From NCBI RefSeq assembly GCF_900100975.1, contig NZ_FNFX01000001.1, positions 623,820 through 687,819 of the forward strand: 64,000 nucleotides of DNA. The letters run 5' to 3'. The stretch's first letter is position 1, and each line of letters begins with the position of its first letter. Made by a program: the position numbers and the translations under genes. The notes under the pieces are model-generated. The model saw nothing but the letters and a program-made list of their open reading frames with translations, ran no database searches and was not told the DNA's origin. This document shows positions 1 to 64,000 of the stretch, in pieces. The stretch comes from Methylophilus rhizosphaerae. GTDB taxonomy: Bacteria > Pseudomonadota > Gammaproteobacteria > Burkholderiales > Methylophilaceae.

Positions 1-923
1 TAAGCTGGACCCAGCGCCTCAAAAATGGCCTCTCTAAAACCCGCCAGCAACTGGGTGGTCAACTAAGTGCCCTTTTCGGCGGTGGCAAAATTGATGAAGA
101 TATCTACGAGGAACTGGAAACCATCCTGCTGACTTCGGATGTCGGCGTCAACGCCACGCAACACCTGCTGGAACAATTGCGCGCCCGCGTCAAACGGCAG
201 GATTTGCAGGACACCATTGCGCTGAAACAAGCCCTGAAAGACACGCTGCTGGAACTGCTTTCCCCCTTGCAGGCTCCGCTGGATGTCACAACGCACCAGC
301 CTTATGTCATGATGATGGTCGGCGTCAACGGCGCAGGCAAAACCACCACCATTGGTAAACTGGCAAAATACCTGCAAGCACAGGGTCACAGCGTGCTGAT
401 TGCGGCTGGTGATACTTTCCGTGCCGCCGCACGCGAACAGTTGCAAGTGTGGGGCGAACGCAACAATGTGCATGTGATTGCGTCAGAGAGCGGCGACCCG
501 GCTGCTGTGATTTATGATGCAGTGAATTCTGCCATCGCCAGGAAAATCGATGTGGTCATTGCTGATACGGCGGGCCGCTTGCCCACGCAGCTACACCTGA
601 TGGATGAAATCAAAAAGGTACAACGCGTGATTGACAAAGCCCTGCCAGGCGCACCGCACGAAATCCTGCTGGTGCTGGATGCCAACACCGGCCAGAATGC
701 GGTCAGCCAGCTCAAGACATTTAATGATGCCCTGGGTGTCACCGGGCTGGCGCTGACCAAACTGGACGGCACCGCCAAAGGGGGAGTGATTGCGGCCATT
801 GCGCACTTGAGCGGTCAATCCACCCACAGCATTCCCGTACGTTTTGTTGGCGTAGGTGAAAGCATTGATGACTTGCGCCCGTTTGCAGCCAGCGACTTTA
901 TTGATGCCCTGATTGATGACTAA
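1..923 (+). CDS. ftsY: FtsY, signal recognition particle receptor GTPase (5' end outside window)
   Basis: FtsY is the membrane-associated GTPase that docks SRP-ribosome complexes at the Sec translocon. The frame is open from base 3 without a stop, so the gene begins upstream of the window; the acidic A domain is missing here. The in-window part starts in the N domain (SWTQRLKNGLSKTR) and runs through the whole G domain: P-loop GVNGAGKTTTIGKLA, the DTAGR motif and the TKLDGTAKGG specificity motif, ending in the usual FVGVGESIDDLRPF. The TTG at 177 lies inside the N domain and is not the real start. It is followed after 18 bp by ftsE, giving the classical ftsYEX order. Confidence 0.97.
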   Translation, partial: SWTQRLKNGLSKTRQQLGGQLSALFGGGKIDEDIYEELETILLTSDVGVNATQHLLEQLRARVKRQDLQDTIALKQALKDTLLELLSPLQAPLDVTTHQPYVMMMVGVNGAGKTTTIGKLAKYLQAQGHSVLIAAGDTFRAAAREQLQVWGERNNVHVIASESGDPAAVIYDAVNSAIARKIDVVIADTAGRLPTQLHLMDEIKKVQRVIDKALPGAPHEILLVLDANTGQNAVSQLKTFNDALGVTGLALTKLDGTAKGGVIAAIAHLSGQSTHSIPVRFVGVGESIDDLRPFAASDFIDALIDD

Positions 924-941
924 GCCGGATCGCCTTAAACC

Positions 942-1619
942 ATGATCTCATTTAATAATGTCAGCATGCGCTATCCCAATAGCGCGCACTTATTTCGCCA
1001 GGTCAGTTTCAGCATAGAAAAAGGCGATTTTGTACTGGTCACCGGGCAATCCGGTGCCGGTAAAAGTACCTTGCTTAAACTGATGGCAGGCATAGAGCCG
1101 CCCTCCTCCGGCCATATCCTGATCAATGAACAGGATATCAGCCAGCTGCATCCCAATGCTATTCCTTATCTGCGCCGCCGCTTTGGCCTGGTGTTCCAGG
1201 ATCATAAACTGCTGTATGACCGCAATAGCTTTGACAACGTCGCCCTACCACTCAGCATACAGGGCATTACCGGTGAGGATGCCGCACGCCGCGTGCGTGC
1301 CGCGCTGGATAAAGTAGGCCTGCTGAACAAGGAAAAAGCCATGCCGATTACCTTGTCCGGTGGTGAGCAGCAACGACTGGCGATTGCGCGTGCGGTGGTC
1401 AGCCGTCCTTCGATTGTGATTGCTGACGAACCCACCGGTGGCCTGGATAAAACCGCCTCGCTGGAAATCATGCAACTGCTGAAAGCGTTTAACGATGTCG
1501 GCGTGACCGTGATCATCGCCATGCATGATGTCGCGCAGGTCAGCACCATCGCTTACAGAACCTTGCATATAGAGCAGCAAACCATCAGTGCGATGCCGGC
1601 ACAGGCTGGCATCTTGTGA
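942..1619 (+). CDS. ftsE: FtsE, cell-division ABC transporter ATPase
   Basis: FtsE is the cytoplasmic ATPase of the FtsEX complex, which couples the divisome to activation of septal peptidoglycan hydrolases. The 225-residue length is typical. Visible motifs are Walker A GQSGAGKST (about residues 36-44), the signature LSGGEQQR and Walker B IVIADEPTGG, followed by the switch histidine in AMHD. It lies 18 bp after ftsY and 10 bp before ftsX, so the three are probably co-transcribed. Confidence 0.96.
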   Translation: MISFNNVSMRYPNSAHLFRQVSFSIEKGDFVLVTGQSGAGKSTLLKLMAGIEPPSSGHILINEQDISQLHPNAIPYLRRRFGLVFQDHKLLYDRNSFDNVALPLSIQGITGEDAARRVRAALDKVGLLNKEKAMPITLSGGEQQRLAIARAVVSRPSIVIADEPTGGLDKTASLEIMQLLKAFNDVGVTVIIAMHDVAQVSTIAYRTLHIEQQTISAMPAQAGIL

Positions 1620-1629
1620 GAATGACCGC

Positions 1630-2520
1630 ATGAAAAACTGGCTCAATCAACATATCCTTGCCATCCAGCTGGTACTGCAGCGCCTGCAGACACACTGGCT
1701 CAACACATTGACCATTTGCATGGTCATCGGCATTACCGTGACCTTGCCCGGCTTGCTGTTTGTCGGTCTGGATAACTTGCAGGATGCATCGCGCTCGATC
1801 AAGCAGGATGCGCAAATCAGTGTTTTCCTCAAACCGGCATTGAATGGCAATGTCATTCAACGCCTGATCAACGACATCCAGCCATTGCCGCAGGTAAAAG
1901 AAGTACGCTTTGTGCCCAAGGAAGACGCAATCAAGCAACTGGGGCAGCAGTTTTCACAAAAAGACTTATTAGCTGACCTGCCGCAAAACCCGTTGCCGGA
2001 TGCGTTATTCATTACCTTGGCTGACACTCACCCGGCAACGGCCAAGCCCGTCCAGGCGCAGTTGCAATCCCGCGCCGAGGTAGATGAAGTGGTCATTGAC
2101 AGCGTGTGGATTGAACGCCTGAATTCCATGCTGCTGCTGGGTAAACGTATTGCCCTGATTTTTGCCACATTACTGGGTATCGCCATGATTACCGTGATCA
2201 GCAACACCGTGCGCATGCAGGTACTTACGCATGAAGCAGAAATTGAAGTCAGCCGGCTGATTGGTGCCACACACAGTTTTATCCGCCGCCCTTTCCTGTA
2301 TATGGGCAGCGCTTATGGCCTGGGCGGTGGCCTGGTTGCGGTTGCGCTGATGTTTGCGATTGTGTGGAGCCTCAAGCAACCGGTACAGTTGCTGGCCAAC
2401 AATTACCAAAGCGATTTTCAGCTGGTCTTCCACCTGGTCAATATCGGCGGGCTGATTTTACTGTCTTCCGCCATGATAGGCTGGATTGCGGCGTTTATTG
2501 CGTTGACGCAGAAACGCTGA
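1630..2520 (+). CDS. ftsX: FtsX, cell-division ABC transporter permease
   Basis: FtsX is the membrane partner of FtsE. The ATG at 1630 (MKNWLNQH) is chosen because an upstream in-frame TTG would overlap ftsE and add a non-family leader. The 296-residue protein has one transmembrane segment near residues 24-45, a periplasmic domain up to about residue 165, and three C-terminal segments (about 170-190, 215-240 and 270-292), which is the FtsX topology. It ends 33 bp before a strong hairpin that closes the ftsYEX unit. Confidence 0.95.
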   Translation: MKNWLNQHILAIQLVLQRLQTHWLNTLTICMVIGITVTLPGLLFVGLDNLQDASRSIKQDAQISVFLKPALNGNVIQRLINDIQPLPQVKEVRFVPKEDAIKQLGQQFSQKDLLADLPQNPLPDALFITLADTHPATAKPVQAQLQSRAEVDEVVIDSVWIERLNSMLLLGKRIALIFATLLGIAMITVISNTVRMQVLTHEAEIEVSRLIGATHSFIRRPFLYMGSAYGLGGGLVAVALMFAIVWSLKQPVQLLANNYQSDFQLVFHLVNIGGLILLSSAMIGWIAAFIALTQKR

Positions 2521-2552
2521 CCAAGGTCAATCGCGTGGAAGCGCGCACACAA

Positions 2553-2580
2553 AAAAGCCACAGTCCGCACTGTGGCTTTT
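2553..2580. terminator. Bidirectional intrinsic terminator between ftsX and ETF-QO
   Basis: A perfect 12-bp stem (AAAAGCCACAGT / ACTGTGGCTTTT) with a CCGC loop. The A-run on one side and T-run on the other allow it to terminate the convergent ftsX (+) and ETF-QO (-) transcripts. Confidence 0.85.
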
Positions 2581-2596
2581 CAATTGCAAGATCACA

Positions 2597-4243
2597 TTAC
2601 TGTGACACATAATTCGGCCCACTACCGCCTTCCGGTGGCACCCAGATAATATTCTGGGTCGGATCCTTGATATCGCAGGTTTTGCAGTGAATGCAGTTTT
2701 GCGCATTGATCTGCAAGACTTCCTTGCCTTCCTGTGCAATAAATTCATACACGCCTGCCGGGCAATACCGCTGCTCCGGTCCGGCATATTTGGGTAAATT
2801 CACGCGTTCCGGGATATCCTGCACGGTCAGTTTCAAATGGCAAGGCTGCTGGTCATCATGACCAATATTGCACAAGCTGACCGAACTGGCTTTATCAAAT
2901 GTCAGCACACCATCCGGCCTGGCATACACGAGCTGGCGGCTTTGGCTGGCTTCTGCCAAAGTGGCATTGTCTGCAATGGTATGCTTCAAGGTCCACGGCA
3001 AGGTCACGCCCCAGCTCGACAACCACATTTCCACCCCGCCCAGCAGGCTGCCTACCCAAGTGCCCCAGCGGGACAAATATGGCTTCACATTACGTACGGC
3101 GCTTAAGTCCTGCCAGATCCAGGAATCGCGCAGCTTTTGCGGATAGCTGGCCAGGATTTCCGGCGCGCCCTGCTGCATGGCTTCAAACACGGATTCTGCC
3201 GCCAGCATGCCGGACTTCATTGCATAGTGACTACCCTTGATTTTAGGCACATTGACCAACCCGGCACTGCACCCCAGCAATGCCCCGCCCGGGAAGGCCA
3301 GCTCAGGCAGGGACTGGATACCACCTTCGGAAATGGCGCGTGCACCGTAACTGATACGCTCACCGCCTTCCAGCAAGGCTTTCAATTTCGGGTGTGTTTT
3401 ATAGGTCTGGAAAATATCGAACAGTGACAGATAGGGATTGCTGTAATCCAGGTGCACCACATAGCCGACCGATACCAGGTTTTCGCCATGATGATAGAGG
3501 AATCCGCCACCACCGGTATTGGCATCCAGCGGCCAGCCCAGGGTATGTTCTATCAGGCCTTTCTGATGGTTTTCCGGCTTCACGCGCCAGATTTCCTTGA
3601 ACCCCAGGCCATACTTGGCCGGGCTGGAAGCCGCACGCAGGCCGTAACGTGCTTCCAGTTGCTTGGTCAGCGAACCGCGCGTGCCTTCAGCCACCAGCGT
3701 ATATCTGGCACGAATTTCAATACCGGGGGTGTAATTGGCGGTTGGGTTCCCCTGTTTGTCCAGGCCCATATCGCCGGTAATCACGCCTATCATGCGGCCC
3801 TGCTCGTCGTAGCTCGGAGCCTGTGCGGCAAAACCGGTATAAATTTCCACACCCAGTTCTTCCGCTGTGGTCCCTAACCAGCGGCAGACTTCGCCCAGGC
3901 TGACGATGTAATTGCCATGATTGCGCATCAAGGGCGGTAAAGACCATTCCGGCACAGTCCAGTGTTTTTCCTGCCCCAGCACCACAAAAGTATCTTTACT
4001 CACCGGCGTATTCAGTGGCGCACCCCGGGATTTCCACTCCGGCAATAACTCATCCAGCGCCCTGGGATCCAGTACCGCCCCGGAGAAGATATGGCTGCCG
4101 ACCTCGGCACCTTTTTCCAGTACGCACACGCTCAGCTCCTGACCTTGCGCTTGTGCCAGCTGTTTGAGACGGATGGCTGCCGACAGGCCCGCAGGGCCTG
4201 CACCGACAATCAGCACGTCATACTCCATGATATCTCTTTCCAT
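2597..4243 (-). CDS. Electron transfer flavoprotein-ubiquinone oxidoreductase (ETF-QO)
   Basis: A membrane-associated flavoprotein/iron-sulfur enzyme that passes electrons from reduced ETF to ubiquinone. The start at 4243 (MERDIMEYDV) is set by a GGAGG sequence 4 to 8 bases before the ATG; the protein is 548 residues, the usual ETF-QO length. An N-terminal FAD dinucleotide fold (DVLIVGAGPAGLSAA) is followed by the ETF-QO core. A C-terminal ferredoxin-like cluster motif has one upstream Cys in RYCPAGVYE and the triad in CIHCKTCDIKDP. It lies close to etfBA, its expected electron donor, but is transcribed in the opposite direction. The LysR gene just upstream on the same strand may be co-transcribed or regulatory. 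Confidence 0.95.
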   Translation of the reverse strand: MERDIMEYDVLIVGAGPAGLSAAIRLKQLAQAQGQELSVCVLEKGAEVGSHIFSGAVLDPRALDELLPEWKSRGAPLNTPVSKDTFVVLGQEKHWTVPEWSLPPLMRNHGNYIVSLGEVCRWLGTTAEELGVEIYTGFAAQAPSYDEQGRMIGVITGDMGLDKQGNPTANYTPGIEIRARYTLVAEGTRGSLTKQLEARYGLRAASSPAKYGLGFKEIWRVKPENHQKGLIEHTLGWPLDANTGGGGFLYHHGENLVSVGYVVHLDYSNPYLSLFDIFQTYKTHPKLKALLEGGERISYGARAISEGGIQSLPELAFPGGALLGCSAGLVNVPKIKGSHYAMKSGMLAAESVFEAMQQGAPEILASYPQKLRDSWIWQDLSAVRNVKPYLSRWGTWVGSLLGGVEMWLSSWGVTLPWTLKHTIADNATLAEASQSRQLVYARPDGVLTFDKASSVSLCNIGHDDQQPCHLKLTVQDIPERVNLPKYAGPEQRYCPAGVYEFIAQEGKEVLQINAQNCIHCKTCDIKDPTQNIIWVPPEGGSGPNYVSQ

Positions 4244-4259
4244 GCTTCCTCCAACGAGA

Positions 4260-5198
4260 TTAGGCAACAGGCGGAATATCAATCAGGTCGCTACGCGTCG
4301 CCCCCTGGGTGAACGCCTCACAAAACGCCATAAACTGGCGGATGCCACCCGTTTGATATTTCTGCCTATGCCACAAAAAATAGAAATTCCGGTGAAACTG
4401 CAAACCAGGGCTTTCAATCGGCACCAGACTACCGCGGCGGAAGGCATCCTTGAGTGCCAGCCGGGAAATACAACCTATGCCCAGCCCGGACTCGACTGCC
4501 CGCTTGATCGCTTCGGTGTGCTCCAGTTCCAGCGTAATATTTAGCCTGGAATAGTCTTGCCTGAATGCACGGTCAAACGTCTCACGCGTGCCTGAACCTT
4601 TTTCGCGCACAATCCACGGTTGCAATAACAAATCAGTCTTTTGTATGGTTTTGCCTGCCTGCACGGCTTTTGCCAGCGGATGCGTGGGTGCCGCAAAAAT
4701 CACCAGTTCATCGGCAATCCATGGCGCCACGGCAATATCCGGCTGGTTGCACTCGCCCTCTATCATACCCAAATCCAAGGTATGATTTGCAATCTGCTCG
4801 ACAATGGTACGGGTATTTTGCACCTGCAGCTGAATATGGCTTTGCGGATATTGCTGCAGAAACTTGGCTGCCAGCAATGTGACCAGGTAGTTACCCACGG
4901 TCAGTGTGGCGCCAATTTTCAGGTGCCCATAGCCTTGCTGCCCTTGCAGCATGCGCTCTATTTCACGCGCCCGGTCCAGCAACTCAACCGCCTTGGGCAG
5001 TAACTGCTGCCCGGTCTCGTTGATACGCAGGGTTTTACCGACCCGGTTAAACAACTGGATGCCGAATTGCTTTTCCAGTTCAATCAGTGCCGTGCTCGCA
5101 GCAGACTGCGACAATGCCAACTGGTCACAGGCACGTGACACGCTGCCAGTGCGACTAATGGCGACAAATATCTCCAGTTGCCTGAGGGTATATTTCAT
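4260..5198 (-). CDS. LysR-family transcriptional regulator, YeiE-like
   Basis: A 312-residue LysR-type regulator. The N-terminal winged helix-turn-helix is clear (TLRQLEIFVAISRTGSVSRA, then LALSQSAASTALIELE); it is followed by a linker helix and a periplasmic-binding-protein-like effector domain. The N-terminal sequence resembles the YeiE/CysB-like branch, but the effector cannot be read from sequence. It is divergent from etfBA with a 167-bp AT-rich gap containing a 15-bp palindrome of the T-N11-A class, so control of etfBA and/or autoregulation is likely. Its stop lies only 16 bp before the ETF-QO start. Confidence 0.9.
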   Translation of the reverse strand: MKYTLRQLEIFVAISRTGSVSRACDQLALSQSAASTALIELEKQFGIQLFNRVGKTLRINETGQQLLPKAVELLDRAREIERMLQGQQGYGHLKIGATLTVGNYLVTLLAAKFLQQYPQSHIQLQVQNTRTIVEQIANHTLDLGMIEGECNQPDIAVAPWIADELVIFAAPTHPLAKAVQAGKTIQKTDLLLQPWIVREKGSGTRETFDRAFRQDYSRLNITLELEHTEAIKRAVESGLGIGCISRLALKDAFRRGSLVPIESPGLQFHRNFYFLWHRQKYQTGGIRQFMAFCEAFTQGATRSDLIDIPPVA

Positions 5199-5243
5199 GA
5201 GAAGTTAGCAGGATTGCCCGGCATTTGCGCCGCATCAAAATCG

Positions 5244-5258
5244 ATCTATAAAATAGAT
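5244..5258. promoter_or_regulatory. Candidate LysR-type operator between the LysR gene and etfB
   Basis: The palindrome ATCTAT-AAA-ATAGAT fits the T-N11-A core typical of LysR-type binding sites. It sits in the AT-rich divergent region, about 45 bp from the LysR start and 107 bp from etfB. Assignment rests only on motif and location. Confidence 0.45.
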
Positions 5259-5365
5259 ATATAATATTATAATAATCAATTTAATAAATATTACAAGCTG
5301 GCTTAAAATGCTCGGTTACGAGCTAGAACATCTATAAAGCAAACGTTTATGAAAGCACTGTTTCT

Positions 5366-6118
5366 ATGAAAGTATTGGTAGCGATCAAACGGGTCGTTGA
5401 TTATAACATTCAAGTCCGCGTGAAAGCCGATGGTTCAAACGTGGATATTGACGGCGTCAAAATGGGTATCAACCCGTTTGATGAAAATGCCATTGAAGAA
5501 GCCATCCGCTTGAAAGAAAAAGGCATCGTTTCAGAAATCGTGGCAGTCACCATTGGTGGGGCGGCAAACCAGGATATTTTGCGTCACGCATTGGCCATGG
5601 GTGCCGACCGCGCCATGCTGGTTGAGACACAGGAAACCCTGCACTCCCTGAGTGTGGCCAAAGTGCTGAAAGCCGTGGTTGAACGCGAACAGCCAAACCT
5701 GGTTTTACTGGGCAAGCAGGCGATTGATGATGATGCCGGCCAGACCGGCCAGATGCTGGCGGCCTTGCTGAAACTGCCGCAAGCGACTTATGCTTCCCAA
5801 CTCACCATTGAAGGCAACCAGGCAACCGTGGTCCGCGAAATCGATGGCGGTACAGAAACCCTGGCAGTGAGCCTGCCAGCCGTGATTACCGCTGACCTGC
5901 GTCTGAACGAGCCACGTTACGTCAAACTGCCTAACCTGATGATGGCACGTAAAAAACCACTGGAGAATGTTCCACTGGACTCACTCAATGTTTCCCTGAC
6001 ACACAATGTGCAGCAACTTAAAGTCGCGACACCACCTGCCCGCCCTGCCGGCATCATGGTGAAAGATGTGAATGAGTTATTGAGCAAATTGCGTACGCAC
6101 GAAGGGATCATCGGATGA
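5366..6118 (+). CDS. etfB: Electron transfer flavoprotein beta subunit
   Basis: EtfB, 250 residues, with EtfA forms the soluble FAD/AMP heterodimer that collects electrons from dehydrogenases (acyl-CoA type or, in methylotrophs, methylated-amine dehydrogenases). It starts MKVLVAIKRVVDYN and carries the ETF-beta signature region around LLGKQAIDDDAGQTGQMLA. It ends in an ATGA overlap with etfA, implying translational coupling. The start is preceded by an in-frame-shifted mini-ORF (ATG at 5350, stop overlapping the etfB ATG) and no strong Shine-Dalgarno is visible. Confidence 0.96.
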   Translation: MKVLVAIKRVVDYNIQVRVKADGSNVDIDGVKMGINPFDENAIEEAIRLKEKGIVSEIVAVTIGGAANQDILRHALAMGADRAMLVETQETLHSLSVAKVLKAVVEREQPNLVLLGKQAIDDDAGQTGQMLAALLKLPQATYASQLTIEGNQATVVREIDGGTETLAVSLPAVITADLRLNEPRYVKLPNLMMARKKPLENVPLDSLNVSLTHNVQQLKVATPPARPAGIMVKDVNELLSKLRTHEGIIG

Positions 6119-7044
6119 GAACACTCATTATTGCCGAACATAACGGCCAGCACCTGAATGAGCAAGTTGCGCGCGCCGTCACTGCCGCGCAACAGTGGCA
6201 ACAACCGGTTGACGTCCTGATTGCAGCCGCACAGCCTGACGCGTTGGCTGCTCAAGCAGCGGCTTTGCAAGGCATCAGCAGTGTACTGGTCGCTAGTGAT
6301 GCCGCTCTGCAGCACCCGACCGCAGAACACCTGGCCGAGATCATCGTACCACTGGCAGCCAACTACAACGTGGTGCTGGCCGCACACAGTGCCTTCAGCA
6401 AAAATGTGCTGCCACGCGTGGCGGCGCTACTGGATGTCAACATGCTGTCTGACGTGCTGGAAATCGTGAATACCAACACTTATGTGCGCGGCATTTACGC
6501 TGGCAATGTGCTGGCTACCGTACAAAGCAGTGATGCAACCCAGGTACTGACCGTACGCGGCAGCAAATTTGCCGCCGCAGCCACAGGGAATGCTGCCGGA
6601 ATTACAACGGTTGCTGCGCCAGCTGCACCAGTTGGCAGCCGCTGGGTAGCCGAAGCCTTTAACAAATCCGAGCGCCCGGCACTGACCGCCGCCAAAGTCG
6701 TCGTTTCCGGTGGCCGTGCATTGGGTAGTGCCGATGCGTTTGCCCAGGTGATCGCGCCACTGGCGGACAAACTGCATGCAGCAATTGGTGCCAGCCGTGC
6801 CGCCGTGGATGCAGGTTATGCGCCTAACGACCTGCAAGTCGGCCAGACCGGTGTGGTCGTCGCACCTGAGCTGTATATCGCGGTCGGTATTTCCGGCGCC
6901 ATCCAGCATGCTTACGGCATGAAAGACAGCAAGGTGGTCGTAGCGATCAACCAGGATCCTGAAGCACAAATCTTCAAGATTGCTGATTACGGCTTGGTCG
7001 CTGACTTATTTGAAGTCGTGCCGCAACTGACAGCTGCGCTATAA
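6115..7044 (+). CDS. etfA: Electron transfer flavoprotein alpha subunit
   Basis: EtfA, 309 residues, is the FAD-carrying partner of EtfB. The C-terminal FAD-binding domain is intact, with [20 protein letters not shown], then [20 protein letters not shown] and [17 protein letters not shown]. It overlaps etfB by four bases. With ETF-QO on the other side of the LysR gene, this locus supplies a full route from flavin dehydrogenases to ubiquinone. Confidence 0.96.
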
Positions 7045-7097
7045 TAAACCCTTTTAAATTCAAACCCTTTGCCTAGTGGCGAGTAAAAGACTAAGAC

Positions 7098-7880
7098 ATG
7101 AGTAATAAAAAATATTCCACCGAAACGATTTTGAGCGTTCATCACTGGAACGACACCTTATTCAGCTTCAAGGCCACTCGCGACCCAGGTTTGCGTTTTG
7201 AAAACGGCCAGTTTGTCATGATTGGCATGGAAGTAGATGGCCTGCCACTGACACGCGCTTACAGTATTGCCAGCCCAAATTATGAAGAGCACCTGGAGTT
7301 TTTCAGTATTAAAGTGCCGAATGGCCCGCTGACTTCACGTTTGCAGCATTTGAAAGTAGGCGACCCATTGTTAGTTAGTCGCAAGCCAACAGGTACATTG
7401 GTCACACACGATTTGAAGCCGGGTAAAAACCTGTACTTCTTTTCTACCGGCACTGGCCTGGCACCATTCATGAGCCTGATCCAGGATATCGAAGTATACG
7501 ACCGCTTTGAGAAAGTTGTCCTGATCCACGGCGTACGTTATGTCAATGAACTGGCTTACGAAGAGTTTATTACCAAAGAATTACCGAATAATGAATTCTT
7601 TGGCGAAGAAGTCAAAAACAAGTTGATCTACTACCCAACCGTGACGCGCGAGCCATTCAGAAACCAGGGCCGCCTGACCGATCTGGTGGAAAGCGGTAAA
7701 TTGTTCGAAGACATCGGCTTGCCACCGCTGAACCCGGAAACCGACCGCGCCATGATCTGCGGCAGCCCGGCCATGCTGGTTGACACCGCCGCCATGCTGG
7801 ACAAACGTGGTTTCAAGGTCTCACCACGTATCGGTGAGCTTGGCGACTACGTCATTGAAAAAGCCTTCGTCGAGAAGTAA
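7098..7880 (+). CDS. fpr: Ferredoxin-NADP+ reductase
   Basis: A 260-residue bacterial-type ferredoxin/flavodoxin-NADP+ reductase. The FAD-binding signature is RAYSIASPNYEEHLEFFSIK; the NADP-binding part includes FFSTGTGLAPFMSLI and MICGSPAMLVDT; it ends VEKAFVEK-like (YVIEKAFVEK), the usual C-terminus of subclass I enzymes. It probably supplies reduced ferredoxin/flavodoxin for redox stress or biosynthesis. It lies 53 bp after etfA in the same direction, so it may share that transcript. Confidence 0.93.
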   Translation: MSNKKYSTETILSVHHWNDTLFSFKATRDPGLRFENGQFVMIGMEVDGLPLTRAYSIASPNYEEHLEFFSIKVPNGPLTSRLQHLKVGDPLLVSRKPTGTLVTHDLKPGKNLYFFSTGTGLAPFMSLIQDIEVYDRFEKVVLIHGVRYVNELAYEEFITKELPNNEFFGEEVKNKLIYYPTVTREPFRNQGRLTDLVESGKLFEDIGLPPLNPETDRAMICGSPAMLVDTAAMLDKRGFKVSPRIGELGDYVIEKAFVEK

Positions 7881-7890
7881 TTTTCTTTAG

Positions 7891-7930
7891 TCATGGCAGT
7901 GTCATGCGTTTGCCGCTGACACTGCCATGA
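7891..7930. terminator. Perfect 14-bp inverted repeat, probable terminator between convergent genes
   Basis: TCATGGCAGTGTCA and its exact reverse complement are separated by 12 nt, directly between fpr (+) and the MFS gene (-). No clear T-run follows, so it may act with Rho or stabilise 3' ends rather than be a classical intrinsic terminator. Confidence 0.55.
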
Positions 7931-7971
7931 CCTCACCAATCCTCATAGCACCTTGCTTGCCACAGCGTTGC

Positions 7972-9390
7972 TTAGCGCCTGGCATCCTTCATGCCCACGG
8001 CCACGATCATCGCCAGCACGAATACCATAGACAGCAACAAAAAACCCTGTGCATAGGCTTTAAAAATACCAGGCACAATCACGCCTAACACCTGTTCCCG
8101 CCATTCCATAAACACGGCCATCATGGTCACGCCCACCACGCCCCCCAACTGCCTGGCATAACTCACCACCACAGAAGATTGCCCTAAGTGATGCGGCTCC
8201 ATTTCATGCAAGGTTGCAAGATTGAGCGCCGGCAGAATCAGGCCCAGACCTATCCGGCCTATCACGGTGGCTGCGACAATTTCCCAATACGCCATCTGGC
8301 CAGCCGCCAGTGCAAATACCAGGAATGAAGCGCCAAGCACAGCCAGCCCGGCCAGGGTAATCCGCCTGGGCGAAAACCTGTCTGCCATGCGTCCGGCAAC
8401 AGGAATAGTCAGTACCAGCGCAATCCCAGAAGGTAACAATAACAGCCCGGCATCCGTTGCGCTGTAGGCCATGGCATTTTGTAAAAACACGGGAATCAGG
8501 TAAGTGGAGGCAAACAGGCCAAAGCCATAGGCAAACGCGACAAAAGTGCCGCGGCTGAACGTCGGCTTGAAAAACAGGTGCAACTGGATAATGGCATGCG
8601 GCAGGCTGTGGGCATGCCGCACATAACAGATCATGGAAACGACCAGCAGCGTGGCATATCCCCAGGTCCAGGCGGTAGTCAGTCCGCTATGGTGCAAACT
8701 GGACACAAACTCGATTAAACTGATGGTGGCGGCAGACAGCCAGCCCAGACCAGGCCAGTCAAAAGGCTTGATTTCATGCTTGCGCGGTGCAGGCAGCCAG
8801 ATGCGGGCACCAATCAGGGCCAGCATCGCAAATGGCACACCCAGCAGAAAGATGGCACGCCAGCCAAACTGATCCAGTAACCAGCCACTGATAGAGGGCG
8901 CAATCGCCGGGGTAAAAGCAATCCCCACAATCAGGATACCCGAGGCACGCCCCTGGATATGCGGCGGGAATAACCGCATCAACGCCATGATGCCCAAAGG
9001 CTGTAATACCCCGGTGGCCACCCCTTGCACCGTTCGCGTCAACACCACGTGCACAAACGTTTGCGCATAGAATCCGGCAATACTGGCCGCAATCAGCAGC
9101 CACAAGGCCGCCATGAAGACCCGGCGCAAACCAAACCGCTCAAGCAACCAGGCCGCAGGCAGCATGGCAATCGTCATCGCGGCCAGGAAAGCCGTCATTG
9201 CCCACTGCACCTGGTCTTGCCCCAGTTGAAATGTCCTGGTCAATGCAGGCACCGCCACATTAAAACTGGAAGTACATAACACGCCGGCAATCGTCCCTAT
9301 GCCGATGATGATCAGTATCATCCATTTATAGCGCTCCCCATAATGCTGCGACAAGACATCGAAGGAATGGGCTCGCTTAAATAACCACAT
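7972..9390 (-). CDS. MFS transporter, EmrB/QacA-type drug exporter
   Basis: A 472-residue multi-pass protein with 12 to 14 predicted transmembrane helices. It has features of the DHA2 drug:H+ antiporter family: the early helix WMILIIIGIGTIAGVLCTSSFNVAVPAL-like segment, QDQVQWAMTAFLAAMTIAMLPAAWL, the motif-A-like AGRMADRFSPRR and RTVQGVATGVLQPLG. The ATG at 9390 (MWLFKRAH) is preferred to a TTG one codon earlier. Substrate is unknown. A short palindrome lies about 60 bp upstream. No companion membrane-fusion protein is adjacent. Confidence 0.85.
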   Translation of the reverse strand: MWLFKRAHSFDVLSQHYGERYKWMILIIIGIGTIAGVLCTSSFNVAVPALTRTFQLGQDQVQWAMTAFLAAMTIAMLPAAWLLERFGLRRVFMAALWLLIAASIAGFYAQTFVHVVLTRTVQGVATGVLQPLGIMALMRLFPPHIQGRASGILIVGIAFTPAIAPSISGWLLDQFGWRAIFLLGVPFAMLALIGARIWLPAPRKHEIKPFDWPGLGWLSAATISLIEFVSSLHHSGLTTAWTWGYATLLVVSMICYVRHAHSLPHAIIQLHLFFKPTFSRGTFVAFAYGFGLFASTYLIPVFLQNAMAYSATDAGLLLLPSGIALVLTIPVAGRMADRFSPRRITLAGLAVLGASFLVFALAAGQMAYWEIVAATVIGRIGLGLILPALNLATLHEMEPHHLGQSSVVVSYARQLGGVVGVTMMAVFMEWREQVLGVIVPGIFKAYAQGFLLLSMVFVLAMIVAVGMKDARR

Positions 9391-9447
9391 CAAATTCTAC
9401 CTGCTTTTCAAATTTAACCTGAACAACCATAACATGCATTCTGTGTG

Positions 9448-9465
9448 GAGTCACCCGAGTGACTC
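9448..9465. promoter_or_regulatory. Palindrome upstream of the MFS gene, candidate operator
   Basis: GAGTCAC-CCGA-GTGACTC, two 7-bp arms and a 4-nt spacer, lies 58 bp before the MFS start. It could be a repressor operator for the exporter or simply a hairpin. No regulator gene is next to it. Confidence 0.35.
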
Positions 9466-9475
9466 TAATATGAGA

Positions 9476-9511
9476 AAAGAAAATGGCTTGCCAAAGTAAG
9501 TGGCAAGCCAT
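9476..9511 (-). terminator. Intrinsic terminator after the SDR gene
   Basis: On the minus strand an 11-bp stem (ATGGCTTGCCA / TGGCAAGCCAT, loop of 7) is followed by a T-rich tract (TTTCTTTTCTC). It lies 20 bp after the SDR stop codon and separates that gene from the MFS gene. Confidence 0.75.
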
Positions 9512-9531
9512 CGTTCTAACGATATAGCTTT

Positions 9532-10323
9532 CTAAAATGCGCTCTTAATCACACCACCATCAACACGCAAGGCCGCACCAGTCGTCGCGGATGCCAATGG
9601 GCTGGCAATGTAGGCAACCAGATTAGCAACCTCTTCAGTGGTGGCAAATCGTTTGATCAGCGAAGTAGGCCTTACATGCTCAAAGAACTCCTGCTCAAAG
9701 GCCTCCTGTGATTTGTTCTCGGCTTGCGCCAGCGCCTCGACGAAATCACCCACACCACGCGAACGGGTCGGCCCCGGCAAAATACTGTTCACAGTGATCT
9801 GCGTGCCAGCGAGGGCTTCAGCCAAGCCACGGGCAACTGCAATCTGTGCAGATTTCGTCATGCCATAATGAATCATCTCCGGTGGAATCTGTACGCCACT
9901 TTCACTCGAAATAAATACAATACGTCCCCAGTTTTTTTGCTTCATGGCCGGCAGATATAACCGGGCAAGACGCACGCCACTCAGTACATTCACATCAAAA
10001 AAACGTTGCCAGTCGGCATCGGCAATGTCTTCAAAGTCTTTAGGCTCAAAGATACCGAGGTTATTCACCAGCACATCAATGTCCGGATAGCTTGTTACGA
10101 GTTTCTGTGCAACCTCTGCCTGTGTCAGGTCACCAGCAAAGCCTGACACCGTTTTGCCAGTGGTTGTCTGGATGTCTGCGATCGCCTGTTGTACCGATGT
10201 CTCAGAGCGCCCGTTAATGATGACTTGCGCACCCTCCTGCGCCAGCAACCTGGCAATGGCCAGACCAATGCCAGCTGTAGAACCGGATACCAACGCTTTT
10301 TTGCCTGCGAGTTGTAAGTCCAT
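9532..10323 (-). CDS. Short-chain dehydrogenase/reductase
   Basis: A 263-residue classical SDR. It has the cofactor motif SGSTAGIGLAIA near the N-terminus, NNLGIF in the NAG position, the catalytic Ser in FISSESG and the YxxxK pair in IHYGMTKSA. The family reduces or oxidises carbonyl/alcohol substrates with NAD(P); the substrate cannot be read from sequence. It stands alone between the response regulator and the exporter, with its own terminator, and the 121-bp gap upstream can hold its own promoter. Confidence 0.88.
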   Translation of the reverse strand: MDLQLAGKKALVSGSTAGIGLAIARLLAQEGAQVIINGRSETSVQQAIADIQTTTGKTVSGFAGDLTQAEVAQKLVTSYPDIDVLVNNLGIFEPKDFEDIADADWQRFFDVNVLSGVRLARLYLPAMKQKNWGRIVFISSESGVQIPPEMIHYGMTKSAQIAVARGLAEALAGTQITVNSILPGPTRSRGVGDFVEALAQAENKSQEAFEQEFFEHVRPTSLIKRFATTEEVANLVAYIASPLASATTGAALRVDGGVIKSAF

Positions 10324-10444
10324 ACACCTATCCTTTATAAATCAGGTTTAATCTATGGCAGTATCTGCCCATCGTTTACTCAGGCTCAAATATATATCTA
10401 ATTCAAAAAGCCCAACGCTTACAATCATTTGAGCAGGATACCTT

Positions 10445-11377
10445 TTAAAACTTGATTTTTGAAGCGACCAGCGAAGCGGCAGCGGTCCTGGTTTCCACAC
10501 CCAGCTTCTGGAACACATGCTCCAGGTGTTTGTTGATGGTGCGCGGACTGGCACCGAGAATTTCACCGACATCTTTATTGGTTTTACCTTTTATCGTCCA
10601 GTACAGCACTTCAGACTCACGCTTAGTGAGCTGAAACACTTTACCCAATGATTCAATCTGCGCTTCATCTGAATATTCCCGCAGCACAATCACCCATTGC
10701 TCTTCACTGGTATTGGCCACGGTAAGGCTCAAACGCGCGTTGCCCTGATTGACATTGAGGGTTTGCATAGTTTGCCCGCTGGAAAATTGCTGTACGCAGC
10801 TCTCCAGCCATTGGTAAATCATCGGTGGCAAAGTCTGCACTGCGCTGTTTGCTTCTTTGGCGACCCACTCGGCAAAATATTGTTCAAGATATTGCTTGGC
10901 CAGCGGGGTTTGCCATACCAGTCGTTTATTTGCAGGCAGAATTGCAATCGTGGCCTGGCCAAATGCATCCAGGGCCGAAGTAGCCTGATGCATTTTGGTG
11001 GCGTTCTGTACATGGGTCTTGAGGCGTGCCAGCACTTCAGCAGGCCTGACTGGTTTGGTTACATAATCCACGCCACCAGCATCAAATGCCATGGTCACGT
11101 GCTCAACTTCGGTCAGCCCGGTCATGAAAATGACCGGGATATGCTGGATTTCTGCGGCCGCCTTGATGCGCTTGCAGGTCGCAAATCCATCCAGGCCAGG
11201 CATCATGGCATCCATCAGGATCACGTGCGGTTGCATCAGGTGGGCTACCTGTAACGCCATCTCGCCCGAATTGGCGACATAGACCTGATAACCGGACTCA
11301 TCCAGTGCGTCGTGCAGATAGGCCAGGTTTTCCGGCACATCATCCACAATCAACACAGTACGGTTTGGACTGGTCAT
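10445..11377 (-). CDS. LuxR/NarL-type response regulator, partner of the NCS1-fused kinase
   Basis: A 310-residue DNA-binding response regulator. The receiver domain (about 5-125) has acidic pair D12/D13, phospho-acceptor D56 in ILMDAMMPG, T86 and K108 (VTKP). A middle region (about 130-235) has no motif I recognise; it could be a PAS-like sensory insert. The C-terminal LuxR helix-turn-helix (about 245-308) reads LTKRESEVLYWTIKGKTNKD, ILGASPRTINKHLEHVF, KLGVETR. It overlaps the kinase gene by four bases (ATGA), so the two are translated together. A shared TACG-N8-CGTA site upstream of this operon and of the porin/fmd/urt operon is the proposed target. Confidence 0.9.
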   Translation of the reverse strand: MTSPNRTVLIVDDVPENLAYLHDALDESGYQVYVANSGEMALQVAHLMQPHVILMDAMMPGLDGFATCKRIKAAAEIQHIPVIFMTGLTEVEHVTMAFDAGGVDYVTKPVRPAEVLARLKTHVQNATKMHQATSALDAFGQATIAILPANKRLVWQTPLAKQYLEQYFAEWVAKEANSAVQTLPPMIYQWLESCVQQFSSGQTMQTLNVNQGNARLSLTVANTSEEQWVIVLREYSDEAQIESLGKVFQLTKRESEVLYWTIKGKTNKDVGEILGASPRTINKHLEHVFQKLGVETRTAAASLVASKIKF

Positions 11378-14300
11378 TCTGTGTACTCCTCAATCAGGTG
11401 TTGCAGCCTGGCAAAATCAAAGCGTTCCATGGCCTGCTGTAATGCGCTAATGAATGGCTGATGATGCTGCGCATGTTCACGGTCAAGTGTCGCCAGTACT
11501 TCACGCACACCCTTCACATACCCCATGCGCGCGAACTGGGCCAGATTTTCCAGCAAAGTCACCGGAATAGACTCCCTCTCACTCACTGGCACAGTTTTTT
11601 GCCCCAGCGCCAGGGCTGGCCGGGATTCAGGACTATCAGCATAGCGCCAGGTCAGGTTCAACTCGTGGCCTATCCAGTCCAGCACTTCCTCCAGATTCAC
11701 CGGTTTGACAAAAAAGTCATGTGCCGGAATCCGGGCCTGATTATCCAGACTGCGGTCATAAGCGTTGGCCGAGATAATCGCAATCGGCAGTTGGGCATGA
11801 TGCACCTGGCGGATGACATAAGCAGCCTCCCAACCATCCATGACCGGCATGGCCAGGTCCATCAATATCGCATCAGCATGCACCAACTGGTACTGATTGA
11901 CGCACGCTTGGCCATTACCAGCTTCATGCACGATAAAGCCTAGCGGCTGCAAGATATTGCGCAATAATTCGCGGTCCACCTCTTCATTATCCACCACCAG
12001 AATTGTCCGTACCTGTCCTTCATAACCAATGCGCTGGCGCACGGCTTTTTTCGATAGATGCGCGGTTTCGCGAATCTGCGGTAAAAACAGGCGGATCTCA
12101 AACCGCGTACCTTGCCCCAGCACACTATCAAACTGCATTTCACCCCCCATGAGTTGCGTTAGCAGCTTACTGATGGTCAGGCCTAAACCAGTGCCGCCAA
12201 TACCGACGACATCTGCCGCACTACCACGCTCAAACGGCTCAAAGATTTTCTCCACCTCGTTGGGCGCAATACCGGGGCCGGTATCTTCAATATCAATCTG
12301 GGCAATCTCGCGCGCATAACTCACCCGGAAGGTCACGCTGCCTTTAGTGGTAAATTTGACTGCATTGCCCAAGATATTGACCAGAATCTGCATCAACCGC
12401 TTATGGTCGGCGCGCACATATTCAGGCAGGTTGCCGGACTGCTCAAAATAAAACGCCAGCCCTTTATTTTGCGCCTGGATTTCAAACATGCTCACCATCT
12501 GGCTGATAAACTCAGGGAAATGCAGCGGTTTGACGTCAAACGTCATTTTGCCGCTTTCGATACGCGCAATATCCAGTGTGCTCTCAATCAGCGACAGCAA
12601 ATGCTCACCACCCCGGCTGATGGTTCTGATCGCCTGTTTACGATGTTCGGGGATGCTGTCGTCATTGGTCAGCAATTGTGCATAACCCAGGATACTGTTA
12701 AGCGGCGTGCGCAACTCGTGGCTAATACCGGTAATGTAGCGGCTCTTGGCCCAGTTGGCCTCTTCAGCCAATTGACGCGCTTTTTGCAGCTGGATATCCG
12801 TTTTCTTGTGTGATTCGATCTCCTCCAGCAGCAATCCGGTTTGCCGGTTGGACTCTTCCTGGGCCACACGGCGGCTGGACGAAGTCAGCACCAGCCACCA
12901 GGCCACGATGCCGCCCAAAAACAGCAAGGCCACAAACACTTTCAAATAGCCAGAGCGGAAGTGCCGCATCAACTCCGGATATTCCCGGCCTATGGTCAGC
13001 GCATCATGCAGGTAAATCAGCCCGATGGTTGCGCCAAACAGGATCATGGCAATCACCATCAGTAACAAAAAGTGCGCTACCCCCCCATTGAGATGTGGCC
13101 ACAAACGTTGCGGCAGAAACTTTTTATTAAGCGCCTCCCACTGTGCACTGAGTCTGGCCTGCGGTTTACAGGCATCATGGCAACGCGCATCCAGGCAACA
13201 GCACAGAGAGCAGATTGCACCGCCATAGGCCGGGCAATGCGCCATATCATTGACCTCATACTCCCGCTCGCAGATCACGCATTGCCTGGTGGCCGAAGGT
13301 TGCAAATCCATTGGCCGCTGCCGCGCCAGATAATACTTTCCCTTCGTCAGCCAGGCAATCAATGGTGACAATAGCAGCGCGGTAAACAATGAAATAAAGG
13401 TAGAGAATGACTGAGCCAGTACTCCCATCACGCCGGTATATGCTGCAACCGACACCGCCGAGGCAATAAACATGGCACCTACACCTACCGGATTGATGTC
13501 ATACAAATAAGCACGACGGAACTCAATGCCTTTGGGACTTAAACCCAGCGGCTTATTAATCATCAGATCGGCCACCACAGCAGCGATCCAGGCGATGGCG
13601 ATATTGGCATATAGACCCAGTATTTCTTCCAGCGCCTGAAACACATTAAGCTCCATCAGCACAATGGCAATCATCACGTTGAACGCCACCCAGACAATCC
13701 GTCCGGGATGGCTATGGGTCAGGCGTGCAAAGAAATTGGACCACGCCAGTGAACCGGCATAGGCGTTGGTCATATTGACCTTGATCTGTGACACGCAGAC
13801 AAACAGCGCGGTCACCGCCAATGCCACCTGGTGATTGCTGAATACGTGTTCAAAGCCTATCCAGTACATATGGGTCGGGTTGACCGCCGAACTCAGCGGC
13901 ATATCGCGGTTAAATACCAGGTAAGCCAGCAAAGCGCCGGCCAGCATTTTCAGCATGCCCAGGATCACCCAGCCCGGCCCGGCCAGCAATACACCCAGAT
14001 TCCAGCGCCAGTAGTTCCCCTTGTTGCGTACCGGCATAAAGCGCAAAAAGTCGACCTGCTCGCCTATCTGTGGAATCAGTGCCACGCCGACAGCAGTCGC
14101 CGCGCCAAACATCAGCCAGTTGAAATGGCCGCCATTGACAGACATACCGGCAAATGTGCTCAACCGGCTTAGCACTCCGGGATCAGCATGCAAGATGGCA
14201 ACAAACGGCAGGAACATCAACGCGATCCAGATCGGCTGCGTGATCATCTGGATACGGCTGATCAGCGTCACGCCATGCGTTACCAGTGGAATCACGATCA

Positions 14301-14811
14301 AGGCGCTGACAAGATAGCCCAAGTACAGTGGCAAATGGAAATACAACTCCAGCGCGTAGCCCATGATCGCCGCTTCCAGCGAAAACAGGATGAACGTGAA
14401 CGAGGCATACACAAACGAAGAAATGGTCGAACCGATATAGCCAAAACCGGCACCGCGGGTCAGCAAATCCATATCCAGCCCATACTTGGCGGCGTAATAG
14501 CTGATAGGCAAACCCGTCAGGAAGATGATCAGGCCCACTGCCAGGATTGCCCATAGTGCATTCGGGAAACCGTAGCTCATGGTAATTGAGCCGCCAATCG
14601 CCTCCAGAACCAGGAATGAAATCGCGCCGAGTGCGGTATTGGAGACGCGTAAAATCGACCATTTACGGAAAGCGCGTGGCGTGTAGCGCAGCGCATAATC
14701 CTCAATGGTTTCGTTCGCCACCCAGTTGTTATAGTCGCGGCGGATTTTGACGATACGTTGTATCGGTTCGGCAGTGATTTCGCTGGATAATCCGGGAGAC
14801 GGCGTAGACAA
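11374..14811 (-). CDS. NCS1 transporter fused to a hybrid histidine kinase with Cys-rich insert
   Basis: An 1145-residue sensor. Residues about 40-490 form a 12-helix NCS1 (nucleobase/allantoin/hydantoin:cation symporter) module. Residues 511-548 carry nine cysteines (C511, C514, C526, C534, C537-C539, C544, C548), probably a metal site. Two more helices (about 580-600, 625-643) and a coiled coil lead to the HisKA domain with H698 (GISHELRTP), an HATPase domain (N816, DTGPGIAP, GGTGLGLT) and a receiver (D941, D985, K1036). A helical tail (about 1080-1145) resembles an Hpt bundle but shows no clear Hpt histidine motif. The start is TTG with AAAGGG seven bases before it. The layout parallels CbrA, which fuses an SSS transporter to a kinase. 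Position next to urease/urea genes suggests sensing of urea, an amide or a purine breakdown product; the ligand is not known. Confidence 0.9.
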   Translation of the reverse strand: MSTPSPGLSSEITAEPIQRIVKIRRDYNNWVANETIEDYALRYTPRAFRKWSILRVSNTALGAISFLVLEAIGGSITMSYGFPNALWAILAVGLIIFLTGLPISYYAAKYGLDMDLLTRGAGFGYIGSTISSFVYASFTFILFSLEAAIMGYALELYFHLPLYLGYLVSALIVIPLVTHGVTLISRIQMITQPIWIALMFLPFVAILHADPGVLSRLSTFAGMSVNGGHFNWLMFGAATAVGVALIPQIGEQVDFLRFMPVRNKGNYWRWNLGVLLAGPGWVILGMLKMLAGALLAYLVFNRDMPLSSAVNPTHMYWIGFEHVFSNHQVALAVTALFVCVSQIKVNMTNAYAGSLAWSNFFARLTHSHPGRIVWVAFNVMIAIVLMELNVFQALEEILGLYANIAIAWIAAVVADLMINKPLGLSPKGIEFRRAYLYDINPVGVGAMFIASAVSVAAYTGVMGVLAQSFSTFISLFTALLLSPLIAWLTKGKYYLARQRPMDLQPSATRQCVICEREYEVNDMAHCPAYGGAICSLCCCLDARCHDACKPQARLSAQWEALNKKFLPQRLWPHLNGGVAHFLLLMVIAMILFGATIGLIYLHDALTIGREYPELMRHFRSGYLKVFVALLFLGGIVAWWLVLTSSSRRVAQEESNRQTGLLLEEIESHKKTDIQLQKARQLAEEANWAKSRYITGISHELRTPLNSILGYAQLLTNDDSIPEHRKQAIRTISRGGEHLLSLIESTLDIARIESGKMTFDVKPLHFPEFISQMVSMFEIQAQNKGLAFYFEQSGNLPEYVRADHKRLMQILVNILGNAVKFTTKGSVTFRVSYAREIAQIDIEDTGPGIAPNEVEKIFEPFERGSAADVVGIGGTGLGLTISKLLTQLMGGEMQFDSVLGQGTRFEIRLFLPQIRETAHLSKKAVRQRIGYEGQVRTILVVDNEEVDRELLRNILQPLGFIVHEAGNGQACVNQYQLVHADAILMDLAMPVMDGWEAAYVIRQVHHAQLPIAIISANAYDRSLDNQARIPAHDFFVKPVNLEEVLDWIGHELNLTWRYADSPESRPALALGQKTVPVSERESIPVTLLENLAQFARMGYVKGVREVLATLDREHAQHHQPFISALQQAMERFDFARLQHLIEEYTE

Positions 14812-14893
14812 TCAATAACCCTTTAATGATGACAGGCTTTAATAACAAGCCAGCGGCAATGCAGCTGCAGGCCAATAAACTTTCCCCAAGCGT

Positions 14894-14938
14894 ATATTAC
14901 AGCCTGCATACAAATCAATCATTACGTTAATTGACGTA
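14894..14938 (-). promoter_or_regulatory. Proposed activator-dependent promoter of the kinase/regulator operon
   Basis: The 16-bp near-palindrome TACGTCAATTAACGTA (minus strand, 14938-14923) is followed after exactly 23 nt by TAATAT (14899-14894), a good -10 hexamer, with no good -35. The motif would be centred near -43, as for activators overlapping the -35 box. The same arrangement is found upstream of the porin gene (29260-29304). The long leader (about 75 nt) ends at the TTG start at 14811. Confidence 0.6.
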
Positions 14939-14973
14939 GCAGTGAAAGACAAGAAACATGACAGGCCTTTACA

Positions 14974-15003
14974 TTAAAAAAGCGGACCAGGTTGATCCGC
15001 TTT
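14974..15003 (-). terminator. Intrinsic terminator of the urease/nickel permease operon
   Basis: On the minus strand AAAGCGGA and TCCGCTTT pair around a 9-nt loop and are followed by a T-run (TCCGCTTTTTTAATG). It lies 27 bp after the HupE stop codon, so the long nitrogen operon probably ends here and the kinase operon has its own promoter. Confidence 0.75.
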
Positions 15004-15029
15004 CCACCCATGCAAGTATTGAAGTTGGG

Positions 15030-15593
15030 TCAGGCCAACAACCAGTAAGCCCCCAGGCCCATCATCATGCCACCCAGCAATTGCGTGGTGGCTTTCAGCC
15101 ACGGCTGTTGCTGGCGACCCAGCATCCAGCCCAGGCCATGCAAAGTACCGGTTGCCAGCACCATCCCGACCAGAGAACTCCAGCTTTGACCTAGCTCAAC
15201 ACCGTGCACATAACCATGCACAGCGGCAACCAACCCCACCAGGCTAAACTGTGCCCATTTGGATAACTCCACCTTGGCGAGCAGCAAGCCACCCATCACC
15301 AGCACACTGGCTGCCACCAGCACCTCGGCCAATGACATCGGCAACCAAACCATGGCAAGTACCGCAAACGCCGCCATCACAGCCACGAACAGCACCGGCA
15401 ATTGCCAGCCTTGCTGTGCAGGTCTGCGGGCTGCCCAGATCCCCAGTGACAACATCACCAGCATGTGATCCCAGCCGGTCATGGGATGCAGAAATCCGCT
15501 CGCAAACCCAGTTTGCAGATCGTGGCCGGGATGTGCGTATGCAGCCCCTGACAGCAAGCTAGCCGCCAACCCTAAAAAAATGCTTTTTTTCAT
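15030..15593 (-). CDS. HupE/UreJ-family nickel permease
   Basis: A 187-residue membrane protein of the HupE/UreJ family, which imports Ni2+ for hydrogenase or urease. A signal-like first helix ends at AYAHPGHD, and the N-terminal HPGH plus HPMTGWDHMLVM motifs are the conserved metal-binding elements; HGYVHG follows later. About six transmembrane segments are present. GGAG lies 9 bases before the ATG. It follows ureG in the same direction, so it is taken as the urease nickel supplier (UreJ role) rather than a hydrogenase protein. Confidence 0.88.
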   Translation of the reverse strand: MKKSIFLGLAASLLSGAAYAHPGHDLQTGFASGFLHPMTGWDHMLVMLSLGIWAARRPAQQGWQLPVLFVAVMAAFAVLAMVWLPMSLAEVLVAASVLVMGGLLLAKVELSKWAQFSLVGLVAAVHGYVHGVELGQSWSSLVGMVLATGTLHGLGWMLGRQQQPWLKATTQLLGGMMMGLGAYWLLA

Positions 15594-15688
15594 AAAATTT
15601 TCTCCGTTTTATCGTCGCATGATTGAAGGCCTAAACCACGCTTTTTTGTATTGCCATGCAATTAATATTCCCTATTCACCTAACCTGG

Positions 15689-15708
15689 ATACCGGCCTGC
15701 GCCGGTAT
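15689..15708. repeat. Short hairpin repeat with ACCGG/CCGGT arms
   Basis: ATACCGGC-CTGC-GCCGGTAT, an 8-bp stem with a 4-nt loop, in the ureG-hupE gap. It resembles the GC-rich 'CCGGcctgcGCCGG' intergenic hairpins often scattered in betaproteobacteria; its copy number in this genome cannot be judged from one window. Confidence 0.5.
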
Positions 15709-15727
15709 GACGATGGCAGAATAAATG

Positions 15728-15832
15728 AGCGCGCAGGATAAAGTGCAAGGCGCCCAGCACACAGAAACCGCAATGTACTCAAAGTACATGAGGATTGCGC
15801 GTACCGCGCAACGCCGCAATTTGCCCGCGCAG
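15728..15832. repeat. Interspersed palindromic element, copy A (ureG-hupE gap)
   Basis: An imperfect inverted repeat of about 105 bp. It has GC-rich outer arms, a GCAAGGCGC block on the left, a CGCAACGCCGC block on the right and a central hairpin ATGTACT-CAA-AGTACAT. It shares the order of blocks (GCAAGGCGC, GTAC..GTAC, GCAAC.CCGC) with a second element at 19758-19859, so both are probably members of one family of small mobile or regulatory repeats. No ORF is present. Confidence 0.6.
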
Positions 15833-15837
15833 CCACT

Positions 15838-16491
15838 TCACAACATCAAGCCTTGTTTTTCGATAAAGCTGACTATATCCTCTAGCCCTTTATTCGTCTT
15901 CAGGTTAGTGAACACAAAAGGCCGTTGCCCGCGCATACGTTTGGCATCCTGGTCCATCACTTCCAGCGACGCACCTACCATAGGCGCAAGGTCTATCTTG
16001 TTAATCACCAGCAGGTCGGACTTGGTGATACCAGGGCCACCTTTACGCGGGATCTTCTCGCCCGCAGCTACATCAATGACATAGATGGTCAAATCGGATA
16101 ACTCAGGGCTAAAAGTCGCGGCCAGGTTATCGCCACCACTTTCGACAAATACGATATCCAGGGTCTGGAAGCGTTTGCTCAACTGGTCAACCGCTTCCAG
16201 GTTCATCGATGCATCTTCACGGATCGCGGTATGCGGGCAGCCACCGGTTTCCACACCGATAATGCGCTCTGGCGACAACGCTTCATTACGGGTTAAAAAC
16301 TCGGCATCTTCCTTGGTATAAATATCATTAGTAACGACGGCAATGTTGTAAACCTCGCGCAAACGCTGACATAAGGCCAGCGTCAATGCAGTTTTTCCGG
16401 AACCGACCGGGCCGCCGATGCCGACACGCAAAGGCTCTTTGTAGTTGGTGACTACTGGTGTGGGTGTCTCAAATTGGGTATGTATTTTCAT
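15838..16491 (-). CDS. ureG: Urease accessory GTPase UreG
   Basis: UreG, 217 residues, is the GTPase that energises nickel insertion into urease. The start at 16491 (MKIHTQFE) overlaps the ureF stop by four bases (ATGA); upstream in-frame codons would lie inside ureF. Visible motifs are the P-loop [14 protein letters not shown], the nickel-binding CPH in [11 protein letters not shown], and NKIDLAP. Confidence 0.96.
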
Positions 16492-17171
16492 GATCTGAAT
16501 AATCTGCTGTATTGAGTTTCGTGTTGGCACCCGGCAATGCTGAGTAAAGGGTTAAAGTTGCTCATCGCATCATCCGGCAACTGCATGGCGGTTTCTATCA
16601 CTTGCGGCAAACACTCACCTAAAGTGAGCAAGATAGTCTGTCCGGCCACCTGCCCGAGCGGCACTGCTTTCATGGCAGCGCTGGCCTGGTTCTCCAGCCA
16701 GCCCCAGGCATAGCCATGTAGCATCTGCTCAGGCGCAATTTGCCAGTGATGGGCAATCGCAGCATACACAGTCGGGAAAGCAGGCGACACCAGCGTATTC
16801 AGTTGCGCAACCAGCTCAGGCGGAATCTCTTTTAATTCGCTAAGCAGCCGGCGCAGGGAATACCCCATTTGCCTTGTTTCAGCCCAGCCCTCGGCGGTAT
16901 CGCGACCGGCCTGGTAAAAGCTGTCCCATTCAGTCACAAGTGCCAGGTCACCGGCCTGCCAGGCCTGGTAAAGCCGATATAACACTGGCAACTCAAAGCG
17001 CGCATGGTAAACCTGCAAGCTGTCGCTTATCCAGGCTTGCGCCGAGGCCACATCCTTTACTTCGCCGGACTCGATTGCCCATTCCAGGCCTTGCGAATAG
17101 CAATACGCGCCTACCGGCAACAGTGGGCTTGCTAGCTGCAATAACCGGCTCAGCGCGAGTGCGTTAGCCAT
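16488..17171 (-). CDS. ureF: Urease accessory protein UreF
   Basis: UreF, 227 residues, forms the UreDFG activation complex with urease apoprotein. The start at 17171 ([19 protein letters not shown]) matches family N-termini and overlaps the ureE stop by 8 bp; a longer frame reading back through ureE is rejected. Family motifs are [16 protein letters not shown] and the C-terminal [20 protein letters not shown]. Confidence 0.95.
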
Positions 17172-17661
17172 GTGCGCGGCCACGGCCTTTTGGGCGCAAG
17201 GATTGCAGGTCATCATCGTCATGACCATGACGGTGACCGCCACCGTAAGCGCCGGCTTCCGGCTCAAATGGCGCGTCGACTTCACTCACTTGCATGCCCA
17301 AACCTAAAAGCATATCCCTGAGTACATAATCCTGCTCCAGCCTTAACCAGCCATCGCCTATCTGTAACGGTACATGCCGGTTGCCCAGGTGGTAAGCCGC
17401 ACACATCAGGTCACGCGGTGTTGGCGCAATCACGTTATACACCGGCTCTTGCGCCGCCACAATTTGCACCACCAGGCTGCCATCTTCCGACTTCAATAAA
17501 TCGCCACCACGAAGAATGGTTCCTCGTGTCACAAACAGTCCGGCCTCTTTGCCTGAAGCCAGCGTCACGCGCAACCTGCTCTTCTGCCTTAAATCAAAAG
17601 GCAATTCCAGAGTGTCATCAATATGGCCGCTGACAGTGATACGTTCGGTTAAATGAATCAT
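17164..17661 (-). CDS. ureE: Urease accessory nickel metallochaperone UreE
   Basis: UreE, 165 residues, delivers Ni2+ to the UreG/urease complex. The start at 17661 (MIHLTERI) is two bases after the ureC stop. The N-terminal peptide-binding domain is followed by the metal-binding domain ([15 protein letters not shown]), and the tail has a short nickel-binding stretch, HRHGHDDDD, near residue 150. Confidence 0.95.
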
Positions 17662-17663
17662 GA

Positions 17664-19367
17664 TCAAAATAAAAAGTAACGTTGCGCCATCGGCAACACT
17701 TCGGCAGGCTCGCATACTAATGGCATGCCATCGGCCAGCACCTCGTAAGTTTCCGGGTCCACATTGATCTCTGGCATCCAGGTATTGTGCACCATGTCAG
17801 ACTTCTTCACGTCCCGCGTGCCTTTGACCGCCACCAGTGGCTTTTGCAACCCAAGGGCTTTTAACTCCGGATTATCCAGCCCGGCTTGTGAAACAAATGT
17901 CACCGCCGTTTTCAGCCCGCCACCATACGAGCCGAACATAGGACGGTAATGCACCGGTTGCGGTGTGGGAATAGACGCATTCGGATCGCCCATCGCTGCG
18001 GCGGCAATCATGCCGCCTTTGATAATGGTAAAAGGTTTGACACCGAAGAATGCGGGTTTCCATACCACCAGGTCGGCCAGCTTGCCGACTTCAACAGAGC
18101 CCACCACATGCGACACCCCATGCGTGATCGCAGGGTTAATGGTGTATTTGGCGATATAGCGCTTGATACGGAAATTGTCGTTGCCGGCGGCATCTTCTGC
18201 CAACGGGCCACGCTGTATTTTCATTTTATGCGCGGTCTGCCAGGTACGGATAATCACTTCACCGACACGGCCCATGGCCTGTGAGTCAGATGACATCATG
18301 GAGAATGCGCCCAGGTCATGGAAAATATCTTCCGCAGCAATGGTTTCGCGACGGATACGGCTTTCGGCAAACGCGATATCTTCGGCAATCGCCGGATCCA
18401 GGTGATGACAGACCATCAGCATATCCAGGTGCTCGTCTATGGTATTGACGGTGAATGGCCGCGTCGGGTTAGTGGAAGATGGCAGCACATTCGGGTAGCC
18501 CGCTGCCTTGATGATATCCGGCGCATGACCGCCACCGGCCCCTTCGGTATGGAAGGTATGGATAGTGCGGCCTTTGAAAGCACCTATAGTCGTTTCTACA
18601 AAGCCGGATTCATTCAGCGTATCCGAGTGAATTGCGACCTGCACATCCATTTCGTCTGCCACGCTTAAACAGTTATCAATCGCCGCTGGCGTCGTGCCCC
18701 AGTCTTCATGCAATTTAAGACCGATAACGCCTGCACGCACCTGTTCACGTAAGGGTTCCGGCAAACTGGCATTGCCTTTCCCCAGAAAGCCCAGGTTCAT
18801 GGGAAAAGCATCTGCCGCCTGCAACATGCGGTGGATATGCCATGGCCCGGGTGTACAGGTGGTCGCAAACGTACCCGTCGCAGGGCCGGTGCCGCCGCCT
18901 ATCATGGTGGTCACACCAGACATCAAGGCTTCTTCAATCTGTTGCGGACAGATAAAGTGGATATGCGTATCAATGCCGCCTGCGGTGATAATCATGCCTT
19001 CACCGGCAATCACTTCGGTGCCGGCACCAATGGCAATCGTCACGCCCGGCTGGATATTCGGATTACCGGCTTTGCCGATGGCAGAAATATAACCGCCCTT
19101 GATGCCGATATCGGCTTTGACGATGCCCCAGTGATCAATAATCAAAGCATTGGTGATCACGGTATCGGCCACTTCAGCCGCCAACCCCTGCCCTTGGCCC
19201 ATACCGTCACGAATGACCTTACCGCCACCAAACTTCACTTCTTCACCATAGATAGTGAAGTCTTTTTCAACCTCTATCCACAATTCGGTATCGGCCAGCC
19301 GTACTTTGTCGCCCACGGTTGGGCCGAACATTTCAGCATAAGCGCGTTTATCCATGTTGACTGTCAT
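17664..19367 (-). CDS. ureC: Urease alpha subunit
   Basis: UreC, 567 residues, is the catalytic subunit that hydrolyses urea to ammonia and carbamate. The bi-nickel site is intact: H135 and H137 (THIHF), K218 for carbamylation ([10 protein letters not shown]), H220 and H247, plus the mobile-flap MVCHHLD and the aspartate ligand in [12 protein letters not shown]. It lies between ureB and ureE, with spacing of 23 bp and 2 bp. Cytoplasmic. Confidence 0.98.
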
Positions 19368-19390
19368 TGTTATTCCTTATCGCTTTGCCA

Positions 19391-19699
19391 TTATTTCAAG
19401 GCACCCATGACTTTCGCGGCAAAGCCATATACTTCGCGCTTACCGGCCAATTTAACCAGTTGCACGGTACGCGTCTGGCCTGGCTCGAAGCGCACCGCAG
19501 TGCCCGCTGCAATATTCAGGCGAAAACCGTACGCCAGTTCGCGGTCAAATGACAACGCTTCATTGGTTTCGTAAAAATGATAATGCGACCCCACCTGGAT
19601 GGGTCTGTCACCTTTATTGGCCACATCCAGCGTCACTGTTTCACGTCCTGTGTTTAATTCGATGTCGCCTGCTGCGACCTGCATTTCGCCGGGAATCAT
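19391..19699 (-). CDS. ureB: Urease beta subunit
   Basis: UreB, 102 residues, a structural subunit of the (UreABC)3 enzyme. It starts [16 protein letters not shown] and carries the conserved [15 protein letters not shown]. It is separate from ureA by 163 bp, an unusually large gap for these genes, which is filled by a palindromic repeat element. Confidence 0.96.
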
Positions 19700-19757
19700 T
19701 GATCACTCCAATGAGTATTGTTTTGTTTGATTAGTTACTTCACGCCATCATGCTCAA

Positions 19758-19859
19758 GCGTGGTGATGCAAGCGCGGAGGGCAAGGCGCACAACCGAAGA
19801 CAGTACACTGAGTACGGCAAAAGCGTGCAACACCGCCATCTGCGCTTGCATCACCACGC
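19758..19859. repeat. Interspersed palindromic element, copy B (between ureA and ureB)
   Basis: An element of 102 bp with perfect 18-bp terminal inverted repeats (GCGTGGTGATGCAAGCGC and its complement). Its inner part is related in layout to copy A at 15728-15832 (GCAAGGCGC block, central GTAC-N6-GTAC). It contains no ORF. It interrupts the ureA-ureB junction, where it would form a long hairpin in the mRNA and could alter relative expression of the subunits. Confidence 0.75.
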
Positions 19860-19862
19860 CCT

Positions 19863-20165
19863 CTAGGGAATGGGGTGATGGACAGTGACTAACTTGGTCC
19901 CGTCAGGGAAAGTAGCCTCCACCTGTATATCCGGAATCATTTCCGGCACACCTTCCATCACTTCATCACGTGCCAGTAAGGTCGTGCCATAACTCATCAA
20001 CTCAGCGACGGTTTTGCCATCGCGGGCCCCTTCCATGATCGCTGCCGAGATATAAGCCACAGATTCGGGATAATTCAGTTTTAATCCACGTGCTTTGCGC
20101 CGCTCGGCCAGCAAGGCTGCGGTAAATATCAATAATTTATCTTTTTCTCTAGGGGTTAATTCCAT
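19863..20165 (-). CDS. ureA: Urease gamma subunit
   Basis: UreA, 100 residues, the smallest structural urease subunit. The N-terminus [20 protein letters not shown] and the internal [20 protein letters not shown] are characteristic. It follows ureD by 33 bp. Confidence 0.97.
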
Positions 20166-20198
20166 GGGTCGACTCTTTGACGATATGGGTGACTCAAA

Positions 20199-21065
20199 TC
20201 AGGTATTCCAGATACGTGGCCTGACGGCGGCTTTTTGATAATACCACGGTCGTAATATCTGCCAGCACTGTTCAAAATACTGCCTGGCCTGCTGTGAAGC
20301 ATTGCCGACATACCGTATGCACAGCACTTCCGGTAATGCCGTGATACCGGTTTTGGCATCTGCGATCACTATCGCGCGGCAAGCTTGCAATACTTCAGCA
20401 GGCACTTTTCCGGCACAGACCAGAAATGTACCGAACACCACCGCATTGCCTAGCCCAACACGGCTGGCTTTCACCAGGTCATCGGCCTGCATCCTTGCAC
20501 GTTCATTCCATAGTAACTGGCCATTACGCGAAATACGCTGGTTCAACTGGTAAAGCCCGCGCTGCCAATGCTCCTGTTGCGCCTGCCGTCCCAGGCAGGC
20601 AATGTCCCAGGCCGCCAGGGTAGCGTCTGCGGCCAACTGAATGTCCGCATTAAACCCGACTTCTGCCGCATCAAACAGAATATTCTCTTGTGGCAGCCAT
20701 TCCAGGCCACTGCCAGCCTCAAGCTGGAATTGCAGTGTTTGTGTCGCCTTGGTGCCATTGGCTTTGTACCATTTACCCGCCCCTGGCGTAGTCAGCAATG
20801 CGCGTGCACCTGCCGCTACATTGACGTTCAGCTGCAATGCGTCACCCCCGGCGACACCACCGGGCGGATGTACCACGACTGCATGGCAGATATCCTCACC
20901 CTCGGGATGCAGGCTTTTTTGTACAACCAACGGACCATGATGCAAGCGATGGGCCAGGTAGGAGCGCGTATCACGCCTGGCAAAACCCAACTCCAGCCTG
21001 GCTTGCCAGTGTTTTGCTGTTAACTGTGCGGGCGGCAAGGTGACCGTATGCTTTAAATCATCCAT
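20199..21065 (-). CDS. ureD: Urease accessory protein UreD
   Basis: UreD, about 288 residues, is the scaffold that binds apo-urease and recruits UreF and UreG. Family motifs are seen: a Trp-led start (HWQARLELGFARRDTRSYL), GPLVVQKSLHPEGEDICH and the diagnostic HPPGGVAGGD. The ATG at 21065 (MDDLKHTV) is chosen; a GTG six codons upstream at 21083 is also possible and neither has a strong Shine-Dalgarno. It is the first ure gene after urtE. Confidence 0.93.
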   Translation of the reverse strand: MDDLKHTVTLPPAQLTAKHWQARLELGFARRDTRSYLAHRLHHGPLVVQKSLHPEGEDICHAVVVHPPGGVAGGDALQLNVNVAAGARALLTTPGAGKWYKANGTKATQTLQFQLEAGSGLEWLPQENILFDAAEVGFNADIQLAADATLAAWDIACLGRQAQQEHWQRGLYQLNQRISRNGQLLWNERARMQADDLVKASRVGLGNAVVFGTFLVCAGKVPAEVLQACRAIVIADAKTGITALPEVLCIRYVGNASQQARQYFEQCWQILRPWYYQKAAVRPRIWNT

Positions 21066-21109
21066 ACCGGCATCATGCCACACGCGCTACCATTTTGGGC
21101 AGCAGACGA

Positions 21110-21799
21110 TTACACAGACAGATAGCTTTTCACCTTGGCTGCATCGACATTGTCGCGGGTATCTTCATGGATAAAACGGCCTTTATCGATGACAATGATA
21201 CGGTCCGCCACTTCCATGGTGAAGCTTAACACCTGCTCGGAAACGATGATGGTGATCTCACGCATCTTGCGGATTTCATTAAGCACCTTGGCGATGTCTT
21301 TGATGATGGATGGCTGAATGCCTTCGGTCGGTTCATCCAGCAGCAATACTTTCGGATTGGTCACCAGCGCACGTGCAATCGCCAGTTGCTGTTGCTGACC
21401 ACCTGAAAGGTTACCGCCCTTGCGTTTGCGCATTTCATGCAGCACCGGGAACAGGGCAAAAATATCATCCGGAATTTCACCACTGGATGATTTTTCCAAG
21501 CCTGTCTCGATATTCTCCTGTACCGTCATATTCGGGAAGATCCAGCGACCTTGTGGCACGTAGGCCAGCCCTTTATTCACACGTTCATGCGTGGCAGACC
21601 CTTGCAGATCGACACCATCTACAGTCGCCTTGCTTGCCTTACTCGGCAAAATGCCCATCAGGGATTTAAACAGGGTAGTTTTACCCATGCCGTTACGGCC
21701 CATGATGGCCAGCGTTTCATTTTTGTTGGCTTTGAAGTTAAGGCCATGAATCACTTGGCTCTGGCCATAACTCACCTGCAAATTCTCAATTTCAAACAT
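21110..21799 (-). CDS. urtE: Urea/short-chain amide ABC transporter ATPase UrtE (FmdF-like cluster)
   Basis: A 229-residue LivF-like ATPase, one of two for the high-affinity urea transporter. It has Walker A GRNGMGKTT, signature LSGGQQQQLAIARAL and Walker B VLLLDEPTEGIQP. It is followed 44 bp later by ureD, which links urea uptake to hydrolysis. Confidence 0.94.
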   Translation of the reverse strand: MFEIENLQVSYGQSQVIHGLNFKANKNETLAIMGRNGMGKTTLFKSLMGILPSKASKATVDGVDLQGSATHERVNKGLAYVPQGRWIFPNMTVQENIETGLEKSSSGEIPDDIFALFPVLHEMRKRKGGNLSGGQQQQLAIARALVTNPKVLLLDEPTEGIQPSIIKDIAKVLNEIRKMREITIIVSEQVLSFTMEVADRIIVIDKGRFIHEDTRDNVDAAKVKSYLSV

Positions 21800-21825
21800 G
21801 CTGTGCTCCTCTAATGGCCCAGTAA

Positions 21826-22569
21826 TTAATGACCCAGGTAAACTTCAATGACTTTTTCGTCGGCCTGCACCTTTTCCATAGGCCCTTCGGCCAGGATCTT
21901 GCCCTGATGCAACACCGTGACCTTGTGTGCGATTTTCTTGACGAATTCCATGTCGTGTTCAATCACAATCACAGAGCGGTTCTGGCAGATGCGGTTGAGT
22001 AATTCAGCCGTCTGGTCACGCTCTTTTGCACTCATGCCAGCAACTGGCTCATCCAGCATCAACAATTCTGGCTCTTGCATCAGCAACATACCGATTTCCA
22101 GCCATTGTTTCTGGCCGTGGCTGAGCAAGGCAGATTCCATATCTAGGAATTCAGTCAGCATGATGTCTTCCGCCACCTTGCGGACGCGGTCTTCCACTTC
22201 CTTGGTACGCTTGAACGTCAGGCTGCCAAACACACCACGGCCTTTCGGGTAAGACACTTCCAGGTTCTGGTACACCGACAGATTTTCGTAAATCGACGGG
22301 TTCTGGAACTTGCGGCCTACCCCCGAGCGCACGATTTCGTGCTCGGAAAGTTTGGTCAGCTCGGTGTTGTTGAACTTGATCGACCCGGCGGTGGATTTGG
22401 TCTTGCCGCAGATCAGGTCCAGCACGGTGGTCTTGCCGGCACCGTTGGGGCCTACCAGCACACGCAGCTCATTTTTGTCGATATACATGGTGAGGCTATC
22501 CACCGCTTTAAAGCCATCGAAGGAGACGGTCAAATCTTCTACAGCCAAGACGAAGTCTGTATTACTCAT
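21826..22569 (-). CDS. urtD: Urea/short-chain amide ABC transporter ATPase UrtD
   Basis: A 247-residue LivG-like ATPase. It has Walker A GPNGAGKTT, the family's modified signature LLSHGQKQWLEIGM (SHGQ in place of SGGQ, typical of UrtD) and Walker B LLMLDEPVAGM. Its start overlaps the urtC stop by four bases. Confidence 0.94.
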   Translation of the reverse strand: MSNTDFVLAVEDLTVSFDGFKAVDSLTMYIDKNELRVLVGPNGAGKTTVLDLICGKTKSTAGSIKFNNTELTKLSEHEIVRSGVGRKFQNPSIYENLSVYQNLEVSYPKGRGVFGSLTFKRTKEVEDRVRKVAEDIMLTEFLDMESALLSHGQKQWLEIGMLLMQEPELLMLDEPVAGMSAKERDQTAELLNRICQNRSVIVIEHDMEFVKKIAHKVTVLHQGKILAEGPMEKVQADEKVIEVYLGH

Positions 22570-23870
22570 GCTTCTGCTCCTCTCATTTTGTTACTGTCGA
22601 TCGCAGGCGCTGGCTCAGTTTGCTTGGGCGCTGCTTTCTTGCGTGTTGCTTTCTTGATGACCGCATCGTTAGTTTTCGCGGCCAGGGTGGTTTCAGGGGT
22701 TGTCTCGGTAAGTACTGCTTGTGCTTCACCCTCTGCAATACTTACCTCAGGCTTTTTTACCGGCTCGGCTTTGTCTTTGAACCAGCCATATTTGGTTGCA
22801 TATTTATCCCAGATACCAGCCAGGCCGCTTGGGAAGAACATCACTACCGAGATAAACAGGCCACCCATCAGGAACAACCACATTTCAGGATAGGTTTCCG
22901 AGAATACCGTTTTACCGTAATTCACCAGCAAGGTGCCGTAGACCGCACCAATCAGCGAAGCACGGCCACCCACTGCACAGAAGATCACCATTTCGATCGA
23001 AGGCACGATACCGACGAAGGAAGGCGACATAAAACCGACTTGCAGGGTAAACATCGCACCGCCGACTGCTGACATCATGGCCGCCAGGCAGAAGATAAAG
23101 ATCTTGAAGTTGGAGACGTCGTAGCCGGAGAAACGCACACGCTCTTCCTTGTCGCGCATTGCCAGCAACAACATGCCGAACTTGCTGCTCATGATGTATT
23201 TGGACAGGAAGATGGCACCGAACAACAGCAGGCCATTCACAAAGTACAGGATGTATTTGGCAGAGTCAGTACGGATATCCCAGCCCAGCATGGTGCGCAA
23301 GTCTGTCATGCCGTTTACACCGCCGGTATAGCCTTGCTGGCCAACGATCAGGATACTCAGAATCAAGGCAATGGCCTGGGTGATGATAGAGAAGTACACG
23401 CCACCAACCCGGCGTTTGAACATGGCGTAACCGATGATATAGGCGAACAAGGCAGGAATGGTCAGCACCGCAAAGATAGTGAATGGCAAGCTCTTGAACG
23501 GCTCCCAGAACCACGGCAAAGCGGTGAGCTGGTTCCAGTCCATAAAGTCAGGAATGCCTGGCGTAGACTGGATTTTGGTGCTTAGCGGATCAGAGGCTTC
23601 CAGCTTGAGGAACATCGCCATGGCATAACCGCCGAGGCCGAAGAAGATACCCTGGCCTAAACTCAGGATACCGCCATGGCCCCACAACATCACCAGGCCC
23701 ACTGCCACAAAAGCGTAAGTCAGGTATTTACCGATCAGGTTAAGGCGGAAGATATCTACGCCCAGTGGCAACACAACGAAGATGATGGCGGCCAGCACAG
23801 CCAGACCTATCACTCCTTCCTTACCACCCAGTACAGGGCTGGCTTTCATTTTTTCCCATAATGTCATCAA
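22566..23870 (-). CDS. urtC: Urea/short-chain amide ABC transporter permease UrtC with extended tail
   Basis: A 434-residue LivM-like permease with about ten transmembrane helices. The family core ends near residue 365. The remaining 65 or so residues are an Ala/Lys/Thr/Pro-rich, low-complexity tail that includes the basic stretch VIKKATRKKAAPKQ. The tail is probably cytoplasmic and is unusual for the family. It overlaps urtD by ATGA. Confidence 0.93.
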   Translation of the reverse strand: MMTLWEKMKASPVLGGKEGVIGLAVLAAIIFVVLPLGVDIFRLNLIGKYLTYAFVAVGLVMLWGHGGILSLGQGIFFGLGGYAMAMFLKLEASDPLSTKIQSTPGIPDFMDWNQLTALPWFWEPFKSLPFTIFAVLTIPALFAYIIGYAMFKRRVGGVYFSIITQAIALILSILIVGQQGYTGGVNGMTDLRTMLGWDIRTDSAKYILYFVNGLLLFGAIFLSKYIMSSKFGMLLLAMRDKEERVRFSGYDVSNFKIFIFCLAAMMSAVGGAMFTLQVGFMSPSFVGIVPSIEMVIFCAVGGRASLIGAVYGTLLVNYGKTVFSETYPEMWLFLMGGLFISVVMFFPSGLAGIWDKYATKYGWFKDKAEPVKKPEVSIAEGEAQAVLTETTPETTLAAKTNDAVIKKATRKKAAPKQTEPAPAIDSNKMRGAEA

Positions 23871-23980
23871 GATTTCTCCTCTGTTGATGCGTTGATTCTA
23901 GTGCGACAGATGTAAACAATTAATACGTCTATTTACTTATGGCGGCATATGAGAAATCTGCTCACACGCCGCGAACTCTG

Positions 23981-24898
23981 TTACTTACGCAGTTTGGAGG
24001 CAAACAGCCCTTCCGGTTTCATCATCAGGATGGTGACAATGACGAGCAAGGTAGACACCTTACCCATGGAACTGGTCATAAAGAATTGCAGGATTGATTG
24101 CGCCTGGGCAATACCGAACGCAGAGGCAATCGTACCCACGATGCTGGCTGCACCACCAAAGACCACCACCATAAAGCTGTCCACGATATACAAAGTACCC
24201 GTGGTCGGACCGGTAGAGGCAATCGTGGTAAACGCTGCACCTGCGATGCCGGCAATGCCGCAACCAAGGGCAAAAGTCACGCGGTCAACTTTGGCAGTAT
24301 TAATCCCTACTGCGCCAGCCATGGTACGGTTCTGCACCGTGGCACGCACACGCAGGCCCCAGCGGGATTTGTACATAAACATGTAGACACCGAAAGTCAC
24401 CAGCGCAGCCAGTACCATCACAAATACACCATTAATTGGGATATCAATATCCGGCGTCGGTTTGAAAGAACCCAGCATCCACTCCGGCAATTCGGCACTC
24501 ACTTCTTTGGCGCCAAAGCTGGAACGGAAGATTTGCTGCATGACCAGGCTCAAGCCCCAGGTAGCCAGCAAGGTATCCAGAGGCCGCTTATACAGATGCC
24601 GGATCATGATGAACTCAATAAAGTAACCGACTGCAAATGCCAGCAGGAAGGCAATCGCAATGGCGAATACGAAGTAATAATTCGTGAACCCGTAACTGGC
24701 TGCCACTTTTGAAATGAGCACGGTGGTGTATGCGCCTATGGTCATAAACTCGCCATGCGCCATGTTAATTACACCCATCTGCCCGAAAATAATCGCGAGA
24801 CCAAGTGCCATCAGCAGCAACACTGTAAACATGCTCAGGCCGGAAAAGCCCTGCATCACCACAATATTGCCTATATCTGCCATCGAATAACCAAACAT
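23981..24898 (-). CDS. urtB: Urea/short-chain amide ABC transporter permease UrtB
   Basis: A 305-residue LivH-like permease. The start at 24898 (MFGYSMADIGN) is set by AAGGAG seven bases upstream. It has the family segment LGLAIIFGQMGVINMAHGEF and about eight transmembrane helices. In Methylophilus the equivalent gene was described as part of the fmdDEF short-chain amide/urea transporter. Confidence 0.94.
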   Translation of the reverse strand: MFGYSMADIGNIVVMQGFSGLSMFTVLLLMALGLAIIFGQMGVINMAHGEFMTIGAYTTVLISKVAASYGFTNYYFVFAIAIAFLLAFAVGYFIEFIMIRHLYKRPLDTLLATWGLSLVMQQIFRSSFGAKEVSAELPEWMLGSFKPTPDIDIPINGVFVMVLAALVTFGVYMFMYKSRWGLRVRATVQNRTMAGAVGINTAKVDRVTFALGCGIAGIAGAAFTTIASTGPTTGTLYIVDSFMVVVFGGAASIVGTIASAFGIAQAQSILQFFMTSSMGKVSTLLVIVTILMMKPEGLFASKLRK

Positions 24899-24948
24899 AT
24901 CGGTCTCCTTATACAACTTTCTATTAGATTTTTACTACTTGTGCCAAA

Positions 24949-24975
24949 CGGTAGCCGGATTTCCCCCGGCTACCG
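24949..24975 (-). terminator. Hairpin between urtA and urtB, probable attenuator
   Basis: A perfect 10-bp stem (CGGTAGCCGG / CCGGCTACCG) with a 7-nt loop, lying about 40 bp after the urtA stop. No long T-run follows. Such hairpins after binding-protein genes protect the upstream mRNA or partly terminate, giving more binding protein than permease. Confidence 0.6.
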
Positions 24976-25014
24976 CTTCAGCTTTTAAGCCACTAGGTAA
25001 CGACTAGCCGCGAA

Positions 25015-26253
25015 TTACTGGTAGCCTTTTGGAAATGGATCAGGTTTGATGTAGCCGGAGGTGTAAACCACTTTAGCCTGGCCATCTTTACCCCACTGAC
25101 CGATACGCAGTTTGGTCGTCAGGTGATGGTTGGCTTCTACAGTCACAGGGCCTTCTGGTGCATCTTTGAACTCGTAGCCAGGCAATGCTGCTTGAACCTT
25201 GTCTACGTCGAAGCTGCCAGCGCGTTCAACCGCTGCTTTGTACAACCATGGGCCCAGGTAAGCGGCTTGTGTCACGTCGCCGATCACAGCATCTTTACCC
25301 CAGCGCTTTTTGAATGCTTCAACAAATTTCTTGTTAGCTTCATTGTCTTGCGACTGGAAGTATTTCATTGCTGAGTAGAAACCAGCCAGGTTCTCACCAC
25401 CGATACCCAATACTTCATCTTCGGTCACGGAGATGGTCAGCATGGTTTGTTTACTTGAGTTCAAGCCGGCTGCGTTCAACTGCTTGAACCAGGCTACGTT
25501 ACTGCCGCCTACCACCGCTGCGTAGATCACGTCAGGTTTTTTCAGTTTGATCTTGTTGATCACAGAACCAAATTGCGTGTCACCCAAAGCGATGTATTCT
25601 TCGCCAACCACTTTGCCACCCAGGTGCTGCTCGATGTGTTTACGGGCGATTTTCATGGAGGTACGTGGCCAGATGTAGTCAGAACCGATCAGGTAAAAAG
25701 TTTTCGCTTTTTTCTCTTTGGCAATCCAGTCCAAGCCGGCAAGAATCTGCTGGGTCGCTTCCTGGCCTGTGTAGAAAACGTTCTTGGATTGTTCCAGACC
25801 TTCATAGAAAGTCGGGTAGAACAGCAAGCCGTTGTCTTTTTCAAACACTGGCAAGGCAGCTTTACGTGAAGCGGATGTCCAGCAACCCATCACAGAAGCC
25901 ACTTTGTCTTTTTCCAGCAACTTCTTCGCTTTTTCAGCAAAGGTTGGCCAGTCAGACGCACCGTCTTCCTGCACTACTTCGATCTTGCGGCCCAGGATGC
26001 CGCCCATGGCATTAATTTGCTCAATCGCCAGTTTTTCCGCCTGGATAGAGCCGGTTTCACTGATCGCCATGGTACCGGTGGCGGAGTGCAGGATACCGAC
26101 TTTCACGGTGGTGTCAGTCACTGCCAGGCCTGTGGTATTCACTTTGGCGGTTGGGTAGTCAGCCGCAAATGCGTGCCCGGTAACGAGACCCGCTGCCATC
26201 ATTGCGCCCAGCATTGCGCCTTTGATAAAACCCCTTCTGTTCAAGGTACTCAT
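25015..26253 (-). CDS. urtA: Urea/short-chain amide ABC transporter substrate-binding protein UrtA
   Basis: A 412-residue periplasmic binding protein of the UrtA/FmdD group. The start at 26253 (MSTLNRRGFIKG) has AAGGAG upstream. The leader carries a twin-arginine motif (NRRGFIK) before a hydrophobic stretch and an AFA-AD cleavage site, so Tat export is likely. The mature protein shows the family features VGILHSATGTMAISE and VGCW-like MGCWTSASRKA. It lies between fmdB and urtB. Confidence 0.94.
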   Translation of the reverse strand: MSTLNRRGFIKGAMLGAMMAAGLVTGHAFAADYPTAKVNTTGLAVTDTTVKVGILHSATGTMAISETGSIQAEKLAIEQINAMGGILGRKIEVVQEDGASDWPTFAEKAKKLLEKDKVASVMGCWTSASRKAALPVFEKDNGLLFYPTFYEGLEQSKNVFYTGQEATQQILAGLDWIAKEKKAKTFYLIGSDYIWPRTSMKIARKHIEQHLGGKVVGEEYIALGDTQFGSVINKIKLKKPDVIYAAVVGGSNVAWFKQLNAAGLNSSKQTMLTISVTEDEVLGIGGENLAGFYSAMKYFQSQDNEANKKFVEAFKKRWGKDAVIGDVTQAAYLGPWLYKAAVERAGSFDVDKVQAALPGYEFKDAPEGPVTVEANHHLTTKLRIGQWGKDGQAKVVYTSGYIKPDPFPKGYQ

Positions 26254-26342
26254 TACATCTCTCCTTTGAAAAATCAATTAACTTCAAAAATTAAATCGAA
26301 AAATGAAACCGTAGTTACGTACTGCATTCATGCGGATGACGG

Positions 26343-26681
26343 TTAATGCCCTATCATCCAGGGACGTGCTGTTTTCTTGGTTTGCATTTGCATCGGCAGC
26401 TTGCCGGTATCCTCATTCACCTTGGTGGTGGTTTTACAGGTGTGTGCCCCGGTGCAACCACAACTGGAACGGCGGCCGCTGCGAGGCTCATGCGCAGACT
26501 TCTCGTTGCGTTCATGCGCGGACCGTTGCTGCTTGTCCATGATGGCCAGTTTGGGCACCGACAGGATGCGCGGGCTGATCGCTCCACAGTATTCGCAATC
26601 GGCGGGCAAACTGGATTCACTCATTTTGCGTAGCGCGGTGAACACGCCACAACTGTCACACTCATATTCGTAAAGAGGCAT
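26343..26681 (-). CDS. fmdB: FmdB-family zinc-ribbon protein
   Basis: A 112-residue protein of the FmdB putative regulatory family. The start at 26681 (MPLYEYECDSCG) is preceded by AAGGAAAGGG. The N-terminal zinc ribbon has the pairs CDSC and CEYC (about residues 8-11 and 28-31). The tail is basic and contains a second cysteine group, SSCGCTGAHTC. In Methylophilus methylotrophus the homologue lies next to formamidase and was proposed to regulate it. Confidence 0.88.
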   Translation of the reverse strand: MPLYEYECDSCGVFTALRKMSESSLPADCEYCGAISPRILSVPKLAIMDKQQRSAHERNEKSAHEPRSGRRSSCGCTGAHTCKTTTKVNEDTGKLPMQMQTKKTARPWMIGH

Positions 26682-26697
26682 CTGTACCCTTTCCTTG

Positions 26698-26719
26698 CAG
26701 GTTTGCCTGGGCAAACCTG
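26698..26719 (-). terminator. Hairpin between fmdA and fmdB
   Basis: CAGGTTTGCC and GGCAAACCTG form a tight stem between the formamidase stop and the fmdB Shine-Dalgarno. There is no T-run. It probably protects the fmdA message or attenuates downstream expression, making formamidase the more abundant product. Confidence 0.45.
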
Positions 26720-26753
26720 GACTGATGAAAACGTTTTTCTTGTTAAACCCGGT

Positions 26754-27977
26754 TTAAGTCGATGGCGCCACATCAATGCCTGGCGGCACCATGATCTTCG
26801 GCCCGTCGGCATTCGGCCGGATATCAAACTCGAAGATCTCGGTCGGTATCCACAAGGTAGCGCAGGCATTAGGAATATCGACGATGCCGCTGATATGCCC
26901 TTCTACCGGTGCAGTCCCAAGAATCGCCACCGCCTGCTCACCGCTGTAACCAAATTTCTTCAGGTACTCGATCGCGTTCAGGCAAGCCTGGCGGTAGGCC
27001 ACATGGACATCCAGGTAATGTTGCTTGCCGGCTTCATCCACTGAAATACCTTCAAAAATCACATAATCACGGTAAGTCGGTGTGATCGGGCTTGGTTGGA
27101 AGATCGGGTTCTTGATACCGTATTTCTTCACGCCGTCCTTAATCAGGCTGACCTTGATATCCAGGTAACCGGCCATTTCAATCGCGCCGCAGAAGGTGAT
27201 CTCGCCATCGCCCTGCGAGAAGTGCAGGTCACCCATGGAGAGGCCGCCATCTTTCACATAGACCGGGAAGTACACTTTGGAGCCTTTGGTCAGGTTCTTG
27301 ATATCACAGTTACCACCGTGGTCACGTGGCGGCACGGTACGTGCACCTTCCAGCGCCGCCTGTTTGGCAGCATCGCCAGTCAGCTTGCCCATCACGGCTG
27401 ATTGTGGCTCTGGTGGCAGTGCCAGCGCCGGCACACGGTCAGGGTCGGTGGCGATCAGCGCCGCTTCACGCTCATTCCATTTTTCCAGCAACTCGCGTGA
27501 TGGCAGGCAACCGATCAAACCCGGGTGCATGATGCCGGCGTAACGTACTTTCGGCACATGACGGGAGGTGGTATACACGCCGTGGAAATCCCAGATCGAT
27601 TTGCTTGCTTCAGGGAAATGGTCAGTCAGGAAACCGCCGCCATTTTCTTTGGCAAACAGGCCATTAAAGCCCCATTGCTGGTCATCAAAGGTACCCACAT
27701 CGAGAATCTCTACCACCATCAGGTCACCTGGCTCGGCGCCTTCGACACCGATCGGGCCGCTCAGGTAGTGCACCTGGGTCAGGTCCACGTCACGGATATC
27801 GTTGGCACTGTCGTTGTTGCCGATCTGGCCGCCAGTCCAGTCCATACACTCGACACGGAACTCATCGCCAGGTTTGACCATGGCAATCATCGGCAAGTCC
27901 GGATGCCAACGGTTATGAATCTGACCGTCTTGTTCCCATGGCTTTTTATCCAGATCCAGTTTCACTATTGTTTTCAT
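26754..27977 (-). CDS. fmdA: Formamidase (acetamidase/formamidase family)
   Basis: FmdA, 407 residues, hydrolyses formamide to formate and ammonia, so it provides nitrogen, and formate for oxidation. The start at 27977 (MKTIVKLDL) has AGGAG nine bases upstream. Family features are NRWHPDLPMIAMVKPGDEFR, DWTGGQIGNNDSANDIRDVD, GDLHFSQGDGEITFCGA and the glycine-rich middle region. It sits between the porin and fmdB, the arrangement known from Methylophilus. Cytoplasmic. Confidence 0.95.
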   Translation of the reverse strand: MKTIVKLDLDKKPWEQDGQIHNRWHPDLPMIAMVKPGDEFRVECMDWTGGQIGNNDSANDIRDVDLTQVHYLSGPIGVEGAEPGDLMVVEILDVGTFDDQQWGFNGLFAKENGGGFLTDHFPEASKSIWDFHGVYTTSRHVPKVRYAGIMHPGLIGCLPSRELLEKWNEREAALIATDPDRVPALALPPEPQSAVMGKLTGDAAKQAALEGARTVPPRDHGGNCDIKNLTKGSKVYFPVYVKDGGLSMGDLHFSQGDGEITFCGAIEMAGYLDIKVSLIKDGVKKYGIKNPIFQPSPITPTYRDYVIFEGISVDEAGKQHYLDVHVAYRQACLNAIEYLKKFGYSGEQAVAILGTAPVEGHISGIVDIPNACATLWIPTEIFEFDIRPNADGPKIMVPPGIDVAPST

Positions 27978-28033
27978 TACACTCATCTCCTAATTAAGAT
28001 AAAGTTGGGTGAGAAAGGGTTATAAGCTGTTGA

Positions 28034-29203
28034 TTAGAATTGCATCTGCAAGGCGACTTTGACGAAATTAGTATCAGAAGCAGCTGAATAATCTGTTTTG
28101 CCGTAGGTTGCGGTAATCATTGCGTTGTATGGTGCGATCACATAGCTGGCACCAATTTCATATTGCTTGGTATCTGCTGAAGTGCGGACGTTGGTTGCCG
28201 CGGTGGTCGTACCATCTGCATCAAACTTCTGATAGCGGATAAATGGTTTGAATTTTCCCCAACCGATTTCTTGCTGGAACAGATAACCAACCGCAGCGGA
28301 ATAGGCTTTACCCTGTTCGGCCAGAATGGCATTGTCAGTGTCGTAGTCGTAGTAAGCCGCTTCAACCGAGAATGTGCCAGGGCCAACATCTTTCTTCTCC
28401 AGCAGGAAATCGACACTGTATGAGGTGTAATCACCCACCGTCCCCAGGCCACTCACCACACCGTCTTGCTTGTAGCGACCAGCAATACCAATGGCGAGAA
28501 TATCCTTGGCACCGAAGTAGCTACCGGTACCGTAATAACCCGGTTCGGCATCCCAGAAGTCATACTGTACGCGACCTGCATACATCAGCTTGTCTTTGCT
28601 ACCTGCCGCTTCGGATTGCGCGCCCACACCGCTAAAGCGGAAAATGTTGTCACCTTCAAAGGCACCAAATGATACGGCCAGGTGATCTTCCAGGAAGCTG
28701 GTGACCATAGCCACACCTTCGTCGCGGCCAATCACACCGCCGTTCCAGCCATAGCGTGAAGCAATCCCGTTCCAGTAACCACCACCCATGGAGTAGTAAG
28801 GGCCTGCCATGTTGGAGCGATCACTTGGAGAAAGGAAACGCCCGGCCCAGATCGCCACTTCAGGTGTCAGCTGAAACTGTACGTTGGCATCAATCACTTC
28901 AACGTTGCTGCCAACATCACTGCCGCCACCGGATTTCTCAGTATTCAGCATACCCTTGATATATTTGTTGAAAGAACCTGACAAATACAAACGGGCACTA
29001 TCCAGCACAAAGTCATTGGAGCGGTCTTTACCGTTGGCGGCTGCATCTTCCACTGATGAGTAGCTGGTGATAAAACCGAAACCAGCACTGATATACTTGT
29101 CTTCACCAAAGCTGATGGTGGCACCCGCATTTGCCAATTGCGCACCCAGGCCACATGCCATGATGACCGCCGTATGCAAGGCATATCTATTCAAGTTCTT
29201 CAT
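28034..29203 (-). CDS. Outer-membrane porin, FmdC-like
   Basis: A 389-residue exported beta-barrel protein. The start at 29203 (MKNLNRYALH) is preceded by AAAGGGAG. A signal peptide ends at QLANA-G; the mature sequence is rich in alternating aromatic/polar strands (ATISFGEDKYISAGFGF) and ends in a terminal Phe (VKVALQMQF), as outer-membrane barrels do. As the first gene of the amide operon it probably admits short amides and urea, matching FmdC of Methylophilus, but this rests on position and general barrel features. Confidence 0.85.
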   Translation of the reverse strand: MKNLNRYALHTAVIMACGLGAQLANAGATISFGEDKYISAGFGFITSYSSVEDAAANGKDRSNDFVLDSARLYLSGSFNKYIKGMLNTEKSGGGSDVGSNVEVIDANVQFQLTPEVAIWAGRFLSPSDRSNMAGPYYSMGGGYWNGIASRYGWNGGVIGRDEGVAMVTSFLEDHLAVSFGAFEGDNIFRFSGVGAQSEAAGSKDKLMYAGRVQYDFWDAEPGYYGTGSYFGAKDILAIGIAGRYKQDGVVSGLGTVGDYTSYSVDFLLEKKDVGPGTFSVEAAYYDYDTDNAILAEQGKAYSAAVGYLFQQEIGWGKFKPFIRYQKFDADGTTTAATNVRTSADTKQYEIGASYVIAPYNAMITATYGKTDYSAASDTNFVKVALQMQF

Positions 29204-29259
29204 CAAAAACTCCCTTTCTCGTTAAATTTAAAAATCACAATCAATCAAAACTTGCAGCC

Positions 29260-29304
29260 AGATTACCGAGAGGGAGGGAGTGGACAAATACGTCAAATTG
29301 CGTA
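29260..29304 (-). promoter_or_regulatory. Proposed activator-dependent promoter of the porin/fmd/urt/ure operon
   Basis: The 16-bp near-palindrome TACGCAATTTGACGTA (minus strand, 29304-29289) is followed after exactly 23 nt by TAATCT (29265-29260), a -10 candidate. Thirteen of 16 positions match the site at 14923-14938 when both are read in the same relative orientation, and the spacing to the -10 is identical. It is the best candidate binding site for the LuxR-type regulator at 10445-11377. Confidence 0.6.
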
Positions 29305-29364
29305 GTGATAGGCATCGCCAAACATCGCTAGACTGCACATAACAATTTCGGAATAGGAGCCGCA

Positions 29365-29985
29365 ATGCGTTTTTTGACTTACTTCATTTTGATAGCTTTA
29401 TTAGCGGCTTGCGGCGAGCTTTCTTACAAGCGTGGCGGTTCGCAGCAGGATATAGACAGGGCGCACCAGGCTTGCCGCGGCAGCGGTGACCAGCTCGCCG
29501 CTTGCCTGGCTGAACATGGCTGGCAAAAACCCGAAGTCGATGCAATGGACCCGCTGTTTGCGACCATTGATGTTAAGGATAATCACCAGGAAATCATCAG
29601 CAAACCCAGCCCCTTCATTGAAGTGGCGCCAGGGAAACAGGAGAAAAAAGCAGCGCCTGTTGTTGCAAAAAATACACAATCACATACAACAGCTAAAAAT
29701 ACAGCCCCTGTCGAGATACCAACCGCTGATACCAGAGCCAGTAAGGAAGAAAAAACGGATCCGGTCAATCGCTCTACCATTAACGATGGCCCGGATGTCG
29801 AATATGCGATTAACTCGTGGTGGAAAATGGGCGCCTTCCCGCAACAGTTAAAACAAGACCAGCTATCCTGCGAAAAGAAACTGGGCCCTGACTATTTACC
29901 GGACTATCAAACCCAAACGTTCAGGCGGGCGTTTGTCGTGTGCATGCATGATTTGGGGTGGATGGCGATCAGGAACCTGAAGTAA
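29365..29985 (+). CDS. Uncharacterised lipoprotein
   Basis: A 206-residue protein I do not recognise. The first 16 residues form a lipoprotein signal with lipobox LLAAC, preceded by AGGAG-like ATAGGAG. The N-terminal part (about 20-55) has paired cysteines (HQACRGSGDQLAACLAEHGW) and the C-terminal part has another pair (LSCEKKLG, FVVCMHDLGW); the middle is Lys/Thr/Pro-rich and likely disordered. The two Cys-containing, Trp-ended segments look like a duplicated motif. It is divergent from the porin. Confidence 0.7.
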   Translation: MRFLTYFILIALLAACGELSYKRGGSQQDIDRAHQACRGSGDQLAACLAEHGWQKPEVDAMDPLFATIDVKDNHQEIISKPSPFIEVAPGKQEKKAAPVVAKNTQSHTTAKNTAPVEIPTADTRASKEEKTDPVNRSTINDGPDVEYAINSWWKMGAFPQQLKQDQLSCEKKLGPDYLPDYQTQTFRRAFVVCMHDLGWMAIRNLK

Positions 29986-30005
29986 GTCTATGGCTAAACA
30001 TGCGC

Positions 30006-30036
30006 AAGACACGGCTTTGACCGAGCAGTGTCTTTT
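30006..30036 (+). terminator. Probable terminator after the lipoprotein gene
   Basis: AAGACAC and GTGTCTT arms enclose an inner GCT/AGC stem; TTTT and C-rich sequence follow. It lies 20 bp after the stop codon. Confidence 0.5.
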
Positions 30037-30232
30037 CCCCTATTGAAATTCCGGACCTGGCCCTTGAGAAAGCGTGTCATACCCAGCCGTATTGTCAGCA
30101 TATTCTGACATGGCTATCAGAATCATGAGGCTGGCATGTGCCTGAACATTTTTTTAGTATGCGCAAACGCGTGAAATTTCCACGTGTTTATAATAGGCAC
30201 CGCATGTTCCATTTGAATGAAAGAAGGCAATA

Positions 30233-30655
30233 ATGAAAAAATTAGCGATGGGTGTATTACTGATGGCAATGTCTGCAACCGCCATGGCAGACGGCGTTGC
30301 AGTCACCATCGGGCAACCAGGTTTTTACGGGCAGATTGTGCTTGGTAACGCCTATCCCGCACCCCAGCTTGTGTATCCCCAGCCAGTGATTATCCAGCCG
30401 CCAGCAGTTGCCGTGGTACAACCACCCTTATACCTGCGCGTACCCCCTGGCCATATGCAGGAATGGGCGCATTATTGCGGCAATTATGGCGCATGTGGTC
30501 GGCAGGTATACTTCGTACAGGATAACTGGTATCAGAACGTCTACGCACCACGCTATAACGCCCGTGCCACAAAAGGCCATCGCGGCCACCCTCATGGCAA
30601 CCACGGAGATCATGGCAGGCACGAAGGTCATGGACGCGGAAACGGCCATTATTGA
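30233..30655 (+). CDS. Small secreted protein with Pro-rich middle and His/Gly-rich tail
   Basis: A 140-residue protein of unknown function. It has a clear signal peptide (cleavage at TAMA-DG), a Pro/Val/Gln-rich middle, a short domain with two cysteines (AHYCGNYGACGRQVYFV) and a C-terminal 35 residues dominated by His and Gly (HRGHPHGNHGDHGRHEGHG), which could bind metal. GAAGGC lies before the ATG. Two hairpins follow the gene. Confidence 0.7.
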   Translation: MKKLAMGVLLMAMSATAMADGVAVTIGQPGFYGQIVLGNAYPAPQLVYPQPVIIQPPAVAVVQPPLYLRVPPGHMQEWAHYCGNYGACGRQVYFVQDNWYQNVYAPRYNARATKGHRGHPHGNHGDHGRHEGHGRGNGHY

Positions 30656-30661
30656 TTCACC

Positions 30662-30720
30662 GGCGTAGCGCAATTCCCGGGCTACGCCAGCCTGCTGCGG
30701 CAATCGGCAAGATTGCCGCA
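30662..30720. terminator. Two consecutive hairpins between convergent genes
   Basis: GGCGTAGC/GCTACGCC (30662-30669 / 30681-30688) is followed by TGCGGCAATC-GGCAA-GATTGCCGCA (30696-30720). They lie between the secreted-protein gene (+) and the pilus operon (-); the second stem is perfect. No strong T-run is present. Confidence 0.5.
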
Positions 30721-30760
30721 TCCTGATTGACAACAACATCCGTTATCCAGCAGTAGATAT

Positions 30761-32389
30761 TTATATGACTAACGGTTTCTCCTGGCGATACTGCACATCC
30801 TCCAGGGTAATATCCATTCCGCCTACACGAATCCCTAATAAATTGAGTAGCGGATCCAGTAGGACCCGCCCTATTTCGGACAATAACGGACTGATAATCG
30901 TAGAGACGACATTACTGACAATCCCCAGGTCCAGAATCCCCAGCAGTGTCACGTTCAGTAAATTCGGTTGCGCCAGCGCATTGCCCAGGCTGCTACCCAG
31001 CGGACTGGCAACCGACTGGGTTTGTGGCAGGTGATTCCTCACCGGATTTTCCACTGTATATTCCAGCGTTTGGGCATTGGCCGGCTGCAATGGCAGGTTC
31101 AATCCGATGCTGGCAAGCGGAAGGCCCAGTAACGTTGAAATGCGTGCCAGCCCTGTACCGTCGTTATTGGACAATACCAGCGCAGCAATGCCAGGCTTGG
31201 CCTCTATGGTGACTTCTGACTCCCCATCATCCTGCACTATGGTGCGCAACCCGGCAGAACCTGGGGCAACTTCAGCGCCGAGCGCAAGGTCAATACTCGC
31301 CAGCAAAGGAATATTGACCAGCACGCCGACCTTCGCCCTGACCTGCGCCGTCCGGACCGTGGTACATAACGCCCCCTCGCCTGCCGCAGGGCCAATGGCA
31401 AGCTGGGGTGGTTCAACAATGGTCACTTGCGCATTGATACTGGTGATTGAAGGGATATTAATCGCCAGCGGAATAGTCAGCGCATGCTGGCCATTGGCAA
31501 CCATGGCGGTTGTCGAGATCAATGACAGTGCATTCAGGCCTACCGTAGCGGCAGCGCTGGCATCCGGAGTGGTCACGGCCAGTATGTCGCCCAGCCTGAC
31601 GCTTGCCTGGTTCACAGCAAGGTTCGCTATCGTTTGCATCGCAGCGACTATTTGCAAGTCCGCCACACCGCTCTGGTTTGCCGCATTCGCAAACAACGCC
31701 AACAAGTCCCCCACTTGCATATCCGTATTCAGCAAGCCTTGTAATGTACCGACCTGGCCGGATACCGCCAGGATGTCCTGCAATGTAATTCTGGTATTGG
31801 CGATGCCGCGATAGGTCAGCACATCCAGATTAAGAGGTGCCCCCAGCATGCCGCCCAAGAGTTTGTTCAGCAGTGTAGATTGTTCACTACTGAGGCTGGC
31901 AGTAAAACTGCCGGCACTGAAAGCGGCCAATAGTGGATCCGCAACCGATACAGCCTCTGCGCGCAGGATCACCGTGTGACCAAGCAACCCACCAGCCATC
32001 AGGCTCCCAGGTACTTCCCTTGTGGTCCGGACATACACTGCGTCATGGCTGCCATCGGCAGTAAACTGCCGTATTCCCTGTACGGTTTCCAGCTTTCCCA
32101 GCAATACCTGATTAGGCGCAGCAGAAAGCTGTCCGCTGAAACCGTTATTGGTCGCAGCCACTTGTGCCATTTGCATGACGTTCTGCAAAGTCGCATTGCA
32201 GCCAAGATGGCGTGCAGCACTGATAGCCGACATATCCGCGATGGATTGTAATTGCTTTTTTTGCATCCACAGACGCCCGCTATCGACCACCAGGGCAGTC
32301 AACAGCACAGCCAGCAGCAGCACAAGCACGCCAACGAGGCCGATGGCCCCGCGCTGGAATTGGCCTCTAGTGCGTGGTGGATGTCTCAC
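30761..32389 (-). CDS. TadG-like pilus-assembly protein (DUF2134 type)
   Basis: A 542-residue protein whose N-terminus (RGAIGLVGVLVLLLAVLLTALVVDSGRLWMQKKQLQSIAD) is the TadE/TadG-like membrane anchor (quoted by its ends: RGAIGLVG to LQSIAD), followed by a DUF2134-like extracytoplasmic region of hydrophobic repeats. The GTG at 32389 is chosen because GGAG lies ten bases upstream; it overlaps the previous gene by 23 bp. A TTG at 32419 is less likely. It is the last gene of the Tad operon. Confidence 0.8.
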   Translation of the reverse strand: MRHPPRTRGQFQRGAIGLVGVLVLLLAVLLTALVVDSGRLWMQKKQLQSIADMSAISAARHLGCNATLQNVMQMAQVAATNNGFSGQLSAAPNQVLLGKLETVQGIRQFTADGSHDAVYVRTTREVPGSLMAGGLLGHTVILRAEAVSVADPLLAAFSAGSFTASLSSEQSTLLNKLLGGMLGAPLNLDVLTYRGIANTRITLQDILAVSGQVGTLQGLLNTDMQVGDLLALFANAANQSGVADLQIVAAMQTIANLAVNQASVRLGDILAVTTPDASAAATVGLNALSLISTTAMVANGQHALTIPLAINIPSITSINAQVTIVEPPQLAIGPAAGEGALCTTVRTAQVRAKVGVLVNIPLLASIDLALGAEVAPGSAGLRTIVQDDGESEVTIEAKPGIAALVLSNNDGTGLARISTLLGLPLASIGLNLPLQPANAQTLEYTVENPVRNHLPQTQSVASPLGSSLGNALAQPNLLNVTLLGILDLGIVSNVVSTIISPLLSEIGRVLLDPLLNLLGIRVGGMDITLEDVQYRQEKPLVI

Positions 32390-32636
32390 GCTCGTACAAC
32401 TCCGGGATGGGTTTCTCAAAGCTCTTCAGGTAGCGCTTGTGCACGCTGTCCATCACTTCGCCGGAAATCGGTTGCGGATGGGAAGAAGCAGATTTTCCCG
32501 AGCGTTGCAGCTCCAGCCATTGTTGCGTGGGCGATAGCGCTTTGCCTTCTGCCGGCGACGTAGCCGGCTGCTCATCTGCCATGGCGTTGCTCAGGCTTAA
32601 AAAGCCGCTTAGCATCAGAAGAAGAATATATTTCAT
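32367..32636 (-). CDS. Small exported DUF3613-like protein of the Tad locus
   Basis: An 89-residue protein with a signal peptide (MKYILLLMLSGFLSLSNAMA) and a short conserved segment LSPTQQWLELQRSGKSAS. A strong AAGGAGG precedes the ATG. Proteins of this kind occur in beta/gammaproteobacterial Tad loci between tadD and tadG; function is unknown. Confidence 0.75.
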   Translation of the reverse strand: MKYILLLMLSGFLSLSNAMADEQPATSPAEGKALSPTQQWLELQRSGKSASSHPQPISGEVMDSVHKRYLKSFEKPIPELYERETSTTH

Positions 32637-32653
32637 GGAGCCTCCTTGCGGTA

Positions 32654-33340
32654 TCAGGGCATTGCCCGCGGGTTGTCTTGTGCCAACTGCTGTAATTGCT
32701 GCATTTCTTCTGCCACTATCCCGAACTGTTTTGCGAATGCTTCAGCCCTGGGAATGTCTCCCTGGCGGTAAAGCAGCAGGACAAGATTATTGGCCGCCTG
32801 CCGGTAATCCGGTGCCAGTTCCAGCGCGGTCAGGAATTCATGCAGGGCAAGTTCGTAATCCCCTGCCTGCATCAATACATAACCATGATCATTGCGGATA
32901 GTATGGTCCGTTGGCAATGCACGGCTGGCTGTCTCAAGATAACGCAGGGATGCCTGCAGGTTTCCCGCATGACTGGCAATAAGCCCTAGCCCGCGGTAAG
33001 CGTGACCGGATACACAGCTGCTAGTTAACTGTTCGTAAATAGCCTGTGCCTGCCCCCCACGCCCGGTTTGGCGCAAGGCATTCGCCCGGAGCAACTCGGC
33101 CTGTTCGCTTTTGATGCGGGCGGCATCAAGGTGCGCAAGGGCCGCATGAGGTTTTCCCTCTGCCAGCATTTGCCGGATCAGGCCCAGTTTTGCCGCCTCT
33201 TCGGCAGAAACTTCCGCGCATGGTTTATCTGCCACCCGGCTTTCACGCCCGGTACTGGTGGATGTATCAGCGGCAATCGCATGTGGGATGTGATGCAGCA
33301 GCATCCATGCGAGTACCATCCCTAGTGTGATTCCTCTCAT
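32654..33340 (-). CDS. tadD: TadD-like TPR protein of the Flp pilus
   Basis: A 228-residue exported TPR protein (signal peptide ending at AIA-AD) with four to five tetratricopeptide repeats, including GYVLMQAGDYELALHEFLTA followed by LELAPDYRQAANNLVLLLY. TadD-type proteins assist secretin/outer-membrane assembly of Flp pili. Its start overlaps tadC by ATGA. It is not an obvious lipoprotein, unlike many TadD proteins. Confidence 0.85.
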   Translation of the reverse strand: MRGITLGMVLAWMLLHHIPHAIAADTSTSTGRESRVADKPCAEVSAEEAAKLGLIRQMLAEGKPHAALAHLDAARIKSEQAELLRANALRQTGRGGQAQAIYEQLTSSCVSGHAYRGLGLIASHAGNLQASLRYLETASRALPTDHTIRNDHGYVLMQAGDYELALHEFLTALELAPDYRQAANNLVLLLYRQGDIPRAEAFAKQFGIVAEEMQQLQQLAQDNPRAMP

Positions 33341-34251
33341 AAGCCACCCACTCCTTTCAACGCGTTGGCCAGCCCGATAAATCCCGGCCCGGCCAGGAAG
33401 GCCATCAGGGCAGGAAACAGGAACAACATCATGACAATCGACATCTTGGCGGATAATTTGCTCACATATTCGCGCAACACTGATATCTGGCGCTGTTCCA
33501 CCAGTATGGTGTATTCAGCCAGGGACTCCCGGATATTGCCGCCATAGCGCGTCACCTGTTTAAGCATGGCAATCGTGTCGTTCAGTTCCGGCACTTCCAG
33601 CGGGATGGTCATTTCAACCAGGGCATCAGCACGATCCTGGCCGGTTTGTATACGCTTGGTCACCAACTGCAATTCATCAGCAAGGTTGGGAATCAGGTCC
33701 CGTCCCTGTTTTTCAATGATCAGCAGAATATGTTCCATGGACAGGCCAGCTTCAAACAGCATGCGCAGCAAATGCAAGAATGGAATGACTTCTTTACTGA
33801 TAGCCTCACGCCGCTTCTGCGCTTTCCAGCGTAATAACCGGCGAATCAGCACAAATGTGGCGGCAAACACAAAGAACAGATGGAAAAATACCTGCATCCA
33901 GGCATCCTGCTGCAATAGGGCATAACATGCCGCAGCAAAACCAAGCACGACCGGCAACCCCCACGCCAGTAACAGGAAAATGAATGTTGCCCTGGCGCCA
34001 GGCCAGCCGGCCTGTATCAGCAAACGCTGTATTTCTTCCCGTTCACTGCGGGAAATCTTGTCCAGTATTTCCTGCAGGGTTTCTTCCAGATCCAGCGGCC
34101 CGAATTTGGCTGAGATATGGATACCCTCTTGTTGCAAGGCTTCACGGAAACGCCGCTGGATATGCCTGGGGTGACTATCCCGGGCGCTGTAAAAGAGAAG
34201 CGCGGCTGCCAGCAGCATGAGAAAAATAGTGACTGTCCACAGCATATTCAT
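33337..34251 (-). CDS. tadC: TadC, Flp pilus inner-membrane platform protein
   Basis: A 304-residue T2SF-domain membrane protein. The start at 34251 (MNMLWTVT) is chosen for GGAG nine bases upstream, two bases after the tadB stop. It has an N-terminal helix, a T2SF helical core (PFLHLLRMLFEAGLSMEHIL, LKQVTRYGGNIRESLAEYT) and C-terminal membrane segments. Confidence 0.9.
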   Translation of the reverse strand: MNMLWTVTIFLMLLAAALLFYSARDSHPRHIQRRFREALQQEGIHISAKFGPLDLEETLQEILDKISRSEREEIQRLLIQAGWPGARATFIFLLLAWGLPVVLGFAAACYALLQQDAWMQVFFHLFFVFAATFVLIRRLLRWKAQKRREAISKEVIPFLHLLRMLFEAGLSMEHILLIIEKQGRDLIPNLADELQLVTKRIQTGQDRADALVEMTIPLEVPELNDTIAMLKQVTRYGGNIRESLAEYTILVEQRQISVLREYVSKLSAKMSIVMMLFLFPALMAFLAGPGFIGLANALKGVGGL

Positions 34252-34253
34252 CG

Positions 34254-35171
34254 TCAGACACTCCTCAACATCCGCCAAAGTATGAGTGCTCCCACTCCTT
34301 GCAGGATCAATGCGCTCATCAACATGGTCTGCCCGGATGCATCCTGCAATAACAAGCTGAGGTAACTGGGGTTCATCACCATGATATAAGCCGCGATTAC
34401 GATAGGCGTCAATCCGAGTACCCAGGCAGTCATTCTTGTTTCGCCAGTCATGGCTGCCAGTTCCCGGCGGGCCAGTTCCTGCTGGCGCACCATTTTCACG
34501 ATACTATCCAGCATGTCACGCGGACTACTGCCGTAGTTATTGCTGATGCGCATGGATAACGCAATCAGGTTAAGTTCACGCAAATTGTGGAGTTTAGCCA
34601 CTTCGGTCAGGCTTTCCACCATGTCCGCGCCCAGGTCTGCTGCACGGATCACCCGTCCCAGGATATACCGTAACGGGGGCAATGCCTCATTTGATGCAAA
34701 CCGGATGGCGCTTTCCAGGCTACGCCCGGTACTCAGGCTACGTAATACCTGATCAATAAAAAGCGGGATCTGGGCAACGATTTGTGCACGGCGCCGGCGT
34801 AAACGGCTGTATGGTAGCAAAAAACCGAAAACAAACAGGGTAGTACCACAAATCAGGAAGGCGCCTATTGCGCCATAGAGTAACCAGCCGGCAAGGCCAA
34901 TGATGATCAATACCGCCGGGAGGATAATGGCATGTTTTTTCCGCAACTCAAATCCGGCATAAATGGAAGCGCGCACCTTAAGTAAACGCCAGAAAGAGGT
35001 AGGGGTGTCAGAGGCATTTCCAGGTACAGCCATGCCACAAGGCAGCACGGTTCTGAAATTATGCAGCATGCGCTCCCTGAATCTCGCTTTCTTGCTCTGC
35101 CTGAACATCCAGGTGGCTAACAGCAGCATCCCTATTCCGCCCACAATGAATGATACCGTCAGCATCCTCAT
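34254..35171 (-). CDS. tadB: TadB, Flp pilus inner-membrane platform protein
   Basis: A 305-residue T2SF-domain protein, the partner of TadC at the inner-membrane platform for pilin polymerisation. It has two N-terminal helices, the core segment QIPLFIDQVLRSLSTGRSLE and C-terminal helices. The start overlaps the tadA stop by one base (TGATG). Confidence 0.92.
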   Translation of the reverse strand: MRMLTVSFIVGGIGMLLLATWMFRQSKKARFRERMLHNFRTVLPCGMAVPGNASDTPTSFWRLLKVRASIYAGFELRKKHAIILPAVLIIIGLAGWLLYGAIGAFLICGTTLFVFGFLLPYSRLRRRRAQIVAQIPLFIDQVLRSLSTGRSLESAIRFASNEALPPLRYILGRVIRAADLGADMVESLTEVAKLHNLRELNLIALSMRISNNYGSSPRDMLDSIVKMVRQQELARRELAAMTGETRMTAWVLGLTPIVIAAYIMVMNPSYLSLLLQDASGQTMLMSALILQGVGALILWRMLRSV

Positions 35172-36460
35172 CAGAGTCTCCTGAATAATAGATCCTGCAA
35201 TTTCTTGTTACAGGGTCTCACACCGGAATGGGAAAAATGCCCGCCAGCCGCATCATAAGCATAGAGTTCATTCAGGACAAATTGACCATCCCGTACACCG
35301 GCCACCTCGGTAATCGACACGACTTTGCGCTGCCCGTTGGGCATGCGGGCGATTTGCACCACCAACTCAATGGCGGCCGCAATCATTTTACGCAATGTGC
35401 TTTCCGTGCCCTGGAACCTGGCCAACCCTGCCAGCATTTCGAAGCGCAACATGGCATCCTCAGGGCTGTTTGCATGCACCGTACTCATACAGCCATCATG
35501 TCCGGTATTCATGGCCTGAAGCACATCCATCACCTCTTCGCCACGGACTTCACCCAGCACGATGCGGTCAGGTCGCATGCGCAATGAGTTTTTCACCAGC
35601 TCGCGGGCGGTAATTTCGCCGCTGCCATCAATATTGGATGGCCGGGTTTCAAGCCGGACAACGTGGTCGTGTTCCAGTTGCAACTCGGCCGCATCCTCAA
35701 TGGTGACAATGCGCTCACCATGGGGAATGAACCGGCTCAGGACATTCAATAGCGTGGTCTTGCCGGCGCCGGTACCGCCACTCACAATGAGGTTGCAACG
35801 CCGTTCAACGGCAGCAGTCAGGAACTGTAGCATCTCATTGTCCAACGTGCCATATTGCAGCAAGTCCCCCGAAAGCAAAGGTTGCTTACGGAACTTGCGA
35901 ATCGACAGGCAGGGACCATCCAGCGCCAGTGGCGGGATAATAGCGTTCACCCGGCTACCATCCGGCAGGCGCGCATCCACCATGGGACTGGCTTCATCAA
36001 TCCGGCGCCCCAGGTGCGCAAGGATACGGCGAATCACACGCAAGACATGTTCATCATCAATGAACCGCAAGGTGGTCATTTCCAGCCGTCCGTCCCGCTC
36101 TATAAATACTCTTTTCGGGCCATTGACCAGAATGTCATTAATCCGGTCATCCTTGATCAGGCTTTCCAGCGGGCCATATCCCGCCAGTTCATCCACCACC
36201 TCTTCCACCAGGTTTTCCAGGTCATAGCCACTGATGGGCAGGTGGCGGTCTGCGACATAAGCAATGACTTTTTCCCGCACATAGGCCGCTATTTCAGCAC
36301 GAGCAAGATCCGGCAGGCCGAGATGGTCACGCTCAATTTCGCCAATCAGGTGCTGGTGTAGCTGGAACTTGAGTTCCTGGTAGTCCTGCGCTTGCTGCAG
36401 CCCATCATCTATTTGCTGCAGTCCATCATCCAATGTATTTAGCCGGAAAGTCATCATCAT
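35171..36460 (-). CDS. tadA: TadA/CpaF pilus assembly ATPase
   Basis: A 429-residue secretion ATPase that powers Flp pilin polymerisation. It has Walker A SGGTGAGKTTLLN, the Asp box ERIVTIEDAAEL, Walker B VLGEVRG and the His box STVHANSPEDAM. The N-terminal CpaF-type segment GYGPLESLIKDDRINDILVN is present. Confidence 0.95.
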   Translation of the reverse strand: MMMTFRLNTLDDGLQQIDDGLQQAQDYQELKFQLHQHLIGEIERDHLGLPDLARAEIAAYVREKVIAYVADRHLPISGYDLENLVEEVVDELAGYGPLESLIKDDRINDILVNGPKRVFIERDGRLEMTTLRFIDDEHVLRVIRRILAHLGRRIDEASPMVDARLPDGSRVNAIIPPLALDGPCLSIRKFRKQPLLSGDLLQYGTLDNEMLQFLTAAVERRCNLIVSGGTGAGKTTLLNVLSRFIPHGERIVTIEDAAELQLEHDHVVRLETRPSNIDGSGEITARELVKNSLRMRPDRIVLGEVRGEEVMDVLQAMNTGHDGCMSTVHANSPEDAMLRFEMLAGLARFQGTESTLRKMIAAAIELVVQIARMPNGQRKVVSITEVAGVRDGQFVLNELYAYDAAGGHFSHSGVRPCNKKLQDLLFRRL

Positions 36461-36463
36461 CTT

Positions 36464-37672
36464 TTAGGCTTTCCCTCTGTTTGCCGTCATTAGCGTCGTC
36501 AGCCAGTACAACAGGCCAGACTTCTTGCTGGTATAAGAAGGGGAAGTGTCCAATAATTTTTCAGCCAGCTTGCGTACACTTAAGCTGTATGGATCATGGG
36601 GAGATAGCTCAAACATGCTTTCACCCGAATTCATGGTGGCCAGGCGTGCCATGCCGGAAGGAGGCAAAGTAGCCAGCAATGCCAAACCAAAAGACTGGGC
36701 AATGCTCTCGGCATCAGGTGGCATTTTTGACAGGTAGCGATCCACGACCACCCCGGCGCTACTCAACAGCACTTTCTCTTCCCTCAGATGCTTGATGAGC
36801 TGCATATTCTGCCGGCAGCTAGGGACACTCTGCTCAACCAATAGCACCATCTGGTCGACATTACCTAATAACAGCAGCAGGAAATCCGAGCCAACCATCC
36901 CCCCCAGATTCACGACAATCCTGGGGAAGTGACGACGCAAGCTGCGTAAAAGCACACTGATATCCGCAGCAGTGAATTGAGCACCAACCCAGGGATCTTC
37001 CGGCATGGAAAGCACGGTGAGACCACTTTTATGTTTGCCAAATCCGGTCTGGATCAACGTGGAGTCTATCCTCCGCAGGCTGCGGATAGCATCAATAAAA
37101 CTATAAGAAGAGGTCAGGCCAAGGTAGCTCATGGCATCCCCATGTGGTACACCCAGGTCGAGCAATAGGGTGGGCTCCTGCTCCTGGAATGCCAGGGCAA
37201 GATGTAACGCTAACATGGGTGAATCACTCCCTGGCCGCGCACTGATCACTGCAGTAATCTTGCCCCGGCGGTCCGGCTGTGCGGCCTGGTGCGCCGCATC
37301 GCGTGGAATCAGGCGCCTGACTTCGGCCACCACTTCGCTTGACCGTGTGCCGATTTTGATAAAGTCACGAACTCCCAGCCGGATCACGGTCAGCAGCAGA
37401 TTCTGGTCAAAAGCATCGGCGACCACGATGACCGGTAAAAAAGGCTTGGCCGCAATCACGCCTTCTATCAGTAAAGCCTCTTGCCGATAATCGGACGGAT
37501 TCAACTGTATAAAAATGGCAGACGTCCCAATGGCATCCGAAAGTTGCACCACGTGATCTACCGTGGGCGCATCGGCTGGAATCACCTCCCCCTCATCCTT
37601 AAGCGACTGGGTGAGCCATTGCTGGCATTCCAGACTCTGCGTGATGGCAATAAAGCAGTTACGTTCACTCAT
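36464..37672 (-). CDS. tadZ: TadZ/CpaE-like pilus localisation protein
   Basis: A 402-residue protein with an N-terminal receiver-like domain and a C-terminal MinD/ParA-like ATPase fold (PGSDSPMLALHLALAF in the P-loop position, DLGVPHGDAM). The P-loop lacks the GKT signature, as is common for TadZ. It marks the pilus assembly site. It is the gene before tadA. Confidence 0.88.
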   Translation of the reverse strand: MSERNCFIAITQSLECQQWLTQSLKDEGEVIPADAPTVDHVVQLSDAIGTSAIFIQLNPSDYRQEALLIEGVIAAKPFLPVIVVADAFDQNLLLTVIRLGVRDFIKIGTRSSEVVAEVRRLIPRDAAHQAAQPDRRGKITAVISARPGSDSPMLALHLALAFQEQEPTLLLDLGVPHGDAMSYLGLTSSYSFIDAIRSLRRIDSTLIQTGFGKHKSGLTVLSMPEDPWVGAQFTAADISVLLRSLRRHFPRIVVNLGGMVGSDFLLLLLGNVDQMVLLVEQSVPSCRQNMQLIKHLREEKVLLSSAGVVVDRYLSKMPPDAESIAQSFGLALLATLPPSGMARLATMNSGESMFELSPHDPYSLSVRKLAEKLLDTSPSYTSKKSGLLYWLTTLMTANRGKA

Positions 37673-37679
37673 TTCTTCA

Positions 37680-39047
37680 TCACCTCGAAAAACCGGTTAC
37701 CGGGATGCCGGTATCCGGCTTGGTCCCTGTCTGGAAAAACAAATCACTAAAACTGGGGCTGTATTCGTGCAGGTTCCCACCGGGTAATGCAGGCATCTCT
37801 GCATTCCTGGCGATCGGCCGTATCAGATGCGGTGTCACTATCATCAGCAACTCCTTATCTTCAAGGTCAAACCGGGTGGAGCGGAAAAAGGCACCAATCA
37901 CCGGCAAATTCCCCAGGCCGGGAAACTTGTCCACGTTTTGCAGGGTATTACGGCTGACCAGCCCGCTGATCACAAAGCTTTCGCCATCGCCAAGTGACAC
38001 ACTGGTATCGGTTCTTCGCACCCGGAGGCCAGGCACCGCCACTCCTCCACTTTGTACCGCATTGGAGAAATCTATCTCGCTGACCTCAGGCGAAACCTTG
38101 AGGAAAATCCTGTTGGTATCCAGTACTGTGGGCGTCAACATCAGGCGCACGCCATATTCCTTATAGCGAATGGTCACGGCCCCTAATCCGCCAGCACCCG
38201 ATTGAATCGGGATGGGAAACTCGCCCCCGGCGAGAAAACTGGCACTCTGCCCGGAAATAGCCGTCAGGCTTGGCTCTGCCAGCGTATAGGCAAAACCGTT
38301 GTTTTCAAGGATACTCAATGCACCGAGCAAACCGCGGCTTGCATTACCTGCCAGAAAGTTGAATGCACTGGCGTTAGGTAAAAATCCCGATGAGCTATTA
38401 AGGGAAAAACCACCATTTAAGCCCCCATCGTCAAAAGTAGCGCCACCCAGGCTGCCGGGAGAGCCCAGGGCAAAAGTAGCATTCCCTCTGTTTTTACCCA
38501 GGAAGAAACCGGCACGCATCATGTTTTTCCGGCTGACTTCCACCACCTTGATATCAATCTGTACCTGGTTATCAAAACTGCTCACGGTAGCATCCATGGG
38601 TACTGTCGCGCTTTTATCAATCGCCTGGCGGGCTAACGCATGCTCTTCCAGAGACTCGACCTCGCCGGCAATGGCCACCTGGTTACCGGCCGGTAGCAAT
38701 TTGATCGTTTTTGAAAATTGCAGGCGTTGCTTTTCCAGTGCAGTACTCACACTCACGGCCACTTTGATGCGCTTTGCGGGCAGCGCTGCTTTTTCACTCT
38801 CCCAGATGGCAATCTCAGTCGTGCCTGCCTGCTTGCCGGTCAGCAGGATATTGTGGGAAGTCAGCATGGTCATACCCACAATATCCGGGCTCCCGATCGC
38901 AACACGCTTGACCGGTGCGGCATGCACATACACCTGTTGCGCACCAACCACCAGATTCAAGGTATCCGTACTTTCAGCCTGTGCAAACAGAAAAAAACTA
39001 CTGCTACAGGCGAAGAGCATTAACCGGAGATATTTTAAATTCCACAT
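37680..39047 (-). CDS. rcpA: RcpA/CpaC outer-membrane secretin of the Flp pilus
   Basis: A 455-residue secretin with signal peptide (ending FLFAQA-E), an N-terminal pilus/BON-like domain (LNLVVGAQQVYVHAAPVKRVAIG) and the secretin core (VTIRYKEYGVRLMLTPTVLD, SLGDGESFVISGLVSRN, FPGLGNLPVIGAFFRS). It forms the outer-membrane channel. Confidence 0.93.
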   Translation of the reverse strand: MWNLKYLRLMLFACSSSFFLFAQAESTDTLNLVVGAQQVYVHAAPVKRVAIGSPDIVGMTMLTSHNILLTGKQAGTTEIAIWESEKAALPAKRIKVAVSVSTALEKQRLQFSKTIKLLPAGNQVAIAGEVESLEEHALARQAIDKSATVPMDATVSSFDNQVQIDIKVVEVSRKNMMRAGFFLGKNRGNATFALGSPGSLGGATFDDGGLNGGFSLNSSSGFLPNASAFNFLAGNASRGLLGALSILENNGFAYTLAEPSLTAISGQSASFLAGGEFPIPIQSGAGGLGAVTIRYKEYGVRLMLTPTVLDTNRIFLKVSPEVSEIDFSNAVQSGGVAVPGLRVRRTDTSVSLGDGESFVISGLVSRNTLQNVDKFPGLGNLPVIGAFFRSTRFDLEDKELLMIVTPHLIRPIARNAEMPALPGGNLHEYSPSFSDLFFQTGTKPDTGIPVTGFSR

Positions 39048-39070
39048 GCGTCACTCTGGCTTTCTGATGA

Positions 39071-40018
39071 TTATTTTGAGACGTTGACGACTTCTGTCTT
39101 TTCGCCGTGATGAATAATGACACGCTCACGTTTCGCCGCAGAAGTACCCGGGCGCTTCTTCGCGACAACCTTGGCCGGCGCTGGCGTGCTGGTGCTGGCA
39201 CCCGCGCTGGAAAGAGATTGGGCTGATGACCGGGAAATATCCCCAAGGCGGATAAAATGATTGTCTGCCACTACAGATGCACTTGCCTCTGATGTAGCCT
39301 CTGGTACGCCATCCCGCAAAGCCAGGCGTAATATCCCGGTGCTATCGGCCAGCATCAGTTTTGCAACATCCTGCTCAGCAACAGCCAGGATAGCGGAGCG
39401 ACTGTCCCTGGCATTTTTAGACCCTGACTGACTATTGTCGCTCCCGAGCTTGGCCGGGACGGAAGAGGCTGATTCATCACGCTTTCCGGAATCTGTTTCA
39501 CCGATAAGTGCTCCGTAAGCAAGCACCTTCACATTGGCGAGTACCACCTGGGCAGAGCTCACATCGCCAGTTTCGCGATCAGTGCGCAGATACAGCAGCA
39601 CATCGACATGGTCGCCGGGCTGGATAAATCCGCCAACCCCGATGACTTCATTTACCTTAATCGCAACCGCGCGCTCATGGGGAGCAAGCGCCTGCCCCAG
39701 TAAACTATTCACAGGAAAATGTGCAACCTTGAGCGGCTCCCCTTTCCCTATCGCCATGACAGGCGCCTTACCTAACAGGTTCTGCAGGTCACTAAAGGCC
39801 TGCGGGTCCAGTTGCTGTGTGGTTGTGAGTTCCAGATCTTCTGCCGTTAGCACATGAGCTACGGCAATATCGTTGCGCGCAACCACTTGTGGATAGGATG
39901 GCATGACCACCTCTACCTTTTCCTCAGGCTTCTGGCTGATGCGGTACCCCAGATAGCCTGTCACCAGCGCAGCAGCCACCATCAATACCGCCAATACACG
40001 CAGGAACGTACTGTTCAT
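39071..40018 (-). CDS. rcpC: RcpC/CpaB pilus assembly protein
   Basis: A 315-residue protein with one N-terminal transmembrane segment, an SAF domain (ARNDIAVAHVLTAEDLELT) and the RcpC core (ERAVAIKVNEVIGVGGFIQPGDHVDVLL). The tail is basic and Ser/Ala/Lys-rich. Confidence 0.92.
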   Translation of the reverse strand: MNSTFLRVLAVLMVAAALVTGYLGYRISQKPEEKVEVVMPSYPQVVARNDIAVAHVLTAEDLELTTTQQLDPQAFSDLQNLLGKAPVMAIGKGEPLKVAHFPVNSLLGQALAPHERAVAIKVNEVIGVGGFIQPGDHVDVLLYLRTDRETGDVSSAQVVLANVKVLAYGALIGETDSGKRDESASSVPAKLGSDNSQSGSKNARDSRSAILAVAEQDVAKLMLADSTGILRLALRDGVPEATSEASASVVADNHFIRLGDISRSSAQSLSSAGASTSTPAPAKVVAKKRPGTSAAKRERVIIHHGEKTEVVNVSK

Positions 40019-40046
40019 GATGCCATCATCCGTTCTTTAAAACGCT

Positions 40047-40532
40047 TCAAAGCTCCACCACCGCCACGCCTGCCAAATCAGCAGGCACCTTAGGAATCTG
40101 TCCAATCACAGGAAGAATCAGCATTGGTAACACAGGGTCGCTGGCATAATTGCTATACACGACCCGTACAGTGAGCTGATTGCCATTCATGCTCAATTGC
40201 ACGCCATTGCCGCCAGTACCCAACACTTTTCCCCGGGGTTTGGCAGGCAACCAACCCAGCGCATTACCCACCACGCGCCGCACTTGAGGGTCCACACCAT
40301 TACCCAGGTATGCTGCATTATTGGCATAAGCCAGCCGGTCGACGGCAATGGCTGCCCGCGCCCCTTCTTCAGCCGCATGCACAAAGGCAGACTGCATCAA
40401 CATCACAACCGCATAACTCACCATGGCGTAAAACAAGCCGAAAAAAAGCAGAAACAGCATGGCAAATTCAATCGCTACCGCTCCTTTTTGAGGTTTTGAC
40501 CGCAACAGGTCACTCATGCGCTTGCTTGTCAT
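40047..40532 (-). CDS. tadE: TadE-like minor pseudopilin
   Basis: A 161-residue protein. The start at 40532 (MTSKRMSDLL) has GGGAG six bases upstream and overlaps the previous gene by ATGA. The TadE signature KGAVAIEFAMLFLLFFGLFY gives a G/A-type prepilin cleavage site with Glu at +5, so it is probably processed by the same peptidase as Flp. Confidence 0.88.
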   Translation of the reverse strand: MTSKRMSDLLRSKPQKGAVAIEFAMLFLLFFGLFYAMVSYAVVMLMQSAFVHAAEEGARAAIAVDRLAYANNAAYLGNGVDPQVRRVVGNALGWLPAKPRGKVLGTGGNGVQLSMNGNQLTVRVVYSNYASDPVLPMLILPVIGQIPKVPADLAGVAVVEL

Positions 40533-40984
40533 GTGCCGCTCCCGGTGCTGATGACACATAGCAATCCAACACCTAAAGCTGCACCAAATGGAATCCATCT
40601 TTTGGACCTCGGGGAAGGCATGCTTGATTGAGTAAAACAGAAGGTGGCCATACAGAATAACGCTGCCAGGATAGCGGCAATCACAAATGTAATCAGCATG
40701 ATCTCATTGCCACCAAGTAAAGCAATTGCCAGTAACAGCTTGACGTCCCCGGCTCCCAGCCATCGACCCACATAAGCGGGCAAAGTCAATAACAGGCTGA
40801 CCAGTGCGCTCAGCATGACCGATTGCCAGGACGCTCCCAGCATGGCATGTCCGGTCACCAGCAACCAGCCTATTGCCAGCAGACACATGCCCAATGTCAG
40901 CAGGTTCGGAAGACGTCTGGCATATAGATCAGCCAGGCTGACACTCAAGCACCAAGCTGCCACAATCATTTTTGCGATGGTCAT
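40529..40984 (-). CDS. tadV: TadV/CpaA prepilin peptidase
   Basis: A 151-residue aspartic membrane protease that cleaves Flp and TadE precursors. Both catalytic Asp motifs are present: SLADLYARRLPN near the N-terminus and GAGDVKLLLAI. Five or so transmembrane helices. It is directly after flp. Confidence 0.92.
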   Translation of the reverse strand: MTIAKMIVAAWCLSVSLADLYARRLPNLLTLGMCLLAIGWLLVTGHAMLGASWQSVMLSALVSLLLTLPAYVGRWLGAGDVKLLLAIALLGGNEIMLITFVIAAILAALFCMATFCFTQSSMPSPRSKRWIPFGAALGVGLLCVISTGSGT

Positions 40985-41031
40985 GCGCTACATCCAATGA
41001 TGTCATCCGATCAATAATCCACGGCAGCTAC

Positions 41032-41226
41032 CTAATTAGCAGTATTAGCAGTGGTTAATGCGGTTTCAATTTTGCCAAAGATACCTTTAACAGCACCACT
41101 GATATCAGGAATGAGCGCTACCAATACAAGTGCCACCATGGCAGCAACCAGCGCATACTCAATGCCGCTGGCACCCTCCTCATTGCGCACGAATTTTTTA
41201 ATCGCTGCTTTAATTATATTGCTCAT
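41032..41226 (-). CDS. flp: Flp-family type IVb pilin
   Basis: A 64-residue Flp pilin, the major subunit. The short basic leader ends at EEG, then ASGIEYALVAAMVALVLVAL with Glu5-Tyr6 after the predicted G/A cleavage, typical of Flp. As first gene of the Tad operon it has a 280-bp leader region upstream containing a small CTGATT-AAA-AATCAG hairpin (41276-41290). Confidence 0.93.
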   Translation of the reverse strand: MSNIIKAAIKKFVRNEEGASGIEYALVAAMVALVLVALIPDISGAVKGIFGKIETALTTANTAN

Positions 41227-41504
41227 GTGAATCCCCTTTTTATTAAAAACACTTACAGCCAGTTCACTTGCGATTCTGATTAAAAATCAGAGCCTTACCG
41301 CTAAATCTAGCAACTAACGTACCAATCTACCGCTCACTGGAAATAACTAGCTATAAAAAACTAAGCAATTGATTTTTCTTCACTTTTAATCGTTTCCCTT
41401 GTGCCATGTTTGCTCAAGACAGAGCAACCCAATCGCAATGGTTGGTTAATCTGTGACAATTTTCGGCAGCATTGTATAAATTTCCTCAAGCGTCAGCGAC
41501 ACTT

Positions 41505-42698
41505 TTATCCGACCGCTGACGCGTGGCTCAACATTTGCCACTCAGCGCGATTACGCCCACGTTCTTTGGCACAGTAAAGAGATTTATCCGCCGCCTCTAT
41601 CAACTGGTGCATATCACGTTCAACCGTGGGGACGACCGTGGCGATACCGATAGAGATAGTAACGATTTCGTGTGAGGATTGCTCATGCCTGATGCCGAGT
41701 TTACGCACGGCCGCCAGCATGTTTTCACCAATATTCTGTGCTTCGTTCAACGATGTGTGAAACAGCACGACAGCGAACTCCTCACCTCCGTAACGGGTGA
41801 CAACGTCGCCCGCCCGGCGCGCGCAACCATCCAGGGCTGCAGCAACCTGCCGCAGGCAATCATCGCCTGCCTGATGGCCATAGGCATCATTGAATTTTTT
41901 GAAGAAATCCACATCCACCATTATTAATGAAAGCGGCACCTTGGCACGGGATGCCTGCGCCCAGGTCGTTGCCAGGCTGACATCAAAACTGCGCCGGTTT
42001 CCGATCCCGGTCAGTTTATCCTCCCAGGAGGCCTGTTCTGACGACACCTGCTTCAGCAGCACATCAATCAGGATCTTGCGGACCTCCCGCGCCGATGCCC
42101 ACAATGTTGCCCCGACTACCAGCAGCATCACCAGCACCATGTGCTGGGTTTCAAAATCCAGGAATGGTGTCATGAGCAAAAGAGGGGCGAACACCCCCGT
42201 GGCAAAGGCAAAGAAAACAGGTAAAAACACCACCAGGCGCGGCATTGCCATGATAACGGCGATCAGCATGATAATCAGGATGGCAGCTTTGCCCGGGCGG
42301 CTCAGCAATGGCAGGGCAATTGAGAGCGCCCCCCAACCCAGCCCGGCAATGGCAGCCGCCATGACATGGCGATTGATGCGCACCAGCTCGATACTGGCAT
42401 TAGCAGAAAGGAAATCCGGACGGCCCAGCCTCCAGTGCCACCCATGTGCGAGCAGTAACCATATATACCAGGCACCGGCATATAGTTCTCCCATATCCCA
42501 GGCCAACATGGCAGCGGCTACAAAGCCACTAAACAACACAATCAGCTTGCCGCTGCTTTTGCCCCGGTAAACGTGGCGTAACTCTTCACATGCAAGATCA
42601 TGCGGATTAAATTCCAGAGTCTTGATGGCACTTTCTCTTATTTTATTAACCAATTTAGATCCTGTTCCTGTACGGAATTGCAGTCGCTGGCGACTCAA
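41505..42698 (-). CDS. Membrane-bound diguanylate cyclase (GGDEF)
   Basis: A protein of up to 397 residues with six or so N-terminal transmembrane helices and a C-terminal GGDEF domain that makes c-di-GMP. The active site reads RYGGEEF and an inhibitory RxxD site (RAGD) lies five residues before it, so product inhibition is likely. No ATG is near the N-terminus; a TTG at 42653 with AGGAT upstream is an alternative to the TTG at 42698. It lies just upstream of the flp operon, suggesting a link between c-di-GMP and pili. A GTCAGCG/CGCTGAC hairpin spans the stop. Confidence 0.88.
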   Translation of the reverse strand: MSRQRLQFRTGTGSKLVNKIRESAIKTLEFNPHDLACEELRHVYRGKSSGKLIVLFSGFVAAAMLAWDMGELYAGAWYIWLLLAHGWHWRLGRPDFLSANASIELVRINRHVMAAAIAGLGWGALSIALPLLSRPGKAAILIIMLIAVIMAMPRLVVFLPVFFAFATGVFAPLLLMTPFLDFETQHMVLVMLLVVGATLWASAREVRKILIDVLLKQVSSEQASWEDKLTGIGNRRSFDVSLATTWAQASRAKVPLSLIMVDVDFFKKFNDAYGHQAGDDCLRQVAAALDGCARRAGDVVTRYGGEEFAVVLFHTSLNEAQNIGENMLAAVRKLGIRHEQSSHEIVTISIGIATVVPTVERDMHQLIEAADKSLYCAKERGRNRAEWQMLSHASAVG

Positions 42699-42867
42699 CC
42701 ATCTTCAATTAATGATGGCTTTTATAAGTACGAAGATAGCGTACACCTTGCCCCGAACCGTGTACAGTTCTTTGTGAAGATTAAGAGCAAATCATAAGAT
42801 TTAACGATATTTAAAACTATCAAAAACCGGCAATAGCTGCATTCAATATGCATATTCAGCTATTCGA

Positions 42868-42895
42868 TTGACTGTACTCCCGGTATGCTTATGCA
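42868..42895 (+). promoter_or_regulatory. Possible vegetative promoter of rpoH
   Basis: TTGACT and TATGCA separated by 16 nt, located so that transcription would start just before the CIRCE operator at 42931. The match is moderate and untested. Confidence 0.35.
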
Positions 42896-42930
42896 GGAAT
42901 TATTTTCCTATCCCGGAACTTTCATTCAGG

Positions 42931-42957
42931 CTGGCACTCTCACCCATTGAGTGCTAA
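42931..42957 (+). promoter_or_regulatory. CIRCE operator (HrcA binding site) upstream of rpoH
   Basis: CTGGCACTC-N9-GAGTGCTAA. The right arm is a perfect match to the CIRCE consensus TTAGCACTC-N9-GAGTGCTAA and the left arm matches seven of nine; the spacer is exactly 9 nt. It lies 39 bp before the rpoH coding start, so it would be in the transcript leader. HrcA repression of the sigma-32 gene is inferred; no hrcA gene is in the window. Confidence 0.85.
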
Positions 42958-42995
42958 AATCAGATTGAAATCTTCTTAATATAAGGAGCTTTACC

Positions 42996-43853
42996 ATTAA
43001 CGCTTTCAATTTACCTGTCATTTCATCGGCTGATAGCCTGGACAAATACCTGCGAACGATCAAGCAGTTCCCAGTCCTGACCGCTGAAGAAGAGTATGAC
43101 CATGCCACGCGCCTGAAACAAAGCGGTGACCTTGAATCTGCACGTGCGCTGATTGTGTCGCATTTGCGCCTAGTCGCCAGCATCGCGCGTGGCTATAGCG
43201 GCTATGGCTTGCCACAAGCTGACCTGATCCAGGAAGGTAACATCGGCCTGATGAAAGCGGTCAAACGCTTTGACCCTGAACGCGGCGTGCGCCTGGTGTC
43301 CTTTGCCATGCACTGGATTAAAGCCGAAATCCATGAATATATTGTGCGTAACTGGCGCCTGGTGAAAACGGCGACCACCAAGGCGCAGCGCAAATTGTTC
43401 TTCAATTTGCGCAGCATGAAACAGGGTTTTGAGACATTAAGCCCGGATGATGTACATCGCATCGCTACCGAGTTGAACGTAAAACCGGAAGAAGTGATCG
43501 AAATGGAATACCGTTTAAACGGTCAGGAAATTTCCCTGGATGCGCACGTGGATGAGGATGGCGAAGAGGTGTACAGCCCGATCGCTTACCTGGAGGATGA
43601 AGGTCCGGAACCCTCCACCTTACTGGAAAACCTGCAGACAGAGCATAGGCAGACCGAAGGCCTGAACATGGCGCTGCAACAGCTGGATGACCGTAGTCGC
43701 CGCGTATTACAGGCACGCTGGTTGACCGAAGGTAACGTCGCAACACTGCACGAACTGGCAGCGGAGTTCAGTGTTTCTGCCGAGCGTATCCGGCAGATTG
43801 AGCAGAAAGCAATGCAGAAAATCAAGACTTACATGCTGGAAAGAAAATCATAA
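42996..43853 (+). CDS. rpoH: RpoH, heat-shock sigma-32 factor, apparent AUU start
   Basis: A sigma-70 family heat-shock factor of 285 residues, the same length as known RpoH proteins. Region 2 (GLPQADLIQEGNIGLMKAVK), the RpoH box (AQRKLFFNLRSMK) and region 4 (HELAAEFSVSAERIRQIEQKA) are intact. The first ATG/GTG/TTG in frame is the GTG at 43155, inside conserved region 2, which would remove 53 residues. Upstream the homologous frame (SLDKYLRTIKQFPVLTAEEE) extends to an ATT at 42996, exactly seven bases after AAGGAG, with an in-frame TGA at 42966. ATT is therefore the best start, unless the base is a sequencing error for ATG. Control: CIRCE operator and possible start-codon discrimination by IF3. 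Confidence 0.92.
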   Translation: MNAFNLPVISSADSLDKYLRTIKQFPVLTAEEEYDHATRLKQSGDLESARALIVSHLRLVASIARGYSGYGLPQADLIQEGNIGLMKAVKRFDPERGVRLVSFAMHWIKAEIHEYIVRNWRLVKTATTKAQRKLFFNLRSMKQGFETLSPDDVHRIATELNVKPEEVIEMEYRLNGQEISLDAHVDEDGEEVYSPIAYLEDEGPEPSTLLENLQTEHRQTEGLNMALQQLDDRSRRVLQARWLTEGNVATLHELAAEFSVSAERIRQIEQKAMQKIKTYMLERKS

Positions 43854-43854
43854 A

Positions 43855-43878
43855 AAACGGGAGCCTGGGCTCCCGTTT
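43855..43878 (+). terminator. Intrinsic terminator after rpoH
   Basis: AAACGGGAGCC and GGCTCCCGTTT arms around a very short loop, followed by CTGTTTCT. It starts directly after the rpoH stop and may also end the convergent dynamin-like gene. Confidence 0.8.
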
Positions 43879-43914
43879 CTGTTTCTAGTTCACTGCCTCA
43901 GTATTCCGGGCGGG

Positions 43915-45870
43915 TCAAGCCGCCTGTACAATCACTTCCTCATGCAGCAATGCCTGTAATGTCTTACCTTTCAGCTGCTCCAGTTCCGCCAGTTGCTGAC
44001 GGATCGCAAACTCCACGCGCTCCAGGTCTGCAATACGCTCTTCCAGCGTATCGGTCGCCTGGTAAATACGCTTGATACTTTCCACACGACGCTTGAGTTG
44101 CATATGGTGCTCGCGCATCTGGCTTTCCATAGGGGCAATCACGGCTTTCAGCCAGCTCTCTGCATCGCGGTTCGCCGCCTCATATTCCAGCACCACATGA
44201 CTGGCCAGCGTCTCAAAGAACTTGCTGGTCAGGGTGAGTTTTTCATGCGCAATCATGTTAAATGTGGTGTTGAACTGATCGCGGTAAATCCCTTCCAGTT
44301 TATTCAATGCCTTGAGATAGCGTGACGTCGAAAATGGTGGTGGCGTTTTTTGCAGCAGGCCATGCTCTTTGGAGAACTTCTCATACATGGCTTCCATCAT
44401 TTTCTTGATTTCAAGTACGTGCACGTCAGCATCCATCATGCGACGCTTCAGGTCACTGAAAAAATCATCCATGGCTTGGCGCATGGTTTTGGTAAATGCC
44501 GCCTTCATCATGTTATCGCGTGTTTCCCGCACTTTGTTTTTGAGTGCGGGCATCCCCAGATGATGGAACAACTGGTGGGATTGCACCGAAAATACGCTAC
44601 GCAAGGCCTGGTACCGCTGCAAGCCCACTTCGAAGTTGACTTTGTCCTGTTTGACCTTGCGCATCATTTGCGCAATCACATCCTCGTTTTTACCTTGCAA
44701 ACAGCGCAATTCATCGGCCTGCTCCAGTACACCCTGCAACCGTGCCTCCAGGGTATTGCGTGTCTGGTGCATCATGTCGTCGACTTCACTGTGTATACTT
44801 TCGCGCACAATTTCCTGCTTGGCAGGGATCAATTCGTCAGAAAGATTTTTTTCCAGTTGCAGCAAGCGGCTTTTCTGCAATAACTGGTGATCGCCTGTGA
44901 CTTTGGCCAGCAAGCCCTTTTGTGCTGATGTCGGCAAAATCTGGTCACGCGAAAGCCCCAGTAACTCGGCAGTGTTCTGCAACTGATGATAAAGTTCGAC
45001 CTGGATTTCATCGTCGGTTTTCAATGGATCCCACAAGCCATCAATTTTGTTGAGCACAGCCATGCGCCCTTTTTGTTTCCAGCGTGCACCGCTGATATAA
45101 CGGCGCCAGACTTCCATTTCCGACTTGGTCACACCGGTATCGGCGCCGAGGATAAATAGCACTACATGTGCATTAGGCAACATGCTCATGGTCAACTCGG
45201 GCTCAGCACCAATCGCGTTCAGTCCCGGGGTATCCAGAATCACCAGACCCTGCTTGAGCAGAGCATGCGGGAAATTAATCACGGCATAGCGCCAGCATGG
45301 GATTTCCATCAGGCCATCCTGGCCGATCAGCATGTCATCATCAGCATGGTCCGGATGATACAAGCCCAGCGTTTGCGCCTCTTCACGCGTGACACGGCGG
45401 GTGCGGCTGACTTCCTTGAATGCTTCCACCATGCTTTCCCGCGAATGCGCATCAAATTCGACCACAGACCAGGCCTGCGGCATGCGGCGATATTCACTGA
45501 TGGACATCTGGCTGGCACTGCTTTCTATCGGCAACAGTGACAAACTGACCGGTTTGCCTGTGTCATACCGTAACTCGGTAGGACACATGGTCGTCCGGCC
45601 GGCACCGGAAGGCAGTAAACGATGGCCATAATCAGAGAAGAAGATGGCGTTAATGAGCTCGGACTTCCCACGGGAGAACTCCGCGACAAATGCGACGTTC
45701 AGCTTATCCTCACGCAAACGGTTGAGTTGTTGCTGGATACGCTCTTCAAGTTGCACATCGCTGAGTTGCTTATCGCCTAACCATCGTTGATATTCCCCCA
45801 GAACATCAGCGATTGTCTCCCGCCAGCGCGTATACAAATCAAATTGTTGTGCCAGTCTGTTATTTTCCAT
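43915..45870 (-). CDS. Dynamin-like large GTPase
   Basis: A 651-residue bacterial dynamin-family protein. The GTPase domain (about 55-330) has the P-loop EFSRGKSELINAIF, a conserved Thr for switch I in GRTTMCPTELRYD, the G3 motif ILDTPGLNAIG and the G4 NKIDG. The rest is long and helical with coiled-coil segments, including the C-terminal ESIKRIYQATDTLEERIADL. Such proteins remodel or protect membranes. It is a single gene, not the paired arrangement seen for some bacterial dynamins; function here is unknown. Confidence 0.85.
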   Translation of the reverse strand: MENNRLAQQFDLYTRWRETIADVLGEYQRWLGDKQLSDVQLEERIQQQLNRLREDKLNVAFVAEFSRGKSELINAIFFSDYGHRLLPSGAGRTTMCPTELRYDTGKPVSLSLLPIESSASQMSISEYRRMPQAWSVVEFDAHSRESMVEAFKEVSRTRRVTREEAQTLGLYHPDHADDDMLIGQDGLMEIPCWRYAVINFPHALLKQGLVILDTPGLNAIGAEPELTMSMLPNAHVVLFILGADTGVTKSEMEVWRRYISGARWKQKGRMAVLNKIDGLWDPLKTDDEIQVELYHQLQNTAELLGLSRDQILPTSAQKGLLAKVTGDHQLLQKSRLLQLEKNLSDELIPAKQEIVRESIHSEVDDMMHQTRNTLEARLQGVLEQADELRCLQGKNEDVIAQMMRKVKQDKVNFEVGLQRYQALRSVFSVQSHQLFHHLGMPALKNKVRETRDNMMKAAFTKTMRQAMDDFFSDLKRRMMDADVHVLEIKKMMEAMYEKFSKEHGLLQKTPPPFSTSRYLKALNKLEGIYRDQFNTTFNMIAHEKLTLTSKFFETLASHVVLEYEAANRDAESWLKAVIAPMESQMREHHMQLKRRVESIKRIYQATDTLEERIADLERVEFAIRQQLAELEQLKGKTLQALLHEEVIVQAA

Positions 45871-46104
45871 AAGGCCTGCTTATATAATTATCCGGTAACC
45901 TGCGTGGGATTGCCTGTGTTTTTCGCTAATCTAGCATGATTTACCAAAAGTTCAAATAAATCATGTAGGTATAGCCATTAATTCACAAGTAAAATGAATT
46001 ATCAATCCTAAGATTAGGCATTTATGCACTTATGCGCAGCCTGCTGTCATCTGCTATCATGTGCATCTATCAGTAACGACCGATATCCGACGTTCTTCAA
46101 TCCT

Positions 46105-46485
46105 ATGAGTGGCCTTTCTCCAGAGTCTCCTGTGCCTACCCTGATTCAGCTGCATCAAGGGTCGCGCCTGCTGGAAATTCATTTCGATAACCAGACTGAA
46201 TGCATGCTGTCATGTGAGTTCCTGCGTGTTTACTCCCCTTCTGCCGAAGTGCGTGGTCATGGTGCAGGCCAGGAAGTACTGCAAACGGGTAAAGAGCAAA
46301 TCAATATTACCGGTATTGAACCAGTTGGCCGCTACGCCATTAAACTGATATTTGACGATGGTCATGATACCGGCCTGTATTCATGGGACTATCTGTATTA
46401 CCTGGCACAGCATTATGAAAGTCTGTGGCAGGACTACATCACCAAGCTGACCATGGCCGGCCATACGCGCAAGGACGCCTCATAG
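46105..46485 (+). CDS. DUF971 (gamma-butyrobetaine hydroxylase N-terminal-like) protein
   Basis: A 126-residue small protein of the DUF971/GBBH-like family. The start at 46105 (MSGLSPESP) is preferred to an upstream ATG at 46024 whose product would add a poorly conserved Cys-rich leader; no strong ribosome site is seen for either. Family features are [26 protein letters not shown] (cited by ends LEIHF and SPSAE) and [22 protein letters not shown]. It is usually next to ubiE in betaproteobacteria, as here (2-bp gap). Confidence 0.85.
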
Positions 46486-46487
46486 AC

Positions 46488-47255
46488 ATGCAACATAACA
46501 CCGAGCAGGACAAAACCACTCACTTTGGCTTTGAAACAGTCGCCGAGCAGGACAAACAGAAAAAAGTCGGTGAAGTCTTCCATTCCGTGGCACAAAAATA
46601 CAACATCATGAATGATGTGATGTCCGCCGGATTGCACCGCTTATGGAAACGTTTTGCGGTCGATGTCAGTGGTGTGGGCCAGGGCGACAAGGTACTGGAC
46701 ATTGCCGGTGGCAGCGGCGACTTGTCCAGGCTATTTGCCAGGAAGGTCGGTACGCAATCGGCACACAATCCTGGCCAGGTGATCCTGACCGATATCAATG
46801 CCTCCATGCTGGGTGTCGGTCGCGACCGCCTGATAGACGACGGGCTGAATATTCCTGCCGCTCAATGCAATGCCGAAACGCTGCCGTTTGCCGATGAAAC
46901 CTTCGACTGCGTCATCGTGGCGTTCGGCTTGCGCAATATGACCCACAAAGACGCCGCCCTGCGCGAAATGCAACGGGTACTGAAGCCTGGCGGGCGGTTG
47001 CTGGTGCTGGAATTCTCCAAAGTCTGGCAGCCCCTGGAAAAGCTCTATGATGCCTACTCCTTCAAGCTGCTGCCCAAACTGGGCAAATGGATTGCCAACG
47101 ACGAACCGAGTTACCGCTACCTGGCAGAAAGCATACGCATGCATCCTGACCAGGAAACCCTGAAGCAAATGATGTATGAAGCCGGTTTTGCCAAAGTGGA
47201 CTACTATAACCTCACGGCAGGCGTGGTTGCGTTACACAAAGGCGTTAAAATCTAA
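46488..47255 (+). CDS. ubiE: UbiE, ubiquinone/menaquinone C-methyltransferase
   Basis: A 255-residue SAM-dependent methyltransferase of ubiquinone synthesis. The start at 46488 ([15 protein letters not shown]) follows the DUF971 stop. Motif I is [11 protein letters not shown] and the UbiE signatures [21 protein letters not shown] (cited by ends VFHSV and SAGLH) and [20 protein letters not shown] are present. Confidence 0.95.
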
Positions 47256-47258
47256 GGT

Positions 47259-47852
47259 ATGTTTAAACCCCTGATGCAATTTGTGCTGCAACACTTGATG
47301 CAGCAAAACCACTGGACAGCCCCCCTGCTGCAACCGTATGCCAACCAGACCATCCGCCTGGATTTCAAGGTTGCCCAGATCCCGCTGACGATTTTACAAA
47401 ACGGTGAACTGGCTGTCGCAGCAGATTCTGCCAGTGCAGATGCCACCATCCATTTACCGCCCAGCCTCGTCATGCGCCTGCTGCGTAAAGATCCGCTGGC
47501 GTCCAACCTGGTTAAAATTGATGGGGATACGGCATTGGGCATTGAGGTAGGCAAAATCCTGTCCGCCATCCGCTGGGATGTGGAAGATGACCTGAGTAAA
47601 GTGGTTGGCGATATTGCCGCTTACCAAGTGGTGCAACTGGGCCAGCACAGACTCAAACGGCTACAGGATAATGCAAAAAACCTGGGGGAAATGCTGGTGG
47701 AATACTGGCAGGAAGAGCAGCCGCTGATCGCCAAAAAGTCCGGTATTGAACAATTCAACCAGGCTGTTGACCAGCTGCGCGAAGATACTGACCGCTTGCA
47801 ACAACGGATGGAAAAACTACTGGCAGCCCATACATCCCCGGAAAGTCGATAA
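47259..47852 (+). CDS. ubiJ: UbiJ, SCP2-domain ubiquinone biosynthesis accessory factor
   Basis: A 197-residue SCP2-like protein between ubiE and ubiB, the standard position of ubiJ. The N-terminal SCP2 lipid-binding domain includes LDFKVAQIPLTILQNGELAV; the C-terminus is a helical/coiled-coil stretch (QAVDQLREDTDRLQQRMEKL). UbiJ scaffolds the Ubi enzyme complex. Confidence 0.9.
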   Translation: MFKPLMQFVLQHLMQQNHWTAPLLQPYANQTIRLDFKVAQIPLTILQNGELAVAADSASADATIHLPPSLVMRLLRKDPLASNLVKIDGDTALGIEVGKILSAIRWDVEDDLSKVVGDIAAYQVVQLGQHRLKRLQDNAKNLGEMLVEYWQEEQPLIAKKSGIEQFNQAVDQLREDTDRLQQRMEKLLAAHTSPESR

Positions 47853-47854
47853 AC

Positions 47855-49402
47855 ATGCACTGGTTCCGTTTTTTTCATATTATCGGCGTCCTCCTCTGGT
47901 ACCGGCTGGATATTTTCTTTGTGCGGGATGGGCAGTCCCGCCCGCTGAACCACCTGCTTAATGGGCTGCTTTTCTGGCGCAGTGCGCCGCAGCAACGCGC
48001 CATTCGCTTAAGGCTGGCGCTAGAAAAACTGGGACCTATTTTCATCAAGTTCGGGCAAATGCTGTCCACCCGGCGCGACCTGCTGCCACCTGACGTGGCC
48101 GATGAACTGACCAAACTGCAAGACCAGGTACCGCCGTTTGCGTTTGCCCAGGTCGAGCTGATTCTGGCTGAGGCCTTTAATTCGCCATTCAGTACAATCT
48201 ATGCCGAATTTAACCCGCTACCGGTAGCCAGTGCCTCGGTGGCCCAGGTGCACTTTGCCACACTGCATACCGGTGAACAGGTCGCCGTGAAAGTCTTGCG
48301 GCCCGGCATTGCCGCCATCATACATCGTGACATCGCGTTGCTGCGTACACTGGCCTGGTGGGTGAAAACGTTTTCCAGAGAAGGCCGCCGGCTGAAACCG
48401 GATGAGATGATTGATGAATTCGCCCGCCACACCGAGCATGAACTGGACTTAACCCTGGAAGCTGCCCAATGTGCGCAACTGGGCCGTAACTTCAGCGACA
48501 AGCGCCTGCTGGTACCCAGCGTGTACTGGGACTACTCACGTAAGCAAGTGATGACCATGCAACGCATGTTTGGCACGCCGGTACGCCAGACAGCAAGCCT
48601 GAAAGCCGCGGGGATCAACCTCACAACACTGGCGCATGAAGGCGTGGAAATATTTTTTACCCAGGTGTTCCGTGATGGTTTTTTCCATGCCGACATGCAT
48701 CCCGGCAATATCCAGGTAGTGACGGAAGGGCCGGACAAAGGCAAATTCATCGCACTGGATTTCGGCATCATGGGCAGCCTGTCGCCGACTGACCAATACT
48801 ACCTGGCGCGCAACTTCCTGGCTTTCTTCAACCGTGATTACCGTGATGTCGCCGTGGCGCACATCGAGTCAGGCTGGGTCCCCGCAGAAACCAATGTGGA
48901 GGCGCTGGAGACAGCGGTACGCGCGATTTGCGAGCCTATTTTCGAAAAACCGCTCAAGGATATTTCATTTGGCCGCACCCTGCTCAGCCTGTTCCAGATG
49001 TCGCGCCGTTTTGGCGTCAACATCCAGCCACAACTGATCATGCTGCAAAAAACCCTGCTCAATATTGAGGGATTGGGGCGTGAACTGGACCCGAATATTG
49101 ACTTGTGGCAAAGCGCCAAACCCTTTCTCAAGCGCTGGATGAGTGAACAGATCGGCTGGCGCAGCCTGTTCAAGTCCGCCAGGCACGAGTTGCCTTATAT
49201 CCTGTCGCACGCAGCGGAAATGCCGCGTTTATTTGAGCAATATCTGCGCCATCGCAATGAAGCCAGCTTGCAGCAAAACCGTATTGATGCCATGCTGGCC
49301 ACCCAGAAAAAACAGGCGCGTGCGCAGAAATGGCTGATTGCTGCGGTCATTCTGCTGGTGTTATTACAATCAGCTGGCCTGTGTTTACTCTTCTATAGTT
49401 GA
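47855..49402 (+). CDS. ubiB: UbiB, ubiquinone biosynthesis protein kinase-like ATPase
   Basis: A 515-residue ABC1/ADCK-family atypical kinase with the KxGQ motif (FIKFGQMLSTRRDLLP), the Ala-rich loop PVASASVAQVHFA in place of a P-loop, VAVKVLRPG, HPGN (FHADMHPGNIQV) and DFG (ALDFGIMGSL). A C-terminal transmembrane segment (WLIAAVILLVLLQSAGLCLL) anchors it. It ends the ubi operon, with a terminator 22 bp later. Confidence 0.95.
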   Translation: MHWFRFFHIIGVLLWYRLDIFFVRDGQSRPLNHLLNGLLFWRSAPQQRAIRLRLALEKLGPIFIKFGQMLSTRRDLLPPDVADELTKLQDQVPPFAFAQVELILAEAFNSPFSTIYAEFNPLPVASASVAQVHFATLHTGEQVAVKVLRPGIAAIIHRDIALLRTLAWWVKTFSREGRRLKPDEMIDEFARHTEHELDLTLEAAQCAQLGRNFSDKRLLVPSVYWDYSRKQVMTMQRMFGTPVRQTASLKAAGINLTTLAHEGVEIFFTQVFRDGFFHADMHPGNIQVVTEGPDKGKFIALDFGIMGSLSPTDQYYLARNFLAFFNRDYRDVAVAHIESGWVPAETNVEALETAVRAICEPIFEKPLKDISFGRTLLSLFQMSRRFGVNIQPQLIMLQKTLLNIEGLGRELDPNIDLWQSAKPFLKRWMSEQIGWRSLFKSARHELPYILSHAAEMPRLFEQYLRHRNEASLQQNRIDAMLATQKKQARAQKWLIAAVILLVLLQSAGLCLLFYS

Positions 49403-49424
49403 TGCTTCCTCGCCTGAGGGTATT

Positions 49425-49450
49425 AAAAAGCCTGAATTTCAGGCTTTTTT
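49425..49450 (+). terminator. Intrinsic terminator after ubiB
   Basis: AAAAAGCCTG-AATTT-CAGGCTTTTTT, an 8- to 10-bp stem followed by a T-run. Confidence 0.88.
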
Positions 49451-49535
49451 ATTTTCAAAAACGAAGAAAGCCCCATGCTGCGCCAGGATTTGTTTTAAAA
49501 TCGCCCTTTTGTCACGGCGTTAAAGGGAACAGACA

Positions 49536-51005
49536 GTGCTGATCTGGTTTGTGGTAGCGTATTTACTGGTATCCATCGCTATCGGCTTGCTGGCTGCAAG
49601 AAACGTTCATAACACCAAGGATTATGCCATTGCAGGTCGCCACCTGCCGCTGCCAGTCGTGATGGCAACGGTATTTGCCACCTGGTTTGGTGCCGAAGCC
49701 GTGTTTGGTGTTTCTGCCACCTTTGTACGCGAAGGCCTGACCGGCGTGGCGGCCGACCCGTTCGGCTCCAGCATGTGCCTGATCCTGGCCGGTATTTTCT
49801 TTTCCAGCCGCCTGTATAAACTCAATATCCTCACCCTGGGTGATTTCTACCGCATCCGCTATAACCGCAGTGTGGAAGTGCTGACCACGATTGCAATCGT
49901 GGTGTCTTACATGGGCTGGGTCGCGGCCCAGATCAAGGCGCTCGGATTGATTTTCAACCTGATCAGCGATGGCTATATCCCGGAACAGACCGGCATGATA
50001 CTAGGTACGGCAATTGTACTCACTTACACCACGCTGGGCGGCATGCTATCGGTCGCGATTCTGGATTTTGTACAGATGATCGTGGTCATTGGCGGCCTGT
50101 TATATATCGCCACCCTGGTTTCCGGGCAAACCGGGGGCATCAGCCCTGTGATTGAGCATGCGCGCCATGCGGGCAAACTTAACTTCTTCCCGCAATCGGC
50201 CAACTGGAGCGTATGGCTGACCTTTCTTGGCGGCTGGCTGACCATGATGCTGGGATCAATTCCGCAACAGGATGTTTTCCAGCGCATCACTTCGGCCAGG
50301 ACCGCCAATATCGCCCTATGGGGATCGTTGCTGGGAGCCAGCATTTATTTCTGCTTCACCTTTGTACCCATGTTTATTGCCTATGCGGCCACCCTGATAG
50401 ACCCCGCCACCTTTGGTGCCCTGGTCGAAACGGATTCGCAACGCGTGTTGCCGACGCTGGTACTGACGCATACGCCCTTACTGGCGCAGGCTGTTTTCTT
50501 TGGCGCCGTGCTGTCGGCGATCATGAGTTGCTCCTCCGCAACGTTACTGGCCCCTTCCGTCACCTTTGCCGAAAACGTCATCAAAGGCTTTATGCCGAAT
50601 ATCAATGACCATGCTTTCCTGCGTATCATGCGTTTGTGCCTGGTCGGCTTTGCCGGTATCGTGCTGTTTTATGCCTTGCATTCAGATCTTTCCATTTTCG
50701 GCATGGTGGAAAGTGCCTATAAAATCACGCTGGCGGGCGCATTTGTACCCCTGGTTTTCGGGGCATTCTGGAAACAGGCGACTAGCCAGGGCGCACTGGC
50801 CGCGATTATTTTCGGCATTGGCAGCTGGATACTGATAGAAGTCATGGTCGGTGAAGCAGGTCTAATCCCGGCACAACTTTTAGGGTTATGTATCAGTACC
50901 GCTGCGATGGTCATCGGTTCTTTACTGCCACAAAAAATTGGCGGCTCGCCACCACCTCCGTATGGCTATATGCATGAACATGCCTCACGTAGCCATCCGC
51001 ATTAG
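49536..51005 (+). CDS. Sodium:solute symporter (SSS family)
   Basis: A 489-residue membrane protein with about 13 transmembrane helices. The GTG at 49536 follows AAAGGG by nine bases. Family features are AGRHLPLPVVMATVFATWFG near the N-terminus, the TLGGMLSVAILDFVQMIVVI segment in the SSS signature position, and FGAVLSAIMSCSSATLLAPS. The C-terminus is His-rich (HASRSHPH). The substrate cannot be deduced; it is not fused to a kinase. Confidence 0.87.
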   Translation: MLIWFVVAYLLVSIAIGLLAARNVHNTKDYAIAGRHLPLPVVMATVFATWFGAEAVFGVSATFVREGLTGVAADPFGSSMCLILAGIFFSSRLYKLNILTLGDFYRIRYNRSVEVLTTIAIVVSYMGWVAAQIKALGLIFNLISDGYIPEQTGMILGTAIVLTYTTLGGMLSVAILDFVQMIVVIGGLLYIATLVSGQTGGISPVIEHARHAGKLNFFPQSANWSVWLTFLGGWLTMMLGSIPQQDVFQRITSARTANIALWGSLLGASIYFCFTFVPMFIAYAATLIDPATFGALVETDSQRVLPTLVLTHTPLLAQAVFFGAVLSAIMSCSSATLLAPSVTFAENVIKGFMPNINDHAFLRIMRLCLVGFAGIVLFYALHSDLSIFGMVESAYKITLAGAFVPLVFGAFWKQATSQGALAAIIFGIGSWILIEVMVGEAGLIPAQLLGLCISTAAMVIGSLLPQKIGGSPPPPYGYMHEHASRSHPH

Positions 51006-51136
51006 GCCATGGAATTTTAATCCGTTTCAAATGCTCAAATCAGGAACTACCCTTCAAAGCTGCGACTGTTCGGTTGAACAGAAAAACCAGCATTTGCGAT
51101 AATTCAAGGATAGCTCCCTCACTCAAGATCGCTCTT

Positions 51137-52591
51137 ATGGTTATCAACAAACGCTTCTATACCCTTCTACTCAGTGCTATTGTACTGGCCGGTTTGCTGG
51201 CCACCAGCCTGATTGGGTACTTTGGCGCCAAAGACTCCCTGAGCGAGCGCCTGCAGCAGGAAATGCTGCCGCTGACCAGCGATAACATCTATTCGGAAAT
51301 TCAGCGTGACCTGTTACAACCGTTGCTGATTTCCTCTCTCATGGCGAACGATGTGTTTGTGTTCGACTGGGTCAATGACGGCGAAAAAGATGCCAGCAAA
51401 ATGATCAGCTACCTCGGGCAGATCCAGAAAAAATATAACACCATCACGGCATTTTTCATCTCCGAAAACTCCAGGCTTTATTACCACCCGACCGGAGTAC
51501 TGAAGAAAGTATCAGAATCCGGCCAGGAGGATCATTGGTATTTCGAGGCAAAGAACTCGCCTCACCCTTATACGATCAATATTGACCGCGATACCGCCGA
51601 CCATAAACGGTTAAGCATCTTCGTCAATTATCGTATCGAAGACAAATCCGGCAAATTCATTGGCATCATCGGTGTTGGCCTGTCACTGCAAACCGTGGTG
51701 GAACTGATTGAGAACTACCAGAAACGCTATGGCCGTGAAATTTATTTTGTGAACCGCCAGGGCGACGTCATGCTGCAAAGCAGCCAGTACAGCCCCGAAC
51801 TGCACCTGCAAAACAAAGACGGGCTGGACAAGGCATTCCTGCAAATCCTGACTTCCCCCAGCGCATCATTCTCATTCCGTGCCAAGAACGGGAGTACCTT
51901 ATACATCAATAGCCGCCTGGTACCCGAATTTGACTGGTACCTGATTGTGGAACAGGTGAATGACCCAAGCTCGGCACGCATAGAAAGAGCCTTCATCATT
52001 AATATGGCCGTGGCGCTGGTGATCAGTATCATCGTGTTGCTACTGGCGCATCTCGCCCTACGCAATTACCACGGCAAACTGGAGACCATGGCCACCCAGG
52101 ACAAACTCACCGGTGCTGCCAGCCGCCAGGTATTCGAGCTCTACTTCAAGCAAGCAGTTGCCCGTTGCGAGCGCCGGGGTGAAGCCCTGTCGCTGGTCCT
52201 GATGGATATTGATTTGTTCAAGCATATTAATGACACCTACGGCCACCAGGCCGGTGATCGCGTGCTGACGCGCATTGCCCAGCTCATCAAGTCACATATC
52301 CGTGCGGAAGATATCATCTGCCGCTGGGGTGGCGAAGAATTCCTGCTGCTATTAACAGGTTGCAACCTGGAAGACGCCAAGCATATTACCGAAACCATCC
52401 GTGCCGCCGTGGCAGGCCTGGAGTTTCACTTTAACAATGATGTCATCAAGATCACCATCAGTGCCGGACTGGCTGAGATGCAGCAGGGTGAGTCGCTCGC
52501 GCAAGTGGTGGAGCATGCCGACCATCGCCTCTACCAGGCCAAACATGCAGGCCGTAACTGCATCCGGCCGGATATTGCCACAGAGGTTTAA
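51137..52591 (+). CDS. Cache-domain diguanylate cyclase (GGDEF)
   Basis: A 484-residue sensor enzyme. The ATG at 51137 (MVINKRFY) is preferred to an upstream TTG. A first transmembrane helix, a periplasmic dCache domain (about 40-285) and a second helix (VALVISIIVLLLAHLAL) lead to a GGDEF domain with active site RWGGEEF and I-site RAED. It should make c-di-GMP in response to a small periplasmic ligand. It is separated from the symporter gene by 131 bp. Confidence 0.88.
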   Translation: MVINKRFYTLLLSAIVLAGLLATSLIGYFGAKDSLSERLQQEMLPLTSDNIYSEIQRDLLQPLLISSLMANDVFVFDWVNDGEKDASKMISYLGQIQKKYNTITAFFISENSRLYYHPTGVLKKVSESGQEDHWYFEAKNSPHPYTINIDRDTADHKRLSIFVNYRIEDKSGKFIGIIGVGLSLQTVVELIENYQKRYGREIYFVNRQGDVMLQSSQYSPELHLQNKDGLDKAFLQILTSPSASFSFRAKNGSTLYINSRLVPEFDWYLIVEQVNDPSSARIERAFIINMAVALVISIIVLLLAHLALRNYHGKLETMATQDKLTGAASRQVFELYFKQAVARCERRGEALSLVLMDIDLFKHINDTYGHQAGDRVLTRIAQLIKSHIRAEDIICRWGGEEFLLLLTGCNLEDAKHITETIRAAVAGLEFHFNNDVIKITISAGLAEMQQGESLAQVVEHADHRLYQAKHAGRNCIRPDIATEV

Positions 52592-52622
52592 CCACTGACG
52601 CTGAAAGACCTGGCCTTGCGTT

Positions 52623-53450
52623 TTATTTTGGCTGGCAAGAGGGGCAATAGAAGGTGGAGCGCTGCCCAAGCCGGATATTGAGGATGGGCTGGCCACAAAT
52701 GTGGCACGCCTGGCCAGTACGGCCATAGACAAAATAAGTCTGCTGAAAATACCCGGGATTACCATCTGCACCAAAAAAGTCGCGCAGGCTGCTGCCGCCG
52801 GCTTCCAGTGCCGCATGCAATGTCGCCTTGATTTCCGCCACCAGACACTGGCATTGCTGCAAGGTCAATTGCCTGGCGGGTGTTTCCGGATGGATGCGGG
52901 CGCGGAACAGCGATTCACTGGCATAAATATTACCCACCCCGACCACCAGGTGTGCATCCATGATAGCAAGCTTGATTGCCGTATTGCGCGAGCGTAACTG
53001 TTGATGCAGATAATTCGCGTCAAAGGCATCCTCCAGCGGTTCCGGCCCCAGGCTGTTGAGCAAGGGATGTTGTAACGGCGCCTGATCCAGCCATAACACT
53101 GCACCAAAGCGCCGCGGGTCGCGCAGGCGGATCACCCGGCCATCTTCAAACGCGATATCGACATGATCATGCTTTTCGTGCGGGAAATAACGTTCGAGCA
53201 GACACAAGCGGCCAGACATGCCCAAATGCAGCAGTAATGTTCCTGTGCGGGTTGTATCACCGACTTCCATCAGGATGTATTTGGCGCGACGCGTCAGTTG
53301 CCGTACATGCTGTCCCTGCAAAAGTTGCGGCAATTCGGCCGGAATCGGCCAGCGCAAGCCGTGATGGCGGATGGTGACCTCGCGAATCTGTGCGCCTTGC
53401 ACCGGCAGAAGACCCAGGCGCGTGACCTCAACCTCTGGTAATTCAGGCAT
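52623..53450 (-). CDS. mutM: Formamidopyrimidine-DNA glycosylase (Fpg/MutM)
   Basis: A 275-residue DNA repair glycosylase/AP lyase removing 8-oxoguanine. The catalytic N-terminus PELPEVE and the C-terminal zinc finger with its CxxC pairs (CHICGQPI and CPSCQ) are intact. It starts 12 bp after the DUF4340 gene in the same direction, so it is probably co-transcribed with the ABC system. Confidence 0.96.
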   Translation of the reverse strand: MPELPEVEVTRLGLLPVQGAQIREVTIRHHGLRWPIPAELPQLLQGQHVRQLTRRAKYILMEVGDTTRTGTLLLHLGMSGRLCLLERYFPHEKHDHVDIAFEDGRVIRLRDPRRFGAVLWLDQAPLQHPLLNSLGPEPLEDAFDANYLHQQLRSRNTAIKLAIMDAHLVVGVGNIYASESLFRARIHPETPARQLTLQQCQCLVAEIKATLHAALEAGGSSLRDFFGADGNPGYFQQTYFVYGRTGQACHICGQPILNIRLGQRSTFYCPSCQPK

Positions 53451-53462
53451 GCTGTCGTGTGA

Positions 53463-54359
53463 TTATTTCTGAATATTCACTGGCGGGTTCACCATGGTGA
53501 AGCCGACATCATTGGGGAAATGATAAATAATACCTTCGTCGGGGCGTGCCAGCAGATATTCAGGTGACTCCTGTATCTTGTCGAAATGTACCTTTTTGCC
53601 GTCACGCAGCAATACTTCAAAAGAAGGGTAACTTTGCTTGCGGTCCGGTGTATACACTTCCACCGAAGTCGCCTGCGCCTGCCTCCAGCTGAAATCCATC
53701 CACTCGTTCATATCATTTTGCGTCGGTTTGGCCTTCGCATCACTGACTGACCACTTGCCATCCGTTGCCAGCTGGACTTTCAGCGCATTCTCTTCCCACT
53801 GTTCCAGGTGTGCCAGATCGAACCCAGCCAGTTGCTTGCGCTCGTCCGGCGATAATGGCGCCTTGTCTATCATTTCAATCGGCTGTGTTGCCGCCGCTTC
53901 GCTATATTGACCTGGCAGCAAAAATACATTGCCGGCATAACCAATATACTGCTCTTCGGTCACCGGGTTATAAGTGCCAAACGTAAATACATGCTCGCCT
54001 TGCCGCCCGGACAAGGTGAGTCTCAGCACCGGCTGGTCCAGGCCGTATTTGGCGGCATCCTGCAACGGCAGCCTGGTCGCTGTGGTAGCCGCAATGATGG
54101 ACAACGCACGCTGCACCGACATTTGGTCAGCCCGTGCCGAGTAAGGTTTGCGCATCATCCAGTAGCCATTCTGGCGCTCAAAAACAGTCGGGGCTTTCGT
54201 CGGGAATTCCACCTTGACCGACTCAAAATCCGCCATCTTGAGGGCAGATACTTCAAACCTGTCCGTTTCCGCTTTTTCCTGCGGCTTCAGGTGCAGGAAT
54301 ACTGAAATTCCCACCACGATTGCCAGCAGCAACAGGTTTAATATCCATCTTTTTTTCAT
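53463..54359 (-). CDS. DUF4340 protein linked to a Gld-type ABC transporter
   Basis: A 298-residue protein with one N-terminal transmembrane helix and an extracytoplasmic domain with the DUF4340 look (VERQNGYWMMRKPYSARAD, LTLSGRQGEHVFTFG). The start at 54359 (MKKRWILN) is chosen over a GTG three codons upstream. Such genes usually follow gldG-like genes, as here. Function unknown. Confidence 0.82.
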   Translation of the reverse strand: MKKRWILNLLLLAIVVGISVFLHLKPQEKAETDRFEVSALKMADFESVKVEFPTKAPTVFERQNGYWMMRKPYSARADQMSVQRALSIIAATTATRLPLQDAAKYGLDQPVLRLTLSGRQGEHVFTFGTYNPVTEEQYIGYAGNVFLLPGQYSEAAATQPIEMIDKAPLSPDERKQLAGFDLAHLEQWEENALKVQLATDGKWSVSDAKAKPTQNDMNEWMDFSWRQAQATSVEVYTPDRKQSYPSFEVLLRDGKKVHFDKIQESPEYLLARPDEGIIYHFPNDVGFTMVNPPVNIQK

Positions 54360-54406
54360 TACAACCAACTCCGTCTGCGATACAACCTGAATAACCTGCT
54401 TCGCCC

Positions 54407-55801
54407 TTAGGCTTTACGACGTTTCCACCACAACAACAAGCCTGCGACAAACAAGCCCAGCGGCACCAGGTACTGGAAAGCATGGAAGACCATCCACGCG
54501 ACCAGGCGACCCTGGTCAGTGGCCGGAATGGTCACGTTGATATCTTTCAGCGGCATGGGCTGGATAGTAATCAAGCGGTCATCGCCAGCCAGCCAGTTGA
54601 TGATATTGATGCCCAGGTCCAGGTTACCACCATTGGTGATAAAGGTATTGGCCAGGAAGTTGGCATTGCCGATCACCACCACGCGCTGGCCTTTTTTACC
54701 GTACTGGCGCTCAAGCGCGACGCCGATATTGATCGGGCCGGCTTTATCCTTGCCCTGGTCAAAGCGTACTTTCAGGTTTTGTGCGCCTGCCGGGATACGG
54801 TCTGACTCCAGCCAGCCATTAGGGGCCACATCAATCAGGCGGCCGACTTTCCAGCCCAGCTCATCCGATGCCTGGCCATCCACTTCGTGTGCTTCCGGAA
54901 ACACGGTGCGCAACATGAAGTTACGCGTAACAGGGTGATCGCCATACAGGCTGGCAAATGCCATTTTCGGGTCTGCGCCATACTGTTCGGCAGCGCGGTC
55001 CACCACCATACCAGGCGAAACCTTGATGCCCAGGTAATCTGCAACCTCTTGCAATCCATGCAGGTTGTCGTCATCCAGCAACCACAATACATTGCCGCCA
55101 GCTTCAATATAGGTCTTGATTTTTTTGGCTTCAACTGCGCTGACATCCACTTGCGGCGCCGCAATCACTAGCATGGCGCCGTTGGCAGGCACTGCTTGGG
55201 CGATGGTCAGGTCGGGATTGGCAAACTTGAAGCCCTTGCTTTCCAGCTGCTTGCCAAATTCCCCCAGGTCATGGTTTTTCATGCCCTGCAGCAAACGCTC
55301 GCCATGGCCATCCAGGTACATGACTGGCTGGTTATTGGTGCGCGACAGACGTACCAGCAGGTTGGTCATCTCCTGTTCGGCAAACGGTGGCGTGATGTGC
55401 TCGGTACGCTTGTTATACTCAACCACGGTTTCCCCATCCACTTTCACGCCGGCATCCTGCGCCAGCTTCGGCTCTTCGGACGGGTTAATGAAGTGGATGA
55501 AAATGTTTTTCTTCTCGCGCTGGTAACGGGCAACGAAATCCAGCATGCCCTTGCGGAACGTATCGCCGTTGTTGGCGTCATCCTTGGTGGCATAGACCGT
55601 GATATTGATATCGCCATCCATCTGCTTGAGCACGTTGACGCTGCCCTGGGTCAGGATATTGCGGTTGGCCTGCGTAATGTCCCTGGCCCAGCGGTACTGG
55701 CTGGAAAGGTAGCCCAGCATCACGATCAGTGCCAGGAACACCAGCGCAAACATCCAGTTCTGCGCCAGCAGTTGCAATCTTAACTTACGGTTGATTTTCA
55801 T
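54407..55801 (-). CDS. GldG-like ABC system extracytoplasmic protein
   Basis: A 464-residue protein with membrane helices at both ends (about 13-33 and 435-458) around an extracytoplasmic domain of the GldG/ABC-type uncharacterised family (GNVLWLLDDDNLHGLQEVADY, VVIGNANFLANTFITNGGN). It ends in a basic tail WKRRKA. It lies between the permease and DUF4340 genes. In gliding bacteria the relatives act in motility; here a general envelope role is more likely. Confidence 0.85.
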   Translation of the reverse strand: MKINRKLRLQLLAQNWMFALVFLALIVMLGYLSSQYRWARDITQANRNILTQGSVNVLKQMDGDINITVYATKDDANNGDTFRKGMLDFVARYQREKKNIFIHFINPSEEPKLAQDAGVKVDGETVVEYNKRTEHITPPFAEQEMTNLLVRLSRTNNQPVMYLDGHGERLLQGMKNHDLGEFGKQLESKGFKFANPDLTIAQAVPANGAMLVIAAPQVDVSAVEAKKIKTYIEAGGNVLWLLDDDNLHGLQEVADYLGIKVSPGMVVDRAAEQYGADPKMAFASLYGDHPVTRNFMLRTVFPEAHEVDGQASDELGWKVGRLIDVAPNGWLESDRIPAGAQNLKVRFDQGKDKAGPINIGVALERQYGKKGQRVVVIGNANFLANTFITNGGNLDLGINIINWLAGDDRLITIQPMPLKDINVTIPATDQGRLVAWMVFHAFQYLVPLGLFVAGLLLWWKRRKA

Positions 55802-55831
55802 AATGCTTTCAAACTCAACAACAGTTCGCGC

Positions 55832-56575
55832 TTAACCGCGCAGACGATCAGCATCCAGACGACGAATAGTCAGCGTCAGGAAGGCAATAATAAATAATGC
55901 AAAATAGGCCAGGTCAGCAGTATCAATCAAGCCACCGCCAAAAGACTGGAAATGACGCATCAGCGAAAACTTGAGCACCGTGCTGGTCGGGTCACCGGCA
56001 AAAAAACGGTCCAGGATCATCAGGACAAACAGGGCGATAAAGCTCAGGATACCGGCAATGATAGGCTGCGATGTCAGGCTGGAAAAATACAGGCCCAGGG
56101 CAGCAAAGCTGGAGACCAGCAGCAGCAGGCCGAGCGAGTTGGCGAAGATATAACCGAAATCAATATCGGCCCAGATATTCAGGGTTGACAGCATGGCTGC
56201 GACATAGGCGACCAGGATGCTTAAAAACACCACCAGGCCGAGGAACTTGCCGATCACGATCTCACTGATAGAGAGCGGTGCGCTGAACAGAAACGGCATG
56301 GTCTGGCTGCGGCGCTCTTCGGAAATCAGGCGCATGGATAACAATGGCACCGCAAACAGCATGATAAATGAGGCCAGCCCATACACGGTTTGGCCGACAA
56401 ACTGGGTCACGCCTACCCGTTCCGCCGGTCGGATCGCACCGGACATCACTTCAAAATAGTTATTCACGCCATTCAGGTAATAAGTGCCAAATGCAAACGT
56501 CAGCAACGCCAGGATAATCCATCCCATCGGCGAGGCGAACATGCTTTTCAGTTCTTTTCTTGCAATATTCAACAT
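55832..56575 (-). CDS. ABC-2 type permease, GldF-like
   Basis: A 247-residue permease with six transmembrane helices, of the ABC-2/GldF type (NIARKELKSMFASPMGWIIL, SEERRSQTMPFLFSAPLSIS). It follows the ATPase gene by 22 bp. Confidence 0.88.
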   Translation of the reverse strand: MLNIARKELKSMFASPMGWIILALLTFAFGTYYLNGVNNYFEVMSGAIRPAERVGVTQFVGQTVYGLASFIMLFAVPLLSMRLISEERRSQTMPFLFSAPLSISEIVIGKFLGLVVFLSILVAYVAAMLSTLNIWADIDFGYIFANSLGLLLLVSSFAALGLYFSSLTSQPIIAGILSFIALFVLMILDRFFAGDPTSTVLKFSLMRHFQSFGGGLIDTADLAYFALFIIAFLTLTIRRLDADRLRG

Positions 56576-56597
56576 AGGGATACTTTCAGAATCAAGC

Positions 56598-57545
56598 TTA
56601 CGCGGCTTGGGACATGGCAGGCGCAGATTCCTGGTAGGTTAACTGCACAAATACATCTTCCAGGCTGGTCTGGTCAGGCGCAATATGGTACAAGCCCCAG
56701 CCGTTTTGTACAGAGGCCTGCACAATCGCCTCGTGTGGCTGGCTGCCCTCGCTGAAGCGGATGCGCCACATATCATCTGCCGGCTCGACTTCAACCACGC
56801 CCTCAATCGCTGCCAGCTGTGCGGCTTCCGGCACCTGACGCAGGCCCACCAGCAGTTTGTTGCCGACACGCTGCTGCTTGAGCACATCGATACCGCCATT
56901 GAACACCAGCTTGCCTTTATCAATAATCTGTACATGGTCGCAGACCATTTCCACTTCCGGCAGGATATGGGTAGAGACAATCACGCTGTGCGCCTGGCCG
57001 ATTTCCTTGATCAGGGCACGAATGTCGCGGATCTGGATAGGATCCAGGCCCACTGTGGGTTCATCCAGGATAACTACCATGGGATTATGGATGATGGCCT
57101 GGGCAATGCCGACGCGCTGCTGGTAACCATTGGACAGGTTCTCGATCAGGCGCTTGCTCATATGGGTTAAGCCGCAACGCTCTTTGGCGTGCTCGACCGC
57201 TTGCTTGATATTTTTACTTGCCACCTTGTGCAGGCGGGCTGCGATAGTAAGGTACTCATCCACCGTGAACTCTTTGTACAACGGGCGCATTTCCGGCAAA
57301 TACCCAATCAGTGCCTTGGCCTCCTTGGGATTTTCGATCATATCAATCCCACAGATCCTGACGCTGCCGGCACTGGGGGCCAGATTACCGGTCAGCATCT
57401 TCATGGTGGTGGATTTACCTGCACCGTTAGGCCCCAGGAACCCCAGTACCTGCCCTTGCTGCAAACTGAACGTCACATCACTGACCGCAGCACGGCCACC
57501 GTAAAGACGTGTCAGTTCAATTGCTTCTACTGTCAAATTTGCCAT
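56598..57545 (-). CDS. ABC transporter ATPase, GldA-like
   Basis: A 315-residue ATPase. The start at 57545 (MANLTVEAIEL) is chosen; the alternative is a GTG five codons upstream. It has Walker A GPNGAGKST, a signature LSNGYQQRVGIAQ and Walker B VVILDEPTVGLDP; the C-terminal 100 residues are a typical ABC-2 regulatory extension. It is the first gene of a five-gene operon ending with mutM. Confidence 0.92.
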   Translation of the reverse strand: MANLTVEAIELTRLYGGRAAVSDVTFSLQQGQVLGFLGPNGAGKSTTMKMLTGNLAPSAGSVRICGIDMIENPKEAKALIGYLPEMRPLYKEFTVDEYLTIAARLHKVASKNIKQAVEHAKERCGLTHMSKRLIENLSNGYQQRVGIAQAIIHNPMVVILDEPTVGLDPIQIRDIRALIKEIGQAHSVIVSTHILPEVEMVCDHVQIIDKGKLVFNGGIDVLKQQRVGNKLLVGLRQVPEAAQLAAIEGVVEVEPADDMWRIRFSEGSQPHEAIVQASVQNGWGLYHIAPDQTSLEDVFVQLTYQESAPAMSQAA

Positions 57546-57840
57546 GATTCTTTCACACACCAGACACCTAGAAAATTACCTTGCACAAACGGGTTTCCCC
57601 ATCGCATCAAGCAAACTCCTAGACAAAGTTTTCATCAAAAAGTTATAGTGCTGTACACGGCGTTTTCACTGACCCCAAGGCCGGGATAGCCGTCAATTAC
57701 AATTCAGTTACAAATTGCACATTATGGATGAACTTGCATTAACTGTCACGGACTAAACAAAAAATCTGGCAATCACTTTTGCCACGCCATGACCGCCAGC
57801 GCAACGCTCACCCCCAGACTCACTAACACAGGAATCCAGC

Positions 57841-59547
57841 ATGCCTCAAACCAGCCGCTTCAAGCTCAACCCCACGCGATTGCACCGTTCGGCGCTCGCG
57901 CTCTGGCTGGCATTACTGGCAAGCCCTGCCTGGTCTGCCAGCAATACCACGACAACACAGACACCTACGGCCGAGTTTGTCTATAAATACCTGCTAGGGG
58001 AAGTCGCCGCCCAGCGTGGTGAATTCGTCCTGGCCAGCCAGCTGTTCCTTGACTTAGCCAAACAAACACATGACCCGCAACTGGCCGAACGCGCCACCCA
58101 GGCTGCCACCATTGCCCGGGTACCACAACTGGCGTTGCCATCGGCAGAGTTGTGGTCGGACCTGGTACCTGACTCCATCCCGGCCGCACAAGCCGCCAGC
58201 CAGTTGCTGATCGCCAATGGAGAGCTGAAAAAAGCGATGCCCAAGATCGAAAAAGTGCTGACAGATGAACATATCCGCCCCAATGCGTTTATGGAACTGA
58301 ACAGCCTGATGATGCGCATCACCGATAAGAAAAGTGTGCTGCAAGCCATCCAGCAGCTGGCCAAGCCCTACCCGACCCTGGCCGAAGCCCACTTTGCCAT
58401 CTCGCAAGCTGCTTATTTTGCGCATAATGAAGCACTGATGGAGAAAGAACTGAAGGAAACCTCCAGGCTGCGCCCGGACTGGGAAGCCCCGGCCCAGATC
58501 CACGGACAAATGCTGACAGAACGTGACCCGCAAAAAGGTATCGCGTTCTACCGTGAATTCTTAAAATCCCATCCGGATGCAGACCAGATCAGGCTGGCAC
58601 TCGCACGCTCCCTGCTGGTGCAGAAAAATACGGCAGATGCCAAGGTGGAATTCACCACCCTGCTGGAAAAACACCAGGACAACCCTGAAATGAACGTGAT
58701 TGTGGGGTTGCTGGCGCTGGACGCCAGAGAATATACGTTCGCCGACCGTTATCTGCAACATGCCCTGGATGTAGGCTTCAAGGAGCCCAACAAACTGTAT
58801 TTCAACCTCGGACGCTCTGCCGCAGAGCAGCAGGATGATGCACGCGCCCTGCAATGGTTTGACAGGATAGGGGAAGGCGAGCAGTTCCTGGCGGGCAGGC
58901 TGGCCGCAGCGGCAATTATTGCACGCCGCGATGGCGTGGATGCCGCCATTACCATGCTGGACAATATCAACGGGCTATCAGATGACCAGCAGATACTCAT
59001 TATCCAGAACCAGGCACTGATGCTCAACCAGGCGAAACGCGCGGAAGAAGCTTCTGCCCTGCTTGGAAAAGGACTGCAGGCATACCCTGACAGCCCGGAT
59101 CTTTTATACGATTACGCGCTGAATGCCGAGCGCCTGGGCAAATTCCAGGTGATGGAAGATGCTTTAAGGAAGGTCATCAAGCTCAAACCGGATTTTGCCG
59201 CCGCTTACAACGCACTGGGATACTCTTATGCCGATCGCAATATCAACCTGACCGAGGCCAAAAGCCTGATTGAAATGGCCACCCGTTTATCACCGGAAGA
59301 CCACTACATCATGGACAGCCTGGGTTGGGTCTACTATCGCTTAGGTGATATGCCACATGCCACCGAACAATTGCGCCGCGCCTATGCCATCCAGCAGGAT
59401 CCTGAAATTGCCGCCCACCTGGCCGAAGTGCTATGGAAACAAGGCCAGCATGATGAAGCACAGAAAATTCTGGACCAGGCGCTGTCTGCCAACCCCGACA
59501 ATGAAGTACTGGCCTCCACGGCACAGAAACTGAAGTCTTCGCTGTAA
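57841..59547 (+). CDS. Exported TPR-repeat protein
   Basis: A 568-residue exported protein with signal peptide (cleavage near PAWSA-S) and many tetratricopeptide repeats along its length, for example AAYNALGYSYADRNINLTEA and MDSLGWVYYRLGDMPHATEQ. AGGA lies before the ATG. Its position just before lolB is conserved in betaproteobacteria, suggesting an envelope role; the exact function is unknown. It overlaps lolB by one base. Confidence 0.88.
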   Translation: MPQTSRFKLNPTRLHRSALALWLALLASPAWSASNTTTTQTPTAEFVYKYLLGEVAAQRGEFVLASQLFLDLAKQTHDPQLAERATQAATIARVPQLALPSAELWSDLVPDSIPAAQAASQLLIANGELKKAMPKIEKVLTDEHIRPNAFMELNSLMMRITDKKSVLQAIQQLAKPYPTLAEAHFAISQAAYFAHNEALMEKELKETSRLRPDWEAPAQIHGQMLTERDPQKGIAFYREFLKSHPDADQIRLALARSLLVQKNTADAKVEFTTLLEKHQDNPEMNVIVGLLALDAREYTFADRYLQHALDVGFKEPNKLYFNLGRSAAEQQDDARALQWFDRIGEGEQFLAGRLAAAAIIARRDGVDAAITMLDNINGLSDDQQILIIQNQALMLNQAKRAEEASALLGKGLQAYPDSPDLLYDYALNAERLGKFQVMEDALRKVIKLKPDFAAAYNALGYSYADRNINLTEAKSLIEMATRLSPEDHYIMDSLGWVYYRLGDMPHATEQLRRAYAIQQDPEIAAHLAEVLWKQGQHDEAQKILDQALSANPDNEVLASTAQKLKSSL

Positions 59548-60179
59548 TGGTCTGCTGGTTATTGCCGCCCTCCCCGGCCTGGCGCAAAAGGATCGCGGCC
59601 TGCCTGATGGCAAGTGTACTGGCGGCCTGTAGCTCGCTGCCAACACCACCGCTCAGTCAGACTGCCAGTCCGGTCGCGCAACAGCGCATGCAACGGCTAG
59701 CAGCAGTACAGCAATTTTCACTGGAAGCTAAGCTGGCCGTGCAATATAACGGCAAAGGCTATACCGCCAGACTGGAATGGCAGCATGATTCCGAACAAGA
59801 CCACATGCGTATTTTCAGCCCACTGGGGCAACAGGTCGCCCTGATACACCGTACCGCCCAATCGGTCACCCTGACCGACCAGCGTGGACAGCAACACCAG
59901 GCCAACGATGTGGCCAGCCTCACTGAACGCCTGTTAGGCTGGCGCCTGCCGCTCACAGGGTTAAGCCAGTGGATATTAGGCATTCCACACCCTGCCAGCC
60001 CGTTCCAGGCCAGTTACCTGGACAGCGGCAATCCAGCCACACTCGTGCAGGATAACTGGCAGATAGACTACGAAAATTACCAGGCAGTGACGTTGAACGG
60101 CACAACCGAACAACTGCCGCATACCACCCGCCTGCAGCAACAGGATGTACGCCTGAAGCTGGTGATTCAACACTGGTAG
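59547..60179 (+). CDS. lolB: LolB outer-membrane lipoprotein insertion protein
   Basis: A 210-residue lipoprotein (lipobox SVLAAC, Cys near residue 28) with a LolB beta-barrel domain (QQFSLEAKLAVQYNGKGYTA, IFSPLGQQVALI, LPLTGLSQWILGIPHP). It accepts lipoproteins from LolA at the outer membrane. The ATG overlaps the stop of the TPR gene, so it is translationally coupled. Confidence 0.92.
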   Translation: MVCWLLPPSPAWRKRIAACLMASVLAACSSLPTPPLSQTASPVAQQRMQRLAAVQQFSLEAKLAVQYNGKGYTARLEWQHDSEQDHMRIFSPLGQQVALIHRTAQSVTLTDQRGQQHQANDVASLTERLLGWRLPLTGLSQWILGIPHPASPFQASYLDSGNPATLVQDNWQIDYENYQAVTLNGTTEQLPHTTRLQQQDVRLKLVIQHW

Positions 60180-60255
60180 CGGCCGCTGAACTGCCCTGGC
60201 TGCATGCACGGGAGGGTGGCAGTTTTCGCTAAAGATTCACCGGCAACGGTCGATA

Positions 60256-61677
60256 ATGGCACATATGAGCCGTTATCTGTTTCCACTCCCCTGTCATCGC
60301 TTCTGGCTGGTTTCCAGCCTGCTGATGCTCACCTGCCTGCCGGCTGTGGATGGCCAGGCGGCACAATGGCTGTCGATCAAGAAAACAGATGCCAACCAGC
60401 TCATGATAGACAAACTGTCCCTGGTGGAAGAAAAGCCCTATACCAAAGCCTGGGTCAAAGTGGATTACCTCACGCCGCAAAAAAACGTGGAGTCGGTAGA
60501 CCGCGTTTACAACCATGCCAAAGCGCTGTGGTATTTTGACTGCGCTAAACGTAAGGCCGCCACCATCCAGGTCTTCCAGTACGACCAGGACGAGCTGGTA
60601 TATTCAGCCGGCACTTCCGTTAAACAGGCAGACTTCATAGAACCGCTGCCGGATTCCGAGGTGGAAATCACACAGCAATATGCCTGCAAGTGGCAAGCCA
60701 AGGAAAAGCAACGCGCCGAGGCCCTGGCACAACGTGCGAATAACCCGGTCATGCCTGCGGTCGCCAACGCCAAAGACAAACCGGCAGCGCCAGACAGCGT
60801 TGCCGAACCTCCAGTTGCGGCGGCAGACACCAAACCTGCAGATCCCAACACCGCCGTCGCAAAACCGTTGGCAACAACCACCGAGAAATCAGCCACAGCC
60901 AAAAATGACCCGGCAAACCAGGCTGCACCAGCACCTGGCCAGAAGAATGCGAAAGAAGACACGACAGGCAAGGGCAGGGAGAAATCCGCGAAACCTGATA
61001 AAGAAGACAAGTCCTGGGCCTACAGTGGCAACCGCGGCCCTGACAAATGGGGCAGCCTGAACCCGGAATTTGCCGCCTGCAATGCGGGCAGCCAGCAGTC
61101 GCCGATTAATATCGAAAATACCATCCCGGCCGCGCTAAAACCGCTCAAGCGCTTGCAGAAATTCCCGCTCAAGAACATTGCGCTGAAAGACCACAGCCTG
61201 ATACTGGATGCCGGTACCGGTAATATGATGGTGCTGGACCAGAAACCTTACCAATTGAAATATATCAGCGTACATGCGCCTTCTGAACACCAGATCAAAC
61301 AGAAATCCTATGCGGCAGAACTGCAAATGGTGCACGAGGACAAAACCGGTCACCGCGTGATCATTGCCGTGATGCTGGAAGAAGGTGCGGCCAATCCTGC
61401 ACTGGACAAACTGCTGGGCAGCCTGCCCAGGGAAAAAGAACAGAGCAAGCCGCTGGTCATCCGCGTCACACCTAACGACCTGATGCCAGCCAAGCCAGCC
61501 TACTATCGCTATAGCGGCTCATTGACAGCGCCGCCCTGCACCGAGGGCGTGCAGTGGATTATCATGAAAGAAGCCCTGACAATATCCAGGGCCCAGTTAT
61601 CCACCTTGCAACAAGCGATTGGTGAGCCGAACCAGCGCCCCATCCAGGATAGCCAGGGCCGCATGATTCTGGAATAA
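60256..61677 (+). CDS. Secreted carbonic-anhydrase-like pseudoenzyme with N-terminal adhesin-E-like domain
   Basis: A 473-residue exported protein. A signal peptide is followed by a domain resembling surface-adhesin protein E (about 35-155), a Lys/Ala/Pro-rich linker (about 160-250) and an alpha-carbonic-anhydrase domain (about 253-473; WAYSGNRGPDKWGSL, QQSPINIEN, SLTAPPCTEGVQW). In the zinc site only one of three His ligands remains: the HxH pair reads S338-V-H340 (YISVHAPSEH) and the third His is Q357 (ELQMVH). It is therefore probably inactive as a carbonic anhydrase and may bind a ligand or protein instead. It lies between lolB and ispE, not a usual place. Confidence 0.85.
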   Translation: MAHMSRYLFPLPCHRFWLVSSLLMLTCLPAVDGQAAQWLSIKKTDANQLMIDKLSLVEEKPYTKAWVKVDYLTPQKNVESVDRVYNHAKALWYFDCAKRKAATIQVFQYDQDELVYSAGTSVKQADFIEPLPDSEVEITQQYACKWQAKEKQRAEALAQRANNPVMPAVANAKDKPAAPDSVAEPPVAAADTKPADPNTAVAKPLATTTEKSATAKNDPANQAAPAPGQKNAKEDTTGKGREKSAKPDKEDKSWAYSGNRGPDKWGSLNPEFAACNAGSQQSPINIENTIPAALKPLKRLQKFPLKNIALKDHSLILDAGTGNMMVLDQKPYQLKYISVHAPSEHQIKQKSYAAELQMVHEDKTGHRVIIAVMLEEGAANPALDKLLGSLPREKEQSKPLVIRVTPNDLMPAKPAYYRYSGSLTAPPCTEGVQWIIMKEALTISRAQLSTLQQAIGEPNQRPIQDSQGRMILE

Positions 61678-61717
61678 CATGCGCCGGCAGGGCCGGCACA
61701 TGCTTTACAATACCGGC

Positions 61718-62608
61718 ATGGACGCTTCGCTATACTTCGCCCCGTGCAAACTCAACCTTTTCCTGCATATCACCGGTCGCCGTGCCGATGGTTACCATGC
61801 CCTGCAGAGTATTTTCCTGCTGCTGGATCATGGTGATGACCTGCACATCAGCCTTCGCAACGATGGTCGGATTATGCATAAAAACCCGTTAGCCGGTGTG
61901 CTCCCAGACCACGACCTGGCCATACGCGCAGCACGCGCCTTGCAAAGCGCCAGCGGTTGCCAGTTGGGGGCCGATATTCACTGCACCAAGCGCACGCCCA
62001 TGGGTGGCGGCCTTGGTGGCGGCAGTTCAGACGCAGCCACAGTGCTGCTGGCCCTTAACCAGTTGTGGCAATTAAACTATTCACGCCAGCAACTGATGCA
62101 GATTGGCCTTTCATTAGGTGCCGATGTACCCGTGTTTATTTTTGGCCAGCCAGCGTGGGCGGAAGGTGTGGGCGAACAACTGTCTGCAGTATCCCTGCCA
62201 ACAGAGATGCTGGAAAAGTACTATGTCGTCGTCACGCCGCATGTACAGGTGCCTACGGCGGAAATATTTGCGCATCAGGCATTGACAAGAGATACGAAAC
62301 CATTGAGAATAGCGGACTTTTCAAACGGCGCTAATTCCAGCGCGTTCTGGCAGAATGCCAGGAACGATATGGAAGCGGTCGTTTGTGCACTCTATCCTGA
62401 AGTTGCCAATACTTTAGCCTGGTTGAAACAATACGGCGATGCCCGTATGAGCGGTTCCGGTGCTTCAGTGTTTGTCGCGGTAGACAGTGCAGAAAAAGCT
62501 GATGAATTAATTGCGCAGCGGCCAGAAAACACTTCTGGTTTTTGGGCAAAAGGGTTAAAATACCATCCGCTTTTTGCCCTGGCAAACGATGAAATCGTTG
62601 CAGGTTAA
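61718..62608 (+). CDS. ispE: IspE, 4-diphosphocytidyl-2-C-methyl-D-erythritol kinase
   Basis: A kinase of about 296 residues in the MEP isoprenoid pathway. The GHMP motif PMGGGLGGGSSDAATVLL and the N-terminal CKLNLFLHITGRRADGYHALQ (cited by ends CKLNLF and GYHALQ) are present. The start at 61718 (MDASLYFAPCK) fits family N-termini; ATGs at 61679 and 61700 are possible, the latter with AGGG upstream. It is followed by tRNA-Gln. Confidence 0.94.
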   Translation: MDASLYFAPCKLNLFLHITGRRADGYHALQSIFLLLDHGDDLHISLRNDGRIMHKNPLAGVLPDHDLAIRAARALQSASGCQLGADIHCTKRTPMGGGLGGGSSDAATVLLALNQLWQLNYSRQQLMQIGLSLGADVPVFIFGQPAWAEGVGEQLSAVSLPTEMLEKYYVVVTPHVQVPTAEIFAHQALTRDTKPLRIADFSNGANSSAFWQNARNDMEAVVCALYPEVANTLAWLKQYGDARMSGSGASVFVAVDSAEKADELIAQRPENTSGFWAKGLKYHPLFALANDEIVAG

Positions 62609-62630
62609 AGCAAAGGTAAGACAAGGTTTT

Positions 62631-62707
62631 TGGGGAGTCGCCAAGCTGGTTAAGGCACCGGATTTTGATTCCGGCATGCGAAGGTTCGAATCCTTCCTCC
62701 TCAGCCA
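62631..62707 (+). tRNA. tRNA-Gln (anticodon TTG)
   Basis: A 77-nt cloverleaf with an encoded CCA end. The acceptor stem pairs TGGGGAG with CTCCTCA, the anticodon loop is ATTTTGATT with TTG, and the T-loop is GGTTCGAATCC. The order ispE-tRNA-Gln-prs is common in beta- and gammaproteobacteria. Confidence 0.97.
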
Positions 62708-62712
62708 AACAA

Positions 62713-62752
62713 TAAGCGTGTAGATTTAACAATTTACACGCTTAAATTTTTT
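62713..62752 (+). terminator. Intrinsic terminator after tRNA-Gln
   Basis: TAAGCGTGTA and TACACGCTTA pair around a 12-nt loop, followed by AATTTTTT. It may end the ispE/tRNA transcript, so prs would then need its own promoter. Confidence 0.75.
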
Positions 62753-62817
62753 ATAGGTGCCGGCCGATGCCGGCACCCGGGTTTCAAGACATCGTTTTCG
62801 CTGAAAAGGGTACAACG

Positions 62818-63768
62818 TTGAGTAACGCCAACATGATGGTTTTTACCGGCAATGCCAATCCGGTACTGGCGCAGGAAGTCGCCACGCATTTAGGCATTGA
62901 ATTGGGGCGCGCCGATGTAGGCCGCTTTTCGGATGGTGAGATCATGCTGGAGCTGCTGGAAAATGTGCGCGGCCGTGACGTGTTTGTGCTGCAATCCACC
63001 AGCTATCCGACCAACGACAGCCTGATGGAAGTCATGGTGATGGTTGATGCCCTGCGTCGCTCATCTGCAGGCCGTATCACCGCCGCCATTCCATACCTTG
63101 GTTACTCACGCCAGGACAGGCGGCCACGCTCTGCCCGTGTTGCGATTACCGCCAAAGTAGTGGCCAACATGCTGACCAGCATCGGCGTAAACCGTTTGCT
63201 GACCATGGATTTGCACTCCGACCAGATTCAGGGCTTCTTTGATATCCCGGTTGATAACATCTATGCAACGCCGATTTTGCTGGACGACCTGGTCAAGCAG
63301 AAGCATGAAAACCTGGTGGTGGTTTCACCGGATGTCGGTGGTGTAGTGCGTGCCCGTGCTGCGGCAAAACAGTTAAATGCGGACCTGGCGATTATCGACA
63401 AGCGTCGCCCGAAAGCCAATGTGGCCAAGGTCATGAACATTATCGGTGAAGTGGAAGGTCGTACCTGTGTCATCATGGATGACATGGTCGATACCGCCAA
63501 TACCTTGTGCGAAGCTGCTATTGCCCTGAAAAATCAAGGGGCCACCAAAGTCGTCGCCTATGCCACGCATCCGGTACTATCCGGCGGTGCAGGCGGACGT
63601 ATTATGACTTCCGCACTGGATGAGCTGGTCGTGACCAACACAATCGCATTGAACGCTGAAGCACAGGCATGCAGCAAAATACGCCAATTGAGCGCAGCAC
63701 CATTGCTGGCAGAGACCATTAAACGTATCAGCCAGGAAGAATCCGTTTCTTCCCTGTTCGTATATTAA
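62818..63768 (+). CDS. prs: Ribose-phosphate pyrophosphokinase
   Basis: PRPP synthase, 316 residues, supplying nucleotide, His and Trp synthesis. The start is TTG at 62818 ([12 protein letters not shown]), with AAAAGGG seven bases before it; the upstream in-frame ATG at 62767 would add 17 non-family residues. Motifs are [24 protein letters not shown] and the PRPP site [13 protein letters not shown]. Confidence 0.96.
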
Positions 63769-63785
63769 CAAGATCAGGTTTTACG

Positions 63786-63843
63786 CCACCTGCTGGTCGC
63801 GGCAGGTGGATTTTAGTGCAGTACCGCCAATTATGGCGTTTTT
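63786..63843 (+). terminator. Two hairpins between prs and rplY
   Basis: A CCACCTGC/GCAGGTGG stem (63786-63809) followed by ATTTTAG is a probable weak terminator of prs. A second small stem, CGCCA-ATTA-TGGCG followed by TTTTT (63825-63843), lies directly before the rplY ribosome site and could attenuate rplY or expose its Shine-Dalgarno. Confidence 0.5.
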
Positions 63844-63855
63844 AGGAGCCTCAAC

Positions 63856-64000
63856 ATGAGTATCGAAATTAAAGCCGTCAAACGTGACGTTAAAGGTACG
63901 GGTGCGAGCCGCCGCCTGCGTCGCGCTGGCAACGTGCCTGGTGTTATCTACGGTGGTGAGCAACCAGCCGTATCCATCGAACTGGACCACAAGGAATTGT
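63856..64000 (+). CDS. rplY: 50S ribosomal protein L25/Ctc, 3' end outside window
   Basis: The first 48 codons of the 5S rRNA-binding protein L25 ([30 protein letters not shown]). The ATG at 63856 follows TAGGAG by seven bases. The long (Ctc) form is likely in betaproteobacteria but the end is not seen. Confidence 0.93.

Follow-up and report, generated by a model that had tools for sequence, protein, structure and literature searches.

The urea and amide genes of the methanol-eating bacterium Methylophilus rhizosphaerae are probably (about 85%) activated through two boxes by a transporter-like hybrid kinase together with a response regulator of the NarL/FixJ type. The window is the whole stretch of DNA analysed, 64,000 nt of the forward strand of contig NZ_FNFX01000001.1 (positions 623,820-687,819; genome 2.76 Mb), and each box lies in it beside a -10-like hexamer:

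14923-14938, minus strand: box 1, 7-2-7 inverted repeat TACGTCA-AT-TAACGTA, 5' of the kinase operon
14894-14899, minus strand: hexamer TAATAT, -10-like, 23 nt from box 1; predicted start ~14887
29289-29304, minus strand: box 2, 7-2-7 inverted repeat TACGCAA-TT-TGACGTA, 5' of the porin-fmdA-urt-ure genes
29260-29265, minus strand: hexamer TAATCT, -10-like, 23 nt from box 2; predicted start ~29253

On the plus strand the letters are TACGTTAATTGACGTA (14923-14938) and TACGTCAAATTGCGTA (29289-29304); read in the direction of the promoters they are TACGTCAATTAACGTA and TACGCAATTTGACGTA and agree at 12 of 16 positions. The coordinates and letters given in an earlier note on this DNA (14938-14923 and 29304-29289, minus strand) are correct, and the 23 nt that it counted from box to TAATAT or TAATCT is exact at both sites; its agreement of 13 of 16 holds with one box turned round, but not in promoter direction. 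The window contains three copies of TACG-N8-CGTA (0.23 expected); around the one at 62432, which is not a named box, neither strand carries TANNNT at a distance of 23 nt. Provided that the hexamer is the -10 element, each box would span -51 to -36, with its centre at -43.5. The poor -35 region claimed beside the boxes is also seen in the fmdA/porin promoters of relatives, which have TTT followed by variable bases. The TTGACG inside the box was not adopted as a -35 element because its distance of 25 nt from the hexamer is too long for a sigma-70 promoter.

As the earlier note had placed them, one box precedes the kinase/regulator operon and the other the porin-fmd-urt operon. The genes concerned are:

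10445-11377, minus strand: response regulator; receiver, middle alpha/beta domain, LuxR/GerE helix-turn-helix
11374-14811, minus strand: hybrid sensor histidine kinase; NCS1-fold N-terminal part, Cys-rich linker, HisKA, HATPase, receiver domain
28034-29206, minus strand: porin, FmdC-like by position; NCBIfam porin_ExtI match below cut-off
26754-27986, minus strand: fmdA, formamidase (NF045496)
26343-26714, minus strand: fmdB, FmdB-family zinc ribbon protein
21110-26277, minus strand: urtA, urtB, urtC, urtD, urtE, urea ABC transporter
15030-21083, minus strand: urease genes and HupE/UreJ, as follows
20199-21083, minus strand: putative ureD, by position only
19863-20165, minus strand: UreA, by model
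19391-19699, minus strand: UreB, by model
17664-19367, minus strand: UreC, by model
17164-17715, minus strand: UreE, by model
16488-17285, minus strand: putative ureF, by position only
15838-16530, minus strand: UreG, by model
15030-15593, minus strand: HupE/UreJ, by model

No NCBIfam model matched the reading frames at 20199-21083 and 16488-17285 at E up to 1e-30. In the proposed mechanism, the signal would be perceived by the hybrid kinase, whose N-terminal NCS1-fold, transporter-like domain probably binds urea or a short amide, or reports its passage. The kinase would pass phosphate to the regulator, and the phosphorylated regulator is predicted to bind the boxes as a dimer, its LuxR/GerE domain reading the 16-bp 7-2-7 repeat TACG(C/T)(A/C/T)A-N2-T(G/A/T)(A/G)CGTA. 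With the site at -51 to -36 beside a poor -35 region, the bound dimer could therefore bring sigma-70 RNA polymerase to TAATNT as the -10 element, in a class II-like activation. Box 2 would drive the porin, formamidase, urea transporter and urease genes, while box 1 would drive the kinase and regulator genes, a positive autoregulation.

The specificity of the boxes depends on how much of the pattern is required. The bare TACG-N8-CGTA is found in 20 places in the genome, hence is not specific, and this frequency is one argument for the idea that the two promoters are alike by chance or plain shared ancestry, with no common regulator. When the inner bases, the spacer of 23 nt and TANNNT are all required, this strict pattern is found at exactly two sites, the two named boxes, so that the scan for hits unrelated to nitrogen genes returned none, and the reversed-pattern control has none in this genome. 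A close look-alike (G000:C5:169280, TACGTCAGATTACGTA) has the hexamer TTTAAT at 23 nt, and its poor conservation was also counted for chance or ancestry. It was rejected as a third target: none of ten aligned relatives keeps the whole box consensus and one (L361) keeps only the outer TACG-N8-CGTA, while the hexamer is kept in all eight relatives whose match reaches it in full. Additional strict sites in other members of the genus lie upstream of aliphatic amidase genes. The unlinked amidase gene amiE is preceded by the box at 23 nt in seven of the nine genomes that have the gene (7/7 in the genus) and lacks it in two; Rfam found nothing above gathering at four amiE loci.

Among 150 Methylophilaceae genomes, 48 of the 50 that have the kinase carry the strict pattern, compared with 1 of the 100 that lack it (reversed-pattern control, 8 hits among the 150); since the genomes are related, these counts and those below are not independent. 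All 43 genomes whose upstream sequence is long enough have a box before the fmdA/porin operon, invariably with TANNNT at exactly 23 nt; the 44th (G145) has a like site on another contig. Box conservation is 1.84 bits per position, compared with 0.28 and 0.40 in the flanks. In 11 genomes the box is 136 to 185 bases before fmdA and a porin gene would not fit between. The kinase promoter is less uniform: 35 of 48 genomes have a box in front of the kinase gene, 34 of them with TANNNT at 23 nt. Contig ends truncate the region in G121 and G146, so these two of the 50 genomes with the kinase were not scored. Two of the 37 promoter windows scored (G027, G102) are inside the upstream gene and were excluded from the 35, although they may be among the 34 sequences behind the bit values of that scoring. 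Thus, relatives that keep the genes have not lost the motif at the fmdA/porin promoter, but 13 of 48 lack it at the kinase promoter, and because of these autoregulation is not universal.

The constant distance also bears on the direction of control. The response regulator might bind the box and repress, for example by covering the -35 region, with the signal relieving repression; the site does touch the -35 region, a repressor site at the same place would look alike, and derepression fits the published formamide/urea induction equally. Spacing of exactly 23 nt in 43/43 fmdA/porin and 34/35 kinase promoters suggests a rigid contact geometry, however, and the -35 region is poor. In addition, according to the available portion of PMC5715377, an imperfect inverted repeat at -52 to -36 is needed for activation by CrbS/CrbR. 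Repression is accordingly considered improbable, and activation by the regulator is the preferred reading.

Outside Methylophilaceae, the same wiring of box and kinase appears, from sequence comparison, to recur in many related bacteria. Of the 36 genomes of other families that were reached from kinase loci, 35 have a matching box before urtA, the exception (G172) having a hexamer there and no box; the 7-2-7 repeat is thus shared by 43 fmdA/porin promoters and these 35 of 36 urtA promoters. In an order-wide sample, 10 of 21 genomes with the kinase have a full-core box in front of urtA, as against 0 of 45 without it; the other 11 of the 21 have no box at urtA, with only 301 bases available in one (G349). 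A looser pattern is absent anywhere in 22 of 42 kinase-positive order-wide genomes and occurs in 6 of 208 kinase-negative genomes, compared with 12 of 208 for the reversed control. Conservation of the box across several families with weakly conserved flanks, the restriction of the strict pattern to the two named sites, and the 0/45 among kinase-negative genomes speak strongly against a chance origin, which was rejected, and leave almost no probability for likeness by chance or ancestry with no common regulator.

The regulator has PF00072 and PF00196 above cut-off (the NarL/FixJ, LuxR-type architecture), its helix-turn-helix matches NarL 1je8 (E 2e-4), and its recognition helix is RTINKHLEH. 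Across loci, bases 5-6 of the half-site change with this helix: CC stands there in 35 of 40 half-sites when the helix is of the Lys type, in 3 of 8 for His and in 0 of 54 for Asn. This tally covers 51 of 80 loci, in each of which both a complete regulator and a full-core box at a porin, urt or fmdA promoter were seen. Excluded were loci lacking one or the other, among them L224 (no box) and L234 (its porin box, TGCGTCATGTGACGTA, is an Asn-type near-match), as well as six kinase-bearing genomes analysed separately and the Methylophaga loci; Methylophilaceae are represented by L172, L192 and L199, most others being left out. Further systems gave CC in 14 of 14 Lys-type and 1 of 24 Asn-type half-sites, the lone Asn-type CC being in G279. 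The Asn-type count is from 12 systems (G276, G279, G387, G388, G374, G194, G361, G190, G317, G310 and the second copies of G386 and Curvibacter, L232), of which G387 and G190 do not have the box at 23 nt from a hexamer; G233 was excluded as the same genome as L197, already in the 51-locus tally. The Lys-type count is made up of 4 half-sites from G235 and the first G386 copy, and 10 from five of the six separate genomes; the sixth, L283 (TACGCCATGTGTCGTA), was left out because its regulator sequence was not read. Also dropped were G303 and G349 (helix not read) and G264 and G296 (no regulator passing the filter). G386 has both kinds in one genome: its first copy has the helix ATVKKHLER and TACGCCCTCCGGCGTA at urtA, and its second has RTVNKHLEH and an adjoining box, TACGTTAATTGACGTA. 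GC content was rejected as the cause of the link, the two kinds overlapping among 16 loci of 57 to 68% G+C. Because the inner bases change with the recognition helix, even between the copies of G386, this covariation ties the box to the response regulator and backs the link to a LuxR-type regulator made earlier.

The same covariation bears on whether another regulator binds the box, the kinase and regulator being mere neighbours. FmdB would be the example: fmdB is within the operon, and the products of the fmd cluster include, in the available text of PMC10781810, a putative positive regulator, which FmdB was taken to be. FmdB matches occur in 110 of 250 genomes of the order-wide sample (E up to 0.001), but 5 of 20 genomes with the kinase and the box pattern (G194, G235, G279, G361, G374) have none, and the box varies with the response regulator helix, even within a single genome that has two copies. 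FmdB is therefore disfavoured and binding by another regulator very improbable; the response regulator remains the predicted binder.

The sensor was called NCS1 in the earlier note, a name that stands by fold but not by Pfam. For the kinase sensor domain, neither an NCS1 Pfam model nor any PDB sequence matched at E up to 10, and Pfam on residues 1-660 gave DUF2627 at E 1.8 only, a search that may not detect a STAC linker of this kind. Because these searches gave nothing, fold comparison was used. The predicted structure of the N-terminal part (pLDDT 73.9) is of the NCS1 type, resembling CodB (Z 33.5, rmsd 3.5 over 396 residues) and Mhp1 (Z 29.1, rmsd 4.1 over 431 residues). The next entries listed are at Z 23.3 and below, with choline and sialic acid symporters at 20.2 to 21.5; the LeuT fold is common to all.

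Several known systems have similar features. CrbS/CrbR (MxtR/ErdR, acetate, Pseudomonas/Vibrio, ACTU motif) also joins a transporter-like domain on a hybrid histidine kinase with a LuxR-family regulator, and in the available text its repeat at -52 to -36 compares with the -51 to -36 predicted here. CrbS is described there with an SLC5 domain and STAC linker, whereas the sensor here has an NCS1-nearest fold and a Cys-rich linker; the targets are acs/actP rather than urea/amide genes, and the box sequences differ. The histidine transceptor of CbrA/CbrB likewise combines, in the part of PMC13022988 available, a histidine kinase with a transporter domain of the LeuT fold, as in the sensor here, but with SLC5 and STAC and other targets. 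NarL/NarP share the GerE-type DNA-binding domain and a 16-bp site made of two inverted heptamers with 2 bp between them, and an excerpt of PMC4549865 places a 7-2-7 site at -40 to -49 of the napF promoter. The heptamer here, TACG(C/T)(A/C/T)A, may be compared with an engineered NarL site given in excerpt, TACCCCT-AA-AGGGGTA; the NarL heptamer as in TACCCCTAAAGGGGTA is not matched, the fourth base here being G and the seventh mostly A, and the regulator has an extra middle domain of ~110 residues, unlike NarL/NarP. The fmd cluster of Methylophilus methylotrophus has porin, formamidase, FmdB and a urea-type ABC transporter in one run, a set also together here (the porin by a below-cut-off match and position); its available description names a 'putative positive regulator' alone, whereas a kinase-regulator pair and a site are proposed here. 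The GrtK/GrtR ammonia system, with a PilS-like kinase and Fis-type regulator in the available text of PMC12918730, was set aside as unrelated. Induction of urt and urease genes under nitrogen fixation, seen by RNA-Seq in Azoarcus olearius (excerpt of PMC8467165), is consistent with the urea/amide reading and no test of it. No report of the kinase-regulator pair or box was among the literature matches listed.

More broadly, there may be an even chance that NCS1-fold transceptor kinases of Betaproteobacteria and Methylophaga are dedicated urea/short-amide sensors, with boxes that diverged along with the helix and two copies serving as insulated circuits. The natural variants of helix and box, including two copies in one genome, are a test set for DNA choice by NarL/FixJ-type regulators. 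If the proposal is true, an NCS1-like domain would join SLC5 and Amt, as the available sources describe them, among transporter-like domains fused to histidine kinases, and the uptake of urea and short amides in a large environmental group of bacteria would gain a named regulator, together with a DNA site and a likely sensor.

The 16-bp near-palindrome that the earlier note had placed before two operons, at an equal distance from a -10-like hexamer, is present on the minus strand at 14938-14923 and 29304-29289. In the window sequence the spacer is exactly 23 nt in both cases, leading to TAATAT (14899-14894) at the first and TAATCT (29265-29260) at the second. In the promoter direction the boxes read TACGTCAATTAACGTA and TACGCAATTTGACGTA, which are identical at 12 of 16 positions, or at 13 of 16 with one of them turned. 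The genes concerned are as follows.

29206 down to 15030, minus strand: porin, fmdA, fmdB, urtA-E, urease genes and a HupE/UreJ gene (two genes of the urease run have no model match and are named from position alone)
11374-14811, minus strand: hybrid kinase
10445-11377, minus strand: response regulator

The bare TACG-N8-CGTA occurs three times in the window, where 0.23 are expected, and 20 times across the 2.76-Mb genome; once the inner bases, spacer and hexamer are added, the full pattern TACGYHANNTDRCGTA-N23-TANNNT finds only the two named sites in the genome. A look-alike elsewhere in the same genome (G000:C5:169280, locus L004), between genes judged by eye to be LrgB-like and efflux-type, was rejected: the full box is kept in 0 of 10 relatives, and a nearby TTTAAT hexamer is kept in the 8 with a match reaching it.

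Among 150 Methylophilaceae genomes, the N-terminal part of the kinase is found in 50 and FmdA in 44, 43 of which also have the kinase. The porin/fmdA promoters carry the box in all 43 genomes with enough upstream sequence, always with TANNNT (mostly TAATCT or TAAGCT) 23 nt downstream; in 11 genomes the box is separated from fmdA by 136 to 185 bases, a space too small for a porin gene. Conservation in the 29 sequences left once near-identical flanks were dropped is 1.84 bits per position in the box, 1.76 in the hexamer, and 0.28 and 0.40 in the flanks. The kinase-gene promoters have the box in 35 of 48 genomes, all but one of these 35 also having the hexamer at 23 nt (34 genomes), and the box was not found before the kinase gene in the other 13; conservation here is 1.52 bits in the box against 0.14 and 0.30 in the flanks (34 sequences). 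The combined pattern is present in 48/50 kinase-positive versus 1/100 kinase-negative genomes; the reversed pattern used as a control gives 8 matches over all 150. Genome counts here and below are not independent, as the genomes are related. The lone kinase-negative genome with the pattern (G133) is 88% complete and has fmdA.

Relatives of the kinase, at 58 to 94% identity, occur in Oxalobacteraceae, Rhodocyclaceae, Comamonadaceae and Methylophaga (best 80 loci of one scan with the N-terminal alignment), and part of these loci have the box at 23 nt upstream of urtA or a porin-urtA run. When urtA was sought in 38 genomes, mostly ones without a promoter box seen before, a close orthologue was found in 36, and in 35 of them the complete TACG-N8-CGTA core stands before the gene with a spacer of exactly 23 nt to YANNNT; the exception (G172) keeps the hexamer and lacks the box. 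Three Methylophaga genomes and one related gammaproteobacterial genome have a spacer of 24 nt at the kinase promoter. An order-wide sample of 250 genomes included 42 with the kinase (E up to 1e-100) and 67 with urtA (E up to 1e-150), and 66 urtA upstream regions were scored, the 67th starting at a contig end. A full-core box precedes urtA in 10/21 kinase-positive versus 0/45 kinase-negative genomes, with the hexamer at 23 nt in eight of the ten. A looser pattern applied to whole genomes matched 20/42 versus 6/208, and its reversal 4/42 versus 12/208. Of the 11 kinase-positive genomes that lack a box at urtA, five (G194, G303, G310, G349 and G361) carry one next to the kinase gene instead. Two genomes of family f22 (G335 and G371), kinase-negative at E 1e-100, have two TACGCAATTTTGCGTA sites each with TATAGT at 23 nt, and may hold a more distant relative of the kinase-box system.

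Other genes also have the box. An aliphatic amidase gene (NCBIfam aliphatic amidase, E up to 1e-100) is present in 9/150 Methylophilaceae genomes, the window's own genome having none at that threshold. The box lies upstream of it in seven of the nine (7/7 inside the window's genus, 0/2 outside), with agreement at 13 or 14 of 14 positions and TAAANT 23 nt away, and no contig of these seven genomes carries the amidase gene and the kinase within 100 kb of each other. The amiE leaders (L351-L359) show by eye, about 150 to 30 bases upstream, an inverted repeat and then a T run, resembling an attenuator or antitermination element; an Rfam search of four amiE loci gave no match above gathering. In two genomes of genus g11 (G010 and G030; L144, L145) the box precedes a gene for a CynX/NimT-like MFS transporter, which may be another target concerned with nitrogen compounds; the protein from L145, the sole one tested, scored under the family cut-off. 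Similar sites occur in G043 and G053; the gene assignment covers G010 and G030.

The N-terminal 660 residues of the kinase have no PDB sequence match and no Pfam match except one at E 1.8. Of the entries listed for the AlphaFold2 model of this part (pLDDT 73.9), CodB (Foldseek E 4e-9; VIA Z 33.5 over 396 residues) ranks first, followed by Mhp1 (Z 29.1), and the rest reach Z 23.3 at most, so the NCS1 name given earlier is right as a description of the modelled fold. A strongly conserved Cys-rich linker at residues 511-548, with invariant Cys at 511, 514, 526, 534, 537, 538, 544 and 548, joins the transporter-like domain to the kinase; it has no Pfam match and is possibly metal-binding. The regulator model comprises a receiver, a middle alpha/beta domain and a LuxR-type helix-turn-helix, and the Foldseek matches listed for it include StyR and FixJ.

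The recognition helix of the regulator varies by group at the residue equivalent to 281 in the window's protein, being Asn (as in RTVNKHLEH), His (RTVHKHLEH) or Lys (as in ATVKKHLER). This position is presumably that of a base-contacting lysine in NarL. Half-sites with CC at bases 5-6 number 0/54 for Asn, 3/8 for His and 35/40 for Lys in 51 genomes; further systems gave 14/14 for Lys and 1/24 for Asn, the Asn exception being genome G279. Base composition does not account for the link, because Oxalobacteraceae loci at 63 to 67% G+C retain the Asn type. The helix groups are few, and the number of independent helix-box changes is therefore small. Genome G386 has two kinase-regulator copies (L372, L373), one with ATVKKHLER and TACGCCCTCCGGCGTA at urtA, the other with RTVNKHLEH and TACGTTAATTGACGTA beside a second kinase; in Curvibacter (L232) the first copy is of Lys type and the second of Asn type beside a TACGTTGATTGACGTA box. 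The differing helices in these two-copy genomes, and in G386 the differing boxes, suggest from sequence that the circuits are insulated. The proposal that the LuxR-type regulator encoded nearby recognises the box is thus strengthened in that box bases covary with the recognition helix, also between the G386 copies, and the binding itself is a prediction.

A regulator dimer probably binds the 7-2-7 repeat, at a predicted -51 to -36, and would aid RNA polymerase where the -35 is poor. At the acs promoter the CrbR motif occupies almost the same position (-52 to -36), and four point mutations within it eliminated activity (PMC5715377). From geometry and analogy we infer activation over repression. 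The literature matches listed contained no description of the kinase-regulator pair or the box. The proposed mechanism fits the known response of the Methylophilus methylotrophus fmd cluster, which formamide and urea induce (PMC10781810). Since urtA is the shared target outside the family, urea would be the common signal.
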